Origin: Modicisalibacter luteus DSM 23508
GTDB taxonomy: Bacteria; Pseudomonadota; Gammaproteobacteria; Pseudomonadales; Halomonadaceae
Assembly: GCF_000378505.1 (NCBI RefSeq)
Contig: NZ_KB899994.1
Coordinates: 1-64,000, forward strand
Direction of reading: 5' to 3'
Length of the DNA: 64,000 bases
Position numbers and translations under genes: made by a program. The number at the start of each line of letters is the position of its first letter. Positions within the stretch are counted from its first letter, which is position 1. The notes under the pieces were generated by a model. The model was not told where the DNA came from, ran no database searches, and was given only the letters and a program-made list of their open reading frames with translations. Below, in pieces: positions 1 to 64,000 of the stretch.

Positions 1-117
1 GCCCGGGTAGTGGTCGCCACGACATACGGATACGCGAGTCGTATCGCCAGTCAGCTTGATCACGTTGTAAAGTGCACCGTTTCCGGGTGCTGCGCCACGC
101 GCAGCATGCCACAGTTA
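1..117 (+). other. 23S-5S rRNA spacer (distal part)
   Basis: This stretch lies directly upstream of the 5S rRNA gene. It has no recognisable tRNA cloverleaf, no 23S 3'-end sequence and no convincing reading frame. It is read as the spacer between 23S (outside the window) and 5S. The plus-strand frame starting at 72 runs through the 5S gene and is not a gene. Confidence 0.7.
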
Positions 118-237
118 CGCCTGACGACCATAGCGAGCGGGTCCCACCTGACCCCATGCCGAACTCAGCAGTGAAACCGCTCAGCGCCGATGGTAGTGTG
201 GGGCCTCCCCATGCGAGAGTAGGTCATCGTCAGGCAT
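118..237 (+). rRNA. rrf: 5S ribosomal RNA
   Basis: The sequence carries the hallmarks of gammaproteobacterial 5S rRNA: the GTCCCACCTGACCCCATGCC block, GAACTCAGCAGTGAAAC, GGTAGTGTGGGG and CCCCATGCGAGAGTAGG. The ends GCCTGACGA and TCGTCAGGCAT pair to form helix I. The length is 120 nt, the normal size. It is the last gene of an rRNA operon on the plus strand and is followed at once by an intrinsic terminator. Confidence 0.97.
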
Positions 238-244
238 CTTTTCG

Positions 245-274
245 AAAACCCCAGCCAGCCGGCTGGGGTTTTTT
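245..274 (+). terminator. Intrinsic terminator of the rRNA operon
   Basis: An 8-bp perfect GC-rich stem (CCCCAGCC at 249-256 with GGCTGGGG at 261-268) and a 4-nt loop are followed by a run of six T. It sits 8 nt after the 5S 3' end. This is a canonical Rho-independent terminator. Confidence 0.95.
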
Positions 275-292
275 CGTTTGGATGCAATAGAC

Positions 293-1369
293 ATGACTCA
301 TCCCGTAGCAAACGAAATAATCTTCTACTGCCGACCCGGTTTCGAAGCAGACCTGAGTGCTGAGCTGGTGGAAAAAGTGGCCGCGTTAGGCTTGGCCGGT
401 TATCCCATCGCCAATATGAACAGCGGTTATGTGCGTTTTGTCCAGCTCAGTTCGGGACCAGCGAATGAACTGCACAGGAGCCTGCCCTTGGCGGCATTGG
501 TGTTTGCCCGGCAGTCGCTATTGGCGTTCCCGCCTCTTGAGTCCTTGCCCCGAGATGACCGGCTAACCCCCATTATTCAGCAGGTCATAGATAGTGGCTG
601 GAGCTTCGAAGCTCTCTGGCAGGAAACGCCGGATACCAATGAAGGCAAGGCGCTTACTGGCCTCTCGAAAGCACTACAAAAGCCCTTGGAATCATTGCTC
701 CGGAAACGGGGAGCATTGCGCCGCAAGGCCGGCGGGCGTCGCCTTCATCTGTTCTGGAGCGCTGGAGATGAAGTGCAGATTGCCATGAGCTTTCCTGGCA
801 ATCGCAGTGAATCGTCGGGGGGAGTGCAGCGCTTGCGTTTTCCGCGAGAGGCGCCGAGTCGATCGACCCTCAAGCTTGAAGAGGCCTGGCATACCTTCAT
901 AGACCGAGAGGAATGGGCGGAGCGCTTGCATGGCGGGATGCAGGCCGCGGACCTGGGCGCAGCGCCGGGTGGCTGGACTTATCAGCTTGTTCGGAAAGGC
1001 ATGTTCGTTTATGCCATCGATAATGGGCCCATGGACAAGACATTGATGGCCACGGGACAGGTAGAGCACTTGCGCGAAGATGGTTTCGTCTGGGAACCGC
1101 CTTATCGGCTCGACTGGCTAGTCTGTGATATCGTCGATAAGCCCATGCGGGTGATTGATATGGTCGAGCGCTGGCTAGCGCGGCGCTGGTGTCGTGAAGC
1201 GGTATTCAATCTCAAGCTCCCCATGAAGCAGCGCTGGCAAGAAGTGGAACGCTGCCTGATGAGGCTGGAGAAGACGCTGGCTAATGCCAATGTCCGTGCG
1301 CACATGCAATGCAAGCAACTCTACCACGACCGCGAAGAGGTGACTGTCCATGTCAGGCTCTTGGAATAA
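293..1369 (+). CDS. rlmM: 23S rRNA 2'-O-ribose C2498 methyltransferase RlmM
   Basis: 358 residues, close to the E. coli enzyme. RlmM uses SAM to 2'-O-methylate C2498 of 23S rRNA in the cytoplasm. Visible family features are the N-terminal YCRPGFEADL segment (THUMP-like region), FPREAPSRSTLKLEEA before the catalytic domain, the SAM-binding motif ADLGAAPGGWTYQL near residues 220-235, and the ending KQLYHDREEVTVHVR, which matches E. coli RlmM nearly word for word. The ATG at 293 is preferred over a TTG at 278 that falls against the rRNA terminator and would add five residues. The ribosome-binding site is weak. Its position after an rRNA operon is thematically fitting but probably incidental, because the terminator separates them. 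Confidence 0.93.
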   Translation: MTHPVANEIIFYCRPGFEADLSAELVEKVAALGLAGYPIANMNSGYVRFVQLSSGPANELHRSLPLAALVFARQSLLAFPPLESLPRDDRLTPIIQQVIDSGWSFEALWQETPDTNEGKALTGLSKALQKPLESLLRKRGALRRKAGGRRLHLFWSAGDEVQIAMSFPGNRSESSGGVQRLRFPREAPSRSTLKLEEAWHTFIDREEWAERLHGGMQAADLGAAPGGWTYQLVRKGMFVYAIDNGPMDKTLMATGQVEHLREDGFVWEPPYRLDWLVCDIVDKPMRVIDMVERWLARRWCREAVFNLKLPMKQRWQEVERCLMRLEKTLANANVRAHMQCKQLYHDREEVTVHVRLLE

Positions 1370-1375
1370 ACGCTA

Positions 1376-1660
1376 CTAGGGGTGCTCGTAAGCCGTGATT
1401 CGCTCTTCTTCCGTCAACAGCGGTAATAGCTTTTGCAAGACGGCCTCGCGTTGCTGACTGTGCTGCCAGGCTTTCCAGGAGGCTAGGTCTCGCCACTGCG
1501 TGATCAATAACCGGTGCTCGGTATTGCCATGTTCGTGTAGGCTTTCTCCCGAGATGAAACCGGAGGCAGTCATCGAGTAACGCACGGCTTCGCGTGCTGC
1601 CTCCTCGTACTCCTGTTCAAGCCCAGGCATGATGCGTCGTTCAATAATTATTTTTATCAT
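1376..1660 (-). CDS. Antibiotic biosynthesis monooxygenase (ABM) domain protein
   Basis: 94 residues forming a single ferredoxin-like ABM domain: IKIIIERRIMPGLEQEY at the start, FISGESLHEH in the middle, and a W-x-D-L-x-S-W-K-A-W segment near residues 57-65. Proteins of this type are small dimeric beta-barrel enzymes or heme/quinol-related proteins, and the substrate cannot be inferred. The ATG at 1660 (MIKIII) is chosen over an upstream ATG at 1696 because homologous ABM domains begin at the first beta strand and the longer form would overlap the divergent tusA start. It is divergent from tusA and convergent with rlmM, with only 6 nt between the two stop codons. Confidence 0.75.
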   Translation of the reverse strand: MIKIIIERRIMPGLEQEYEEAAREAVRYSMTASGFISGESLHEHGNTEHRLLITQWRDLASWKAWQHSQQREAVLQKLLPLLTEEERITAYEHP

Positions 1661-1689
1661 AATATCCGCTCCACCTAGTGAGGTAAGCA

Positions 1690-1929
1690 ATGGCAACCAC
1701 TAGCGAATTTGATGCTGAACTGGATACCTCGGGTCTTTACTGCCCTGAACCGATCATGCTGATGCATAACAAGGTCAGGGACATGAGTCCTGGCCATGTT
1801 CTTAAAGTCATTGCCACTGACCCTGCGACGACACGAGACATACCTAAGTTCTGCAACTTTTTAGGGCATGAACTGCTCAACCAGGAAGAAAGTGGCGACA
1901 CGTATTTTTACTTTATTCGTCTGGGCTAG
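1690..1929 (+). CDS. tusA: Sulfur carrier protein TusA
   Basis: 79 residues, the normal length. TusA receives persulfide sulfur from IscS and passes it to TusBCD for 2-thiolation of tRNA wobble uridines. The acceptor cysteine lies in GLYCPEPIM near residue 18, and the C-terminal [14 protein letters not shown] and LGHELL segments are typical. A GAGG ribosome-binding site lies 7-10 nt before the ATG. The gene is transcribed alone, divergent from the ABM-domain gene. A long nested inverted repeat follows the stop codon. Confidence 0.95.
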
Positions 1930-1987
1930 GACATTGCTACCAAAAGCGGTTGTTCTCGTTCGCCGAGAAGGTGACACAGCAATGTCC
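1929..1987. repeat. Nested inverted repeat between tusA and a convergent gene
   Basis: A perfect 10-bp outer stem (GGACATTGCT at 1929-1938 with AGCAATGTCC at 1978-1987) encloses a second perfect hairpin, TTCTCG at 1953-1958 with CGAGAA at 1964-1969 around a TTCGC loop. It fills most of the 75-bp gap between two convergent genes. It may act as a bidirectional transcript end, but it has no long T tract. Confidence 0.6.
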
Positions 1988-2004
1988 GATTGGTTGTAAT
2001 ACTC

Positions 2005-2703
2005 TCAATCGTTACCGCTGGCAACCATGCAGGCCAAGGCTTCTAGAGTCGTTGGATCTTCCTGCTTGATTCGGTTAGCGATGGCGCGCTGAAAGAAGTA
2101 CACCACTTGGTGCCGGCTATGACCGGGATAAAGGCATTCATCTCCGGCAAGGACCGGTGTCGATTCAACGCGGGTCTCGTCGACGAGAAGCGCTTCAATG
2201 TCGCCGTTACTATACAGGCGCCAGCCAAAAACCAGCTTGAGCTGCCAGGGAGAACTGTCGTTGTCCATACACAAGGCGTGGGTACCAAGCGTTTCGGGTA
2301 GCTGCTGCAGCAATGTGGGTTCGCTGGTTTCCTCATAATCGAAATAAGCTGCGGCATGCTCGAGTTCGAATACTTTATGCTCGGGGGCGCTATAGAAAAT
2401 ATCGTCGGTTTCCGGGTCGCGATAGCCGACAAAGTGGCCGTGTTCAGGATCGTCCAGATCATGGCAGGAGGTAAGCGCCTCCATCCAGGGCACTAGTCCT
2501 ACGACTTCCCCATCCTCACGAAGTCCCCATGCCAGCAAAGGCATGCCATATAGCGTATCGGGATCGGAAGCCAAGTGATAAAGCATCTCGAGACCATCTA
2601 GTTCAGGAGCCAACCTGACAAGACGACGCTTGGCCCTCAGCCGGTGGCGCATAGCATCCAGATCAATGACCTGGGCAGAGCGGGGGGACATTGGGATACC
2701 CAT
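2005..2703 (-). CDS. Hypothetical protein, probable Halomonadaceae-type family
   Basis: 232 residues, acidic, with no signal peptide, transmembrane segment or motif I can assign. Visible features are a basic N-terminal stretch (RHRLRAKRRLVRL), a low-complexity acidic middle part (HDLDDPEHGHF, DPETDDIFYS) and a tryptophan-containing segment (SSPWQLKLVFGWRLYS). It appears soluble and cytoplasmic. The start at 2703 is supported by a strong GAGGAGGG ribosome-binding site 5-6 nt upstream. An ATG further upstream lacks such a site. It converges with tusA. I do not recognise a function. Confidence 0.7.
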   Translation of the reverse strand: MGIPMSPRSAQVIDLDAMRHRLRAKRRLVRLAPELDGLEMLYHLASDPDTLYGMPLLAWGLREDGEVVGLVPWMEALTSCHDLDDPEHGHFVGYRDPETDDIFYSAPEHKVFELEHAAAYFDYEETSEPTLLQQLPETLGTHALCMDNDSSPWQLKLVFGWRLYSNGDIEALLVDETRVESTPVLAGDECLYPGHSRHQVVYFFQRAIANRIKQEDPTTLEALACMVASGND

Positions 2704-2774
2704 GGTTACCCTCCTCATCGGCAGTAGTTCGGCTTGGGCCTCGCCTCACTATTAGCACAGCTCGACAAGGAAAG

Positions 2775-3908
2775 TTAACCCCCGGCGGGATCTTTCTCAC
2801 CTGGCATCATGCCGCAGCTACGCCATATCCGTTGCCATAGTTCCACATGTCGTTGAGTTGCCGCATGAAATTGCTGCCAGGGAGCCGCCGGAGTATCCAG
2901 TGACAGCCATGAAAGGCGATATGCGGTTACGCTTGGTCTCGAAACGCTGTAGGCATCCAGAAGCGAATCGATGGCACCTAGCCAAGTACGTGATTGTCGG
3001 TCAAGGTTCGCGAGATAGGCCTGCACTTCACCGATGAAGAACTTGATGAACACATTGTGTAGGGTCTCGGCCCGTGGGTTGGGATGGCCCTGATAGCAGA
3101 TGGGGCGGTCGGCCAGATGTGTCTCCATGGCTTGGCTCAACTCATTGAGTCGTTGTGAGACTAACAGCAGGCTACGTAGCAGGCGCGCTGTCAACGGCTG
3201 CTGTTGGAGTGTCTGAAGGTGGGCTTCCAAATGACCGGACTCTGGATTCCAGGCCGGATTGTACTGGTTGAGCACCACATGACGCAGGTAAGCGAGAGCT
3301 GCCAGGTCGTCACCCAGCGAAGCCATTTCATCAGGTGACATGGGCGCGCTGGCCCGGGAAAAACTGCTCACCCATTCGCTCGAATCGAACAGGGCATTCC
3401 AGCTTACCTTGGGTAGTTGCTCTGTCTTGGACTGGAGCAGGTGTAGTAGCCGTTCGCGATCCTCAGCATCCAGCCGCTGGGTAGCGGATGAATTCCAGCA
3501 ATGCTGTAAGCGGCGCCATAGCTCCAGTTCATACAGCCAATGCTGGCTGGCGGCGGCAACCTTGCCGAGCTGGCTGTTACGTTCGGCCACCAATGAGATA
3601 ATCCGGCATTCGCGAAGGGCATAGACATCGAGCATTCCCAGACGTGTCTCGGGTATTTCGAATAGCCGCTCCTCCCGGTCAGGAAAGCGTGGAATGTTAG
3701 GTGGCGAAGAAGGGGCTGGAGCTTCGAAGTCTAGTACGTTACTGATGCGCTGCTGGTAGTCGATGAGCATGGCATCAGCACCTTCCTGACGGTCGCATGC
3801 CGTAAGCAACATCAGTGCGCCCATCAGGCTCAAATACTGACCGAGACGAACTATCAGCTCGACGGTACCTGCCTTTTGCCCCGTGCGACTGCCTTGCTGA
3901 TATGCCAT
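2775..3908 (-). CDS. DUF3080-family lipoprotein
   Basis: 377 residues. A hydrophobic segment (YLSLMGALML) leads into a lipobox LLTAC near residue 38, so it should be lipid-modified and anchored in the envelope. The remainder is alpha-helical with many Leu, Arg and Trp, consistent with the gammaproteobacterial DUF3080 family, whose role is unknown. The ATG at 3908 has an AGGA 8 nt upstream, better than the ATG at 3917. The first 55 nt overlap the end of the upstream MATE gene, suggesting co-transcription and translational coupling. The n-region before the hydrophobic core is unusually long (about 24 residues), so a later start is possible. Confidence 0.65.
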   Translation of the reverse strand: MAYQQGSRTGQKAGTVELIVRLGQYLSLMGALMLLTACDRQEGADAMLIDYQQRISNVLDFEAPAPSSPPNIPRFPDREERLFEIPETRLGMLDVYALRECRIISLVAERNSQLGKVAAASQHWLYELELWRRLQHCWNSSATQRLDAEDRERLLHLLQSKTEQLPKVSWNALFDSSEWVSSFSRASAPMSPDEMASLGDDLAALAYLRHVVLNQYNPAWNPESGHLEAHLQTLQQQPLTARLLRSLLLVSQRLNELSQAMETHLADRPICYQGHPNPRAETLHNVFIKFFIGEVQAYLANLDRQSRTWLGAIDSLLDAYSVSRPSVTAYRLSWLSLDTPAAPWQQFHAATQRHVELWQRIWRSCGMMPGEKDPAGG

Positions 3909-5302
3909 AAGCGCCATCCTAGCAGAAGTGCCGCGACGGTCAGCCCGGCGATCAGTCCTATCCAGTAGCCATGCACACCGAGAGGCTCGAAGAGACCTGG
4001 CACGCCGCTCTTCCCTAAGAGATGGCCACCTCCCAGGCCGACCAGCCAGTAGGATATCAGTGTAATCACCATGATGATGCGAGTGTCCTTATAGCCGCGC
4101 AACGCCCCGGCCATGTTGACCTGTAGGGCATCCGAGACCTGATATAACATCGCCAGGTAAATCAGTGAGGTGGCCAAGGCTTGAACTTCGGCATTGTGGG
4201 TATATAGCGCGACGATCGGGTCGGCAGCAAACCACAGGAAAAGATCATTGAGCAGGGCGATCAGCAGGCAAGCGAATAGGCCATTCCAGGCAACAAATCC
4301 GGCTCGTGAAGAGTGGCCACTGCCTAAGGTGTTCCCTACACGCACGGTGACTGCCATGGCAAGAGACAGCGGCAGCATGAAAAGTATGGATGTAATACTC
4401 AGGGCTACCTGATGCGCTGCCACGATAACCTCACCGAGGCTGGCGATGAATAGAGCAATCAGGGTGAACAAGGTCACTTCGACAAAAATAGCCACACCGA
4501 TGGGCAAGCCGATATGCAGTAATTCCTTGAGCATGGCTCGATGAGGCCAACTGATCGTATCCCATAGCGCCACGGGGTCGTAGGCTTGGCTAACCCGGGT
4601 ATAAATCATCATGCTAAGGCACATGGCCCACATCGATAGCGCTGTGGCGATACCGCATCCTACAGCCCCCAGGGCCGGTAAAGATTGAAGAAGAGAGGGA
4701 ATATCGGGCCCTAGCAGATCTTGCAGGCCGGCCCCGCCATAGATGAGCAGGTAGTTACAGGGAATGTTGACACCAAGCCCAATGAGACTGATCCAGAGCG
4801 AAGGCCGGGTATGGTTCATTCCGTCTGAAAAGGCGCGTAACGCTTGGTAAATTGCAACACCTGGCATACCGAAAGCCACCGCGGCGAGATAGCCTGCCGC
4901 AAGCTCGGCGACCTGCTGAGGAACCTCCATTAACGCAAAGATCGGCATGACGGCAACCCACAATAGGCCTGCCGATAGCACGCCGAGAACCAGGCCCAGC
5001 CAGATCGTTTGGTGGAGGTAAGGGCGGATGCGCTCGGTACGCTGCGCTCCCAGAAGCTGCGCCACGATGGGGGTTAAACCCATCAAGGTGCCGGTCATGA
5101 ACAGCATCAGAGGCATCCACAGGCTTGAGCCTACCGATACTGCAGCGAGGTCGGTTGCGCTGGCTCGGCCAGCCATGATCACATCCGTGGCTCCCATCCC
5201 CGACTGGGCTAGCTGGGCCCCGCAAATAGGCAGGGCCAATACCATGAGCGATGCCGTTTCACGACGGCTACGCATGACCAGCGAACGGACAGGGGCGACC
5301 AC
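3854..5302 (-). CDS. MATE-family multidrug/Na+ antiporter (NorM-like)
   Basis: 482 residues with about twelve hydrophobic segments in two six-helix halves, the MATE layout. The start contains the family element ALPICGAQLAQSGMGATDVIMAG, in which the DxxMAG stretch is typical of NorM/MdtK. MATE proteins export cationic drugs and dyes in exchange for Na+ or H+ at the inner membrane. The GTG start at 5302 has an AAGGAG ribosome-binding site 9 nt upstream. The 3' end overlaps the DUF3080 lipoprotein gene, so the two probably form an operon. The substrate cannot be told from sequence. Confidence 0.88.
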   Translation of the reverse strand: MVAPVRSLVMRSRRETASLMVLALPICGAQLAQSGMGATDVIMAGRASATDLAAVSVGSSLWMPLMLFMTGTLMGLTPIVAQLLGAQRTERIRPYLHQTIWLGLVLGVLSAGLLWVAVMPIFALMEVPQQVAELAAGYLAAVAFGMPGVAIYQALRAFSDGMNHTRPSLWISLIGLGVNIPCNYLLIYGGAGLQDLLGPDIPSLLQSLPALGAVGCGIATALSMWAMCLSMMIYTRVSQAYDPVALWDTISWPHRAMLKELLHIGLPIGVAIFVEVTLFTLIALFIASLGEVIVAAHQVALSITSILFMLPLSLAMAVTVRVGNTLGSGHSSRAGFVAWNGLFACLLIALLNDLFLWFAADPIVALYTHNAEVQALATSLIYLAMLYQVSDALQVNMAGALRGYKDTRIIMVITLISYWLVGLGGGHLLGKSGVPGLFEPLGVHGYWIGLIAGLTVAALLLGWRLWHISKAVARGKRQVPSS

Positions 5303-5382
5303 GTCGATTCTCCTTATCGAACGAGGGAAAGAGCGCAGGATTCTATCAGCTCCTCGTCATTTCCGCCGATGCCGCAGCCCCG

Positions 5383-5388
5383 TATAAT
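5383..5388 (+). promoter_or_regulatory. Putative -10 element just before epmC
   Basis: A perfect TATAAT hexamer lies 7 nt upstream of the epmC ATG. The matching -35 position (5360-5365, TTTCCG) is weak. Transcription from this element would start at or next to the ATG and give a leaderless or nearly leaderless message. No Shine-Dalgarno sequence is visible. Confidence 0.45.
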
Positions 5389-5395
5389 TCCCCTC

Positions 5396-6007
5396 ATGAA
5401 CACGACTTACCTTCTTGACGATGTCATCGCTCTGTTCGATGGCCTATTCGCAGACACTTACAATACTCGGCTAAAGCTTGGGGGAGACGAGCCCCTCTAC
5501 GTGCCGGCTGATGAATTTTGTTCTTACCATCGAGTCATTTTTGCGCGCGGAAATTTTTCCAGTGCATTGCATGAAATCAGCCATTGGTGCATTGCCGGGG
5601 CGCGCCGTCGCGGTCTTGAAGATTATGGTTACTGGTATCTGCCCGACGGTCGCGATACCGAGCAACAGGCAGCCTTCGAGTCAGCCGAAGTGGCACCTCA
5701 GGCGCTGGAAATGTTGTTTTCGCAAGCCTGTGGCCGGGCATTCCATGTCAGCGTCGACAACCTGGGCGATACCGAGGTTGACCGGAATGCCTTTCGGCAT
5801 CGTGTAGAAGCGCGGGCGCTGCGCTATGAAGGTGAGGGATTACCGGCGCGTGCTGGTGCTTTCCGTACAGCACTGGCGGCTTACTATCGTCATGATGCCA
5901 GCCTGAAAACGGCTGTCGCGATGGGTAATGAGGCACTGACCGAGCGCACACATACACGGGTAGCTGACACTAGTAGACCTGGCGTTGTGCCGAAGACCGG
6001 CGCTTAA
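5396..6007 (+). CDS. epmC: Elongation factor P hydroxylase EpmC (YfcM)
   Basis: 203 residues. EpmC hydroxylates the lysine that EpmA and EpmB have modified on elongation factor P. Family features are FADTYNTRL, DEPLYVPADE, SALHEISHWCIAGARRR with the metal-binding HEISHW motif near residues 65-75, YGYWYLPDGRD and the APQALEML segment, all closely like E. coli YfcM. The ATG at 5396 matches the family N-terminus (TYLLDDVIALFDGLFAD). The ORF extends nine codons upstream but that region holds the TATAAT box. epmA, epmB and efp are not in this window. The gene is divergent from the MATE gene. Confidence 0.92.
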   Translation: MNTTYLLDDVIALFDGLFADTYNTRLKLGGDEPLYVPADEFCSYHRVIFARGNFSSALHEISHWCIAGARRRGLEDYGYWYLPDGRDTEQQAAFESAEVAPQALEMLFSQACGRAFHVSVDNLGDTEVDRNAFRHRVEARALRYEGEGLPARAGAFRTALAAYYRHDASLKTAVAMGNEALTERTHTRVADTSRPGVVPKTGA

Positions 6008-6055
6008 TGCACTAGAGTGAGGAGCAACGGGAGAGAAAAGACAAGGAGGCCGACC

Positions 6056-6457
6056 ATGTTGCATCGCATTGGTGCCATCTTCGCCATCCTGGCAGCGCTA
6101 TGGGCTTTGATCGCGTCCGGTATTTCGTTGTATCTAGGTACCGGTATCGGGGCCGTGGAAAATCCAACCGAGCAGACCGTGGTTGGCTTGGGCTGGTGGG
6201 AAGTCGGGGTTGCCTTGGTGGCCGTGGCCGTCGGTGTAGTTACCTTCTTTTCCAAGAGCCGCTATGCCGGACTGGCGCTGGCCGTTGTCGGTGTCATCGG
6301 TGTGTTTTTGTCCAACAGCGCCAACATGGCTTTTATGTTGACCGTCGCCGTAGGCGGCTTCATGGCGTTCATGGGGCGCCGACATGCTCAGCGACACGGA
6401 ACCGAACTGCCTCAGGATCCTTCAAACCCCAGGGACAAGCCTCGGGGCAGAAGATAA
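6056..6457 (+). CDS. Small membrane protein, four hydrophobic segments
   Basis: 133 residues with hydrophobic segments near residues 5-27, 47-63, 68-84 and 88-105, and a hydrophilic Arg/Pro-rich tail. The glycine-rich, small-residue helices (ALIASGISLYLG, VAVAVGVVTFF) resemble DUF4064-like small inner-membrane proteins. No catalytic motif is visible. The ATG at 6056 has a strong AAGGAGG ribosome-binding site 6 nt upstream, which rules out the earlier start at 6017. It lies 48 nt after epmC on the same strand. Confidence 0.75.
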   Translation: MLHRIGAIFAILAALWALIASGISLYLGTGIGAVENPTEQTVVGLGWWEVGVALVAVAVGVVTFFSKSRYAGLALAVVGVIGVFLSNSANMAFMLTVAVGGFMAFMGRRHAQRHGTELPQDPSNPRDKPRGRR

Positions 6458-6465
6458 GCGTGGTG

Positions 6466-6945
6466 TCAGGTGGCATCGCATAGCCGCTGATGAAGGTAGA
6501 GCATGACCTGGACTTCGTGCTCGGGGCGTAACGGCTCCAGCCCCAGTTCGCCAAACAGATCATTACGTGCTCGGGCCCATTCGCCAGGGGTTATGTCGGG
6601 ATATAAACTTTCGGCGGGTGCAAGCTCGACGAAGGGATCCACGCCGAAGTCATCGAAGATACGCGACAGTGCGGCCTCGTCGTCACTGACCCCGGCTGTG
6701 TAAAGCGTAGCGCTATAGTGGTCGCCTTCAAGTTCACGCAACACGTCGAGCGGACTGACCCCAAAAGTCCGCAATTCCTCGAGGCTATAGTCCCCTAGTT
6801 GAAGCAATTCATCGCTGAGCCACTCATCGTCGGGCTGAATCAGGGTGTGCTTGATCTGGCCGTCGGGCAAGGCCCAGGCGATAGCGAGTGGCAGGGCATC
6901 GTCTTCGCCGGTTTCCACGGCGATGAATCCGGGATAGTCGGCCAT
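6466..6945 (-). CDS. Hypothetical protein coupled to TatD
   Basis: 159 residues, very acidic, soluble. The start ADYPGFIAVETGEDDALPLAIAW, with a later DGQIKHTLIQPDDEW, suggests a short nuclease-like or RNase H-like beta sheet with an acidic residue pattern, but I cannot assign it firmly. The start is fixed by a GGAGG ribosome-binding site and by a TAATG overlap with the tatD stop codon, so the protein is translationally coupled to TatD and probably works in or near the same process. It is convergent with the small membrane protein gene. Confidence 0.65.
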   Translation of the reverse strand: MADYPGFIAVETGEDDALPLAIAWALPDGQIKHTLIQPDDEWLSDELLQLGDYSLEELRTFGVSPLDVLRELEGDHYSATLYTAGVSDDEAALSRIFDDFGVDPFVELAPAESLYPDITPGEWARARNDLFGELGLEPLRPEHEVQVMLYLHQRLCDAT

Positions 6946-7829
6946 TAGGTTTCCTCCAGACGGAAAAAGCGACGAGCGGTCTCTGCTGTCGCGTGAGCCA
7001 CCTCGGCTTGGTCCGTGTCTCGCCAATGCGCGATCTCCTGGACGATCCAAGGCAGTAGTGCCGGTTCATTGCGCCGTCCCTTGAGTTTGGCTGGCAAGTT
7101 GCGGGGCAGCAGATAAGGACAGTCTGTCTCTACCATCAACCGGTTCAGCGGTATGTCGTTCAAAAACTCACGCAGGTGATAGCCGCGACGCTCGTCGCAC
7201 AACCAGCCAGTCAGGCCGATATGCAAATCGAGATCGAGGTATCCATGGAGTGTGTCGCGCTCACCTGTGAAGCAGTGCACCACGGCATGGGAAATGTCGT
7301 CCCGCCAGCTGCGCAGGATCTCCAGCATACGTCGACCGGCGTCGCGCTCATGGAGAAACAGAGGGAGCCCCGACTCGACAGCTAGGCCCAGCTGCGCCTC
7401 GAAGGCCCGTTCCTGATCGGTGGGTGAGGAGAAGTTTCGATTGAAGTCGAGTCCACACTCACCCACGGCAACCACCTCGGGCTGACGGTGCAGATCTCGC
7501 ATGGCAGTCTCAAGCGAACTCGACCAGTGGCTGGCATCGTGCGGATGCAGGCCTGCGGTCGCGTACAGGCCCGGAAAGCGTCGGCAAAGCGCTGCTGCCT
7601 GCTCAGCATGTTCCAGATCGGTACCGGTAAGGATCAGCGTAGTGACGTTGGCCGCGTTGGCGCGTTGCAGGACGGCTTCAAGATCGCGCGAAAAGCTTTC
7701 ATGCGTCAGGTTTGCGCCAATATCCACCAGCTCGGTGGGGGCGGTAAAACGCAGGGCCTCGGGAAGAAAGTCATCGAAGTTGTCGCTACTTGCAGCCAAG
7801 GGTCGCTCCTCGCTTGTTTGGACGGTCAT
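6945..7829 (-). CDS. tatD: TatD-family metal-dependent nuclease
   Basis: About 294 residues. TatD is a 3'-5' DNA/RNA exonuclease with a TIM-barrel metallohydrolase fold. It shares with E. coli TatD the segments DIGANLTHESF, LILTGT, TAGLHPHD, VAVGECGLDFNRNFS, FLHERDA, VVHCFTG, GLTGWLCDERRG and ETDCPYLLPRNL, which supply the metal ligands Glu, His, His and Asp. As in TatD proper, the first DxHxH motif is replaced by DIGAN. The N-terminus is about 35 residues longer than E. coli TatD and the start is uncertain (ATG 7829 or GTG 7847). It ends in a TAATG overlap with the next gene and is divergent from uup. Confidence 0.88.
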   Translation of the reverse strand: MTVQTSEERPLAASSDNFDDFLPEALRFTAPTELVDIGANLTHESFSRDLEAVLQRANAANVTTLILTGTDLEHAEQAAALCRRFPGLYATAGLHPHDASHWSSSLETAMRDLHRQPEVVAVGECGLDFNRNFSSPTDQERAFEAQLGLAVESGLPLFLHERDAGRRMLEILRSWRDDISHAVVHCFTGERDTLHGYLDLDLHIGLTGWLCDERRGYHLREFLNDIPLNRLMVETDCPYLLPRNLPAKLKGRRNEPALLPWIVQEIAHWRDTDQAEVAHATAETARRFFRLEET

Positions 7830-7910
7830 TGTAACGCGAGAGACCACAGGACCCCAGCCGGGTGGTGAGTTACACTAGGCGCCATCGAATATCGTCAATG
7901 AGGTTGGTGC

Positions 7911-9854
7911 GTGACGCTGCTACGTCTGGAACAGTTGCAACTGGCTTATGGCCCGCAAGTCCTGCTCGATGGCGCCGACCTGGTGCTCGAGAAAGGTGAA
8001 CGACTGGCGTTGGTGGGCCGCAATGGTACCGGCAAATCGACGCTGCTCAAGCTGGTCTCCGGAGAAAATCTCCCTGACGGGGGAATGATCTGGCGGGCAC
8101 CAGGGCTACGTATCGGTGTGCTGGAACAGGACTTGCCTGCGGCCAGTGGTGCAACCATTTTCGACGTGGTGGCCGAAGGGCTGCCACAGGCCGGAGCATT
8201 GCTGGCCGAATACCATCATTTGGTCCAGGCTGCTGAGCCCGATATGAATCGGCTGGCCCAGTTGCAGACTCAGTTGGAATCCATTGATGGCTGGTCCTTC
8301 CATCAGCGCATTGACACTGTCCTGACCCGTCTCGGCCTGCCTGCAGACCGGTTGATGAGCGATCTTTCCGGTGGCTGGCGCCGCCGCGTGGCACTGGCCC
8401 GGGCCTTGGTATCCGAACCCGACCTGCTGCTTCTCGATGAGCCGACTAACCACCTGGACCTGGACACGATCGCCTGGCTCGAAGAGCAACTGGCCGCCTT
8501 CCCGGGTGCCGTGCTGTTCATTACCCACGACCGTGCTTTCCTGGCTCGTCTGGCCACGGGAATTCTAGAACTGGATCGCGGACGGTTGGGGCGTTACCCC
8601 GGTAACTATGCCATGTACCAGGAACAGAAAGCGCATGAGCTCGAGGTTGAGGCCCGCGAAAATGCCGAGTTCGACAAGAAGCTGGCCCAGGAAGAGGCTT
8701 GGATCCGTCAAGGCATCAAGGCCCGGAGGACCCGTAACGAAGGCCGCGTACGTGCCTTGCAGCAGTTGCGTCGTGAGCGTGCCGAGCGGCGCGAACGCCA
8801 AGGGCGAGCTTCGATCAGTGTCGATAGCGGCGAGCGCAGCGGTAAGCGTGTGGTCGAGCTGAGCAACGTCAGCCAGCGCTTTGGCGACGATTGGGTGATA
8901 CGTGATCTGGATCTGGAAATCCAGCGTGGCGATCGTGTCGGTCTGATCGGGCGCAACGGTGCTGGAAAGACGACCCTGCTCAAGATTCTGCTCGGGGAGC
9001 TGACCCCGACCGAGGGCAGTGTCCGTATGGGAACCAACGTCAAAGTGGCGTACTTCGACCAGCTACGTGCCGGGTTGGAACCGGAAAAGAGCGTATACGA
9101 CAATGTTGCTCAAGGCAGTGATCGGGTAACGGTGGGTGGCAAGAACAAACATGTCATAAGCTATCTTCAGGACTTCCTGTTTACTCCCGAGCGTGCCCGC
9201 CAACCGGTCAAGGCGCTTTCCGGTGGAGAGTCCAATCGCCTGTTGCTAGCCAAGCTATTCACCCAGCCGGCTAACGTGTTGGTGCTCGACGAGCCGACCA
9301 ACGACTTGGACGTGGAAACCCTGGAACTGCTTGAAGAGCTGCTGCTGGATTTCGACGGTACACTGCTACTGGTCTCCCATGACAGGGAGTTCATGGACAA
9401 TGTCGTGACCGGAGTACTGGCCTTCGAAGGCGAAGGACGCGTGCGTGAATATGTCGGTGGATATAGTGACTGGGTGCGCCAGGGGGGCAAACTTCCTCCA
9501 GCGCCTTGGGATTTCGATGCCAGTCAGGTGTCCAAACAGGCCAAGAAGGACGGGGCCAAGACCGGTAGCAAGCCTGATGAACTATCCCCGGCGGCGAGCG
9601 AGTCTACAAACAAGAAAGTAAAACTTTCCTACAAGTTGCAGCGTGAACTCGATGCGCTGCCGGCAACCATTGAAGCGCTTGAGGCAGAAATCGCAGCCTT
9701 CGAGGCGCGCGTCAGCCAGCCTGATTTCTATCAGCAGGACAATGCCGAGGTGACAGACACGCTGGCGGCGATGACCGAGAAGCAGAGTGAACTGGATGCT
9801 GCCATGGAGCGTTGGATGGAGCTGGAAGCCATGGCCAATGGAGAGACGCCCTGA
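7911..9854 (+). CDS. uup: ABC-F family ATPase Uup
   Basis: 647 residues with two tandem ABC ATPase domains and no transmembrane part, as in ABC-F proteins that act on ribosomes. Domain 1 has GRNGTGKST, LSGGWRRRVALARAL and LLLLDEPTNHLD. Domain 2 has GRNGAGKTT, LSGGESNRLLLAKL and VLVLDEPTNDLD. Between them is the basic linker of the family (RRTRNEGRVRALQQLRRER). The lysine-rich segment and coiled coil at the C-terminus (LSYKLQRELDALPATIEAL) are characteristic of Uup, which is linked to ribosome assembly and DNA branch binding. Start is GTG at 7911. Confidence 0.92.
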   Translation: MTLLRLEQLQLAYGPQVLLDGADLVLEKGERLALVGRNGTGKSTLLKLVSGENLPDGGMIWRAPGLRIGVLEQDLPAASGATIFDVVAEGLPQAGALLAEYHHLVQAAEPDMNRLAQLQTQLESIDGWSFHQRIDTVLTRLGLPADRLMSDLSGGWRRRVALARALVSEPDLLLLDEPTNHLDLDTIAWLEEQLAAFPGAVLFITHDRAFLARLATGILELDRGRLGRYPGNYAMYQEQKAHELEVEARENAEFDKKLAQEEAWIRQGIKARRTRNEGRVRALQQLRRERAERRERQGRASISVDSGERSGKRVVELSNVSQRFGDDWVIRDLDLEIQRGDRVGLIGRNGAGKTTLLKILLGELTPTEGSVRMGTNVKVAYFDQLRAGLEPEKSVYDNVAQGSDRVTVGGKNKHVISYLQDFLFTPERARQPVKALSGGESNRLLLAKLFTQPANVLVLDEPTNDLDVETLELLEELLLDFDGTLLLVSHDREFMDNVVTGVLAFEGEGRVREYVGGYSDWVRQGGKLPPAPWDFDASQVSKQAKKDGAKTGSKPDELSPAASESTNKKVKLSYKLQRELDALPATIEALEAEIAAFEARVSQPDFYQQDNAEVTDTLAAMTEKQSELDAAMERWMELEAMANGETP

Positions 9855-9874
9855 ATCGGCGATAACGGTAAGTC

Positions 9875-9895
9875 CCCGGGCCTGATCGGCCCGGG
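9875..9895. terminator. GC-rich hairpin between uup and a convergent gene
   Basis: A perfect 8-bp stem CCCGGGCC/GGCCCGGG with a 5-nt loop lies between the two convergent stop codons (9854 and 9908). Neither side has a good T tract, so it is a probable but non-canonical transcript end. Confidence 0.45.
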
Positions 9896-9907
9896 AAGAA
9901 AGTACGA

Positions 9908-10363
9908 TTACTCAGCGGCTTCGTCGTCGTTGCCGACACGCACGGCCAGAACATCGCACTGAGCTCCATGCAGCACGCCGGTTGAGGTCGAACCGAGTAA
10001 GAGGGCAAAGCCGTGACGCCCGTGTGAGCCGACAACAATCAGATCGACGTTGTGCTCCTTCGAGAATCGGTGGATTTCGGTATCCGGCATTCCCACGACA
10101 ACATGCTGATCTTCTCGGGCAATGTCATGTGGGTCGGCGATATCGGCCAGGCGCTCCTTGGCATGCTCGTCGAGCTGGTCCTGAATGCTGGTCAGGTCCA
10201 TTGGGATGTCACCGCCATAGGCAAAGCCCAAAGGCTCTAGCGTATGGATGATCGACAGTTTTGCATTATTGCGGCGTGCGATGGGAATGGCTCGCTCCAG
10301 AACCTTGTGAGAATCCTTCGTCAGGTCCACGGCGACCAGCACGTGACGATATTCGTTACTCAT
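9908..10363 (-). CDS. Universal stress protein, UspA family
   Basis: 151 residues, a single Usp domain. The start YRHVLVAVDLTKDSHKVLERA closely follows E. coli UspA. The end contains DLIVVGSHGRHGFALLLGSTSTGVLHGAQCDVLAV, which fits the ATP-binding pattern G-2x-G-9x-G-S/T of ATP-binding Usp proteins (GSHGRHG...GSTS). The product is cytoplasmic and induced by stress in relatives. A GGGAGAGG ribosome-binding site lies upstream. It is divergent from a small membrane protein gene and convergent with uup. Confidence 0.88.
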   Translation of the reverse strand: MSNEYRHVLVAVDLTKDSHKVLERAIPIARRNNAKLSIIHTLEPLGFAYGGDIPMDLTSIQDQLDEHAKERLADIADPHDIAREDQHVVVGMPDTEIHRFSKEHNVDLIVVGSHGRHGFALLLGSTSTGVLHGAQCDVLAVRVGNDDEAAE

Positions 10364-10461
10364 GATAAAGCCTCTCCCTTCAGCAGCTTGGATGACTTCA
10401 CTTTAGGTTGTGTAACTGTACGGCACAACGACACGTATCAACGCTTTGGAATATTCTGCGC

Positions 10462-10983
10462 ATGACTTTTTGGCTGGTCACCGTGCTGGCGATGCTGGCA
10501 ATCCTATCTCCTGTATTGATGTTACGGCCGTCGCGACGCGACCAACGCCTGGGCATGCTGCGTCAGCATGCCCGGCAGGCCGGTATCAGCGTAAAAATTG
10601 CCAAGCCACCTCTACATGACCCGCCAGGCGGGCTCGTCAGCTATCGCTGGCGTTATCCTCAGGCACACCCGGGGCCATTATTCGTTCTGGTGCGCGCGGC
10701 ATACGCCAGTACGGCATTGAAGCCGTTCGACACTGAGTGGCGGTGGCGGATAGAGCCGTTGAGGCCACTATCACAAGATACCGCAATGGAGCTTGCCAGG
10801 CTCGTGGCCAGACTGCCCGAGGATGCGCTGGTACTGGAGTCGGAACGTGGCGCCTTGACACTGTGGTGGAGGGAATCGCTGAGCTTGGAGGCCTTCGAAG
10901 CGTGCGACAAGGCAATGGGAGAGGTGCGCGATAGGCTGGCCTCGCCCCATGCCGAGAAAGGATTGTCCGGCCGCCTGCCGTAA
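10462..10983 (+). CDS. Single-pass membrane protein of unknown function
   Basis: 173 residues. One N-terminal transmembrane helix (WLVTVLAMLAILSPVLML, residues about 3-22) is followed by RPSRRDQRLGMLRQHARQAG, a basic stretch that should stay in the cytoplasm, and then a soluble domain with the pairs SYRWRYPQAH and EWRWRIEPL. Proteins with this layout occur widely in Pseudomonas and Halomonas without a known role. The ATG at 10462 is chosen because it begins at the membrane helix; the frame is open upstream to 10408. No good ribosome-binding site is seen. Confidence 0.65.
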   Translation: MTFWLVTVLAMLAILSPVLMLRPSRRDQRLGMLRQHARQAGISVKIAKPPLHDPPGGLVSYRWRYPQAHPGPLFVLVRAAYASTALKPFDTEWRWRIEPLRPLSQDTAMELARLVARLPEDALVLESERGALTLWWRESLSLEAFEACDKAMGEVRDRLASPHAEKGLSGRLP

Positions 10984-10996
10984 GTTGCCGGCAGGG

Positions 10997-11455
10997 TTAA
11001 CCCGGTTCGCTCTCTTGCTCCGGGATTCTTGACTGAAGGCGAATACCGTTCTGCTCGATGCGCGTCAGTATGTCGTCGAACGTATCGAGTTCTGCCTCGC
11101 TGATACCTTCAAGCATCTCAGCACGGGCCTCGGCGACAATCACGTCGATACGCTCCATCAGCGGGGTGGCTTCCTTGGTCAGGAAGATGCGTTTGGTGCG
11201 CCGGTCATCCTGGCACTGGCGACGCTCGATCAGACCCTGCTCGGTCAGCTGATCGAGCGTGCGCACCAGTGATGGCGCCTCGACACCGATGGCCCGGGCC
11301 AGGTCGCATTGTGGCTGGCCGTCACCCAACCTCCACAAGTGATAGAGTGTCACCCAGCGAGTCTGGGTCAACTCCAGAGGCGCCAGGCGTTCATCGAGAA
11401 TGGCACGCCAGAGACGTGGCAGACGGGCAATCTTGAATCCGATATTTTCAGGCAT
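10997..11455 (-). CDS. slyA: MarR/SlyA-family transcriptional regulator
   Basis: 152 residues with a winged helix-turn-helix. The similarity to E. coli SlyA is strong along the full length: WRAILDERLAPLELTQTRWVTLYHLWRL, DLARAIGVEAPSLVRTLDQLTEQGLIER, the wing DDRRTKRIFLT and EARAEMLEGIS. SlyA-type proteins are dimeric DNA-binding regulators that often counter H-NS silencing and respond to small aromatic ligands. It is divergent from fadB across 262 bp and convergent with the membrane protein gene. The 262-bp gap holds a PsrA-like palindrome closer to fadB. Confidence 0.88.
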   Translation of the reverse strand: MPENIGFKIARLPRLWRAILDERLAPLELTQTRWVTLYHLWRLGDGQPQCDLARAIGVEAPSLVRTLDQLTEQGLIERRQCQDDRRTKRIFLTKEATPLMERIDVIVAEARAEMLEGISEAELDTFDDILTRIEQNGIRLQSRIPEQESEPG

Positions 11456-11663
11456 TGGCTTATCGTTTGGTAGCTATTGGGTAAATTGTGTGAACCTTGC
11501 GACGTCAATGCAAGTCCGGCATCACTGTTCTTTCGTTTGACAGCAAAATACTCCTTTCCTATCCATGGGCCGGCAAACGGTTCGTTGTCGTTCGCCAGAT
11601 CCCGCTATTCTGATGCGGGTGCCTAGGCTTGACGGAAGGCCCGAGCTGGATCAAGCTAGTACG

Positions 11664-11683
11664 CATTCAAACGCTTGTATGAA
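11664..11683 (+). promoter_or_regulatory. PsrA/FadR-like operator candidate upstream of fadBA
   Basis: An imperfect 20-bp palindrome, ATTCAAACGC TTGTATGAAT, has arms that match at 14 of 20 positions and contains CAAAC...TTG, resembling the PsrA operator of pseudomonads (CAAAC-N2-4-GTTTG). It lies about 35 bp before the fadB start. A TTGACG -35 candidate is at 11629-11634, but no clear -10 was found. Confidence 0.4.
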
Positions 11684-11717
11684 TACCTACCCTGCCTAAC
11701 CCCATGGAGATCCGTCG

Positions 11718-13898
11718 ATGATCTATCAAGGCAATGCCCTGTCCGTGGCGAGGAATGACGGTGACATCGCCATTCTGACCTTCGACTTGAAAGACGAGTC
11801 GATCAACAAGCTCTCCAGTACCGTAATCAAGGAACTTCAGGACGCGGTCAAGGCCATCCAGGCCGAGCGTGACCTTCAAGGGCTGGTTATCTCCAGCGCC
11901 AAGTCGGTGTTCATCGTTGGTGCGGATATTACCGAGTTTCATGAAATGTTCGCTCGTGGCGAGCGCTTCCTGATGGATATGTGCCAAGAGGTGCATACGC
12001 TATTCAATACCATTGAGGACTTGCCTTTCCCCACCGTTACTGCACTCAACGGACTGGCACTCGGCGGTGGCTGTGAAGTGGCGTTGACCACGGATTTTCG
12101 GGTCATGGCGGAGACCGCCGAGATTGGCTTGCCGGAAACCAAGTTGGGTATTCTGCCAGGGTGGGGTGGTTGCGTACGTCTGCCGCGTATCGCCGGTGCC
12201 GACAATGCTGTCGAATGGATTGCCGCCGGTAGCCAGAACAAGGCAGACGTGGCCCTTAAGCTAGGTGTTGCGGATGCCGTCGTGCCCGTTGATCGCCTCG
12301 AGGCGGCTGCGCTGGACATTTTGGCGCGCGCTAATGCCGGAGAGCTTGACTGGCGCGCGCGTCGCGAAGAGAAAAAATCGCCGCTCAAGCTCAACGCTAT
12401 CGAGCAGATGATGGCCTTCGAGACTGCCAAAGGCTACGTGGCCGGCAAGGCGGGGCCGCATTATCCGGCACCTGTCGAGGCCATCAAAGTCATTCAGAAA
12501 GGGGCCGGCGAGTCTCGTGAGCGTGCTCAGGCGATCGAAGCCAAGGCCTTTGCCAAGCTGGCGCTGACCGATGTCTGCTACAACCTGGTCGGGCTGTTCC
12601 TCAGCGATCAACTCGTCAAGAAGAAGGGCAGCAAGTACGAGAAGCAGTCAGCGCCGGTCAACAAGACCGCCGTGCTTGGTGCTGGGATCATGGGCGGGGG
12701 TATCGCCTATCAGAGCGCATACAAGGGCACGCCGATCCTGATGAAGGATATCCGCGAAGACGCGCTCCAACTCGGCTTGAAGGAAGCGCGCAAGCTGCTG
12801 GCCAAGCAGGTCGAGCGTGGCAAACTGACTACCGGGAAGATGGCCGAGGCACTTTCCAACATTCGGCCGACTCTGTCCTATGGAGACTTTGGCGAGGTCG
12901 ATCTGATCGTCGAAGCCGTGGTGGAAAACCCCAAGGTCAAGGGTGCGGTGCTTACCGAGGTAGAGGGAGCGGTTGGAGAAAACACCATTCTGACGTCGAA
13001 CACCTCGACCATTTCCATCAATCGGCTGGCCCAGAACCTCAAGCGGCCCGAAAACTTCTGTGGCATGCACTTCTTCAATCCGGTGCATCGCATGCCGCTG
13101 GTCGAGGTAATCCGCGGCGAGAAGAGCAGTGATGCGGCGATTGCCGCAACGGTGGCCTATGCACGCAAAATGGGCAAGACGCCGATCGTAGTCAACGATT
13201 GCCCGGGCTTTTTGGTCAACCGCGTACTGTTCCCCTATTTCGGTGGCTTCAGCTTCCTCGTCGAGCAGGGTGCCGATTTCGAGCGCGTGGACAAGGTCAT
13301 GGAAAAGTTCGGCTGGCCGATGGGCCCGGCCTACCTGCTGGATGTTGTCGGCATGGACACGGCGGTACATGCCCAGGCAGTGATGGCCGAAGGCTTCCCG
13401 GCTCGCATGGCACGGGAAGGCAAGTCAGCCATCGATGCGATGTACGAAGACGAGCGCCTCGGCCAGAAGAACGGCAAGGGCTTCTATCGTTATGAAGAAG
13501 ACAAGAAAGGCAAGCCGAAAAAGGTATCGGACGAGCAGGCTCACGCCTTGGTAAAGCAGGTGGCGACAGGCAGCCGCGAGTTCAGCGACGACGACATCAT
13601 CGCCCGCATGATGGTTCCGCTGTGCATGGAAACCGTGCGTTGTCTCGAGGATGGCATCGTAGGGACGCCAGCCGAAGCCGACATGGCACTGATCTATGGC
13701 ATCGGTTTCCCTCCGTTCCGTGGTGGCGCGTTGCGCTACATCGACGCCATGGGAGTGGGGGGCTTCGTCAGTCTTGCAGACAGCCTGGCCGGGGAACTGG
13801 GGCCGCTCTATGCGCCGACCGACAAGCTGCGCGAGATGGCAAGCCGCCAGGAGCGCTTCTATGCCAATGATAGCCAGACTGCACAAAATCAGGCCTGA
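11718..13898 (+). CDS. fadB: Fatty acid oxidation complex subunit alpha FadB
   Basis: 726 residues, about the size of E. coli FadB. The N-terminal enoyl-CoA hydratase/isomerase domain (about 1-190) has [25 protein letters not shown] with both catalytic glutamates. The 3-hydroxyacyl-CoA dehydrogenase part begins near residue 312 with the NAD-binding [14 protein letters not shown] and continues with [17 protein letters not shown] and [12 protein letters not shown]. It forms an alpha2-beta2 complex with FadA for beta-oxidation. A GGAG ribosome-binding site precedes the ATG. fadA follows 27 nt later. Confidence 0.96.
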
Positions 13899-15104
<1,206 letters not shown>

Positions 15105-15129
15105 TATACGGCCTAGGCCGATTGACGAA

Positions 15130-15162
15130 GACGGCTTTCTCGGAGAGAAAGCCGTCTTTTTT
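15130..15162 (+). terminator. Intrinsic terminator of fadBA
   Basis: A perfect 12-bp stem (GACGGCTTTCTC at 15130-15141 with GAGAAAGCCGTC at 15145-15156) with a 3-nt loop is followed by six T. It lies 25 nt after the fadA stop codon. Confidence 0.95.
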
Positions 15163-15215
15163 GTATGCTACAAGACGATGCTTTCCATCGTGGTACGGAC
15201 GTCGTGTTCAGCGAC

Positions 15216-15653
15216 TCATGGATGGTTGCCGCTGGCGAATTGCCTGGCAAAACAGGGGGAAGATGCAAAGACGCGGCCATCCGCTTCGTCATCCTCCTCG
15301 GCTAATGCTTCCAGAAGCATCTCGCGTAACACGGGAAGGTGCGAACGCTCGAGGTCGCGAGACGCACTCAGCAAGGTCAACCTACCTTGGCGACACCACC
15401 GTAACAGCGGTACGAGTGAGTTCCGATTACGATCGAGTTCGCGACAGTAGCGAAGAAAGAAGTCACGATCGGTAATTTCTTTCTGGTGCCACTGCCGGCG
15501 CAAAGGGGGAGACGGCGAGGCATCACGATACCAGTCGGTCAATTGGAGCGTTTCACGCCGCTTGCCGCGTGGCCAGAGCCGGTCGACGAGAACCCGGGCG
15601 CCATCGTCGGGTGAGATGTCGGCATAGATGCGTTTGAGCTGAATATCATACAT
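15216..15653 (-). CDS. DUF488 (YeaO-like) family protein
   Basis: 145 residues. Family features are LKRIYADISPDDGARVLVDRLWPRG near the start, LTDWYRDASPSPPLRRQWHQ and a C-terminal LTLLSASRD. DUF488 proteins are small soluble proteins, some with a predicted nucleotide- or heme-related role, and none is well characterised. It is transcribed alone, convergent with fadBA. The 194-bp gap to the LD-carboxypeptidase gene holds only a weak hairpin (15777-15801). Confidence 0.82.
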   Translation of the reverse strand: MYDIQLKRIYADISPDDGARVLVDRLWPRGKRRETLQLTDWYRDASPSPPLRRQWHQKEITDRDFFLRYCRELDRNRNSLVPLLRWCRQGRLTLLSASRDLERSHLPVLREMLLEALAEEDDEADGRVFASSPCFARQFASGNHP

Positions 15654-15847
15654 TTAAGGTTCCCCTACCTGATGTGACGTCCTGTCTCAGGCGCCACAAG
15701 ACGCCTCAGGCTCGATCTTCCCTCGTTTGATCGACCCACGCTGATGTAGGTCCATGCTTATCCAAGAGTAGTGCAGGGTGGGAAAAGAGGCGCATCCCAC
15801 CTTGGCATGAATTAGCTGCCTCGAATGGGAACATGTGCTTGGGTGAA

Positions 15848-16768
15848 TTACCCTGTCGGAAATTCGAGCGTATTGCCCTCGATACGGCCAAGAGCACCGT
15901 AGCGCCAAGGACGATTGAGCAGGCCGTGGCCCACCGGGAGTTCCGTGAAAAGCGGCAGCTCAAGGGGGGAAATGAGTTCCGCGGCGATTTCGGCGAGACT
16001 TTGTTCGCCGTATGACGTGCAGCCCTCGAATGTCCCCATGCACAGTGCGCCAGCCTGATCGAGCGCACCGCTATGTACCAGTTGCCAGAGCGCACGCTCC
16101 AGGCGGTAGTAAGGCTCGCCGACATCCTCGAGGATCACCAGGGCGTGAGGCGGTGCAACGAACTGACATGAGGTGCCGGCTATACACGCCAGAGTCATCA
16201 AATTGCCGCCCACGACAGGGCCTGCGATGGTTTCTGGCGTACTGTTCGCATGTCGATGAAGGGGAAGTCCCGTTGGCTTTATTCCCGTAACCAGATCGAC
16301 CACCTCTAGCATCTGGCGTCGGGTTGGCGTGCGTGATTCCGAGCTTTCATGATTCAGACGCAGCGCGTCCTTGATTACCGGGCCGTGAATGGCCGGGAGG
16401 CCATGGCGATAGCACTGATCCAGCAATACAGTAATATCCGAATAGCCAACCAGCGGCTTGGCTGGCAGACGTGACCAGTCAACATGCTCGACCAGCTGAG
16501 CGCATCCATAGCCACCGCGAACGGCCCAGATCGCCTCGGTACGGGAATCCTCGTAGGCGGCATATAGCATGTCCAACCGATGCTGGATGCTGCCGGCAAG
16601 ATACCGGTGGGGGGCCTGGAGCGTATCGGGAACGTGTGCATGGATGCCCAGCGTCTCCAATGCCGCCACAGCGTCATCGACCAGGCGAGGATCGGTATGG
16701 GAGGCGGGTGCGACGACACTGACGGATAGGGACATGCAAGCTTCGTTCTGGTCCATGATGTTGGCCAT
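15848..16768 (-). CDS. ldcA: LD-carboxypeptidase (peptidase family S66, LdcA-like)
   Basis: 306 residues. S66 enzymes remove the terminal D-Ala from the tetrapeptide of murein during peptidoglycan recycling in the cytoplasm. The nucleophile serine is in PLVGYSDIT, preceded by the AVRGGYGCAQLVE oxyanion segment. The catalytic Glu and His fit VILEDVGEPYYRLER and LPVGHG. The start SVSVVAPASH is the usual N-terminal strand. A GAGG ribosome-binding site lies before ATG 16768. Downstream ATGs at 16756 and 16735 are alternatives. MccF-type self-immunity proteins share this fold, but no microcin gene is near. Confidence 0.88.
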   Translation of the reverse strand: MANIMDQNEACMSLSVSVVAPASHTDPRLVDDAVAALETLGIHAHVPDTLQAPHRYLAGSIQHRLDMLYAAYEDSRTEAIWAVRGGYGCAQLVEHVDWSRLPAKPLVGYSDITVLLDQCYRHGLPAIHGPVIKDALRLNHESSESRTPTRRQMLEVVDLVTGIKPTGLPLHRHANSTPETIAGPVVGGNLMTLACIAGTSCQFVAPPHALVILEDVGEPYYRLERALWQLVHSGALDQAGALCMGTFEGCTSYGEQSLAEIAAELISPLELPLFTELPVGHGLLNRPWRYGALGRIEGNTLEFPTG

Positions 16769-16823
16769 GCTGCCTCAAATGCCAGGTATTAGGAAGAGTG
16801 CAGCATGTCCGACGATAATAGTC

Positions 16824-18551
16824 TCACGCGGGCGCGCCGTGAAAATAGCGGCCTGCGGTCGTTTCGGCGATGATGCCGGCACGGATGACATAGTCGCCGA
16901 ATGGTTCGCCGGATTCACGCTCCTCGGCGTATCGCTGTAATAACGATGTGAGCTCGTCCATGATCGTGGGCTCGTCGATATTCTCCCGGTACAGCCGGTT
17001 CAGGCGCTCGCCGCTGGGGTTGCCGCCAAGATAGAGATTGTAACGGCCCAAGGCCTTGCCAACGAAGCCGATCTCGGCCAGGTAGGGGCGGGCACAGCCG
17101 TTGGGGCAGCCTGTCATGCGCACATTAATGGCATTATCTTCCAGCCCGACCTTATGCATGACGTCTTCCAGCTTGTCGATCAACGACGGCAAGTAGCGTT
17201 CGCTCTCGGCCATGGCCAAGCCACAGGTCGGAAAGGCCACGCAGGCCATCGACGCTTGACGTAGCGGCGTGACATCCCGAGTCATGCGGTGGCGGTGTAT
17301 CAGTGCATCGATCTCGTCGCGCTTGTCTGCCGGCACGTTGGCAATGATCAGATTCTGGTTGGTCGTCAGGATGATATCACCGGTATGTACCTGAGCGATC
17401 GCTCGCATCCCGCTCAGGAGGTGCATCCCGTCTTCGAAATCGGCCAGACGACCGTTCTGCACGAACAGACCATAATGCCAAGCGCCATCCTCGCCCTGGT
17501 ACCAGCCGTACCGATCACCATTACTAGCGAAGTGAAAGTCCCGGGCTTCATCCAAGGTGGTGCCAAGATGATGCTCTACTTCGGCACGGAACCAGTCGAC
17601 CCCGTGGTCCTCGACGGTGTACTTCAGGCGCGCGTGCTTGCGATCGTGACGATCGCCGTTGTCGCGCTGTACCTTGAGTACTGCCTCGGCGACATCAAGT
17701 ACTTGATCGGGTGTACAGAAACCGATCACGTCGCTCAGGCGCGGGAAGGTCGCCGGCTCGCCATGGGTCATGCCCATGCCGCCACCGATACAGACGTTGT
17801 ATCCCCGGATTGCGCCATTATCGACATGGGCGATGAAGCCCAGATCATGGGCGAAGAGGTCTACATCGTTTTCGGGGGGAATGGCGATGGCCACCTTGAA
17901 CTTGCGTGGCAGGTAGTGACGCGTGTAGAGCGGTTCCTGTTCCTCGGGGCCCCCGGCCACACGCTCCTCGCCGAGAAAGATCTCATGGTAGGCACGAGTG
18001 CGAGGAAGCAGGTGGGTACTGATGGAGTGGGCCAGTTCGTAGACTTCACGATGCGCCTTGGAGCGATGTGGGTTAGCCGTGCAAATCACATTGCGGTTGA
18101 CATCACCGCAGGCGGCGATGGTGTCGATCATTGCCTCGTTGACGGCCTTCAAGTGTGGTCGCAGGTTCTCCTTGAACACACCGTGGTATTGGAAAGTCTG
18201 ACGTGTGGTGATGCGCAGCGTACTGTTTGCGTAGCGGCGGGCCACATCATCCAGCGTCATCCACTGGGCAGGAGTGACCAGCCCGCCCGGTAGACGCAGA
18301 CGGACCATGAATGAATACAGCGGTTCAAGTTTCTGGTGGCGCCGCTCGCTGCGCAGGTCGCGGTCATCCTGTTGGTAGAAGCCGTGAAACTTAGTCAACT
18401 GTGTATCATTCTCACTAACCGCTCCAGTGGCTCGGTCGGCCATGCTCTCCATCAGCGTGCCACGCAGGTAGTCGCTGTCCACCTTGAGACGTTCGTTGGG
18501 ATGCAGGTCGTCGAACGAGATATCACGAAGCTTGGCTATGATGTCGCTCAT
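16824..18551 (-). CDS. cysI: Sulfite reductase (NADPH) hemoprotein beta subunit CysI
   Basis: 575 residues, normal for CysI. It reduces sulfite to sulfide using siroheme and a 4Fe-4S cluster. The cluster/siroheme cysteines are in ACVAFPTCGLAMAE (around residue 430) and MTGCPNGCARPY (around residue 475). The N-terminal half contains TRQTFQYHG and CGDVNRNV, typical sulfite reductase repeats. It is downstream of cysJ by 31 nt, so the two are co-transcribed as cysJI. cysH is not next to them. Confidence 0.96.
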   Translation of the reverse strand: MSDIIAKLRDISFDDLHPNERLKVDSDYLRGTLMESMADRATGAVSENDTQLTKFHGFYQQDDRDLRSERRHQKLEPLYSFMVRLRLPGGLVTPAQWMTLDDVARRYANSTLRITTRQTFQYHGVFKENLRPHLKAVNEAMIDTIAACGDVNRNVICTANPHRSKAHREVYELAHSISTHLLPRTRAYHEIFLGEERVAGGPEEQEPLYTRHYLPRKFKVAIAIPPENDVDLFAHDLGFIAHVDNGAIRGYNVCIGGGMGMTHGEPATFPRLSDVIGFCTPDQVLDVAEAVLKVQRDNGDRHDRKHARLKYTVEDHGVDWFRAEVEHHLGTTLDEARDFHFASNGDRYGWYQGEDGAWHYGLFVQNGRLADFEDGMHLLSGMRAIAQVHTGDIILTTNQNLIIANVPADKRDEIDALIHRHRMTRDVTPLRQASMACVAFPTCGLAMAESERYLPSLIDKLEDVMHKVGLEDNAINVRMTGCPNGCARPYLAEIGFVGKALGRYNLYLGGNPSGERLNRLYRENIDEPTIMDELTSLLQRYAEERESGEPFGDYVIRAGIIAETTAGRYFHGAPA

Positions 18552-18582
18552 GAGAAAAGCCTCTTAATGGATGCGTGGCGGC

Positions 18583-20391
18583 TCAGTAGACATCGCGCTG
18601 GTAACGCTTGGCCTGCTGCAGTTCGCGGACATATTCCGTGGCGCCTTCCTCGTCCAGGTCGCCTTCTTCGCGCACGATATCAATCAAGGCACGGTGCACA
18701 TCGGCCGCCATGCGCTCACCATCGCCACAGACGTAGAAATGCGCTCCTTCCTGGAGCCAGGCGAAGAGTGCGCCAGCGTTCTCACGCATGCGATCCTGGA
18801 CATAGACCTTGCCCGCCTGATCGCGTGAGAAAGCGACATCAAGACGGTTCAGCAGGCCGCGCTTGCGGTAGTTGAGCAGTTCGGATTGATAAAGGAAGTC
18901 CGAACGAAAACGGCGATCACCGAAGAACAACCAGTTTCGTCCTTGAGCGTCGCGTTCGTCACGTTCCTGCAAAAAGGCGCGGAATGGAGCGATACCGGTA
19001 CCGGGACCGACCATGATGATTGGCGTATCATCATCCTGCGGTAGCTTGAAGTTCTTGTTGCGGTCTACATAGATGGGCACGCTATCGCCGGGCCTGACGC
19101 GGTCGGCCAGGTAAGTCGTTGTGACGCCGCCGCGCGAGCGCCCATGCGCCTCGTAGCGCACGATGCCTACCGTCAGGTGTACCTCGTCGGGATCGGCCTG
19201 ATAGCTCGAGGCAATGGAGTAGAGACGGGGAGGTAGCTTGCGCAGGGCTTTCGTCAGTGTCTCGGCATCGATCTGCTCGACGGGAAAGTGCTCGATCACA
19301 TCAATGATGTGGCGACCTCCGATCCAGTCACGAAGCTCATCGCGAGATTCCTGATCCATCAAGCGGCGTAATTCGGCAGCATCGGAAACTTCGGCCCAGT
19401 GTTCCAGGAATGGGCGCGTGAGGGTAGTGACTTCATATTCGGTGAGCAGGGCATCACGCAGGCAGCGGCCGTCGCCGAGGTCGCAATTGGCATCCATGCG
19501 CAGCTTGTCGATCAATTCATCGACGTAGGCCGGATCGTTCTGCGGCACGATGCCGATGGCATCGCCCGGCTCGTAGCTCAGACCGGAACCCTCGAGGGAT
19601 AGCTCAATGTGATGGGTTTCCTTATCGGAGCCGCGACCGTTTAGCACGACCGATTCGAGCACTTCGGCGTGGAATGGGTTCTTCTTCGAATAGACTGACT
19701 CTTGTGGGGTAGCGACAGTCGTGGCGGGCTGAGCCTGGTTGGCCTGGCTGGTTCCGCCGCTCAGCTCGGCGTAGCGGTCGAGGACAGCTTCAATCCAGCG
19801 TTCGGCATCCTCCTCATAATCGACATCACAATCGACTCGATCATGGAGGCGGCTGGCGCCCAACGTTTCTAGCCGCGCATCGAACTCCTTGCCCGTTTGG
19901 CAGTAATGTTCGTAGCTGGAGTCGCCTAGAGCCAGCACGGAAAAGCGTGTGCGCTCGTCTAGCTTGGGCGCCTTACGGCCGTGCATGAATTCATGGAACC
20001 CTTCGGCGGTATCGGGCGGTTCACCGTCACCTTGGGTGCTGACGATGACCATCAGGTTGAGCGGTTCCTTGAATTCCTTCTTGTTGATATCCGCCATGTC
20101 GACCAAGCGAACCGGAAATCCACGGGCCTTGGCGCTCTCCTTGGCCTGCTCGGCGACGCCTTCCGCATTGCCTGTCTGGCTGCCGTAAAGCACAACGATC
20201 TCAGGGGCCGTCGGCTCGCTCGCGGCCTGTGGTGAATGGGCAGCTGTCTCCCCTTGGGCAGTGAGCCCGGCGAGGTAACCGCTCAGCCATGTCATCTGGT
20301 CGGTGTTCAGTCCCGCCAATGCCTCGTTGAGTCGTTGCGCCTGGTCGGCACTGAGAGGACTATTGATGTCGAGCAGGGGACCTTGCGACAT
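18583..20391 (-). CDS. cysJ: Sulfite reductase (NADPH) flavoprotein alpha subunit CysJ
   Basis: 602 residues. It passes electrons from NADPH through FAD and FMN to CysI. The N-terminal flavodoxin domain has VVLYGSQTGNAEGVAEQ near residue 70 and STQGDGEPPDTAEGF. The FAD/NADPH domain has RLYSIASS, GPGTGIAPFRAFLQER and FFGDRRFRSDFLYQ, and the protein ends with the conserved RYQRDVY. It is first in the cysJI operon and its length is standard. Confidence 0.96.
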   Translation of the reverse strand: MSQGPLLDINSPLSADQAQRLNEALAGLNTDQMTWLSGYLAGLTAQGETAAHSPQAASEPTAPEIVVLYGSQTGNAEGVAEQAKESAKARGFPVRLVDMADINKKEFKEPLNLMVIVSTQGDGEPPDTAEGFHEFMHGRKAPKLDERTRFSVLALGDSSYEHYCQTGKEFDARLETLGASRLHDRVDCDVDYEEDAERWIEAVLDRYAELSGGTSQANQAQPATTVATPQESVYSKKNPFHAEVLESVVLNGRGSDKETHHIELSLEGSGLSYEPGDAIGIVPQNDPAYVDELIDKLRMDANCDLGDGRCLRDALLTEYEVTTLTRPFLEHWAEVSDAAELRRLMDQESRDELRDWIGGRHIIDVIEHFPVEQIDAETLTKALRKLPPRLYSIASSYQADPDEVHLTVGIVRYEAHGRSRGGVTTTYLADRVRPGDSVPIYVDRNKNFKLPQDDDTPIIMVGPGTGIAPFRAFLQERDERDAQGRNWLFFGDRRFRSDFLYQSELLNYRKRGLLNRLDVAFSRDQAGKVYVQDRMRENAGALFAWLQEGAHFYVCGDGERMAADVHRALIDIVREEGDLDEEGATEYVRELQQAKRYQRDVY

Positions 20392-20501
20392 TGCGTCGTC
20401 TCCTCTCGGTCATGTAGCTGACAAGGCTAGTGCGTCATGGTAAGACGTAAAAATTATAAATGGCGATGCTTTTATGCGAAAAAGGCATGAAGCCAGGAGC
20501 G

Positions 20502-21119
20502 CTACACGAAGCGATCGATGGCCTGTATGAGGTGTTCACGGGGTTGCGCGCCCTGTACGGTGCCCAATGCTTCGCCGTCGCGGAGTAACAGCATGGCCGG
20601 TACGCCGCTGATTCCCCAACGATGCGCGTCTTCCTGATCGGCGAGCACTGCCTCGCGGTAGCGCCCCTCGGCCAGGTAGCGGCCGAGAGAGTCTCCATCG
20701 AGCCCGAGATAGTTGGCCGTTTCGATCAGCGCCTGGGGATCGGCAAGGTCCAGACTGTCCTCGAAGAAGCCCCGGAACAGCTCGGTATGCATCGGTGCGA
20801 AGGCATCATGGTCCATGGCCCATTTTGCCGCCTCGTGGGCGAGTCGACTGCGTGGCTGGATGCGAGGCAACTGCAGTGTCATGCCGCGTTGGCGTGCCAT
20901 GGGATACACTGCACGTCCCCAGATGTCATGCAGGTAATCGCCATCGGGGTCGAGCGTCGGCACCGGCTCGGGACGCAGTTCGAAGGCACGCCACTCGACG
21001 TGTATCCGTTCGCCGAAGTGGCTGACAAGCGCGTCCAGTTCTGGTGCTTCGAGATAACAGAATGGGCAGACGTAGTCGCTCCAGACGATCAACGTCAGCG
21101 TGGCTTGGGGTGGTGTCAT
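20502..21119 (-). CDS. DsbA-family oxidoreductase (FrnE-like)
   Basis: 205 residues. The thioredoxin-fold active site CPFC is in WSDYVCPFCYLEAPELD near residue 20. There is an inserted helical domain and the cis-Pro loop GISGVPAML near residue 170. There is no signal peptide, so it is cytoplasmic like FrnE-type disulfide isomerases rather than periplasmic DsbA. It lies between cysJ and the type I secretion operon on the same strand, with gaps of 110 and 75 bp, and is probably independent of both. Confidence 0.87.
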   Translation of the reverse strand: MTPPQATLTLIVWSDYVCPFCYLEAPELDALVSHFGERIHVEWRAFELRPEPVPTLDPDGDYLHDIWGRAVYPMARQRGMTLQLPRIQPRSRLAHEAAKWAMDHDAFAPMHTELFRGFFEDSLDLADPQALIETANYLGLDGDSLGRYLAEGRYREAVLADQEDAHRWGISGVPAMLLLRDGEALGTVQGAQPREHLIQAIDRFV

Positions 21120-21194
21120 GTCCTGTTTCGCTCCTTCCCTAGAGTCTCAGCTAGCGTAGGCCATGCGGAGAGGAAGGGCGAATCGGGCTGCAGC

Positions 21195-22661
21195 TCAGGC
21201 TGCGGACGGTGTCTTGTCAGGCTGACTGACCTCGTTAAGCCGGGACATGATGGTAATGAGATCGGGGGTGTCCAGGTCACCTGTGGCTGCCTCCAGGTAG
21301 GTTCTGTCGCCCAGGTATTGGCAGAACACTTCAACGAACTGAATACGCAGGTCGTAGAGTTCGGCGCGGGCATCGAGCACATCGACGAGATCGCGCAGAC
21401 CGAGGTTCTCGCCACGGATGGCGGCTTCCAGAAACAGTTGGCTGGACTCGATGGAGCGTGTCAGGGCCTCCAGCTGCCGTGCGTTTCCCTGCAGGTTACG
21501 CAGACGCTTTCGTACTTCCTGGTGGGCCAGGCGTCGCTCGTTGGTCAACGCCTCACGGCTGGCCAGTGCTGTCAGCTCGCCCTGTCGAATACTGGCCGAG
21601 GTATACCCACCACGGTAGATGGGCACATCGAGCTCCAGGCTGGCGGTCACATCTTCGCTGGTGCGTAGTTCGTCGCTACTGTTCAGGTCGCGATAGCCTA
21701 GCGACAGGTTGAGTTCGGGATAGTGCCCCGCGCGGCGCACGTCCGTGTCCAGTTGGGCAACCTCATACACCTGTTTGGCAAGGCGTACCTCGACATTATC
21801 ATCAACCCGAGAAAGCCATTGCTGGGTGTTTTCCCATTCATGTTCGAGCGATACACGTTCGATATTGCCCAGCGCCGGGCCACGGAAGTCGGGGAGGCGT
21901 CCGGTCAGCCGTTCCAGGTCGCTGAGTGCGTTCGCCAGCTCATTCTCGGCCTTGACCTGATCGGCGACTGCCTGATCGAGTCGGGATTGCGCTTCTAGCA
22001 GATTGATACGATCACCGATACCCAAATCGTAGGCGCGCTGTGCCTGATGGCGTTGCAGATTCAGGGCCTCACGCTTGGCATCGAGCAGCCCCAGCTTTCG
22101 CGAGGCGAGGTAGGCGTTGAGATAGGCATCGACCAGCGAGAGAGCGAGGTTTCTTTCCGCCACGGCCACGCGCAGGTCCGCTGCATCTGCCTGGGCCAAT
22201 GCCTTGTCGACGCTACGCCAGCGCTCGAGACTGAACAGAGGCTGCGTGATGTCGATGCGCCACAGCGTATCGTGGGTCGTGCCTGAGACCCGGTCTTCAT
22301 AGACCTCGGATGGGTAGTCGCCGGGATTCTGTGTATAGATGTTGTCGGCACGCTGGTAGATGGCGGAGGCACCCGCCTCGACGTAGGGACGCAGAGCGGC
22401 ACGAGCCATGGGCACTTCCTGCCCCGTTGCCTGGCTCTCATAGCGCTGGCGCATCAGCTCGCTGTCGTTTTCCAGGGCCAGCACGAACAGGCGCGTCAAC
22501 GACGGCAGGCCGGCCTGGGTGTCGATATCCTCGAGGGAATCGTTGGCGGGGGCGATGCCCAGGCCCAGGGGATCGGAGCCTGGCAATTGCGCAAATGTTC
22601 CGCCACTGACCGATAGCAGGCCAACCAGGAGGGCGAGGTTACGGAGCGTTTGCCTCATCAT
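21195..22661 (-). CDS. TolC-family outer membrane channel of a type I secretion system
   Basis: 488 residues with an N-terminal signal peptide (hydrophobic NLALLVGLLSVSGGTFA, cleavage probably after FAQ or SGGTFA). TolC-type repeats of long amphipathic helices fill the rest: LFVLALENDSELMRQRYES, RDTLWRIDITQPLFS-type strands, and LGIGDRINLLEAQSRL repeated at the C-terminal half as LGLRDLVDVLDARAEL. The start forms an ATGA overlap with the end of the hlyD-like gene, so it is the third gene of the operon ABC-HlyD-TolC. A dedicated TolC copy is typical of PrtDEF- and LapBCE-type exporters. Confidence 0.9.
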   Translation of the reverse strand: MMRQTLRNLALLVGLLSVSGGTFAQLPGSDPLGLGIAPANDSLEDIDTQAGLPSLTRLFVLALENDSELMRQRYESQATGQEVPMARAALRPYVEAGASAIYQRADNIYTQNPGDYPSEVYEDRVSGTTHDTLWRIDITQPLFSLERWRSVDKALAQADAADLRVAVAERNLALSLVDAYLNAYLASRKLGLLDAKREALNLQRHQAQRAYDLGIGDRINLLEAQSRLDQAVADQVKAENELANALSDLERLTGRLPDFRGPALGNIERVSLEHEWENTQQWLSRVDDNVEVRLAKQVYEVAQLDTDVRRAGHYPELNLSLGYRDLNSSDELRTSEDVTASLELDVPIYRGGYTSASIRQGELTALASREALTNERRLAHQEVRKRLRNLQGNARQLEALTRSIESSQLFLEAAIRGENLGLRDLVDVLDARAELYDLRIQFVEVFCQYLGDRTYLEAATGDLDTPDLITIMSRLNEVSQPDKTPSAA

Positions 22662-24013
22662 TCCTCCCGCATCGACCGGGCCAGCATATCGCTGAAGGGT
22701 TTGGCAACGTAGCTGGCAAAGGTCCGCTCGCCAGTACGGATCATGACTTCAGCCGGCATGCCGGCGAGTAGCTGCATGGTTTCCGTCATGTCTGCCCGAC
22801 CATGCTCGGTCACGCGTATGTTGGCCTTGTAGTAATGCGCCTGGGTGGCCTCATCCTCGAAGCTATCGGCAGAGACGTGGACGACCTCGCCCTGGATGAC
22901 ATTGGACAGGCGCTGATTGAAGGCGCTGAAGCGGATCTCGGCGGGCTGGCCAACATAGATATTGTCAATGTCCCGGTCGGGTACCCGGGCTTGAACCATG
23001 AAGTCCTCGCTTGCCGGGACAATATCCATCAATGGATCACCGGAGCGAATGACTGCCCCCAACGTGTGGATTTGCATACCGACCACCGTGCCCGAGACCG
23101 GCGCTAGAACCTGGGTACGCCGTACCTGGTCGCTCAGTGCCGTGATTCGCTCCTCTGCATCGGCCACGCGGGCCTGCACGTCGCGAAGCTGTTCGCCGAC
23201 TTCCTGCTGAAACTCCTGCCGGCGGATTTCCTTTTGCAGGCTATTCTCGCTGATCTGCGACTTGAGACGGGCAATCTCGGCGCTGTGTTGGGCGTTTTCG
23301 CCCTGATACTGCATGATCTGGCGTTCGAGCTCGCGCATCCGCTGGTTGTTGCCTAGGCCTTCCTTGAACAGGGAGCGGTAGTCGCTGGCTTCGCCGGACA
23401 GTGACTGGATGCGTGACCGATTGACCTGACGCGTCGATTCCAGACCGACAATCTGCTCCTGCATCTGCACTACCTGTTCATCAAGCGCAGCCAGAGTGCC
23501 TTCCAACGACTCGCGCCTGGCCTGGAACAAGCGATGCTGGACGTTCAGCACGGCCTGGACGCGAGGCGAGTCGGCAACGAGCAGATCAGGCGGGAATGCT
23601 AGTGTCTCGTCTCCGGCCTGTTCGGCAAGCAGGCGGAGTTCACTGGCGCGTGCGATGAAGTATTCCGTCCGGGCGATCTCAAGCTTGGCGCGCGCCTGGG
23701 TATCGTCGAGCACCAGCAGCACGTCACCTGCTTCCACATGGTCGCCGTCTTCGACGAGAAGACGCTCGACCATGCCGCCCTCCAGGTGCTGTACCGTCTT
23801 TTTGTAGCTCTCGACGGAAACGGTGCCGGGGGCGACAACGGCAACGGCTAGATTGGCGGTCAGCGCCCAGCCACCGAAACCGCCAAAGGCTGCGATCAGA
23901 ATCGCCATGCCCAGGCGGCGGTAGGGGCGTTCGTTCGTAGGCAGGCGGCTGGCGGTATCGGCGGCATCATGCTTGACCGTCGCTTCGCCCGGAAGGAAGT
24001 CGCTGGCGCTCAT
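22658..24013 (-). CDS. HlyD-family periplasmic adaptor of a type I secretion system
   Basis: 451 residues. A short cytoplasmic N-terminus and one transmembrane helix (LGMAILIAAFGGFGGWAL, about residues 34-52) are followed by the first lipoyl half (GTVSVESYKKTVQHLEGGMVE), a long coiled coil (about 105-285), the second lipoyl half (VLAPVSGTVVGMQIHTLG) and a beta-barrel part. The KTVQHLEGG motif is typical of PrtE/HlyD adaptors. The start at 24013 is fixed by an ATGA overlap with the ABC exporter gene. The upstream extension of the frame is only the reverse reading of that gene. It bridges the exporter to the TolC-like channel. Confidence 0.92.
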   Translation of the reverse strand: MSASDFLPGEATVKHDAADTASRLPTNERPYRRLGMAILIAAFGGFGGWALTANLAVAVVAPGTVSVESYKKTVQHLEGGMVERLLVEDGDHVEAGDVLLVLDDTQARAKLEIARTEYFIARASELRLLAEQAGDETLAFPPDLLVADSPRVQAVLNVQHRLFQARRESLEGTLAALDEQVVQMQEQIVGLESTRQVNRSRIQSLSGEASDYRSLFKEGLGNNQRMRELERQIMQYQGENAQHSAEIARLKSQISENSLQKEIRRQEFQQEVGEQLRDVQARVADAEERITALSDQVRRTQVLAPVSGTVVGMQIHTLGAVIRSGDPLMDIVPASEDFMVQARVPDRDIDNIYVGQPAEIRFSAFNQRLSNVIQGEVVHVSADSFEDEATQAHYYKANIRVTEHGRADMTETMQLLAGMPAEVMIRTGERTFASYVAKPFSDMLARSMREE

Positions 24014-25806
24014 GGCTTGGGCTCCTCTGAAGCAGGGGCAGTGGCGGTCTTGCCGCGTGCGCTGGGACGAATCGATGCCAGTCGTTGGCCGGTGGCCGTC
24101 GTGGCAATGCCACGCACGGGGTGGCCCGTCTGGGCGGCAACGTCTCCGGGTGGGGCGAACAGGCTGACCTGGCCTTCCTTGAGTACCAGTATTCGGTCGA
24201 CGCGCTTGAGAATGGCGGGGCGATGGCTGATGACGAAGACGGTCGTGCCATCTTCCTTGAGTCGCTGCATGCATTCCGCCAGGGCGTGCTCACCGGCATC
24301 GTCCAGGTTGGCGTTCGGCTCGTCGAGTACGATCAATACGGGATCGCCATACAGGGCGCGGGCCAGGCCTATGCGTTGCCGCTGGCCACAGGAGAGGGCG
24401 CCGCCACCGCCGCTGAGATAGGTGTCGTAGCCGTTGGGCTGGCGCAGGACCATGTCGTGTACGCCTGCCTTGCGTGCAGCCTTGACCACCTTTTCGGGGT
24501 CGACGTCACCGAAGCGGGCAATGTTCTCGCTGATAGTACCGTCGAAGAGTTCGATGTCCTGGGGCAGATAACCGAGATAAGGGCCCAGCGCTTCCCGGCC
24601 CCATTGTGTGATATCGGCACCATCGAGCCGGACATGGCCCACTTGGGCAGGCCAGATACCCAGGATGACTCGTGCGAGTGAGGACTTGCCGGCTGCGCTG
24701 GGCCCGACAATGCCAATGTGCTCCCCCTTGCCGACGGTCATGTCGATGCTTCGCAGTGTCATGAAACGTTCTCCCGGCGGGGCGGCAGATACCGACTCGA
24801 GGGCCAGACGGCCTGACGGCGCTGGCAATGGCATACGTTGAGGGTCCGCCGGGATGAGTGTCAGCAATTCGTTGAGTCGGCCATGGGCCGTACGCGCGCC
24901 CACGAAACTCTTCCATCCGCCGATCATCTGGTCGATCGGTGCCAGGGCGCGTCCCATGATGATCGATCCGGCAATCATCATGCCCGGCGTCAGGTTGCCT
25001 TCCAGCACCAGGTAGGCGCCTAGGCCAAGGATCATCGATTGAAAAAGCAGACGCAGGGTCTTCGAAAGGTTGGTCAATGCCCCAGCCCGGTCGCTGGCCT
25101 GCGACTGATGGATCAGGTATTCGTGGTGTTTGGCCGCCCAGCGACCCATGATGCCGGGCAGCATCCCCATGGCATGCAATACCTCGGCATTACGCAGGTT
25201 GCTGTTGGCGAGATCCTGGGACTTAACATGCTCGCTGTTGGCTTCGGCCAGCAGATCCTTGGTGCTTTTCTCGTTCAGCAACGCCAATAAGAACAGCACC
25301 ACACCAGCGGCCAGCGCAAAGTAACCGAACCAAGGATGGAAAAGAAAAAGCACGCCGAGATAGACCGGTATCCAGGGGGCATCGAAGAAAGCAAATAGTC
25401 CATTGCCCGTCAGGAACTGGCGCAGACTGCTCAAGTCATTGAGCGGCTGGGCCGATGCTTTACCCGGCATGGCCACGCTCTTCTTGAACATGGCGCCATA
25501 GAGTCGATGACTGATTTGCATATCCAGCCGGTTGCCGACCCGCACTAGGATACGTGAGCGAACGAGTTCCAGTCCGCCCATGACAATAAACAGAAATAGA
25601 ACGACCAAGGTCAGCATCAGCAAGGTTTCTTGGCTGCGTGTCGTGATGACCCGGTCATAAACCTGCAGCATATAAAGGGGAGGAACCAACATCAGCAGGT
25701 TGATAAACATGCTGAAGAACGCCGCTGAAAGAAAAGCGCCTTTGCAGGCCTTCAGCGCAATTTGCAGGTCCGTTTCTTCACTACGCCTGGCCATGTAGTT
25801 ACTCAC
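24010..25806 (-). CDS. Type I secretion ABC transporter/permease (PrtD-like)
   Basis: 598 residues: an N-terminal exporter membrane domain (about 25-310, six helices, with VPPLYMLQVYDRV and LFAFFDAPWIPVYL typical of PrtD-like type I exporters) and an ABC ATPase domain. Walker A is GPSAAGKSS, Walker B VLIVLDEP, H-loop ISHR. The signature reads LSCGQRQR instead of LSGGQRQR, an unusual Gly-to-Cys change. No C39-like peptidase domain precedes it, so the cargo should be a C-terminal-signal protein. Start is GTG 25806 or ATG 25794. First gene of the operon, divergent from the giant exoprotein gene, its likely cargo. Confidence 0.92.
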   Translation of the reverse strand: MSNYMARRSEETDLQIALKACKGAFLSAAFFSMFINLLMLVPPLYMLQVYDRVITTRSQETLLMLTLVVLFLFIVMGGLELVRSRILVRVGNRLDMQISHRLYGAMFKKSVAMPGKASAQPLNDLSSLRQFLTGNGLFAFFDAPWIPVYLGVLFLFHPWFGYFALAAGVVLFLLALLNEKSTKDLLAEANSEHVKSQDLANSNLRNAEVLHAMGMLPGIMGRWAAKHHEYLIHQSQASDRAGALTNLSKTLRLLFQSMILGLGAYLVLEGNLTPGMMIAGSIIMGRALAPIDQMIGGWKSFVGARTAHGRLNELLTLIPADPQRMPLPAPSGRLALESVSAAPPGERFMTLRSIDMTVGKGEHIGIVGPSAAGKSSLARVILGIWPAQVGHVRLDGADITQWGREALGPYLGYLPQDIELFDGTISENIARFGDVDPEKVVKAARKAGVHDMVLRQPNGYDTYLSGGGGALSCGQRQRIGLARALYGDPVLIVLDEPNANLDDAGEHALAECMQRLKEDGTTVFVISHRPAILKRVDRILVLKEGQVSLFAPPGDVAAQTGHPVRGIATTATGQRLASIRPSARGKTATAPASEEPKP

Positions 25807-26435
25807 TCGGTTGTTGTCGTCTTGTGGTTGGCGTGGGGCGCCTGTTTCAACGCTTCGTAAAGAAGAGTAATAGAAAGTGAGTTTTTGAGGTAACGTCTTG
25901 TCTCAGTGAAATAAATACGATTTGAGTATTAATTTTCTAATGAATTTATTTGTTTTCAATAGCTTGTTTTGAAATGAATAACTGACGCCATCTGTGAAAT
26001 AAGAATAAATTATTAAACGGTAATTGGTTTGTAGCATTTGCAGCATGGTTGTTCTCATTCTTCTAGAATCGGCAAAGTCATCAATTTAAATAAATAAAGT
26101 GTGTTTTTGATAAGTTGAGTAAAGCTTTTGTTAAAGCGGGTCTCTTGGCGCTGATGGAATATGGCTCTCTTTTTCCTTTTATAAACAAGGCTTAGGGCGC
26201 ATGCGCTCCTGAATATAAGGATAAGGCTGAGTAATGCCAAAGGGCCTGGTTGAGAACATTAAGCCTTGTTTGCATATCCGTTGGGGCTAGTTTCTCACTA
26301 CGGCCAAATTTTATTGACGTTGTGTTTGGTGTGGGCGAGCCGGGTAAGAATTGGGCAAATAATGCTTGGTGACGCCTTTTAAAAGTTCTGTTTAGGCAGT
26401 GGTAAATAAAAGTATAAGAGACCAGGAGTCACATA
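25807..26435. promoter_or_regulatory. AT-rich divergent intergenic region (629 bp)
   Basis: No supported gene lies here. The region is markedly AT-rich compared with the coding DNA on both sides and carries many A/T tracts (for example 25910-25980 and 26080-26130), so it should hold the promoters of both the secretion operon and the giant gene. A perfect 10-bp palindrome GCGCATGCGC sits at 26197-26206. A tentative promoter for the giant gene is TTTAGG (26391-26396) and TATAAG (26413-26418), but this would leave a very short leader; TTGACG at 26314-26319 is an alternative -35. A 61-codon minus-strand frame at 26055-26240 has no support. Confidence 0.6.
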
Positions 26436-29400
26436 ATGTTCTCAATCTCCTTAGTGAATACGCAGACTGGGGTCCTTCTGGGTGGCATCAAAGAAGGAAC
26501 ATGGCTGGATACCAGTGCCTATGACAACGTTGCGTTTCGCGTAATACCTGATGCTGATAGCGGTATTGATCCGACATTGGTTTCCCGGGTGCGGTTAACG
26601 TTAACCGACGTTAATGGTACCGCATTGGCACAAACGGATAGTGAGGCCCCCTTCACTTTTTATGCGCCCTCGACCTGGGTCCATGGCGACGCTTCCCTGT
26701 TGATCGAGCCGCTGGATTCGACTGGAGAAGTCCTGGCCATCGGAAGCGAGCACATCGGCTTCATCGTCGCGGATGGGCCCGCAGCTGTTGATGCGCCGAT
26801 GACTCCGCTGCGCTACCAAGCGGAAGATGCGGTACTGGCGGGTACTACGATCGCCACCGTGGGCGATCCCGACCCCAATGCCGTCGATGCCGACGCGGGT
26901 GCTTATGTCGATTACGGTGAGCCCAGCGGCGAAAGCGTGTCGTTTACGGTCGATATGCCCGAGGCCGGGACCTACGAGCTTAACCTACGCTATGCGCTGA
27001 GCCAGAATGCCGACGGTACCGATCGCAACCGCCCGCTACGGTTGGAAATCAATGATCAGCTCGTGGATCGCATGTTCGATCTACCGAGCACCACGGATTC
27101 TGCCGATCCCACGGATTTCACAATGTTCGGCGACAGAACGATACTGATAAACCTGCAGGCTGGTAGCAACACGATCACGCTCAGCTCCAACGGTGCCAGC
27201 GGTCCCAATATCGACTACCTGGAAGTTCGTCAGCCGGCTGCGGGTCATGTAGTGATCCAGGGTGAGGACATGCTCCTTTCGGCGGAGCCGGACTATACCA
27301 GCACCGGTAGCAGTACCAACCGGCCGATCACCACGGAGAACATTGTAGCGATCGGTGACACCTTCCGTGTTGGTGCCGAAGGGGCGAGCTATCTCGACTG
27401 GGCGTTTGGTAACGCTGAAGCCTATGCCGAGTTCAATTATCAGGCGCCGGCCGCCGGTACCTATTCCATGACCGTCACCTATGCCGGTGCCACCGACCGC
27501 CCTTTGGATCTGGTGAGAGTTGCAGACAGCGAGACCACGGCGATCGGGACATTCGGTTTTGCGGCGACCGCCGCGCCCGGCTATCTACCTGACGATCTCG
27601 GCGACCTGCCTTCCAACGTTAACGTTTCCGATGTGCCCTCCGGCTGGGAAGGGTGGAGCACCGAAACACTGACCTTCCATCTCGAAGCTGGCAATAATCT
27701 GCTCCGCCTGGGGGGACGTACCAACGGACCCAATATCGACAAGGTAGAAATGCTATTGGTCGATGCCGATCCGGTGGCACCCGGCGATATCGTACTCGAT
27801 AACGCCAGTGTACTGGAGAATGCCGAAGGCGCTGCGGTCGGGCAATTGATTATCGCTGATAGCAACGATGCGACGCACACCTTTAGCGTCGACGACGAGC
27901 GCTTCGAGATAGATAGCAGTGGCATGTTGCGCTTGAAGGAAGGGACCAGCCTGGACTTCGAGGCAGAGCAGACCGTTACGGTAAGCGTTACGGCAACCGA
28001 TGCCAACGAGCTCAGCGTGACGCGTAGCTTTTCAATTGCTGTAGGTGACGTGGCGGAGACTGCCGCGCCGGCTCCCGAGCCTACCGGACCGCAAGCGGTG
28101 ATCTTTACCGAGGATGGCATCTCATCGTACACGACGACCCAGGACAATCCCGTAGGGCTGGGTTACGAAATCATCGATGAGGGTGCGGCGCTCTCGCTTA
28201 ACGACAACCTATGGAAGCGGGTGGCGCTGCCACAAGCGTATGCGATTACCGAGAACACCCGCATCGAACTCGATCTGACCGTCGGCGAGAGTAGTCCGGA
28301 AATCGTTGCCATCGGATTCGACCTGAACGACAACGCATTCGACGGGGACCAGTCGCTTTACCAACTGGCCGGCACCCAGGGACAGGGCGCGATCATTGAT
28401 CTGCGAGGCAGCGGTAGCGACAACGGTGACGGGACGCAGCATTTCGTCATTGACCTGGGCGCCCATGCCGGCGCCTCGATCGGCTCGCTGGTATTCATCA
28501 GCGATGATGACACTACGGCCATTCTTGGATCGGCGACGTTCTCCAACGTGCAACTTACCGAGGGTAGCGACGACGAGGTCGGTAACCATGCCCCGCGCGT
28601 CGTGGGCAGTGGCATTGCCGACCTGCAGCTCGACGAGGGGGCACTGCTCGAGGTCGACCTGCCATTCGTCGACGATGACGGAGACAGCCTGGCCTATACG
28701 TTCACCATCAGTCAGGAAGGCACAACTATCGATGGTTTCGATGGGCTGGCCATTCAGGACGGCGTGCTGAGCGGCAGTCTCAGTGGCCTCGAACCCGGCA
28801 ATTATACCGTTATCATCACAGCCACGGACTCACAGTCTGCTTCTACCGAGGAAACCTTTCAACTTACCATCAATAACGTCAATGAAGCGCCGGTGGCCGA
28901 TGATATTGCTCTTGAACCCTATTTCGGCGAGCAGGGTAGCTTCTTCGACGGGATCGAGTTGGCAAATTTCGCCCAATACTTCACCGATCCTGACGGTGAC
29001 GCGCTGACCCTGAGTGTCGAGGGGCTACCGGCCGGGCTGAGCGTCGATGATGAAGGCGTGATAAGCGGTACCCCCAACGAGGCCGGCTCCTTCGAGGTCG
29101 TGATCCGCGCCACGGATACCGAAGGCCTCTCGAGCACGTTGGCAGTGCAATTCGACATCGACGGACCAGACATTGGCGATGTGGTGAGTGTCGAGGCTGA
29201 AGACTTCACCGGGCTGGGCGATGCCGACAACTACTATGCTACCGGCAACCCCGATGCCTCTGGTGACGAGATCATCCGACTGGGCAACAATGCGTCTACC
29301 CAAGTCACCACGCAACTGGCCGACAATGGTGTCGTGCCTGGCTGGTACACCGTGAGCGTCGTCGCCTTCGATGAAACCGATGGACAAGGCACGCTCTCGC

Positions 29401-32400
29401 TGCAAATCGGCGACACGCTGCTGCAGGCGCGCAATACCGCAACGAATACCCTGAGCGATACAGTCGTCCTCAATGATGAGTACGGCACATTCCTCAACAC
29501 CTCGGCTCGTGGCAATGCCGGCCAGGCTGGCAACCTCAAGCAGATTGACTTCGAGACCGTGGTGTACATCGATGCGAATACGCTGGCCACCCTGACCGCC
29601 CAGGGGGAGTCCGGTGAGCTGATGCGCATCGACCGGCTACTCTTCACGCATAGCGAGGAGCCGATCAACGAGGCGCCAACCATCGGCGGACTGGAACCAG
29701 CCCTCATGATCGACGAGAACGTCAATGAGGTCTCTACAGTCACTCTTGCCGACGCCGAGAACGATCCACTGACCGTGACTCTCGAGGGGGCCGATGCCGC
29801 ACTGTTCACCTTCGATCAGGCCAGCGGTGCGCTGGCGTTCGTGGTTGGCCCCGACGCGGAAAATCCCACCGACAGCAACGCCGACGGCATTTATGAGATC
29901 ACTGTCTCGGTGAACGATGGCGAGAACGTTACCTCTCAAGATGTCGTGGTCAGCGTCGCTGATGCCAACGAAGTACTGGCCATCGAGCAGACAGCCTTCT
30001 CCGTCATGGAGGGGGCAAGCGTGGTGGGAGCCGTCCCCCTTGCCGATGAAGACGGTGGCACGACCGGTCTGGTGGCTCCCGCTTTCGCCATTACCGGCGG
30101 GGCCGATGCCTCCTTGTTCACTATCGATCCGGTCTCCGGCCAATTGGCCTTCGTGACCGCACCCGATTTCGAAGCTGCGGCCGATGCCGATGGCGACAAT
30201 GTCTACGAGGTAGATGTGATGGCCAACGATGGTGAACTTTCCGGTGTACAGACATTGCAGGTCACTGTTCTGGATACGAACGAGGCAGTGTTCACGCCAA
30301 TCGTATTACAGGCCGAGGATGGCATGCTGACCGTGCTCGACGGTGGTGAGAATAACACCGTGACGACAGTACGTGACTCCGACAATCCGGAAGACAACAA
30401 CGCGTTACCCAACGGCTTGCGTCCGGACTTCTCCGGTACCGGGTATGTCGATTTCGGCGATACGGCAGGAGATGCGGTGACGTTCGATTTCACAGTCGCC
30501 GAGGCCGGTACCTACGACCTGAATATCCGCTATGCGAGCAATACTGGACGTCCGCTGGATCTGAACATCAACGGTGCGCATATCGCCGCGTTACCGTTTG
30601 CCAGCACCGATCCTGACGGTTCAGGCGAGGAAGAAGGTTTCAATCATTGGCTGTTCGAAACTGTGACTGTGACCCTCGAGGCGGGGAGCAATAGCCTTTC
30701 CTTGGCGATCCCTGACGGAGCGACCACCGGCCCGAATATTGACCGCATCGAAATCACGGCGGCAGGCAGTGGTCCCATCGGAACCGACATGTCCGCCGAC
30801 ATCGACGGCAACCTGACGCTGACCAGTGACGATGCGACCCTCGATCCGGCACAAGCGGCTTCGGCCGGCTTCATGGTTACCGGCCTGGACTCCGATATCG
30901 AGACGGTAGAGATCAGCTTCGATGGCGGCGCTACGCGCTCCCAGGTGACACCGGCAGCCGATGGGTCGTTTACGGTCGACATGAGCGGCTTCAGCGGAGC
31001 CATCGTCGCCACCGTCATTGTGACCGATGCTGTCGGCAACGAGGCCAGTGCTACCAGTGAAATGATCATTGGAGAGGCGCCGGCAGATATCGATCCGATC
31101 GTGATCCAGGCTGAGGATGCCACCCTGGTCGACATCAACGACACCGGGGTGCCTACCAGCGGCGACTACACGCGCGTCGTAGATGCCAATAATCCCGATG
31201 CTTTCGGCAACTATCGTGAGGGTGCCGAAGGCGATGCCTACGTCGACTTTGGCACCAACCCCGGCGATGAAGTGTCTTTCAACGTCGATGTCGAGGTGGC
31301 TGGTACATACACTGCTACGATCCGGTTTGCCAACGGCGGATCGGAGGCCCGTCCGCTTAATCTCAGCGTCAATGGTGGGGCTGCTACTGCGGTTGTTTTC
31401 CCGGCGGCACCTGACGATGGCGTTACCGATCCCTGGAATATTTGGAACGAACTGACCGTCGAGGTCGACCTGCAGGCTGGCGCTAACACGGTCTCGTTCG
31501 CCATTCCCTCGGTGGCCGAGGGTGGTGTTGATAATGGTCCCAATATCGACCAGATCGTTTTCGATTACGTTAACGAGGACGTCGAAGAGCCGCCGGTCGT
31601 AGAGCCTTTCTTGTTCGAGATCGAGGGTGAGGCGCTGACCATCGACGACACCGAGCCGACCCCGGACACCGTGGTTCGCGACGCCGACAACCCTGAAACC
31701 AACCAGGGCGCTGGCGCGGATGGTCTATGGGACGGCTTCAGCGGTACCGGTTACCTCGACATGGGGGGCGAAGCCGGTGATGCCGCGTTCTTCGATGTTA
31801 CGGTCGAGGAGTCGGGCATCTATACGTTGACCGTCCGCTACGCCAATGGCGATGGCAACGGCGCCGACCGGCCCATGGATCTTCAGGTCGGCGGTGTCTC
31901 GCAGGGACAATTGACCTTCCCGAACACGGGCGCCGGCGATGCCGGCTGGCAAAACTGGACCGAGGTGACCTTTGACGTCCAGCTCGAGGCCGGCGCTAAC
32001 ACTGTCCGCCTGGAAAACGTGGGTAATGCCGGCCCCAACATCGACAAGCTAACGATCAGCCGGGACGGCACGGAACAGCCCGAAGAGCCACCGTTCGTCG
32101 AGCCGGGCGAGCGTTTCATGGTCAAGATCAACTTCCAACCGGAAGGCTTCGCGACCCCGGACGGTTACGTGGCCGACACCGGGCTGGCCTTTGGCGAACA
32201 GTTCGTGGAAGTCGGTGGCCAGACCTATCAGTGCGGCTGGGTCAGCGAGGCGTCTATCGCTGATGGCACCGAAAACGGCACCACGCCGATGGCGATAAAC
32301 GACCAGACCAGCGTGGCCGTCAATGACCGCACCGACGAGATCGCAGGACTCGATCCGCGTCAGGGAACCTATGCGCACTTCGACCAGCCGGCGGCCGGCT

Positions 32401-35400
32401 ACGAGCGTGCCGGCTGGGAGATCGAGCTGGAAGACGGTTACTACGAGGTAACCGTCTCCATCGGTGACACCTCGGGGCCCTACGACAGTCGTAACGTACT
32501 GAATGCCGAGGGGGAGCTTTTCAACGACCCGTTCACCCCGTTCCGGCCGGGCGACTTCCCGGCGGATAGCAATCCTGCCAACGACACCGAGGGATTCCGT
32601 TCCGACCTGGTCACTCGGGTCGTTCAGGTCACCGATGGGCGGCTGACCCTCGACTCCATTGGCCTGGACAACGAAAACACCGAAATCCAGTACATCGAAA
32701 TCCAGGCACTACCCGACCTGACGCCGGACGATACGCGCGAAGCACCTGAGGACTACGCATTCTTCACCGATCCGCGTGCCATTGCCGGCGTGGGCGAGAA
32801 CGAGGTTGAAGTCGACCTCGACCCTGCGGACGGTAGTGCACCCATCGGAGTCGATCCGACCTCGGACCTGTTCCTGGGCATCTCGGTGGTGGATGGCCGA
32901 GGCGGTGCCTTGCTTGAAAGTCTGGATAATGGCTCTATCCGCCTGTTCGAGACCGTGACTGGGCAAGAGGTGACGTTCAATGCCAATACCACGGGCGGCT
33001 TCGACTCGCTAACCATCTCGCCTACCGGTGACCTGAAGGAGTTCACCAGCTATACCCTGGTGATCGAAGGCTTCCAGGACCGCGGCGAGAACGATGACCT
33101 CAGTGCTCCGACCCGCGAGTTCCAGAAGTTCACCACCACGTTCGTCACCGGTGAAGCGCCTGAAGTCGTCGCGCGTGAAGTGGCTTTCAACGACGTGATC
33201 GAACTCAACGGCGCTGACGACAATGCTTTCGGCTTCACCTCGCTGGAGTTGTCGCCTGACGGCACGAAAATGTATGTCTCGACCATGGGAGGTCAGATCA
33301 AGCGCTATGACGTCGACCCCCAGACGGGCTCGCTCTCCAATGAGCAGACACTGACGCTGGACTATTTCCAGGGCGACGAGGCTGGGCCACGCGGTATCAT
33401 CGGCCTGACCTTCGATCCCAACGATCCCAACGTACTGTGGGTAACGGACAATTATCCCATCCCGCTATCGGGGCGTGACAATGGCGTGCCTGATTTCAGT
33501 GGGCGCATCAGCAAGATTACCATCGACGAGGGTGACGCCTTCACGGCCACGGCCGAGACCTATGTCACCGGCCTGCCACGCTCCAATGGCGACCACGTGA
33601 CCAACAGTCTCGAGTTCCGGGCCAACCCGGACTACGACGCCGTGACCAATCCGGACGTGCCCAGCCATATGCTCTATCTCGTGCAGGGCTCCAACTCGGC
33701 GATGGGCGAGCCGGACAGTGCCTGGGGCAACCGCCCCGAGCGTCTGCTGAACGCCACCGTGCTGGAGATAGACCCCACACGGGACGCGCCGGCAGGCGGT
33801 TTCAACGTCGCCACAGAACCGTTACCCGATGACGGTTTCAACCGCCGTTACACCGACGATGATGGCACCGACTTCAAGGCCGATCCTATCGCCATGGGCG
33901 ACGGCAAGTTTCTGGTGTTTGCGGAGAATGGTACGGCCACCGTGGAAGACCAGAACGGTAACGTCATCGAGACGTTCTACGATCCGTTCGCCGAAGATGC
34001 CGTGGTCAAGATCTTCGCCACTGGGGTGCGCAATGCCTACGACCTGGTCTGGCACTCCAACGGTCAGCTCTATGTACCCACCAACGGGTCGGCAGCGGGC
34101 GGGAGTGTTCCCGACAATCCGGATACACCGGAGAACGAGCTGTACACCAACGTCGGTAAGCAGGACGACTATCTGTTCAAGGTCGAAGAGGGCGGCTACT
34201 ACGGTCATCCCAATCCGCTGCGTGATGAGTACATCCTCAATGGGGGCAACCCGACGTCGGGCAGTGATCCGAACCAGGTCGGCGATTACCCGGCCGGCAC
34301 CGATCCCGAAACGACTTACGATCTCGAGGGGGCCTACTCGCTGGGCGAGAACCGTTCTCCCAACGGGGCGACCGAGTACACCAGTGATGTGTTCGGTGGC
34401 AATCTCCAGGGCAACGTGCTGTTCACCGAATACTCCGGTGGCGACGACATTCGCAGCATTACCCTGGACGCCAACGGCAACATCGTCGGTGATGATGTGC
34501 TGCGTGACGTCAGCGGTAACGTCATAACGTACATCGATCCGCTGGACATCATCGAAAACCCGATCACTGGGCAGCTCTACCTTCTCACGTTGAACCGCAA
34601 CAACGGGCAGAGCCAGCTCGTGCGCCTCGATCCGGCGCCGGGTGGTGTGATTACCGATCCGGGCGATCCCGGTGATCCAGGCGAGCCCTCTGATGATCTG
34701 GTGTCGCTGCTGGTCATTCAAGCTGAGGACGACACGCCCAGTGACGGCACCTCGGCGGTGATCGCCGAAGGCGGCGGGGCGGAAATCCAGATTCGCGATG
34801 CCGATAACCCCGAGTCTACTGGTGGTTTACCTAATGGGCTGCGTCCGGGCGCCTACGGCAACGACGGTAACACTGACAACACCGACGGCGTTCTGGGCGG
34901 TTATGCGGACTTCGGTGCCACCAATGCCGACTTCCTGACGTTCAACTTCGAGCTCAGTGGGGCCCAGGCCGGCGACTCGGTCTTGCGGGTACGCTATGCC
35001 AACGGGGGAACGGCGGATCGACCACTGGAAGTGTTCATTAACAACGTCAGTGTGGGCATCTTTGCCTTTGCACCGCCGACCGGCGTAACCGGCGACGATG
35101 CGTGGAGCGAGTGGCTGACGTTGGATATCCCGGCCGATCTGGTTTCCGGTCTGAACACGGTCCGCTTCCAGGCGACTGCCAGCACCGGGCCTAACATCGA
35201 CCAACTGGAAATCCTCCAGAAACCGGAAGACACCACTCCGGGCTACGCCGAATACGAGGCGGAGAGTGCCGACCTCGACGGCGCAGTGGTGGTGACACCG
35301 AGTGAAGACGATCGCAATGCCTCGGGAGACGGCTTCGTCGACTTCGCTGGTAGCGGCGACCAGTCCATTACCTGGACCATCGACGTGGCCGAGTCTGGAA

Positions 35401-38400
35401 CCTACGAGATCGCCTTCCGCTATGCCCTGGCGTCGAGTAAGGCGGACCGGCCGCTGGACCTGAGCATCAATGGCAGTGCTGTCGAGGTGGTCAACTTCCC
35501 CGGCCAGAGCAATGAGGCAGAAAACGATTGGTTCTTCCAGACCACCACGGTGACCCTGCAGGCCGGAAGCAACACCATCACGGTGACGGCGCCGGATGCC
35601 AACGGGCCAAACATCGACCTGTTGCGTATTGCGGACGCGCCGAGCGACAGCTTCGAGCCGACGTATGCCGATATCGATGGCAGTGGACGGATCGAACTTG
35701 AGAGCGGCGTATCAGCAAGGGCTGTCAACGACCGCACGGCTGATTTCTACTTCACCGTGGCAGCCGAGGGCGCCTATAAGCTCGACTTGGCGGCCAATAC
35801 CGATGCCAGCAATGGTGGACAGTTGACCTTGCTGCTTAATGGGCAGCCCATCGATGAAATGACGTTCCCGGGCATTGGCGATGCCGGTGAAGAGTCGTCC
35901 TACGTCGAACTCATGGCGGGGGTGTCCTATCACCTGCGAGTCGTGTCTGAGGCGGACGGCGCGGACGATATCGATTACCTCGATATCTCCCCGGCCCCGG
36001 GCGACCCAGAGGCGGACATCGCGATCCAAAGCGGCGATGCGGCATATTTCTCCGACCGTTTGCATTTCAACTACCTGGAGAACAACAGCGCCTCAAATCC
36101 CGACCGCGACTATAAAGAGAGTGGCACGGTCGTCATCAGCAACACCGGCAGCAACGAGTTGTCGGTGATCGATGTCGACATCGACGGTCCGTTCGAGCTC
36201 GCCGACCCGGATATCTTCGATGGGCTGACCCTGGCGGCGGGAGAATCCATTGAAGTCGCGGTGTTGTTTGACCGTGACGCCTACACAGCGCCGACAACGG
36301 ATGCCGGCGACGGCGTGTTCGAGGGCGTACTGCGCCTGGTAACCAACGATGCCGATACACCGGTTGCCGAGGTCCATCTGGCCGGTTTCTGGCAGGCGCG
36401 TGACGAAGGAGGCTGGGAGCCCAATGTCAACGAGGTGTGGGAGGTCTTCGGCTTTGGCAACCGCATCGATGGCCTGACCACGGTGGGCGGAGGCGAGAAC
36501 TCGGTACTCAACGATTACGATCTCTATCGCCCGGTCAACGACGATGAAGTGTTGTCGCGCTACTGGACCATCGCAGAGGGCTATGAGGCGGCCAAGATTA
36601 CTCAGCTGGCCGCATTCCACGGTAATGGTGGGGCCACACTGGGTATCCATAACCCTGAGAACAAGGGCCAGGACATCACGTTGTCCAACCATGCCGGTAA
36701 CAACAACCAGTCGCTCCTGCCGATCACCAGCAGCGGACAGTTCGCCACGGCGACCTTTACCCGTGACCAGATTCCGAACAGCTGGATCGGCAACGACATG
36801 TTCGGCATCGAGGTGGCCGGTCTGTCCACCGATCCGTCGCTCAACCCCTCCGGCGGCGGTGACGTGCCCGACGATGCCGACGGCATCGAGCGTGGCTACA
36901 CAGTGCGTATGTTCCAGGCGCTGGATGCCAACGGCAACGTGATTCCCAATACCTATCTGGGGATCATGGATTACACCGGCATCAACTACGACTACAACGA
37001 CAACATGTTCGTCATCGAGGGTATTGCACCGGCCTCCGGCGGCGAGATTTCGGTGACGAACCTGGACGGTGTGCCGGCGGACGATCGCCTGGTGATGAGT
37101 CGCATCGAGAACCCTGCCAATAGCAGCCAGGAGGTACACGACGAGGTCACGTTCACCATCACCAATGACGGTTTCTCCAACCTGAATATCAGCCAGCTTG
37201 AGATCGCCGACCCCTCGCTGTTCGAGATCGTCGGTGATAGTAACGACCTGGTGGTCGCGCCGGGCGGCTCGCTTAACGTGACAGTGCGCTTCATCGGGCA
37301 GGATTCCAATGATGGCACTCTCTACGAGTCCTCACTGATCATCCATTCCAACGATGCCGACGAGGGGCAAAAGGTCATCCAATTGGCCGGCATCGCCCAA
37401 GGGCAATCGGAAAATGGCCAGGAGCCGACGGTTCAGGAAATCGTCAACGCTTTCGGGTTCTCGACCAACGTGGCCCAGGGAGAGATGAACCAGGGCGGCC
37501 TGGTGGAGGCCAACGGCGACGAGATCCTGTCGCCATACTTCCAGCGTGCCGATGGCGCGTCTCCGGTCAAGATCACCCAACTGGCGGCGTACCACACCCA
37601 GGGGGATATCGCCCGGCTGTTCATTCATGACGTCGACAGCCGCGATATCGACGAGATCCTGGCTCATGACGAGCAGGATGGGCAGACGCTGCTGCCGCGT
37701 ACCCTTAACGGTGGAGATGCGTTGACAACCACCGCGCTCGATCGCGATACACCGTTCGGTTTCTTTGCGGAAATCAGCGGACGCCAGGGGTACATCTCCT
37801 GGTCCGATCCCGATGCCAACCTTTACGAGGACACCATCGACGAGATCGGTACGCCGGGCACCAACCTCAACTGGGACGAGAACGACGGGCACCTGATCCG
37901 CGTCTACGTCGCCAAGGATGCCGACGGCAACGCGATCCCCAACACTTACATCGTGATCCAGGATTACGCGGGGGTGAACTACGACTACAACGACAACATC
38001 TTCCTGGTCGAGAACGTTCAGACCTACGACCCGAGTGGCGCCGAGGACGCCGATGAAAACGGACGCGTCGACATCTACGACGACGCCGACGGTGACGGCG
38101 TACCCAACTTCCTCGATGGCGACATGCCGGAGGAGCCGGAAGCGCAGAGCGCCTACAACGCCAGCGAAACCCCGTGGGTGATCGACAGCGACGGACTAAC
38201 GCTCCAGGCGGCCGATTATGACCAGGGCGGTCAGGGGGTGGCCTACAACGACAGTAGCGAGGCTCAACTGGGCAGCGGCTATCGCGGTGAAGGCGTCGAC
38301 ATCGTCGGCAACGGCACGGCCATTGGCTGGGTCGAGAATGGCGAATGGGTGGAATACACCATTAACGTTAGCCAAGCCGGGACCTATGAGCTGTCGTTCC

Positions 38401-40052
38401 TCTCGGCGCTAGGCTCGCAAGGAGGCAGTGCGCGGTCGATTACCGCATCGTTCGCGCAGAACGACGGTACGTATGCCACGGCCTCCCCGGTATCGGTCAA
38501 CTACACCGGGGGCTGGAGTGCCTTCCAGCAGACAGACAGCGTGCAGGTCGAGCTCGAGGCCGGCGTTCAGGTCGTACGGCTAACCTTCAACGGCGGTTCG
38601 CAGGATCTAGCCTCGTTCGATCTCGTGCCGGTCGCCATCAATACTGCGCCGGTCGTCGATGCCGGCCTGGATGATCAGACGGCGACCGAGGACCAGGCCT
38701 TCTCATTCACCATTCCCGAGGATGCCTTTGCCGATGTCGATGGAGATGCACTGACCTATACCGCTAGTGGGCTCCCGTCCGGGTTATCGATGTCGGCGGT
38801 AGGCGTCATCACAGGCGTACCTACCGCTGCAGGCAGCTTCGACATTCTGGTAACCGCCTCCGATGGTGAGGCCAGTGCCGAGAGCAGCTTCACGCTGACC
38901 GTCGCCGGGGCACCCAATAACGACGCCCAGACGCCATTCAATGCAGCCGGTACGCCATGGGTGGTCGATGATGGCATCACCCTCGAGGCGACGGCTTTCG
39001 ACGTCGGCGGCGAAGGTATCTCCTACAGCGATAACGAGGCAGCACAGCTGGGGGACGACTACCGCGAAGGAGGAGTAGATATCACCGGCAACGGCACGGC
39101 TATTGGCTGGGTCGATGATGGCGAGTGGGTGGAGTACACCATCAGTGTCGAGCAAGCGGGAACCTATAGCTTGTCGTTGCTGACGTCGACGCCCAACAAC
39201 GGCCGCACCGTGACGGTGTCGGTGGAACAGGACGGAGCGTTTTACACCACCTCATCGCCGGTGGCGGTGCCAAACACCGGCTCGTGGACCAACTTTACGC
39301 CCACCGAGGCCGTTGAACTCGATCTGCAGGCCGGAGAGCAGGTGGTACGTCTGACCTTCAGTGGCGGCTCCATGGATGTTCAGTCTCTGACACTGACGCG
39401 CGAGGACAGCCAGACGCCGTTCAACGACACCGGCACGCCCTGGTTGGTCGACGCCGATGGGCTAGCGCTGGATGCTGTGTCATTCGACAGCGGCGAGGCG
39501 GGAGAGGCCTATTCGGACAGCGACAGTGTCCAGAGTGGCGTGACCTTCCGCGACGGTAGCGTGGATATTGCCGACGAGGGGGAGGCAATTGGCTGGATCG
39601 CGGATGGAGAGTGGGTGGAGTACACCATCAATGTCGAACAGGCGGGCACATACAACCTGTCGTTCGTGACGACCACGCCGCATAACGGACGCTCGATTAC
39701 CGCGTCGGCGGAGCAGGATGGCACGTTCTATGCGCAATCTGCTCCGCTGGCCGTACCGAACTCCGGCAGTTGGGACAACTACGTCTCGACTGGTGCCGTG
39801 GAGCTCGATCTGCAGGCCGGAGAGCAGGTGCTACGCCTGACCTTCAACGGTGGGTCGATGGATCTGCAGTCGCTGCTTATCGAGCCACAGGAAACGTCTA
39901 CGCAGCAGATGGCATCGCTTATGACGTTCGAGGGACTGATTGCCGAGGATGACGGTACGGCCGACAGCGCTGACGACGACATGCTGCCCATGAGTGATGA
40001 CGTTGGTGTCGAGGGGGTCATTCAAGAAGAACAGGGGGACAGCCTGCTGTAA
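26436..40052 (+). CDS. Giant modular exoprotein (4538 aa), probable type I secretion substrate
   Basis: Approximate module order: Ig-like N-terminus (1-115); CBM35-like modules at 125-265 and 273-443; cadherin-like (449-538); unknown beta domain (553-711); Ig/dystroglycan-like (716-910); CBM-like (911-1075); two cadherin-like (1078-1285); CBM35-like (1286-1440); Ig-like (1446-1545); two CBM35-like (1553-1875); malectin-like (1891-2085); Big_5-like (2111-2238); glucose/sorbosone dehydrogenase-like beta-propeller (2246-2736); Pro-Gly-Asp linker; CBM35-like and a divergent copy (2760-3190); two choice-of-anchor-D plus DUF4114-like units (3190-3861, each ending NYDYNDN); thrombospondin-type-3-like DADGDGVPNFLD (3871-3896); three CBM6-like units (3904-4481) with an Ig-like insert; acidic tail. 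No signal peptide, transmembrane segment or RTX nonapeptides; almost no cysteine. Ribosome-binding site CCAGGAG. The adjacent divergent exporter makes type I secretion likely. Role inferred: surface or matrix protein that binds glycans and Ca2+. Confidence 0.85.
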   Translation: MFSISLVNTQTGVLLGGIKEGTWLDTSAYDNVAFRVIPDADSGIDPTLVSRVRLTLTDVNGTALAQTDSEAPFTFYAPSTWVHGDASLLIEPLDSTGEVLAIGSEHIGFIVADGPAAVDAPMTPLRYQAEDAVLAGTTIATVGDPDPNAVDADAGAYVDYGEPSGESVSFTVDMPEAGTYELNLRYALSQNADGTDRNRPLRLEINDQLVDRMFDLPSTTDSADPTDFTMFGDRTILINLQAGSNTITLSSNGASGPNIDYLEVRQPAAGHVVIQGEDMLLSAEPDYTSTGSSTNRPITTENIVAIGDTFRVGAEGASYLDWAFGNAEAYAEFNYQAPAAGTYSMTVTYAGATDRPLDLVRVADSETTAIGTFGFAATAAPGYLPDDLGDLPSNVNVSDVPSGWEGWSTETLTFHLEAGNNLLRLGGRTNGPNIDKVEMLLVDADPVAPGDIVLDNASVLENAEGAAVGQLIIADSNDATHTFSVDDERFEIDSSGMLRLKEGTSLDFEAEQTVTVSVTATDANELSVTRSFSIAVGDVAETAAPAPEPTGPQAVIFTEDGISSYTTTQDNPVGLGYEIIDEGAALSLNDNLWKRVALPQAYAITENTRIELDLTVGESSPEIVAIGFDLNDNAFDGDQSLYQLAGTQGQGAIIDLRGSGSDNGDGTQHFVIDLGAHAGASIGSLVFISDDDTTAILGSATFSNVQLTEGSDDEVGNHAPRVVGSGIADLQLDEGALLEVDLPFVDDDGDSLAYTFTISQEGTTIDGFDGLAIQDGVLSGSLSGLEPGNYTVIITATDSQSASTEETFQLTINNVNEAPVADDIALEPYFGEQGSFFDGIELANFAQYFTDPDGDALTLSVEGLPAGLSVDDEGVISGTPNEAGSFEVVIRATDTEGLSSTLAVQFDIDGPDIGDVVSVEAEDFTGLGDADNYYATGNPDASGDEIIRLGNNASTQVTTQLADNGVVPGWYTVSVVAFDETDGQGTLSLQIGDTLLQARNTATNTLSDTVVLNDEYGTFLNTSARGNAGQAGNLKQIDFETVVYIDANTLATLTAQGESGELMRIDRLLFTHSEEPINEAPTIGGLEPALMIDENVNEVSTVTLADAENDPLTVTLEGADAALFTFDQASGALAFVVGPDAENPTDSNADGIYEITVSVNDGENVTSQDVVVSVADANEVLAIEQTAFSVMEGASVVGAVPLADEDGGTTGLVAPAFAITGGADASLFTIDPVSGQLAFVTAPDFEAAADADGDNVYEVDVMANDGELSGVQTLQVTVLDTNEAVFTPIVLQAEDGMLTVLDGGENNTVTTVRDSDNPEDNNALPNGLRPDFSGTGYVDFGDTAGDAVTFDFTVAEAGTYDLNIRYASNTGRPLDLNINGAHIAALPFASTDPDGSGEEEGFNHWLFETVTVTLEAGSNSLSLAIPDGATTGPNIDRIEITAAGSGPIGTDMSADIDGNLTLTSDDATLDPAQAASAGFMVTGLDSDIETVEISFDGGATRSQVTPAADGSFTVDMSGFSGAIVATVIVTDAVGNEASATSEMIIGEAPADIDPIVIQAEDATLVDINDTGVPTSGDYTRVVDANNPDAFGNYREGAEGDAYVDFGTNPGDEVSFNVDVEVAGTYTATIRFANGGSEARPLNLSVNGGAATAVVFPAAPDDGVTDPWNIWNELTVEVDLQAGANTVSFAIPSVAEGGVDNGPNIDQIVFDYVNEDVEEPPVVEPFLFEIEGEALTIDDTEPTPDTVVRDADNPETNQGAGADGLWDGFSGTGYLDMGGEAGDAAFFDVTVEESGIYTLTVRYANGDGNGADRPMDLQVGGVSQGQLTFPNTGAGDAGWQNWTEVTFDVQLEAGANTVRLENVGNAGPNIDKLTISRDGTEQPEEPPFVEPGERFMVKINFQPEGFATPDGYVADTGLAFGEQFVEVGGQTYQCGWVSEASIADGTENGTTPMAINDQTSVAVNDRTDEIAGLDPRQGTYAHFDQPAAGYERAGWEIELEDGYYEVTVSIGDTSGPYDSRNVLNAEGELFNDPFTPFRPGDFPADSNPANDTEGFRSDLVTRVVQVTDGRLTLDSIGLDNENTEIQYIEIQALPDLTPDDTREAPEDYAFFTDPRAIAGVGENEVEVDLDPADGSAPIGVDPTSDLFLGISVVDGRGGALLESLDNGSIRLFETVTGQEVTFNANTTGGFDSLTISPTGDLKEFTSYTLVIEGFQDRGENDDLSAPTREFQKFTTTFVTGEAPEVVAREVAFNDVIELNGADDNAFGFTSLELSPDGTKMYVSTMGGQIKRYDVDPQTGSLSNEQTLTLDYFQGDEAGPRGIIGLTFDPNDPNVLWVTDNYPIPLSGRDNGVPDFSGRISKITIDEGDAFTATAETYVTGLPRSNGDHVTNSLEFRANPDYDAVTNPDVPSHMLYLVQGSNSAMGEPDSAWGNRPERLLNATVLEIDPTRDAPAGGFNVATEPLPDDGFNRRYTDDDGTDFKADPIAMGDGKFLVFAENGTATVEDQNGNVIETFYDPFAEDAVVKIFATGVRNAYDLVWHSNGQLYVPTNGSAAGGSVPDNPDTPENELYTNVGKQDDYLFKVEEGGYYGHPNPLRDEYILNGGNPTSGSDPNQVGDYPAGTDPETTYDLEGAYSLGENRSPNGATEYTSDVFGGNLQGNVLFTEYSGGDDIRSITLDANGNIVGDDVLRDVSGNVITYIDPLDIIENPITGQLYLLTLNRNNGQSQLVRLDPAPGGVITDPGDPGDPGEPSDDLVSLLVIQAEDDTPSDGTSAVIAEGGGAEIQIRDADNPESTGGLPNGLRPGAYGNDGNTDNTDGVLGGYADFGATNADFLTFNFELSGAQAGDSVLRVRYANGGTADRPLEVFINNVSVGIFAFAPPTGVTGDDAWSEWLTLDIPADLVSGLNTVRFQATASTGPNIDQLEILQKPEDTTPGYAEYEAESADLDGAVVVTPSEDDRNASGDGFVDFAGSGDQSITWTIDVAESGTYEIAFRYALASSKADRPLDLSINGSAVEVVNFPGQSNEAENDWFFQTTTVTLQAGSNTITVTAPDANGPNIDLLRIADAPSDSFEPTYADIDGSGRIELESGVSARAVNDRTADFYFTVAAEGAYKLDLAANTDASNGGQLTLLLNGQPIDEMTFPGIGDAGEESSYVELMAGVSYHLRVVSEADGADDIDYLDISPAPGDPEADIAIQSGDAAYFSDRLHFNYLENNSASNPDRDYKESGTVVISNTGSNELSVIDVDIDGPFELADPDIFDGLTLAAGESIEVAVLFDRDAYTAPTTDAGDGVFEGVLRLVTNDADTPVAEVHLAGFWQARDEGGWEPNVNEVWEVFGFGNRIDGLTTVGGGENSVLNDYDLYRPVNDDEVLSRYWTIAEGYEAAKITQLAAFHGNGGATLGIHNPENKGQDITLSNHAGNNNQSLLPITSSGQFATATFTRDQIPNSWIGNDMFGIEVAGLSTDPSLNPSGGGDVPDDADGIERGYTVRMFQALDANGNVIPNTYLGIMDYTGINYDYNDNMFVIEGIAPASGGEISVTNLDGVPADDRLVMSRIENPANSSQEVHDEVTFTITNDGFSNLNISQLEIADPSLFEIVGDSNDLVVAPGGSLNVTVRFIGQDSNDGTLYESSLIIHSNDADEGQKVIQLAGIAQGQSENGQEPTVQEIVNAFGFSTNVAQGEMNQGGLVEANGDEILSPYFQRADGASPVKITQLAAYHTQGDIARLFIHDVDSRDIDEILAHDEQDGQTLLPRTLNGGDALTTTALDRDTPFGFFAEISGRQGYISWSDPDANLYEDTIDEIGTPGTNLNWDENDGHLIRVYVAKDADGNAIPNTYIVIQDYAGVNYDYNDNIFLVENVQTYDPSGAEDADENGRVDIYDDADGDGVPNFLDGDMPEEPEAQSAYNASETPWVIDSDGLTLQAADYDQGGQGVAYNDSSEAQLGSGYRGEGVDIVGNGTAIGWVENGEWVEYTINVSQAGTYELSFLSALGSQGGSARSITASFAQNDGTYATASPVSVNYTGGWSAFQQTDSVQVELEAGVQVVRLTFNGGSQDLASFDLVPVAINTAPVVDAGLDDQTATEDQAFSFTIPEDAFADVDGDALTYTASGLPSGLSMSAVGVITGVPTAAGSFDILVTASDGEASAESSFTLTVAGAPNNDAQTPFNAAGTPWVVDDGITLEATAFDVGGEGISYSDNEAAQLGDDYREGGVDITGNGTAIGWVDDGEWVEYTISVEQAGTYSLSLLTSTPNNGRTVTVSVEQDGAFYTTSSPVAVPNTGSWTNFTPTEAVELDLQAGEQVVRLTFSGGSMDVQSLTLTREDSQTPFNDTGTPWLVDADGLALDAVSFDSGEAGEAYSDSDSVQSGVTFRDGSVDIADEGEAIGWIADGEWVEYTINVEQAGTYNLSFVTTTPHNGRSITASAEQDGTFYAQSAPLAVPNSGSWDNYVSTGAVELDLQAGEQVLRLTFNGGSMDLQSLLIEPQETSTQQMASLMTFEGLIAEDDGTADSADDDMLPMSDDVGVEGVIQEEQGDSLL
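39318..39344 (+). repeat. Direct repeat copy 1 inside the giant gene
   Basis: This 27-nt stretch, beginning CTCGATCTGCAGG, is identical to 39804-39830. The copies lie in the second and third CBM6-like units and mark a recent or homogenised duplication. Confidence 0.85.
39804..39830 (+). repeat. Direct repeat copy 2 inside the giant gene
   Basis: Identical to 39318-39344, at a spacing of 486 nt, equal to one CBM6-like unit (162 codons). The flanking bases are also highly similar but have scattered differences. Confidence 0.85.
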
Positions 40053-40058
40053 ACCGTG

Positions 40059-40096
40059 ACGTGGGCGGGGGCGGCAGTGCCCGCCCCCGCCCACGT
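40059..40096 (+). terminator. 16-bp GC hairpin after the giant gene
   Basis: A perfect 16-bp stem (40059-40074 with 40081-40096, core GGGCGGGGGCGG) and a 6-nt loop lie 7 nt after the stop codon of the giant gene and 54 nt before eboD. There are only two T after it, so it may terminate partially or protect the 3' end and set a step in expression between the giant gene and eboD. Confidence 0.65.
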
Positions 40097-40150
40097 TGGC
40101 ATGCCGCAACATGCTAGCCAATAACCATAACGAACGTGGGGCTCCTGAAC

Positions 40151-41425
40151 ATGGATAATGAGATTTTTGCAGGGACTCGAGGCGCTCCGGCTGCCACAAC
40201 AGGCAACGCCTCGTCGCGAAACGATAATGACGTAACCGGTACCAATGCCACAGTGGTCAAGTGGCAGCGCTTTTCCGTGCCCTATGCCTATCCGGTGGCG
40301 TTCACCCGCGATCTTTTTGCCGCCGACAATCCCCTGCTGCTAGAGATGTTGGCGATGCGCGAGCGGGACAAACGGCATCGCTGTCTGGTGTATCTCGACG
40401 AGGGCGTCGTGTCGGCACAATCCGATCTGCCGACTCGCATGCGGGCCTATTTCGAGGCGCACTCGCAGCATGTCGAGCTGATCGACTGGGTCGTCGTACC
40501 GGGCGGCGAGAACATCAAGTTGCATCCGGGGCATGTCATGGCAATGCTCAAGTCGATCCATCGGCTGGGGGTCGATCGCCATGCCTATGTCATTGCCATC
40601 GGCGGCGGGGCGGTGCTGGACGCCGTCGGCTTCGCGGCAGCGACGGCGCATCGTGGGGTCAGACATATTCGCATCCCCACCACGGTGCTTTCCCAGAACG
40701 ATAGCGGGGTCGGCGTCAAGAACGCGATCAACACTCACGGGGTCAAGAACTTTACCGGCACGTTCGCGCCCCCCTGGGCGGTACTCAACGATTTCAACTT
40801 CTTGAAAACCCTGCCTCGACGCGAGCGTGTCGCCGGTATTGCCGAGGCCATCAAGGTTGCCCTGATTCGCGACGGTGACTTCTATCGCTGGATGGAAGCC
40901 AATGCCCAAGCGTTGGCCCGGTTCGATCAGTCGGTGGAGGAGTTCATGGTGCGCCGCAGCGCCGAGCTGCATATGCACCAGATCGCTTACGGCGGCGACC
41001 CATTCGAGCTGGGATCGGCGCGTCCGCTCGATTTTGGCCACTGGTCGGCGCACAAGCTCGAGGCGCTGACAGATCACGAGGTGCACCACGGTGAAGCGGT
41101 AGCCATCGGCATCGCGCTCGATGCGCGCTACTCGGCCCTGACGGGTTTGCTGTCCGAGCAAGAAGCTCAGCGTATCATCGGCTTGCTCGAAACACTGGGT
41201 CTCCCTACATTTCATCCGCAGCTGCTCACCCCCGATTCCGATGGTGAGTTGGCCATCCTCGCTGGATTGCGTGAATTCCGTGAGCATCTGGGCGGTGAGC
41301 TGACCGTTACGCTGCTCTCCGGCATCGGCCAGGGTATCGAGGTTCACGCCATCGATACGGCACTCATGGCGCAGGCGATCGCCTGGCTCGGCGAACGGGA
41401 GGAATGCCATGCGCTTGCCCAATGA
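40151..41425 (+). CDS. eboD: EboD: 3-dehydroquinate synthase-like protein
   Basis: 424 residues. It is a sugar-phosphate cyclase-type protein of the dehydroquinate synthase superfamily. Family features are the NAD-binding IGGGAVLDAVGFAAATAHRG, IPTTVLSQNDSGVGVKNAIN, KNFTGTFAPPWAVLND and the metal ligands in GIAEAIKVALIRD, LDFGHWSAHKLEAL and HHGEAVAIGI. It is not the housekeeping AroB, since AroB lacks the long N-terminus and its neighbours are different. Its product in ebo clusters is unknown; a cyclitol is an inference. Start ATG 40151, with an in-frame GTG at 40136. It overlaps eboE by 17 nt, so the two are coupled. Confidence 0.88.
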   Translation: MDNEIFAGTRGAPAATTGNASSRNDNDVTGTNATVVKWQRFSVPYAYPVAFTRDLFAADNPLLLEMLAMRERDKRHRCLVYLDEGVVSAQSDLPTRMRAYFEAHSQHVELIDWVVVPGGENIKLHPGHVMAMLKSIHRLGVDRHAYVIAIGGGAVLDAVGFAAATAHRGVRHIRIPTTVLSQNDSGVGVKNAINTHGVKNFTGTFAPPWAVLNDFNFLKTLPRRERVAGIAEAIKVALIRDGDFYRWMEANAQALARFDQSVEEFMVRRSAELHMHQIAYGGDPFELGSARPLDFGHWSAHKLEALTDHEVHHGEAVAIGIALDARYSALTGLLSEQEAQRIIGLLETLGLPTFHPQLLTPDSDGELAILAGLREFREHLGGELTVTLLSGIGQGIEVHAIDTALMAQAIAWLGEREECHALAQ

Positions 41426-42593
41426 CCTAGGCGATCTGACCTATTGCCTCAATATTCATCCGGCCGAAACCTGGCCAGAGGTCCGCGAGGCATTGCTGGG
41501 GCCTGTAAGAGAGGTCCGGCAAGCGGTGGCACCCGATGAGCCCTTTGCGGTCGGGCTGCGCTTGTCCGCCCAGGCCATGCATACGCTCGAAGATTGGCGT
41601 GTGCGTGCCGAGCTGAAGGATATTCTGGCCTCGGAGGGCTATCGTGTCGTTACCGTCAATGGGTTTCCCTATGGCACGTTCCATGGGGTGCGCGTCAAGG
41701 AAGATGTCTACCAGCCGGACTGGCGATATGCGGCGCGCCTGGAGTACACCTGTGCGTTAGCCGAGCTGATGGCGGAACTCGGCGCTGCCGGTGATCGCAT
41801 CAGCCTGAGCACAGTGCCAGGCACCTTCAAGCCGTTGGGGCCCGGCAACGAGTCGCTGATGGCTGATAACCTGTTGAAGGCGGCCGCGCACTGTGCCGAG
41901 CTCGAACGCCGCACAGGCGTCTGCGTGGCCATCGCGATAGAGCCGGAGCCTTACTGCTTCCTGGCGACCATCGACGAATCGATCGCCTACTTCCGCCATT
42001 ATCTGCTTTCCGAAGGGGCCTTGCGTCGATTTGCCGAGCTGGCGGGAGTGAGCGCGAATCACGCGGCCGTCGTCCTATCCCGGCATCTCGGCCTGTGTTA
42101 TGACGTTTGTCATGCAGCGGTCGAATTCGAAGACCCCTGCGCCAGCATCGAGAGGCTGCGCGAAGCCGGTATTCCTATTCACAAGCTGCAGCTCAGTGCG
42201 GCTTTACGTGTTGCCGAGGTCGATGCCCAGGCGCGTCACGCACTTGAGGCGTTTGCTGAACCCACCTATCTACATCAGGTCGTGGCATCGGGAAAGCAGG
42301 GTATCACCCGCTATGCAGATCTCCCGGAAGCCTTGGCGCGCGGCCGCCATGCCGATAACGAAGAATGGCGAATCCACTACCATGTGCCCATTTTCGCCGA
42401 GTCGTTAGGGGCATTCGGCACGACCCAGCCCTTTCTGTCCGAGATTCTCGAACTACACCGCCAGTCGCCGATCTGCTCGCATCTAGAAATTGAAACCTAC
42501 ACCTGGCATGTCCTGCCCCAGGCGCTGAAGCACGAAAGGATTGAGGAGGCGATCGCATGCGAACTGCGCTGGGTGGCAGAAAGGTTGGCTTGA
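41409..42593 (+). CDS. eboE: EboE: TIM-barrel sugar isomerase/epimerase-like metabolite traffic protein
   Basis: 394 residues with a xylose isomerase-like TIM barrel. Candidate metal-binding segments are AIEPEPYCFLATID, CYDVCHAAVEFED, HKLQLSAALRV and HVPIFAESLGAFGTT, and the protein ends with EIETYTWHVLPQ, the shape of EboE proteins in ebo clusters. The substrate is unknown. A GGGAGGA ribosome-binding site precedes the ATG. The 5' end overlaps eboD by 17 nt and the 3' end overlaps eboC by 37 nt, so the three genes D-E-C form one tightly coupled unit. Confidence 0.87.
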   Translation: MRLPNDLGDLTYCLNIHPAETWPEVREALLGPVREVRQAVAPDEPFAVGLRLSAQAMHTLEDWRVRAELKDILASEGYRVVTVNGFPYGTFHGVRVKEDVYQPDWRYAARLEYTCALAELMAELGAAGDRISLSTVPGTFKPLGPGNESLMADNLLKAAAHCAELERRTGVCVAIAIEPEPYCFLATIDESIAYFRHYLLSEGALRRFAELAGVSANHAAVVLSRHLGLCYDVCHAAVEFEDPCASIERLREAGIPIHKLQLSAALRVAEVDAQARHALEAFAEPTYLHQVVASGKQGITRYADLPEALARGRHADNEEWRIHYHVPIFAESLGAFGTTQPFLSEILELHRQSPICSHLEIETYTWHVLPQALKHERIEEAIACELRWVAERLA

Positions 42594-43432
42594 ACTGGCG
42601 ACCTTGGTTACGACTGGGGCGGATTTCCAATCTGCCGACGGTATGGACGAATGGGCTGGCGGGCTGGCTACTATCGATGGGGATGGCACCCACATCGGGA
42701 CTGTGGCTTGTTCTGGTGGCCCTGTCGCTGTTCTATGTCGGTGGCATGTACCTCAACGATGCTTTCGATGCAGCGATCGATTCGCGGGAGCGTGCCGAGC
42801 GTCCGATCCCGATGGGTGAGGTCACTCGCTCCACGGTGGCCGCCAGTGGAGCGGTCATGCTCGGGTGTGGCGGGCTACTGCTGTTTACGTTGGGAGCGGC
42901 CGCCGGACTCTCGGGCTTGGCGCTGATTGTGGCCATTGTGGTGTACAACTGGTACCACAAACGCACGTCCCTGGGGCCCGTCATCATGGGCGGATGCCGT
43001 CTGCTTGCCTACGTGACGGCAGCCCTCGCGGCAGGGGGGATTACCAGTTGGACACTGATCGGTGCCCTGGGCCTGTTCTGCCATGTCGTGGGCCTGACCT
43101 ACGCGGCCCGCCAGGAAGCCTATGACCGCGTTGGGACAGCGTGGCCTCTGGCGGTTCTGGCGGTTCCCGGTGTGATTCTCGCCACGCGCGTCATGGATTG
43201 GACCACCGCCGTATTGCTGGTTCTTTACCTGCTATGGATGGCCTGGTCACTGCGCCTGCTGTTTCGCCGCCAGCCCGGTGACGTATCGCGGGCTGTGGTT
43301 GGCCTGATCGCTGGGATTTCCCTCTTCGATGCTGGCCTTATCGGTTCGCTGGGCGCAGATGGATTGGCCTGGCTGGCCGTCGCCGCATTCGGGCTCACTC
43401 TGGGAATGCAGCGTCTGGTATCGGGAACGTAA
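42557..43432 (+). CDS. eboC: EboC: UbiA-family prenyltransferase
   Basis: 291 residues, about eight to nine membrane helices. The first Asp-rich motif of UbiA enzymes, NDxxDxxxD, is visible as NDAFDAAID near residue 60, followed by RPIPMGEVTRS; a second acidic region, YAARQEAYD, lies near residue 185. UbiA enzymes attach a prenyl chain to an aromatic or sugar acceptor at the membrane. The acceptor in ebo clusters is not known. The ATG has a GAGGAGG ribosome-binding site and overlaps eboE. It is the last gene of the D-E-C unit and is followed by a 14-bp hairpin. Confidence 0.88.
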   Translation: MRTALGGRKVGLNWRPWLRLGRISNLPTVWTNGLAGWLLSMGMAPTSGLWLVLVALSLFYVGGMYLNDAFDAAIDSRERAERPIPMGEVTRSTVAASGAVMLGCGGLLLFTLGAAAGLSGLALIVAIVVYNWYHKRTSLGPVIMGGCRLLAYVTAALAAGGITSWTLIGALGLFCHVVGLTYAARQEAYDRVGTAWPLAVLAVPGVILATRVMDWTTAVLLVLYLLWMAWSLRLLFRRQPGDVSRAVVGLIAGISLFDAGLIGSLGADGLAWLAVAAFGLTLGMQRLVSGT

Positions 43433-43453
43433 GGATCGAAAACTTGCAGGTTT

Positions 43454-43498
43454 CACGCCCTGGCGCCGCCCAGTGAATCGAGCTGGCGCCAGGGCGTG
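43454..43498. terminator. Bidirectional hairpin between eboC and eboF
   Basis: A perfect 14-bp stem (CACGCCCTGGCGCC at 43454-43467 with 43485-43498) with a 17-nt loop lies between the convergent stop codons of eboC and eboF. No T tract is present on either side. It is a likely transcript end for both. Confidence 0.65.
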
Positions 43499-44944
43499 TC
43501 ATTTGGCGAGGGGGTGTTCGGATTGCCGGGCGGCTCCTTGCTTCGCCGGCATCCGGGCGGTGTCTTCGAAAACATGCGCTAGCGTCAACGCCTTGAACTG
43601 CGTCGCCTCAACGGGCCCCTTCGGTAGCAACGCCGCTTCCGAAGAAATGACCAGCGGACCATCGTCGGGGTCATCGGTAACACGTCCATGCGAGCCCTTG
43701 ACCAGCGAGGTGGCGTTCAAGGAGATCACGTCAAGCAGTTGCCGCATGCCCAGCTTACGCTTGGCCACGCGCCAGCCTGCGGCCAGCTTGGGCCAACGGA
43801 GGTCGGGGTCGAAGAACAGCTCGACAGGGTCGTAACCGGGCTTGCGATGGATATCCACGGTACGGGCATAGTCAGGCGCGCGGGCATCGTCCAGCCAGTA
43901 GTAATAACTGAACCAGCGATCCGCCTCAGAAATAGCGACCAGCTCGCCGGCATTGGGATGATCGAGTCCATGGGTGCGTTTTTCGGCTTCGCCCCAGACG
44001 GACTCGATGCCGTCGATTTCCTCCAGTAACGCTCGGATCCGGGCCACCTGGCCGGGATTCCGAACGTAGACGTGAGCAATCTGGTGGTCAGCGACGGCAA
44101 AGGCCTGTGAGGCTCCGGCATCGAGTTGCTCTCGGCCCTGCTCGTTGCGAACGGCCAGCAGCCCGGCACGGCGTAGGACGCGATTGATGTGGACCGCCTC
44201 GTTGACCGGCGTGATCCCGTACTCCGAGACGACGATGATGCGCCTACCGTCGCGTCTGGCGGCATCGATCAGCTCACCGCACAGCGCATCGACATCCTGC
44301 AGGTCGCGTTGCAGTTCGGGATGCTCAAGGTCGGGGCCGAGACGTTGCAGGTTATAGTCGAGGTGTGGCAGGTAGGTAAGGGTTAGCGTCGGATCGCGCG
44401 TGTCCATGACGTGCCGGGTAGCATCGGCGATCCAGCGGCTAGAGGTAATATCGGCGACAGGGCCCCAAAACGTGAACAGCGGAAACCGGCCAAGCTTGCC
44501 ATCGAGTTCGTCATGCAACTCGGGAGGATAGGTGTAATGGTCCGGAATCTTGCGGCCATCGGCCGGATACATTGGGCGTGGCGTTGCGCTCCAGTCTGCG
44601 CTGGAATACATGTTGTACCACCAGAAAAGCTTGGCACAGGTAAACGAGGGATCACGCGCTTTTCCAGCTTCCCAGAGCTTCTCGCCGCTCACTAATCGAT
44701 TCGACTGTCGCCACAACCACACCTCGGACAAGTCGCGAAAGTACCAGCCGTTAGCGACTGCACCATGACCGGCAGGGGGTAGCCCTGTAACTAGCGTGGA
44801 CTGGACACTGCATGTCACGGCAGGCGTCACCGTGTTAAGTGGTCTCAGCCCGCCCTGGCTCGCTAGCGCCGCAAGGTTCGGGGTGTACTTACCCACCAGG
44901 CGTGGCGAAAGGCCGACCACAAGAATTACGAGTGTCTTGTTCAT
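43499..44944 (-). CDS. eboF: EboF: alkaline phosphatase-superfamily nucleotide pyrophosphatase/phosphodiesterase-like
   Basis: 481 residues. The fold is that of type I phosphodiesterase/nucleotide pyrophosphatases. The nucleophile threonine is in TVTPAVTCSVQSTLVTG near residue 40, the metal ligands in LPHLDYNLQRLG and the variant SEYGIT (SDHGM in usual phosphodiesterases), and the C-terminal ligand around RKPGYDP. SEYGI is the form seen in ebo cluster proteins. The start at 44944 (MNKTLVILVVG) is chosen over upstream ATG 45004, with AGGA nearby. Here it is inverted relative to the other ebo genes and convergent with eboC, so its expression is not in the same transcript. Confidence 0.85.
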   Translation of the reverse strand: MNKTLVILVVGLSPRLVGKYTPNLAALASQGGLRPLNTVTPAVTCSVQSTLVTGLPPAGHGAVANGWYFRDLSEVWLWRQSNRLVSGEKLWEAGKARDPSFTCAKLFWWYNMYSSADWSATPRPMYPADGRKIPDHYTYPPELHDELDGKLGRFPLFTFWGPVADITSSRWIADATRHVMDTRDPTLTLTYLPHLDYNLQRLGPDLEHPELQRDLQDVDALCGELIDAARRDGRRIIVVSEYGITPVNEAVHINRVLRRAGLLAVRNEQGREQLDAGASQAFAVADHQIAHVYVRNPGQVARIRALLEEIDGIESVWGEAEKRTHGLDHPNAGELVAISEADRWFSYYYWLDDARAPDYARTVDIHRKPGYDPVELFFDPDLRWPKLAAGWRVAKRKLGMRQLLDVISLNATSLVKGSHGRVTDDPDDGPLVISSEAALLPKGPVEATQFKALTLAHVFEDTARMPAKQGAARQSEHPLAK

Positions 44945-45004
44945 CTTGTTGTCCTGTACTTTTTGCAGGTTGTTTCCGGGCGAGTAATAACAGATAACTA
45001 GCAA

Positions 45005-45217
45005 GGAGGAGGGGGCTTCTCAATGCGGAAAGAAACAAATGAAACTAAAATAATCCAAATGTTAGTAAATGTAATAACGGTGAAATTAAGAACATCCTTC
45101 TGAACCCTAAGAGGAATGATTCTATCTTCTGCCTTTAAAACGCTAGTGAAATGATCTTGGGGAGTTGGCCATTAGCCGATAGGTTGTGAGTCATGAAAGA
45201 AAAGCAGGGAACCAGTC
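45005..45217. promoter_or_regulatory. AT-rich divergent region between eboF and eboA
   Basis: This 213-bp gap is AT-rich, with A tracts near 45035-45095, unlike the GC-rich genes. It should carry promoters for eboF on minus and eboAB on plus. No clear -10/-35 pair was assigned. The composition resembles that of the region upstream of the giant gene. Confidence 0.5.
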
Positions 45218-46084
45218 ATGACTATTGCACCTATCGACTTATTGAGCGAATGGATCCTGCGCCAGGCGGGGGATAAAGGCGCTTGGTTCATGTCCCAGTT
45301 GCACTCGATGTCAAAGGGAGCGAGCGAGCAAGAGCTGCATATTTTTATGGGACTTATCCCGCGCATGCTGGGCAAGCAAGACCTGGTCCTGACGCCGGCT
45401 GATTGCCAGCAGGCGGAACAGGTGTGCACTGGGTGGCGCCCGCAGGGCTGGAGCATGGATGGCGGGGCACGGGTCGCCGCCTTGGTCGCTTATCAGGGAA
45501 CACGCCCCTTCGCTGAAACGTTCAAGGACTTGCGGCGCACGGCGGATGCCGGGGAAATGATTGCCCTGTATCGGGGGCTATCGCTGTATCCCGAGCCCGA
45601 GTCACTCGCCTTCGAGGTCGGTGAAGGGCTTCGCTCCAACATGCGTGCAGTTTTCGAGGCAATCGCTCACAACAACCCTTATCCGAGAGATCGCTTCGAC
45701 GAGCACCGCTGGAACCATATGGTTCTCAAGGCGCTCTTCGTCGGTAGCCGTCTTTCGCCGATCATGGGCATCGACGAGCGCGCCAACCCAGAGCTGGCTC
45801 GTATCCTGCTCGATTATGCCCACGAGCGTTGGGCTGCCGGACGTGCCGTGTCGCCGGAACTCTGGCGTTGCGTCGGGCCATTCATCGATTCCCTGGGCGC
45901 GCTCGATGACATGCAGCGTGTGCTCGCGGGTACGGAGGTCGAACGTAGGGCCGCTGTGCTGGCGCTGTCGGCAAGCTCATCGGCGCAAGCCCGTTCGCTG
46001 CTAGATACTTCTCCCGAGGCGGCACGCCTCGTTGGGGAGGGACGTGTCGACTGGAATAATCTTCTGCAAGGCGAGGCGGCCTGA
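45218..46084 (+). CDS. eboA: EboA domain protein
   Basis: 288 residues, helical and probably soluble. The second half has features expected of EboA: EHRWNHMVLKALFVGSRLS, PIMGIDERANPELARIL, ERWAAGRAVSPELWRCVGPF. EboA has no known biochemical role; in cyanobacteria the ebo genes are needed for export of the scytonemin precursor. An AGGGA site lies near 9 nt before the ATG. eboB starts 1 nt after its stop codon, so the two form a coupled pair. Confidence 0.85.
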   Translation: MTIAPIDLLSEWILRQAGDKGAWFMSQLHSMSKGASEQELHIFMGLIPRMLGKQDLVLTPADCQQAEQVCTGWRPQGWSMDGGARVAALVAYQGTRPFAETFKDLRRTADAGEMIALYRGLSLYPEPESLAFEVGEGLRSNMRAVFEAIAHNNPYPRDRFDEHRWNHMVLKALFVGSRLSPIMGIDERANPELARILLDYAHERWAAGRAVSPELWRCVGPFIDSLGALDDMQRVLAGTEVERRAAVLALSASSSAQARSLLDTSPEAARLVGEGRVDWNNLLQGEAA

Positions 46085-46085
46085 C

Positions 46086-47006
46086 ATGTATATTGATCCG
46101 CATGCACACATGATTTCGCGTACCACCGACGATTACGAGGCCATGGCCGCGGCCGGCATCGTAGCGCTGATCGAGCCTGCGTTCTGGGTGGGGCAGCCCA
46201 GAACGTTTGTTGGCACTTATGTCGACTACCTCTCTTCTATTGTCGGTTGGGAGCGCTTTCGCGCGGGACAGTTCGGAATTCGTCACTACTGCACGGTCGG
46301 CCTCAACTCAAAAGAAGCCAACAACGAGGAACTGGCCGAGGGGGTCATGGAATGGTTACCGCGTTTCGCGCTCAAGGAGGGGGTCGTTGCCATTGGTGAG
46401 ATCGGCTACGACGAGCAGACAGAACTGGAAGACAAATATTTTCGAGCCCAACTCGCGTTGGCCAGGGACCTGCAGCTTCCGGTTATGGTGCATACGCCGC
46501 ATCGCGACAAGAAGCGCGGAACGTCGCGTTCCATGGATGTCTGCGAGGAGATGGGCATCGATCCTTCCTGGGTGGTGATCGATCACAACAACGAGGAGAC
46601 CGTAGCCGAGACATTGGATCGGGGATACTGGGCCGGCTTTTCCATCTACCCCTCGACCAAGATGGGCAATGCTCGCATGGTCGAGCTACTCAAACAGTAC
46701 GGGGGGGATCGCATCATCGTGGATAGCGCCTGCGACTGGGGCATCTCGGATTGCCTCGGTGTGGCCAAGACGGCGCAACTGGCCCGCCAGCACGGCATCG
46801 ACGAGGACATCATTCACAAGGTGACCTATGCCAATGCGCTTGAAGTCTATGGCAAGAGTGGCCAGATCCGCGACAGTGATTGGCTGGACCCGCCGGGTAT
46901 CGATCAGCGCACGCTTTTCGAGGGTAACTCGATACTGCGTGGCGGTCGTGAACCGCGTATCGAGACACTTGGCGCGCAAAGTGGTGACAGTTTGCTGATC
47001 GAATAA
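46086..47006 (+). CDS. eboB: EboB: TatD-like metal-dependent hydrolase
   Basis: 306 residues. The metal-binding DxHxH motif is visible at the start as DPHAHM, with later ligands in AIGEIGYDEQTELE, VMVHTPHRDK, VIDHNNEET and VDSACDWG. Those place it in the amidohydrolase/TatD group but the match to housekeeping TatD (6945-7829 here) is low, and the EboB family is the better call. Its substrate is unknown. The start at 46086 lies 1 nt after the eboA stop. An upstream in-frame start at 46032 would overlap eboA and is not used. Confidence 0.87.
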   Translation: MYIDPHAHMISRTTDDYEAMAAAGIVALIEPAFWVGQPRTFVGTYVDYLSSIVGWERFRAGQFGIRHYCTVGLNSKEANNEELAEGVMEWLPRFALKEGVVAIGEIGYDEQTELEDKYFRAQLALARDLQLPVMVHTPHRDKKRGTSRSMDVCEEMGIDPSWVVIDHNNEETVAETLDRGYWAGFSIYPSTKMGNARMVELLKQYGGDRIIVDSACDWGISDCLGVAKTAQLARQHGIDEDIIHKVTYANALEVYGKSGQIRDSDWLDPPGIDQRTLFEGNSILRGGREPRIETLGAQSGDSLLIE

Positions 47007-47023
47007 CCTGCGTCAGGCCATGT

Positions 47024-47051
47024 TGCCCCAGGCCGTAAACGGCGTGGGGCA
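47024..47051 (+). terminator. Probable terminator hairpin after eboB
   Basis: A 12-position stem with one mismatch (TGCCCCAgGCCG with CGGCgTGGGGCA) around a TAAA loop lies 18 nt after the eboB stop codon. The T tract is poor. It closes the ebo region. Confidence 0.55.
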
Positions 47052-47132
47052 CATTACGTTCAGGATGGGCTGGTTTGGATTGGGCTGACTGGTGGGTTTC
47101 TGCACAGTAATGCAGACCAAGCAGTAATGGCT

Positions 47133-48191
47133 TCAGGCGATGCGATAGGCATGGGGTAATTCGGCCAGTAGGCCGCGCCCGCCAGCCAGAGTCAGGGCCA
47201 GGTCGTTCAGAGCGTCCCAGACAGGCAGTTCGATGCCGCCCTTGATAGCCAGGTCGATGCGCTGCGAGAACAGCAGCAGCTTGTGAAGACGACGATGAGG
47301 CAGGCGGGACAGCGCTTGCTGGTAGTTCGGTCGACGCTTGTCAGGAATCATCGGGCGCTGAGCCTTGCAGGCATGCTCAAGGCTCTGGCCCTGGTCGAGA
47401 TGCTGCTGCAGCGACAATAGCGTGCGAAGCTCCCGGGTCAGTGCCCAAAGCACCACCGGGGCTTCGATACCTTCGCCACGCAGCCCTTGGACAATACGCA
47501 CGCTGCGTTCGCGCTCTCCGCGCAGGCAGGCATCGGTCAGGGTGAAGACATCGTAGCGGGCGCTATCCTCGACCCCCGATGCGATGGTTTCCGTATTGAG
47601 GCGGGCCCCGGGCGGCAGGATCAAAGCCAGCTTCTGCAGTTCCTGATCGGCGGCCAACAGGTTGCCCTCGGTACGCTCGCCCAGCAGCCGAGCGGCATCC
47701 ATGTCCAGTTGCAGGCCGTGGCGTGTCGCCCGGTCGCGCATCCAAAAGCCCAGCCGCTGATGATCGACCGGCCAGACGGGGACGAATAGACCTAGCTTAT
47801 CGAGGGCCTTGAACCACTTGCTCTGTTGCTGCTTGCGATCCAGACGCGACGCGGAAATCAATAGGATATTGTCGCTGTCCCTGGCCTGTAAGGCATAGGC
47901 CTCGAGTACCTTGCTGCCTTCCTGGCCTGGCGACTGATCGCCGAGCCGCAGCTCAAGGAGCTTACTGGTGGCGAACAGGGACATGCTGGCCGCAGATTCA
48001 GTCAGCCGACCCCATTGAAAGCCGTTCTCGACATGCAGGATTTCGCGTTCCTCGACGCCCTGTTCGCGGGCAGCAGCGCGAACGGCATCACAGGCCTCCA
48101 TGTGGATCAAGGGCTCGTCCCCGGCCACGATCACAACCGGTGGCAGGCGCTTGGCTATCGCCTCCGGCAGTTTATCGGGAAACACCTTCAT
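47133..48191 (-). CDS. holA: DNA polymerase III delta subunit HolA
   Basis: 352 residues, close to E. coli HolA (343). HolA is the delta subunit of the clamp loader, which opens the beta sliding clamp. Visible features are LPPVVIVAGDEPLIHMEACDAVRAAA (nucleotide-binding-like fold) and the later AADQELQKLALI and IKGGIELPVWDALNDLAL. It follows lptE with a 4-nt ATGA overlap, the usual leuS-lptE-holA arrangement. No nadD follows. Confidence 0.93.
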   Translation of the reverse strand: MKVFPDKLPEAIAKRLPPVVIVAGDEPLIHMEACDAVRAAAREQGVEEREILHVENGFQWGRLTESAASMSLFATSKLLELRLGDQSPGQEGSKVLEAYALQARDSDNILLISASRLDRKQQQSKWFKALDKLGLFVPVWPVDHQRLGFWMRDRATRHGLQLDMDAARLLGERTEGNLLAADQELQKLALILPPGARLNTETIASGVEDSARYDVFTLTDACLRGERERSVRIVQGLRGEGIEAPVVLWALTRELRTLLSLQQHLDQGQSLEHACKAQRPMIPDKRRPNYQQALSRLPHRRLHKLLLFSQRIDLAIKGGIELPVWDALNDLALTLAGGRGLLAELPHAYRIA

Positions 48192-48688
48192 GGCGTGAGT
48201 GTACCCAGTTGCGTGAGAAGCTGACGAGCCAGATCACTGCGCAATTCAGCCAATGCGTTGGCCTGCAGCTCATCGCGTACCAAGGGGTCATCATTGTTGA
48301 CGAGATAGGTCGTAGCCGACTCCAGACGGCCTTGAGTGACGAGATAGGCATTGTCGCTACGCCGTTGCACGGAGTAGGGCGCGACCATGCGCAACTCGAT
48401 TTCATCGTTGATCATACCGCCGCCCCTCAGGGAGATGTCTTCGACCCGCTCCGCACCTAGATTGAGAATCAGCGGTGCCTGATCCGACAGAGTGACACCG
48501 GCGTTCGCCAGGGTACGACTCACCTCGTCTGTCAGCAGAGATACCGGAGCTTTCAGATCTACGGCATCGATGGCCAACGGTTGCTGCTGCGTACCGCGCA
48601 GATGAAAACCGCAGCCTGCCAGAGTGCTACCGATGACACCAATGCCCAGGGCGGCGAGAGATCGAGCGAGAAAAGTTCGGCGCTTCAC
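48188..48688 (-). CDS. lptE: LPS-assembly lipoprotein LptE
   Basis: 166 residues with a lipoprotein signal (RSLAALGIGVIGSTLAGC, lipobox LAGC near residue 26) and the LptE hallmark CGFHLRGTQQ directly after it. LptE plugs the LptD barrel in the outer membrane for LPS export. It overlaps holA by ATGA and follows leuS by 69 bp. The basic-RR start (MKRRTFL) is a common form. Confidence 0.93.
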   Translation of the reverse strand: MKRRTFLARSLAALGIGVIGSTLAGCGFHLRGTQQQPLAIDAVDLKAPVSLLTDEVSRTLANAGVTLSDQAPLILNLGAERVEDISLRGGGMINDEIELRMVAPYSVQRRSDNAYLVTQGRLESATTYLVNNDDPLVRDELQANALAELRSDLARQLLTQLGTLTP

Positions 48689-48714
48689 GGCAAAACTCCT
48701 TGGTTAGGCGGCAT

Positions 48715-48744
48715 GAAGGCAGCCGCACTGATGCGGCTGCCTTC
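48715..48744 (-). terminator. Hairpin between leuS and lptE
   Basis: A perfect 13-bp stem (GAAGGCAGCCGCA at 48715-48727 with 48732-48744) with a 4-nt loop lies between leuS and lptE on the minus strand. There is no T tract. It may be a partial terminator or processing site within the operon. Confidence 0.45.
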
Positions 48745-48757
48745 CACACGTTACCGG

Positions 48758-52161
<3,404 letters not shown>

Positions 52162-52169
52162 ATGCCTGG

Positions 52170-52193
52170 CCCGGATGCCGTTTGGCATCCGGG
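52170..52193. terminator. Bidirectional hairpin between the zinc-ribbon gene and lnt
   Basis: A perfect 10-bp stem CCCGGATGCC/GGCATCCGGG with a GTTT loop sits between convergent stop codons at 52161 and 52204. It lacks a long T tract. Confidence 0.6.
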
Positions 52194-52203
52194 TGCTCTA
52201 GCT

Positions 52204-53676
52204 TTAGAAGCGCGAACGGCTACGCTGCCAGCGTAAGCTCGGGGCTATTAGCAGGACGGCCAGCAGCCAGGTTGGCCAGCTCCCGATCCGAGTAAACGGG
52301 GTCAGCCCCTCCATGGCCCATACTTCATCGCTGATACTGGTGGTCTCGAAACGCGGCGCACGGGCAGTCACTTTGCCTTGGGGGTCGATAATGGCCGTGA
52401 CGCCATTATTGGTCGCGCGAATCACGTAGCGACCGTTCTCGAGCGCACGCAGCCGGGCCATCTGCAGATGCTGCAACGGTCCGATGGAGTCGCCGAACCA
52501 CGTGTCGTTGGAAACGGTGAGCAGGACGTCGGCGTCTTCGGCCCGGTTGGCGACCAGTCCCGGGTAGATGATCTCGTAGCAGATCGCGGTGCCGATACGC
52601 AGGCCGGCGGCCTGGATCGGTGCCTGGTCTGACGCACCGGCTGCAAAGTCCGACATGGGCAGGTCGAAGAAATTGATGATGCCGCGCAGCATGCTATCCA
52701 GCGGCAGGTACTCTCCGAACGGGACCAGATGCTCCTTGCGATAATCCCCTTCCACGTTGCCTAGCCCGATCACGGCATTGTAGTAATGGCCTTGTGGGTC
52801 GCGCTGCACGATTCCGGTAAGCAAGGCGGACTCGGCTGGTAGGGTAGCCTGGATCCTCTCGAGCACGGGCATCGCCTGATGCTGGAACATGGGCAGGGCG
52901 GTTTCCGGCCAGATGAACAGGTCGACGTCGTCGCTCTGCTCGCGCGTCAGCGAGGCATAGGTGTTGGCGGCGTTGCGCTGACCTTCTGCGCTCCATTTCA
53001 TCAACTGGGGAAGGTTGCCCTGAAGCAGGGCGACTTGAGGCGAGGCATTTCCCTGAGTGGTCCATTGCTGAGGTAACGTCAACGGGATCAGCCACAGTGC
53101 GGCGATGGGCAGGGCGGCCCACCAGCGACGACGCAGGAATTCCACGCCCAGCGTACCGGTCAGGGCCGTGACTAGCGTTAGCAGGTATACGCCACCGAGT
53201 GGGGCCAGTGGTGCCAGTGGCGAGTCGACATGGGCATTGCCGAGCAGTAACCAGGGAAAACCGGTAAACAGATAAGTGCGGATGACTTCGGCCACGACCC
53301 ATAGGCCGGCGAAACTGAGAAAGGCCAGGCGCGGCCCGGTGAAACGCCGGTAAAGCCAGAATGGCACAGCGTAGAATAGTGCCAAGGTCACCGCAAACAA
53401 GGCCGTCAGGAAGACGGCTAATGGAACGCCGGTATAGCCATAATCGTGAATTGACACATAAACCCACGAGGTGCCCGAGGCGAATAACGCCGTACCGTAG
53501 CACCAACCACGCAAGGCCGCCTGTCCCGGGGTCAGGTCATGCAGGCCGACATACATCAGCCCCACGGCAATCGGGCCGAGCCACCAGAGTTCGAAGGGAG
53601 AAAAGGTCAGCGTGGTCAGGCCACCGGCCACCAGAGCGGCAAGGTAGCCCATCCAGGGGCGAGAATAAGACAGCAT
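52204..53676 (-). CDS. lnt: Apolipoprotein N-acyltransferase Lnt
   Basis: 490 residues: six to seven hydrophobic helices in the first part and a nitrilase-like periplasmic domain after about residue 215. Lnt adds the third acyl chain to lipoproteins. The catalytic triad is visible: Glu in WPETALPMF, Lys in RKEHLVPFGEYLP and Cys in ICYEIIYP. The ATG at 53676 has AAGGAG upstream; a TTG is immediately before it. It is the last gene of miaB-phoH-ybeY-corC-lnt. Confidence 0.94.
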   Translation of the reverse strand: MLSYSRPWMGYLAALVAGGLTTLTFSPFELWWLGPIAVGLMYVGLHDLTPGQAALRGWCYGTALFASGTSWVYVSIHDYGYTGVPLAVFLTALFAVTLALFYAVPFWLYRRFTGPRLAFLSFAGLWVVAEVIRTYLFTGFPWLLLGNAHVDSPLAPLAPLGGVYLLTLVTALTGTLGVEFLRRRWWAALPIAALWLIPLTLPQQWTTQGNASPQVALLQGNLPQLMKWSAEGQRNAANTYASLTREQSDDVDLFIWPETALPMFQHQAMPVLERIQATLPAESALLTGIVQRDPQGHYYNAVIGLGNVEGDYRKEHLVPFGEYLPLDSMLRGIINFFDLPMSDFAAGASDQAPIQAAGLRIGTAICYEIIYPGLVANRAEDADVLLTVSNDTWFGDSIGPLQHLQMARLRALENGRYVIRATNNGVTAIIDPQGKVTARAPRFETTSISDEVWAMEGLTPFTRIGSWPTWLLAVLLIAPSLRWQRSRSRF

Positions 53677-53753
53677 CAAGAGGCACTCCTTGTCAGACGT
53701 GCCCCTTATACCAGAGCCAATGCAGGAACTCGACAGAGCCGTTCCGGAAGAGG

Positions 53754-54638
53754 TTATCGGTCGCTGTCCTCGCCGGTGGCGACTTCCTCGAGCCGTTCGG
53801 CCTGGAGTAGGCGAATCCGACGATTGTCAGCGCCCAATACGGTGAAACGCCACCCTCCCAGGTCGGCATACTCGCCTCGCCGAGGCAGATGCCCGAAGCG
53901 TTGCATGACCAAGCCTCCGACGGTGTCGAACTCCTCGTCGGAAAACTCTGTATCGAAGCGGTCATTGAAGTCATCGATAGGCGTCAGGGCGCGGATGGCG
54001 AAAATACCATTGCCCATGTCGCGGATGTCTTCCTCCTCTTCGATATCATGTTCGTCTTCGATGTCACCGACAATCTGCTCGAGAATATCCTCGATAGTGA
54101 CGATGCCGGCGGTACCGCCATATTCGTCGACGACCACCGCCATGTGATTATGCGTATCGCGGAATTCCTTGAGCAGACTGTTCAGACGCTTCGATTCGGG
54201 GATAAACATGGCGGGACGAATCACGTCGCGTAGATCGATCTTGCCTTGGGCGCCTTCCTTTAATTGCAGTAGAGGCAGTAGATCCTTGACCAGCAGGACA
54301 CCCAATACCTCGTCGAGGTTTTCACCGATGACGGGGTAACGGGAATGGCCGGTCTCGAATATCACCGGCAAGTAGTCTTCGGGAGCTTGATCGACTTCGA
54401 GAGCAGTGACCTGCGAACGTGGAATCATGACTTCACGGGCCTGCTGATCGCTGATCTGGAAGGCCCCTTCGATGATGGTCAGGGCATCCTGATCTAGACG
54501 CAGCCGGGCACCGGCTTCACGCAGAAAGACAAGCAACTCGTCACGGGAGTTGGGTTCGTCGGAGTCGCTGGAAAAGGCGCTGAACAACTTATCGAGCCAG
54601 GACTTACCACCCTGGCTGCTCGATCGGTCTTCGCTCAT
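53754..54638 (-). CDS. corC: CorC/YbeX-family CBS-domain protein
   Basis: 294 residues, soluble, without membrane segments. Two CBS domains are visible (MIPRSQVTALEVDQAPEDYLPVI and IPESKRLNSLLKEFRDTHNHMAVVVDEYGG), followed by the CorC_HlyC domain with GGWRFTVLGADNRRI. The family is tied to Mg2+/Co2+ homeostasis, and YbeX is linked to ribosome/metal balance. It lies 48 bp after ybeY and 77 bp before lnt in the conserved operon. Confidence 0.9.
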   Translation of the reverse strand: MSEDRSSSQGGKSWLDKLFSAFSSDSDEPNSRDELLVFLREAGARLRLDQDALTIIEGAFQISDQQAREVMIPRSQVTALEVDQAPEDYLPVIFETGHSRYPVIGENLDEVLGVLLVKDLLPLLQLKEGAQGKIDLRDVIRPAMFIPESKRLNSLLKEFRDTHNHMAVVVDEYGGTAGIVTIEDILEQIVGDIEDEHDIEEEEDIRDMGNGIFAIRALTPIDDFNDRFDTEFSDEEFDTVGGLVMQRFGHLPRRGEYADLGGWRFTVLGADNRRIRLLQAERLEEVATGEDSDR

Positions 54639-54686
54639 GCGTCTGGTCTCATATCCTCGTTGTCAGGCGTTGCCTTGTGCCTTGCG

Positions 54687-55175
54687 CTATTCATCCAAGG
54701 CATACGGGTCGGCGATGCTGAAATCGCTTAGGATCTCACGCTCGAGCGCTTCCATCTCGTCGGCCTCAGCATCTTCTATATGATCGTAGCCCAGCAAATG
54801 CAAGGTACCGTGAATGACCATGTGGGCATAATGATGCAGAAGAGGCTTGCCCTGTTCCTGTGCTTCTCGGGCAACCACGCCATGGCAGATGACGAGGTCG
54901 CCAAGCAGGGGCATGTCCTCCACGCCGGGGGGAGCCTCAAAGGGGAAGGAAAGCACGTTGGTCGGCTTGTCCTTGCCCCGATAGTCTCGGTTGAGCGCCT
55001 GACTTTCCTCGCTGCCCACCAGGCGGATCGTTACTTCGCTGTGTGGAGCGAGTTCATGCCGGGCGAACACGGCACCGACCCAGGCGGTTAGTTCCGCCTC
55101 GTCGGGAATCAGCGTCTGTTCGTCTGCACTGACAGCGACCTGGAGGTCGATGACCGGCGTAGGAACCGCGATCAC
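54687..55175 (-). CDS. ybeY: rRNA maturation endoribonuclease YbeY
   Basis: 162 residues. YbeY is a zinc single-strand endoribonuclease that matures 16S rRNA and takes part in ribosome quality control. The metal site is [18 protein letters not shown] (HxxxH and a third His) near residues 120-137. Also typical is [15 protein letters not shown]. It starts with GTG and shares a GTGA overlap with the phoH stop codon, so it is coupled to phoH. Confidence 0.95.
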
Positions 55176-56251
55176 GACGTAGCGCCCCCGTTACCGCTAT
55201 TGTTGCGAGCCTGTTCCTCTCGCCGTGCGTGGTCGCGAGCTTCCTTGCGGGCACGATCCTGCGATTCCTGTTCGGCCTCGAAGAGGTCGTAGGCCTCGAT
55301 GATACGCTGGACCAGAGGGTGGCGGACCACGTCCTTGGCGGCGAAATGTGTAACGCCGATCCCTGGCGTGTCCTTGAGTACGTCGAGCACCTGGATCAGG
55401 CCCGAGGATTGGCCGCGTGGCAGGTCGACCTGGGTGACGTCACCCGTGATGACTGCCGTGGAGCCGAAGCCGATCCGCGTCAGGAACATTTTCATCTGTT
55501 CCCGGGTGGTGTTCTGGCTTTCGTCGAGAATGATGAACGCGTTGTTCAGCGTCCGTCCACGCATGTAGGCCAAGGGCGCGATCTCGATTATTTGGCGCTC
55601 GATCAGCTTGCCGACCTGCTCGAAGCCGATCATCTCATAGAGCGCATCATAGAGCGGGCGCAGGTAAGGGTCGATCTTCTGAGCCAGATCGCCAGGTAGG
55701 AAGCCCAGCTTCTCGCCGGCCTCGACGGCCGGACGAACCAGCAGGATGCGGCGTACTTCCTGCAGGTTCAGCGCTTCCACGGCAGCAGCTACGGCTAGAT
55801 AGGTCTTGCCGGTACCGGCAGGGCCAATGCCAAAATTGATGTCGTGCTTGCGAATGCTCGATACATAGCTCTGCTGATTGAGGCCGCGAGGCTTGATCAA
55901 CGAACGCGGGGTGCGAATGACCACCTCGCCGTCGTCATCGCTGCCTTCCTCTTCTTCCAAAGCCTCGATGCCCGACTCCTGAAGAAACAGGTGTACGGTG
56001 TCCGGCTCAAGCTGGCTACCTTCGGTTTCGCGGTAGAGGTGCTCGATGACATTGGCAGCTGCCTTGACGCGTGATCCCGGCCCGGCCAGCTGGAACGTAT
56101 TGCCGCGATTGCGCAGCGTCACGCCCAGGCGTGATTCGACCAGCTTGAGGTGTTCGTCCTGCTGGCCGCAGAGATTGGCCAGCCGCATGGGGTCGTTGGG
56201 TTCGAGGGTCAGCGTGAGAATGCGATGTGCCTGAGAACTGTTTTGACTCAA
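55172..56251 (-). CDS. ybeZ: PhoH-family ATPase (YbeZ)
   Basis: 359 residues. The Walker A is GPAGTGKT near residue 142 and the Walker B is [22 protein letters not shown]. These PhoH-like proteins are cytoplasmic ATPases with an RNA-related role and are functionally linked to YbeY. An N-terminal KH-like region ([19 protein letters not shown]) precedes the ATPase. It ends in a GTGA overlap with ybeY. Confidence 0.92.
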
Positions 56252-56294
56252 GACGAGAAGGCCCGTTGTGTGCGAAATGGTAAGTTGAGCTTAT

Positions 56295-56314
56295 GCCCCA
56301 ACCAAGGTTGGGGC
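56295..56314 (-). terminator. Hairpin between miaB and phoH
   Basis: A symmetric GCCCCAACC/GGTTGGGGC stem lies between the miaB stop codon and the phoH start on the minus strand. The loop is very short. It has no T tract. It may cut transcription partially between miaB and phoH. Confidence 0.45.
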
Positions 56315-56327
56315 AATAACGCGAGTT

Positions 56328-57671
56328 TCAATGAACTTCGGCCGTTACCAGTTCGCCACGCAGCGAATTAGGCAAGGCTTCGCTGATTTCGACATCGACG
56401 AAGCTACCGATCAGTTCGGTCGGGTCGGGAGCGGAGAAATTGACGACGCGGTTGTTCTCGGTACGCCCGGACAATTGGCCGGGGTCCTTGGGCGAAAAAC
56501 CGGTGACCAGGATGCGTTGCGTTGTACCGACCATGCGCCGGCTGATCTGCATGGCATTCTGGTTGATGCGCTCCTGTAAAATGGCAAGGCGCTGCTTCTT
56601 GACCGCTTCCGGCGTGTCATCTTCCAGGCCGGCGGCTGGTGTGCCGGGACGTGCCGAGTAGACGAAACTGAACGAGACGTCAAAGCCGACACGATGGATC
56701 AGGTCCATGGTGTCCTCGAAATCCTGTTCGGTCTCGCCGGGAAAGCCGATGATGAAATCCGACGAGAAGCTGATGTCGGGACGCAGCGCACGAATGCGCT
56801 CGAGCTTGGCGACGTACTCCTCGACTTCATGGCCACGCTTCATGGCGGCCAGGATACGGTTGGAGCCGGACTGCACCGGCAGGTGCAGGTGGCTGACCAA
56901 TTCGGGAATCTCGCCATAGGCCTCGATCAGGCTGTCGGAAAACTCAACAGGGTGCGAGGTGGTGAAGCGGATGCGATCGATGCCATCAATGGCGGCGACA
57001 CAGGCGATCAGTTCGGCCAGGTCGATCTCGTCACCCAAGGCATTCTCACCGCGATAGGCGTTGACATTCTGTCCCAGCAGGTTGACCTCGCGCACACCCT
57101 GTTCGGCGAGGTGCATGATCTCGTCCATTACGGCCTCGAAGGGGCGTGATACTTCCTCGCCCCGTGTGTAAGGCACGACACAGAACGTGCAGTACTTCGA
57201 GCACCCTTCCATGATCGAGACGAAAGCCGTGGCGCCGTCTGAACTCGGTTTGGGCAGATGGTCGAACTTCTCGATTTCAGGAAATGTCACATCGACGACG
57301 GAAATCTGGTTGTCGCGGCGTGAATCGAGCATCGACGGGATGCGGTGGAGCGTCTGCGGGCCGAATACCATATCGACATGGGGCGCGCGCTTGCGCAGGT
57401 TCTCGCCTTCCTGGCTGGCCACGCAGCCCCCAACGCCGATGACCAAGCCGGGATTGGCCTGCTTGAGCTTCTTCCAGCGGCCAAGCTGGTGGAACACTTT
57501 TTCCTGAGCCTTTTCGCGTATCGAGCAGGTATTAAGCAGGATGACGTCGGCTTCGCGCTCGTCGTCGGTCAGCTCCATCTGATGGGATTCGCCGAGTAGA
57601 TCCGCCATACGGGCAGAGTCGTACTCGTTCATCTGGCAACCGTGAGTCTTGATGAAGAGCTTCTTCGTCAT
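56328..57671 (-). CDS. miaB: tRNA-2-methylthio-N6-dimethylallyladenosine synthase MiaB
   Basis: 447 residues. A radical SAM methylthiotransferase that modifies A37 of tRNAs. The N-terminal domain cluster cysteines are in [26 protein letters not shown] and GGCVASQEG; the radical SAM cysteines are in [15 protein letters not shown] near residue 157; a C-terminal TRAM domain is present. The true start is ATG 57671 ([12 protein letters not shown]), since upstream residues of the frame have no family match. It heads the miaB-phoH-ybeY-corC-lnt operon. Confidence 0.96.
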
Positions 57672-57893
57672 AGCGTGCCGTCGGGTCAATGATGGCCCGA
57701 TTTGTCCGTGATAGGAGTGAATGCATGGCCGATGTGGCCGGACCCGATGGTATCCGACAGGCCGTGGAATAGGATATGACGATGAATTATACGTAGGGGA
57801 GAGGGGACTTGGCCAGTCTCTCGCTGGGTGCGCTTCGAAGCCCCGGCGTCTGTGATATTCTTTGCGTTTTGCCAATGAGCAGATGGGAGCGGT

Positions 57894-58223
57894 ATGGCAG
57901 CGAAGCCGATCTATCGGGTGGTTTTTCACAATCAGGGTGAAATCTGGGAACTTTACGCCCGTGACATCTTCCAGAGTGACCTGTGGGGCTTTATCGAGGT
58001 CGAGACGTTTGTCTTCGAGGATAACTCAAAACTTGTCGTCGATCCGTCCTCAGAGAAACTCAAGCGGACCTTCGAGGGTGTCAATCGCAGTTATATTCCG
58101 CTCAATGCCATCGTCCGTATCGACGAGGTGGAGCGGGAGGGAACGCCCAAGGCAGTCACGGCGCAGGGGAAGGTGGCCGAGTTCCCGCGTCCGTTCTCCT
58201 TACCGCCCAGAGATGACAGTTAA
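57894..58223 (+). CDS. DUF1820 family protein
   Basis: 109 residues, a single small domain: [37 protein letters not shown], then [22 protein letters not shown]1820 proteins are gammaproteobacterial and of unknown function. A GGAG-type site precedes the ATG. It is divergent from miaB by 222 bp. Confidence 0.85.
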
Positions 58224-58303
58224 TGGTTAAAAATTGATCGAATCGTGGCCTTGCCAGACAGTTCGCCGTTCCCGAAATGTTCCGGTCGAGGTTTTCCCAA
58301 GGT

Positions 58304-58326
58304 TTATCCACAGAATGTGTGGATGA
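58304..58326. promoter_or_regulatory. Inverted pair of DnaA-box-like sequences
   Basis: TTATCCACA at 58304-58312 matches the consensus DnaA box exactly. After 5 nt, TGTGGATGA (58318-58326) is the reverse form with one mismatch. They lie in the gap between the DUF1820 and SH3 genes. The pair also makes a 7-bp hairpin (ATCCACA/TGTGGAT), so the match may partly reflect a stem-loop. Confidence 0.5.
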
Positions 58327-58435
58327 GTGCCGGATCTGCCATGGCATCGACGGGCCTGAAAGGATTGACAGCCCGAACATCGCGTGGGCAGCTGCCCAAA
58401 GAGCCATCCGAAGGTCAAGATGACGGCAATGTAAA

Positions 58436-59047
58436 ATGCGTAAAATTAAACGTTTAGTTATATGTCTGACGCTCAGCCTGGCGGCTTTGGATAGCCAGGC
58501 CCAGGAAGTCCGCTGGGTCGCGGATGACCTGGAAACCTATGTGCGTAGTGGGCCCACCAACGAATATCGCATTGTCGGCACGCTGACGTCCGGTGATGAG
58601 GTCACCGTCCTCGAGACCCAGGGCGACTATAGCCGAATCAGAGCGCCGGGTGGCGATGAGGTGTGGATAGAAAGTGATCAACTCCAGGCCGAGCGCAGTG
58701 TTAGCGATCGCTTTCCCGAGCTTCAGGCTCAGAACGCGAAGCTGAGTGCGCGTCTCGAGGGTATCGATGAAGAATGGCAAAGCCGAGTGGCCACCATGAC
58801 CGAAACGCTCAAGCAGCGTGAAGCTCGCATCGCCGAACTGGAGAGTCGCAACGCTGAACTGAATCAACAGGCCAGCCAGGCTGCGGATCAGATTCGCGGG
58901 CTGCAGGCCAGGCTCGATACCCGGGAGCAGGACCTGCTGATGCGCTATTTCATGTATGGCGGTGGAGTCGCTGGTGCAGGGCTGATAATGGGCCTGCTGG
59001 TTCCGCATCTGCCGCGTCGGCGCAACAAGCGCGACCGCTGGTTTTGA
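58436..59047 (+). CDS. SH3 domain-containing envelope protein (TIGR04211/YgiM-like)
   Basis: 203 residues: signal peptide (RLVICLTLSLAALDSQA), bacterial SH3 domain (about residues 25-85, VRSGPTNEYRIVGTLTSGDEVTV, DEVWIESDQL), a long coiled coil (about 85-170, with LKQREARIAELESRNAELN), and a C-terminal transmembrane helix (MYGGGVAGAGLIMGLLVP) with a basic RRRNKR end. This is the layout of E. coli YgiM and the TIGR04211 family. It should be exported and anchored at the C-terminus. No partner is visible. Confidence 0.87.
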   Translation: MRKIKRLVICLTLSLAALDSQAQEVRWVADDLETYVRSGPTNEYRIVGTLTSGDEVTVLETQGDYSRIRAPGGDEVWIESDQLQAERSVSDRFPELQAQNAKLSARLEGIDEEWQSRVATMTETLKQREARIAELESRNAELNQQASQAADQIRGLQARLDTREQDLLMRYFMYGGGVAGAGLIMGLLVPHLPRRRNKRDRWF

Positions 59048-59104
59048 AAAAATGCCAATGCATGTGCGGTGAGACACTCACCGTGACGAGCCGGAAGGAC
59101 GACG

Positions 59105-59755
59105 ATGCCTCAAGAATGGCTGCAGCGATGGCGTGAAGGACGTATCGGTTTCCATCGCAGCGAAACGCATCCTGCGCTGATCAAGCACTGGGGGGCCTTG
59201 GCCGTGCCAGACGGCGCCAAGGTGCTGGTGCCATTATGTGGCAAGAGCCTGGACATGCGCTGGCTGGCCGAGCAGGGGCATCCTGTGCTGGGTATCGAGC
59301 TTGCTGCCGAGGCCATCGAACAGTTCCTGGCCGAAGGCGAAGGCGACATCTCACGCTATCGGCAGGGCCATTTTAGTGTCTATCGGCAGGCCAGCGTAGA
59401 GCTCTGGTGCGGTGACTTCTTTCATGTACATGTGGAGCAGGCCAAGGAATTCCAGGCCTTCTATGACCGGGCGGCCCTGATCGCCTTGCCGCCGGCTACG
59501 CGACAGCGTTATAGCCTTCATCTCGCTCAATTGTTGCCGCCAGGGGCGCGTGGATTGCTGGTGACGCTGACACATCCCGGCGGGCCCGATGCGGGCCCGC
59601 CGTTCTCGGTGGATGATGAAGAAGTCCGGCGCTTGCTGGCGCCCAACTTCGAGCTGGCGCTGTTGGAGACCAGTCCACCCGACGAGCGTGGACTCAGCGA
59701 GCAGGTCTGGTCGTTGTGCCGCCGTGGCCCCGGACGAGCGGGAGTGGCTGACTAG
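59105..59755 (+). CDS. tpm: Thiopurine S-methyltransferase
   Basis: 216 residues. A SAM-dependent enzyme that methylates thiopurines and, in bacteria, selenium and tellurium compounds. Family features are WLQRWREGRIGFH at the start, VLVPLCGKSLDMRWLAEQGH with the SAM-binding GKSLD near residues 45-50, GIELAAEAIEQF and YDRAALIALPPATR. A GGAAGGA ribosome-binding site precedes the ATG. The stop codon TAG lies in the left inverted repeat of a MITE-like element. Confidence 0.93.
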   Translation: MPQEWLQRWREGRIGFHRSETHPALIKHWGALAVPDGAKVLVPLCGKSLDMRWLAEQGHPVLGIELAAEAIEQFLAEGEGDISRYRQGHFSVYRQASVELWCGDFFHVHVEQAKEFQAFYDRAALIALPPATRQRYSLHLAQLLPPGARGLLVTLTHPGGPDAGPPFSVDDEEVRRLLAPNFELALLETSPPDERGLSEQVWSLCRRGPGRAGVAD

Positions 59756-59892
59756 GTCGTGTTCGAACAGTTGATGAGCAACGGCCAGGCAAGGCGAAAA
59801 TAGCGAAAGAGCGACATTTACGCGTGAATACCTTGGACTGGTTTTCAATGCCGTATGTACCCAGTGCAGTCACTGTTAGGGCACGACCCTAG
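59752..59892. mobile_element. MITE-like inverted-repeat element
   Basis: The ends are imperfect inverted repeats of about 22 nt (left CTAGGTCGTGTTCGAACAGT, right complement CTAGGGTCGTGCCCTAACAG), each flanked by CTAG. The body is about 100 bp and holds no gene. The stop codons of tpm and of the convergent lipoprotein gene both fall in these ends. The features fit a small non-autonomous transposon, though without other copies in this window the call is inferred. Confidence 0.5.
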
Positions 59893-60482
59893 CGGGCTAG
59901 CAACTGTCCAACCTGCGGATCGTTGAAGGCACGCGCCAAGGCACGACTCAGGACATCGTTGACCATCTCGGTATTGGCTTCGCGGTTAGGCGAGAGAGCA
60001 TAGGTCTGCTCGCGTTTTGCCGTGTAGGTGCCGGTATAGATCAAGTTGTCGTTTGCAACTTCAGCGCGCAGGCGCGCCAGTAATTGCGCCTTGTCGATGA
60101 CAGGTTCGGCGTCGGCTTTTTCGTAATTGAGTTGAGCCAGCGTCAAGGTCATGCTTGGGCGATCCGGTGCGGGCTGCGTAGTAGGAGTGAAGCCCATTTG
60201 TGAAATTGCCGCTTCTGCCTGGGCCTGCAGCTTGGGAATGACGTCATAGGCCTCGACGGTAATGGTGTCGTTGGCCATGGCTGCGCCACTACGGGTTCCC
60301 AGGACATTGGATTCCCGACCATCCACGACCGTGACGGTGACGCTCTGACCACTGCCTATCCGAGGTAGGTTGCCGCTTACCGTAGGGTTGGTCTGTAGAT
60401 AGTGGGGGCTGCTTGCGCAGCCGGCCATCATCATGACGACCAGTACTCCGCCCAGCCAAGCTACGGTCTTTAGTAAGCGCAT
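59889..60482 (-). CDS. YajG-family lipoprotein
   Basis: 197 residues. A lipoprotein signal (VAWLGGVLVVMMMAGC, lipobox MAGC near residue 22) is followed by SSPHYLQTNPTVSGNLPRIGSGQSVTVTVVDGRESNVLGTRSG, matching the YajG family of outer-membrane lipoproteins of unknown role. The ATG at 60482 has an AAGGAG site. The stop codon is in the right end of the MITE-like element. A 12-bp hairpin sits upstream of the ribosome-binding site. Confidence 0.85.
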   Translation of the reverse strand: MRLLKTVAWLGGVLVVMMMAGCASSPHYLQTNPTVSGNLPRIGSGQSVTVTVVDGRESNVLGTRSGAAMANDTITVEAYDVIPKLQAQAEAAISQMGFTPTTQPAPDRPSMTLTLAQLNYEKADAEPVIDKAQLLARLRAEVANDNLIYTGTYTAKREQTYALSPNREANTEMVNDVLSRALARAFNDPQVGQLLAR

Positions 60483-60507
60483 AATGTATTCTCCTTGCTG
60501 CCAATGA

Positions 60508-60538
60508 ACTGCCGCTCGATAGCGTTTCGAGCGGCAGT
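60508..60538 (-). promoter_or_regulatory. 12-bp hairpin in the leader of the YajG-like gene
   Basis: A perfect 12-bp stem (ACTGCCGCTCGA at 60508-60519 with TCGAGCGGCAGT at 60527-60538) and a 7-nt loop lie just upstream of the ribosome-binding site of the lipoprotein gene. No T tract follows on the minus strand. It could end transcripts from the MFS gene or form a leader structure. Confidence 0.5.
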
Positions 60539-60687
60539 ATAACGTTGGTGAGCATAGAAACGCAGAGGCTGCGCAGTCTAGGGTGAGAGACTGGCCCGGT
60601 GTCGGTGGGCTGTCGTCTCGGCGAAGCGGTGCCAGCAACGAGAAACAAGCTAACGCTAATTGGCCATCCAGACGAACATGTGGTGGT

Positions 60688-61866
60688 TCAGTTGGTTTTG
60701 GACGCGTCGAGGATGGGTTGGCGCAGCAGCCAGAGACCGACCAAGGGCCCCGGGAGTAACAGCCAGGCAATCCACTTGTCGAGCAAAGGCCACACCGGCA
60801 CGAGGACGACCAGGGAAATTACCGAAATGCCGAAGCCAATGGCATTCTGCAGGGTAAGGGCTGTGCCCATTCGCTGGCTGGGCACAGCACGGGCGGAGAG
60901 CGCCGAAAAATGAGCTGAATCGACGACTGCCAGAGCGCTCCAGCAGCCGAGGAAGGGAAGGAGCATTGCAGCAGGTAGCGATGCCGCCCAAGGGTAGACA
61001 AGGCAGCAGGCGCCGGAGCCAGCCAGGCCCAGCATGGCGACGCGTCGGCTACCGATGTGTTGGCTCAGCCACCCGCCTAGCCAGCAGCCGGGACCGCCGA
61101 TAGCGATCAGGGCAAAGCTGCCCAGAGCCAAGGTCACAGTCGAGGCCTGCGGCAATGCCGACGCTAACAACAAAGGCAGCAGGGCCCATAAGGTATACAA
61201 CTCCCACATATGGCCGAAGTAACCGCCTGCAGCGCGTCGATAGCCTGGTATCGCAAAGACACTGAAATCGAGTACTGCCTGAACCGGAGGCGATCGCCGC
61301 TTGGCGGCAGCCACGTGGGGCGCTTCACCGAGCCGCCAGACCACCAGGCCTGCCAGCAGGGCCAATAGCGAGGCGCCCCACACCCCACTGGCCCATGGCA
61401 GGTCGAATATCCCGGCTTGGCTGAAGGCGTGCAGCGCGTGCGGCAGTGCCGTGCCTAATACCAGCATTCCGACCAGCCAAGCCAGACCCAGCCCAGTACG
61501 TCCCGGGGCCCAACCGACCATGAGTTTCATGCCGATCGGGTAGATCCCGGCCAGAGTCATGCCAGTAATCAGGCGCAGTAATACGGCTGGCCAGAAACCT
61601 CCCGCCAAGGGCAGTAGTGCATTCGACATGGCACCGACCAGGCAGGCGCCAGCAAACAGCCGGCTGGCATCGATACGGTCGGCCAGGCCGCTCAGGCCGA
61701 TACCCAGCGTACCTAGCAGAAAGCCGACCTGCACGGCTCCGGTCAGCCAGCCGAGATCGGTCGCGGCTAGTCCCCAAGCCTGCTGAAGGGCACCGATCAC
61801 AGCATTGGGGGTAAACCACAAGGCGGTACCGAACAGCTCGGCGACGGCAATAAGAAAAATGGCCAT
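60688..61866 (-). CDS. MFS transporter
   Basis: 392 residues with twelve predicted helices. The start AIFLIAVAELFGTALWFTPNAVIGALQ and the loop between helices 2 and 3 GLADRIDASRL are MFS-type. There is no family marker that gives the substrate. The ATG at 61866 is chosen because the frame upstream to 62166 runs through ggt in another reading frame. It follows ggt by 110 bp; a short peptide or amino-acid substrate is possible but unsupported. Confidence 0.85.
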   Translation of the reverse strand: MAIFLIAVAELFGTALWFTPNAVIGALQQAWGLAATDLGWLTGAVQVGFLLGTLGIGLSGLADRIDASRLFAGACLVGAMSNALLPLAGGFWPAVLLRLITGMTLAGIYPIGMKLMVGWAPGRTGLGLAWLVGMLVLGTALPHALHAFSQAGIFDLPWASGVWGASLLALLAGLVVWRLGEAPHVAAAKRRSPPVQAVLDFSVFAIPGYRRAAGGYFGHMWELYTLWALLPLLLASALPQASTVTLALGSFALIAIGGPGCWLGGWLSQHIGSRRVAMLGLAGSGACCLVYPWAASLPAAMLLPFLGCWSALAVVDSAHFSALSARAVPSQRMGTALTLQNAIGFGISVISLVVLVPVWPLLDKWIAWLLLPGPLVGLWLLRQPILDASKTN

Positions 61867-61949
61867 GGGATTTCTCGAAGGCAAAGCGTTATTGAGACAC
61901 GACGCCTGTTGAGCGTCGATGGCACCTTGGTGGCGTGTCGGAACGCAAT

Positions 61950-61969
61950 GCCCCGGCCGGAGCCGGGGC
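61950..61969 (-). terminator. Hairpin after ggt
   Basis: A perfect 8-bp stem GCCCCGGC/GCCGGGGC with a 4-nt loop lies 8 nt after the ggt stop codon on the minus strand. No long T tract follows. Confidence 0.5.
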
Positions 61970-61976
61970 GAAAGGG

Positions 61977-63719
61977 TCAAAGCCCGATAGCTGAGGAAGT
62001 GGAGCGACGTGGATCGGCGCCGCCATAGTAGGTGCCGCCCTCGATCACGATCGACTGTGCGGCACCCATGGCATCCTGGCGGCTGACGGTGTGGCCGAGC
62101 GCTTCGAGCAGGGCGATGGTATCGAGACTGATACCCTGTTCGATACGGATCTCGTCGGGTAGCCACTGGTGATGAATGCGGGGCACGCTGACCGCAGTCT
62201 GGATGTTCATGTCGTGATCGACGACGTTCATCAGTACCTGAAGGGTCGTAGTGATGATTCGCGACCCGCCGGGACTCCCCGTGATCAGGAAGTTCTTGCC
62301 GTTCTTCTTGACGATGGTGGGCGTCATCGACGAGAGCATGCGCTTGTTGGGCTCGACCTTGTTGGCCTCGCCGCCGATCAGCCCGTAGGCATTTGGTACA
62401 CCCGGCTTGGCAGAAAAATCATCCATCTCGTTATTGAGCAGAAAGCCTGCTCCGTCGACGACAATGCCCGAGCCGTAGCTGAAGTTGATGGTATAGGTAT
62501 TGGACACCGCCAGTCCTTTGCCATCGGCAATCGAGAAATGCGTAGTCTCGTTGGATTCGTAGGGCAGCGGATTGCCCGGGGCGATGCTGTCGCTGGGTGT
62601 AGCCTGGGCCCTACTGATCTGGTTGCGCAGCTCGTCTGCGTAGGCCTTAGAGGTGATGCCTTCGAGCGGCACGTCGACGAAGTCGGTATCACCAAGGTAT
62701 TTGGAGCGGTCAGCGTAGGCACGCTTCATGGCCTCGGCCATGACGTGAATGGTGGCAGCGGAGTTGAACCCCATGGCACCGATATCGTAACCCTCGAGAA
62801 TGTTGAGCATCTGCACGATATGCGCACCACCGGAGGAGGGCGGACTCATGGCGTATACATCGTGGCCCCGATAAGTACCGTGACTCGGTTCACGAATTGC
62901 AGGCTGGTAATTGGCCAGGTCCTCTTGGGTCATCAGGCCGTCGTGTCTCTGCATTTCCGCAGCAATCAGTCGCGCCGTCTCTCCTTCGTAGAATTCGCGC
63001 GGGCCATGCTCGGCGATTCGCTTGAGCGTGGCGGCGAGGTCAGGTTGGCGGAAGGTGTCGCCGGCCTGGTAAAGGCTGCCGTCCGGTTTGAAGAATACCT
63101 TGCGCGTCGACTCCCATTTTTCCAGTCGGTCGCGAGCCTCACGAACGCCCTCGGCAAAACGCTGGGGCACGGCGAATCCATCCTCGGCCAGGCGTATTGC
63201 CGGCGCCAAGGCTTCGGCCAGGCTCAGCGTGCCATATTTTTCCAGCGCCAAGGCCAGGCCGGCCACGGTGCCGGGTACCCCGGAAGCATTGTGGGTATAG
63301 CGCGACAGCTCGGAAACCGCTTCACCCTGTTCGTTCTGGAACATTGTCTCGTACGCGGCGGAAGGCGCCTTTTCGCGATAGTCGATAGCGATGACCTCCC
63401 CGCTGTTCTCGTCCGAGATCAGCATGAAGCCACCGCCACCGATGTTACCCGAGCGCGGTTGAGTGACAGCCAGCGCGAAGCCGGCGGTCACTGCGGCATC
63501 GACGGCATTACCCCCCTTGGCGAGCACATCGCGCGCCACCTGCGACGCCAGAAAATGACTGGTGGCCACCATGCCACGGGTACCCACTTCTGGGTGGAAG
63601 CGCTCGCCCTCTAGGATGGCTTCCTGAGCGGAGGCGAGCGGAATTGACAAGGTGACGAAAAGGGCGACGCCCAGCCGGCGGTACCAGCCGGAGGAAAAAG
63701 GAAAGGAAGGTAAAGCCAT
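61977..63719 (-). CDS. ggt: Gamma-glutamyltransferase
   Basis: 580 residues, normal. It cleaves gamma-glutamyl bonds of glutathione in the periplasm. A signal peptide ends in PLASAQE. The autocatalytic nucleophile is the first Thr of NETTHFSIADG near residue 390. The family start GMVATSHFLASQVARDVLAKGGNAVDAAV and the gate GSPGGSRI are present. A short upstream gap (63720-63912) separates it from rpe, which is divergent. It is followed by an MFS gene. Confidence 0.94.
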   Translation of the reverse strand: MALPSFPFSSGWYRRLGVALFVTLSIPLASAQEAILEGERFHPEVGTRGMVATSHFLASQVARDVLAKGGNAVDAAVTAGFALAVTQPRSGNIGGGGFMLISDENSGEVIAIDYREKAPSAAYETMFQNEQGEAVSELSRYTHNASGVPGTVAGLALALEKYGTLSLAEALAPAIRLAEDGFAVPQRFAEGVREARDRLEKWESTRKVFFKPDGSLYQAGDTFRQPDLAATLKRIAEHGPREFYEGETARLIAAEMQRHDGLMTQEDLANYQPAIREPSHGTYRGHDVYAMSPPSSGGAHIVQMLNILEGYDIGAMGFNSAATIHVMAEAMKRAYADRSKYLGDTDFVDVPLEGITSKAYADELRNQISRAQATPSDSIAPGNPLPYESNETTHFSIADGKGLAVSNTYTINFSYGSGIVVDGAGFLLNNEMDDFSAKPGVPNAYGLIGGEANKVEPNKRMLSSMTPTIVKKNGKNFLITGSPGGSRIITTTLQVLMNVVDHDMNIQTAVSVPRIHHQWLPDEIRIEQGISLDTIALLEALGHTVSRQDAMGAAQSIVIEGGTYYGGADPRRSTSSAIGL

Positions 63720-63912
63720 GATCGACTCCCTGATTATGGTTCTTGGTTATGTGGGCTGGCTCTGTCTTGAGTACATTCGTTCAAGGCTTTAACAAAACCA
63801 GACGTTTTCACTATCGTCACGTAACGCAGCGCATGCAAATCTTGCGAACCGACAATCCCCGAAGGGTGCTGGTAGAATGGCCGCCTTCCATAGCTTCGCT
63901 GATGAAAGAGCC

Positions 63913-64000
63913 ATGCCTGACCTGAACCCCGATTTCAAGATTGCGCCTTCCATTCTCTCCGCCGATTTTGCGCGTCTGGGACAGGAAGTGGATGACGTGT
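63913..64000 (+). CDS. rpe: Ribulose-phosphate 3-epimerase, N-terminal fragment
   Basis: The 29 codons before the end of the window read PDLNPDFKIAPSILSADFAR and GQEVDDV, matching the Rpe start IAPSILSADFARLG. Rpe interconverts ribulose 5-phosphate and xylulose 5-phosphate. Only the start is present because the window ends. A TAGAAT -10 candidate is at 63873-63878. A 60-codon frame at 63743-63925 overlapping it is not supported. Confidence 0.9.
   Translation, partial: MPDLNPDFKIAPSILSADFARLGQEVDDV

Follow-up and report, generated by a model that had tools for sequence, protein, structure and literature searches.

A DEC<FAB ebo locus in Modicisalibacter luteus and a possible prenylated cyclitol lipid as its product

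The locus and its six proteins

The window, a stretch of 64,000 nucleotides from the Modicisalibacter luteus DSM 23508 contig NZ_KB899994.1, encodes six Ebo-type proteins at positions 40151-47006 (6.9 kb). The coordinates of the open reading frames give the order D-E-C, a reversed F, and A-B, here written DEC<FAB. An earlier note on this DNA had proposed a complete ebo set in this arrangement; the six frames lie where it placed them, the NCBIfam and Pfam family profile scores support the set, and coordinates and strands confirm the arrangement. The features are as follows.

40059..40096, no strand: perfect 16-nt inverted repeat in the gap between a giant upstream gene and eboD (repeat search)
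40151..41425, + strand: eboD, predicted EboD-type sugar phosphate cyclase (NCBIfam NF004852, 568 bits, above the cut-off of 333); alternative start 40136
41409..42593, + strand: eboE, xylose-isomerase-like TIM barrel (NCBIfam NF035939, 426 bits, above the cut-off of 250)
42557..43432, + strand: eboC-like UbiA-superfamily prenyltransferase, proteobacterial branch (Pfam UbiA, 64.5 bits, above the cut-off of 34.2)
43454..43498, no strand: perfect 14-nt inverted repeat in the gap where eboC and eboF converge (repeat search)
43499..44944, - strand: eboF, type I phosphodiesterase / nucleotide pyrophosphatase superfamily (Pfam PF01663, Phosphodiest, 213 bits, above the cut-off of 23)
44945..45217, no strand: gap from which eboF and eboA diverge (from gene orientation)
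45218..46084, + strand: eboA, all-helical protein (NCBIfam EboA_domain, 163 bits, above the cut-off of 50)
46086..47006, + strand: eboB, TatD-superfamily metal hydrolase (Pfam TatD_DNase, 66.5 bits, above the cut-off of 27); alternative start 46032

The eboD and eboE genes overlap, as do eboE and eboC; eboC and eboF are convergent, and eboF and eboA diverge across about 273 bases. From the DNA, the ATG codons at 40151 (eboD), 44944 (eboF) and 46086 (eboB) are the likely starts; the eboF frame stays open to 45004, and its start was taken at 44944. The 14-nt repeat may act as a two-way terminator and the 16-nt repeat is a candidate terminator upstream of eboD. The region between eboF and eboA would be a promoter region, and a search of it for a sigma-70-type consensus gave no match. 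Three transcription units, DEC, F and AB, would be expected.

EboD is not the AroB of this bacterium. It scores 224 bits on the AroB model TIGR01357 (NCBIfam cut-off 305). A separate AroB is encoded elsewhere in the genome and reaches 390 bits on the same model and just 211 bits on NF004852. Invariant residues were examined in alignments of EboD, EboE and EboC. Across the 12 EboD sequences aligned, E237, H302 and H318 (numbered from 40136) are invariant; we take them to be the metal ligands, and the cyclase metal site thus appears to be retained. D299 and H384, in the same numbering, align with an Asp and a His in ValA (4p53), a sedoheptulose-7-phosphate cyclase, and EboD has Ala and Asp at the sites where the aligned dehydroquinate synthases hold Arg and Asn, presumably R264 and N268. 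Judged from its sequence, EboD is probably a sugar phosphate cyclase of the EboD type, distinct from AroB. EboB is likewise not the housekeeping TatD, with 39 bits on the TatD nuclease model TIGR00010 (cut-off 206), on which a separate TatD of the genome reaches 270 bits. The earlier note had named a placement of EboD in AroB and of EboB among the TatD nucleases as what would refute its reading; neither placement came out of the profile searches.

The curated Ebo profiles uphold the family identities of EboD, EboE and the EboA domain, and leave EboC and EboA below the cut-offs of the EboC and EboA_family models. EboC scores 98 bits on NF035940, whose cut-off is 250. The two further proteobacterial EboC proteins tested are also below it (108 and 122 bits), and the three tested from cyanobacteria and Bacteroidetes pass with 388-425 bits. 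In the alignment its identity with the rows from Bacteroidetes, cyanobacteria and actinobacteria is 21-25%, its first Asp motif, NDxxDxxxD, is invariant in all 22 aligned rows, its own among them, and seven hydrophobic windows are present. Placed where EboC is expected, this UbiA-superfamily protein shares the residues invariant in those 22 rows. EboA reaches 231 bits on the narrower EboA_family model (cut-off 320) and has no Pfam match; its AlphaFold2 model is all-helical with a mean pLDDT of 97, and a comparison of the fold with the PDB gave no match at E <= 0.001. For EboF no NCBIfam cut-off was reached and no EboF-specific curated model matched, and EboB matched no EboB-specific curated model. 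By NCBIfam and Pfam, five of the six Ebo proteins belong to enzyme superfamilies.

Gene order in the family and beyond

The order is the same throughout the family sample of 201 genomes. The other 24 ebo loci found there all agree with this one in their six genes, gene order and strands, two of them (L046 and L050) with genes in broken frames, so that the comparison of gene order within the Halomonadaceae came out as uniform. DEC<FAB was also observed in Rhodobacterales, where Salipiger, Roseivivax and Ketogulonicigenium have it on plasmids, in one other gammaproteobacterium and in Nitrospirillum (L078 and L099 lie outside the Rhodobacterales). A recent rearrangement confined to this locus, or an error of assembly, would have in its favour just the difference from the first-described A-to-F order, and both can be dismissed, given the 24 identical family loci and the recurrence of DEC<FAB in other orders and classes.

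The single A-to-F operon, earlier regarded as usual, is not universal. Among 66 rows (64 different loci) with at least five ebo genes, a table that used 8 of the 24 family loci and omitted L083, ABCDEF occurs in six, one of which (L075) belongs to the same class as the present locus. DEC<FAB is found in 23, of which 12 (11 different) are Halomonas/Salinicola. ABCDEF has been described as limited to Bacteroidetes, Cyanobacteria and Leptospira, and the orders ABDEFC, FABDEC and DECABF as well as clusters with one gene reversed are already published (PMC5133447). The locus is one further member of the known ebo type. In a tree, Rhodobacterales are the nearest outside group to the Halomonas/Salinicola clusters, which suggests that these, and with them the ebo locus of the window, were gained horizontally.

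Enzyme exchange and neighbouring genes

Twenty actinobacterial loci have an EboC-like gene of the SCO3242 type. In 19 of them the order is inositol-phosphate synthase-C-A-B-E-F and EboD is absent; in the exception, L199, C and E alone were seen. Both Pfam PF07994 and PF01658 were found in all three such synthases tested. The EboD model exceeded its cut-off in none of 18 such actinobacterial genomes, a search that omitted G604, the source of L199. To our knowledge, inositol-phosphate synthase yields no aromatic precursor. The replacement of EboD by another cyclitol-forming enzyme fits a biosynthetic step rather than a structural part, and since an enzyme of known reaction stands in EboD's position, one can guess at the step that forms the ring and assay it.

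A gene of the glucose/sorbosone-dehydrogenase type lies near 19 of 65 ebo loci outside Halomonas/Salinicola and actinobacteria, where at most about one was expected, with neighbour profiles derived from the very loci counted and the family chosen as the commonest neighbour. Four of the 19 genes are inside the ebo cluster and 14 are at most 1.6 kb away; one locus is a weak match (L107, 56 bits) and one gene is 5.4 kb off (L081). A cytochrome c accompanies the dehydrogenase in 16 of the 19. This linkage suggests where the Ebo product acts. No such neighbour was found at any of 23 EboE-only control loci (Fisher p 0.0014), counted after dropping L098, L102 and L104, whose EboE scores are ebo-like, and L082, on a contig of 5.6 kb. 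The linkage was absent from all 28 Halomonas/Salinicola rows. Some contigs are repeated (L085 is L040, L087 is L047, L156 is L032 and L142 is L077), so these 28 rows represent 25 different loci, and the other set of 65 represents 64. One of the neighbour comparisons behind the linkage used 5 of the 24 family loci and omitted L083. Beside three plasmid clusters (L174-L176) the dehydrogenase gene was not detected. Within the family, co-occurrence is uninformative because genes of this type are present in 178 of 201 genomes, with or without ebo; the ebo-linked subfamily gave one weak match among the 201, at 31% identity. In the literature searched, mostly without subscription papers, we found no description of the exchange between EboD and inositol-phosphate synthase or of the dehydrogenase linkage.

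Other candidates near ebo or related to it were considered. The EboE-only loci cannot be regarded as reduced ebo clusters, as 26 of them were examined and none showed a further ebo gene; of five whose neighbours were inspected by eye, three had sugar-type ABC transporters nearby and the remainder had other genes. ScyE is not supported as a homologue of the linked dehydrogenases (hhalign probability 11). A nudix protein occurs in 6 of 65 ebo loci outside Halomonas and actinobacteria, and the one tested came close to the cut-off for isopentenyl-diphosphate isomerase. The giant protein upstream of eboD, 4538 residues long, has CBM6, CBM35 and Ig-type domains. By eye it seemed to contain a beta-propeller of the glucose/sorbosone-dehydrogenase type, for which searches with Pfam, NCBIfam, PDB sequences and hhalign (probability 29) gave no support. 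Its C-terminal part directly adjoins ebo in just two other relatives (L039 and L044), and L040 has a partial match of 38% to that part, farther from ebo. On the beta-propeller searches and the rare adjacency it was rejected as an ebo partner.

A possible product and known systems

No Ebo product is described in the literature searched. We consider the balance to be even on whether this complete DEC<FAB locus makes a prenylated cyclitol lipid that aids the passage of a small molecule to periplasmic oxidation. We infer a product and an order of steps, and for Halomonas a transport role and a cargo, as follows. EboD would make a cyclitol, as myo-inositol-1-phosphate synthase would where it replaces EboD, EboE and EboB would modify it, EboC would attach it to a prenyl chain at the inner membrane, EboF would act at a step involving phosphate or pyrophosphate, and EboA would be a helical scaffold. 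The amphipathic product would remain in the membrane and assist a small molecule into the periplasm, where a secreted oxidoreductase would use it. In cyanobacteria this would be ScyE, and in many other bacteria a protein of the glucose/sorbosone-dehydrogenase type together with cytochrome c. A wider proposal is that a single ancient pathway to a prenylated cyclitol lipid can start with either EboD or myo-inositol-1-phosphate synthase, the two first enzymes being interchangeable, that the lipid serves periplasmic oxidation by secreted beta-propeller-type oxidoreductases with cytochrome c, or by ScyE in scytonemin producers, and that the transferred Halomonas copy works with another partner; this is tentative, and we think it somewhat more probably wrong than right.

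For the lipid speak the gene identities, the recurrence of the order, the exchange of EboD, its metal site and the two residues matched in ValA, the invariant Asp motif of EboC, the nudix and dehydrogenase neighbours, and the farnesylation of quinolines in vitro by EboC homologues (PMC9235831). Against it, the acceptors in that published assay were aromatic, with no cyclitol reported in the text consulted; the dehydrogenase linkage is missing from the Halomonas/Salinicola loci and was not detected beside the three plasmid clusters; the ebo-linked dehydrogenase subfamily is essentially absent from the family; the comparison of ScyE with the linked dehydrogenases supported no relationship; and L199 departs from the actinobacterial pattern. 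It is conceivable, if unlikely, that the product is instead a prenylated aromatic compound, with EboD supplying the ring and EboC the prenyl group, as would suit the farnesylation of 8-hydroxyquinoline-2-carboxylic acid by the homologues of Maribacter, Zobellia and Algoriphagus described there (PMC9235831). The exchange of EboD for inositol-phosphate synthase, the Ala and Asp in EboD in place of the dehydroquinate synthase Arg and Asn, and the distance of the present EboC from the tested branch (21-25% identity; 98 bits against 250) all argue against this.

The Ebo proteins could also be a transport machine in which EboA organises a membrane EboC-A-B complex that carries the cargo and the lipid product is irrelevant. 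The link of ebo to scytonemin-monomer export, claimed earlier, is borne out in Nostoc punctiforme, where five single ebo deletions share one phenotype for one compound, each trapping the monomer in the cytoplasm; an EboC-A-B complex plus a lipid carrier is the proposal of Klicki et al. (PMC6282210). The confident all-helical model of EboA would suit a scaffold. Five of six proteins are in enzyme superfamilies and the EboD exchange fits biosynthesis, and we judge a pure transport machine to be quite improbable. Slightly more doubtful still is that the cluster, in place of exporting a substrate, provides secreted dehydrogenases of the quinoprotein type with a cofactor or electron carrier. The recurrent linkage with dehydrogenase and cytochrome c speaks for it, as does a PQQ-dependent dehydrogenase two genes past eboB on a Salipiger plasmid, but the scytonemin monomer itself is trapped in the cytoplasm of the ebo mutants (PMC6282210), and the linkage is lacking in Halomonas/Salinicola, where 178 of 201 genomes carry such dehydrogenases.

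The ebo genes are widespread, and the exchange of EboD for an enzyme of known reaction gives a handle on the chemistry of their product. The comparison with distant relatives points to a lipid-tailed ring sugar as that product, and this long-open question can now be tested.

Compared with the ABCDEF operon of Bacteroidetes, Cyanobacteria and eustigmatophyte plastids (PMC5133447), the locus has the same six protein families in a cluster, but with F reversed it departs from the one-direction A-to-F order, and its EboC and EboA are below the curated EboC and EboA_family cut-offs. The actinobacterial SCO3242-type cluster shares with it homologues of C, A, B, E and F in one block, there running as C-A-B-E-F in a single direction with inositol-phosphate synthase in place of EboD. 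Homologues of all five genes required for scytonemin-monomer export in Nostoc punctiforme (PMC6282210) are present; unlike in Nostoc, eboD is inside the cluster and no scytonemin genes were noticed adjoining the locus, and the sole positive example of scy genes beside ebo was the cyanobacterial L162. Order and orientation agree with the Rhodobacterales DEC<FAB loci, including the Salipiger, Roseivivax and Ketogulonicigenium plasmids. In a scan of named genomes a dehydrogenase adjoins four of six of the Rhodobacterales loci (L086, L088, L090 and L092; not L089 and L093), unlike the three plasmid loci and the Halomonas/Salinicola ones. The EDB cluster of Pseudomonas fluorescens (strain given as NZ17), as cited in PMC6282210, is likewise a full ebo set outside cyanobacteria, and has been linked to nematode repellence.

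The ebo locus and its flanks

The six reading frames of the ebo locus (40151-47006) are all present and intact. The profile searches bore out the earlier note, which had assigned them to the six Ebo-type proteins, with reservations for EboC, which scored 98 bits on the curated EboC model and did not reach the cut-off of 250, and for EboA, which was over the cut-off of the EboA domain model and below that of the narrower family model. The outcome named beforehand as speaking against the assignment, an EboD that is AroB and an EboB that is a TatD nuclease, was absent. EboD is captured by NCBI model NF004852 (labelled 3-dehydroquinate synthase) with 568 bits, and the genome has a separate AroB, with 211 bits on NF004852 and 390 bits, a pass, on the AroB model. 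On the TatD model (cut-off 206) the score of EboB is 39 bits, and a different gene of the same genome has 270 bits. The locus is a real, complete ebo cluster of a conserved proteobacterial type. None of the three proteobacterial EboC proteins tested (window 42557-43432 and the fetched loci L086 and L121; 98-122 bits, cut-off 250) was recognised by the curated EboC model, and automatic annotation may therefore under-report such clusters.

The genes eboD, eboE and eboC overlap in the same run, eboC and eboF are convergent, eboF and eboA are divergent with a gap of about 273 bases, and eboB directly follows eboA. From this arrangement three transcripts, DEC, F and AB, are expected. A sigma-70-type consensus was not found. 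The features around the genes are:

21195-40052, type I secretion-like genes (named by eye) and, divergent from them, the gene of a 4538-aa protein
40059-40096, perfect 16-nt inverted repeat between the 4538-aa protein gene and eboD (repeat search)
43454-43498, perfect 14-nt inverted repeat between the convergent eboC and eboF (repeat search)

The secretion-like genes, for outer-membrane, adaptor and ABC proteins, lie divergently in front of the gene of the 4538-aa protein, which has CBM6, CBM35 and Ig-type domains and is probably their exported substrate. On the other flank are genes that we take, from their proteins, to be holA and then lptE and leuS. In four relatives (L039, L043, L044, L050) holA is at most about 4 kb from eboB. 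Nine genomes of the genus, six lacking ebo and three having it elsewhere, showed no ebo gene by eye in the approximately 1.5 kb beyond holA, and the holA side of the locus therefore looks like a variable site.

Gene order and history

EboE was found in 25 of 201 genomes sampled from the Halomonadaceae and in two of 24 genera, 8 in the genus of the window and 17 in another; the class-wide sample gave 15 of 369 genomes, the window's own counted. The comparison with other Halomonadaceae clusters proposed in the earlier note was run, and all 24 loci fetched besides the window have the order D-E-C, F on the reverse strand, A-B (DEC<FAB), two of them with broken frames. In PMC5133447 the order ABCDEF is reported only from Bacteroidetes, Cyanobacteria and Leptospira, and elsewhere there are other orders, including DECABF, and clusters with one reversed gene; a permuted order in which one gene is inverted is thus known variation. 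The permuted order with F inverted is there as described, but it is no oddity: the gene order of the window is ordinary for its lineage.

The broken frames, in L046 and L050, may reflect decay or sequencing error. Identity to the window among the 24 relatives was 83-95% for EboB and 78-90% for EboF, as compared to 57-65% for EboA and 54-65% for EboC. The two broken loci are not in these ranges, nor, for EboA and EboC, are the close kin L039 and L044 (81-91%). EboB and EboF are much more conserved than EboA and EboC among the family loci.

Among 106 loci scored for order, 66 (64 different) had five or more ebo genes, in 25 arrangements. ABCDEF was seen in six of these, one from the window's class (L075), and DEC<FAB in 23: 12 from Halomonas or Salinicola (11 different), and 11 from Rhodobacterales chromosomes and plasmids, Nitrospirillum amazonense and one more member of the window's class (L078). 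Annotated plasmid records with DEC<FAB came from Salipiger sp. CCB-MM3, Roseivivax marinus and Ketogulonicigenium vulgare, the last plasmid being typed as conjugative. A quick-method tree of EboB, EboD, EboE and EboF with 66 rows, rooted at the midpoint and with SH-aLRT values as support, places the 12 Halomonas/Salinicola rows in a single group (support 100). Beside this group stand eight Rhodobacterales rows (support 89; both groups together 99), one of which, L094, has a different order. Two more Rhodobacterales rows join next (supports 100 and 87), and the fork beyond also holds the gammaproteobacterial rows L078, L105 and L114 and one Rhodospirillales row. DEC<FAB needs at least four changes on this tree. 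The simplest reading is horizontal gain from Rhodobacterales-like donors, of which we infer the direction.

Neighbouring genes

When the neighbours of 77 ebo loci, out of 106 given, were clustered, a secreted protein of glucose/sorbosone-dehydrogenase type (Pfam PF07995) came up, and with it c-type cytochromes, one TMEM220-type protein and one nudix protein. The neighbour scan covered 125 loci, 96 with at least three ebo genes, or 65 after exclusion of 28 Halomonas/Salinicola rows and three actinobacterial loci. The dehydrogenase gene was found in 19 of the 65, between ebo genes in four (L076, L097, L105, L112), within 1.6 kb in 14 and at 5.4 kb in one, and 16 of the 19 also had a cytochrome c. 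The 19 loci are:

L073, L076, L081, L086, L088, L090-L092, L097, L101, L105, L107, L111, L112, L120, L123, L133, L134, L160

About one such locus in 65 is expected by chance, from a background of 48 PF07995 matches, counting fragments, in roughly 55 Mb of 12 of these genomes, a choice that makes the background too high. The gene was missing from all 23 EboE-only loci. The linkage is exploratory, because the loci counted had also served to build the profile and the family was picked after looking. A raw count puts the dehydrogenase also within the 20-kb stretches around 11 actinobacterial clusters out of 20, with one further weak hit, and a cyanobacterial locus has a ScyE-family protein just upstream of eboA, with ScyF in between. 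In the window's own family the linkage was absent (0 of 28 rows, 25 different) and the ebo-linked subfamily was nearly so (1 of 201 genomes), and the linkage therefore speaks to a general role of ebo and not to a Halomonas partner.

The nudix protein adjoins ebo genes in L114, L105, L101, L112, L116 and L133; that of L114, the only one tested, scored 105 bits on the isopentenyl-diphosphate isomerase model (cut-off 127), and an isomerase-like neighbour would fit isoprenoid use. The small TMEM220-type membrane protein was seen in 15 of the 65 loci, in ten of them just before eboD on the opposite strand (L073, L078, L086, L088, L090-L092, L095, L105, L114). A conserved large protein of one neighbour cluster is near ebo in four genera (L089, L099, L121, L150). 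EboE-like proteins also occur without any other ebo gene (L117, L118, L130, L137, L138, L151 and others), with sugar-type ABC transporter genes nearby in three of five EboE-only loci inspected by eye; an ebo cluster can therefore not be called from an EboE annotation by itself.

Exchange of EboD and the possible product

The EboC of the window scores almost as high on the model of the actinobacterial SCO3242-type prenyltransferase as on the EboC model, 86 as compared to 98 bits, and actinobacterial genomes were therefore searched. Three of six genomes reached via other loci were over the cut-off, as were 16 of 40 in a further family sample (17 loci), which gave 20 loci (L171, L172, L173, L196-L212). 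In 19 of them the order is inositol-phosphate synthase-C-A-B-E-F, without EboD; the exception, L199, has C and E only. Both Pfam domains of the synthase were found in the three loci tested. The EboD model was over its cut-off in none of 18 of these genomes (that of L199 left out), with the window's genome passing as positive control. Since an enzyme forming a cyclitol phosphate stands in for EboD, the comparison favours a cyclitol as the EboD product. The main text of PMC5133447 has no word beginning with inositol, and no other paper among those listed by our literature search links inositol-phosphate synthase and EboD.

E237, H302 and H318, which we take to be the metal ligands, are kept in 12 EboD proteins (numbering from 40136). 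The same 12 have Asp299 and His384, presumably the EEVS fingerprint; in the solved structure of ValA (4p53), a sedoheptulose-7-phosphate cyclase, an Asp and a His align with them. The dehydroquinate synthases in the alignment have Asn and Val at these positions, with Val beside a Lys pair. UbiA proteins are expected to have a second Asp motif. In EboC the NDxxDxxxD motif is kept in all 22 aligned rows, and at the second position there are an invariant Thr and Glu instead. The fingerprint idea is described in PMC4426668, and PMC9235831 shows that EboC homologues farnesylate quinolines. The predicted model of EboA is all-helical (mean pLDDT 97), with no match among PDB folds at E <= 0.001; such a structure agrees with the scaffold idea in PMC6282210.

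The mechanism with the best support is that the cluster makes a prenylated cyclitol lipid, which in turn aids the movement of a small molecule to periplasmic oxidation. That the pathway would make such a lipid is suggested by the EboD exchange and the residue comparisons, and that the lipid may help to move a small molecule to oxidation in the periplasm comes mainly from the published work on Nostoc.
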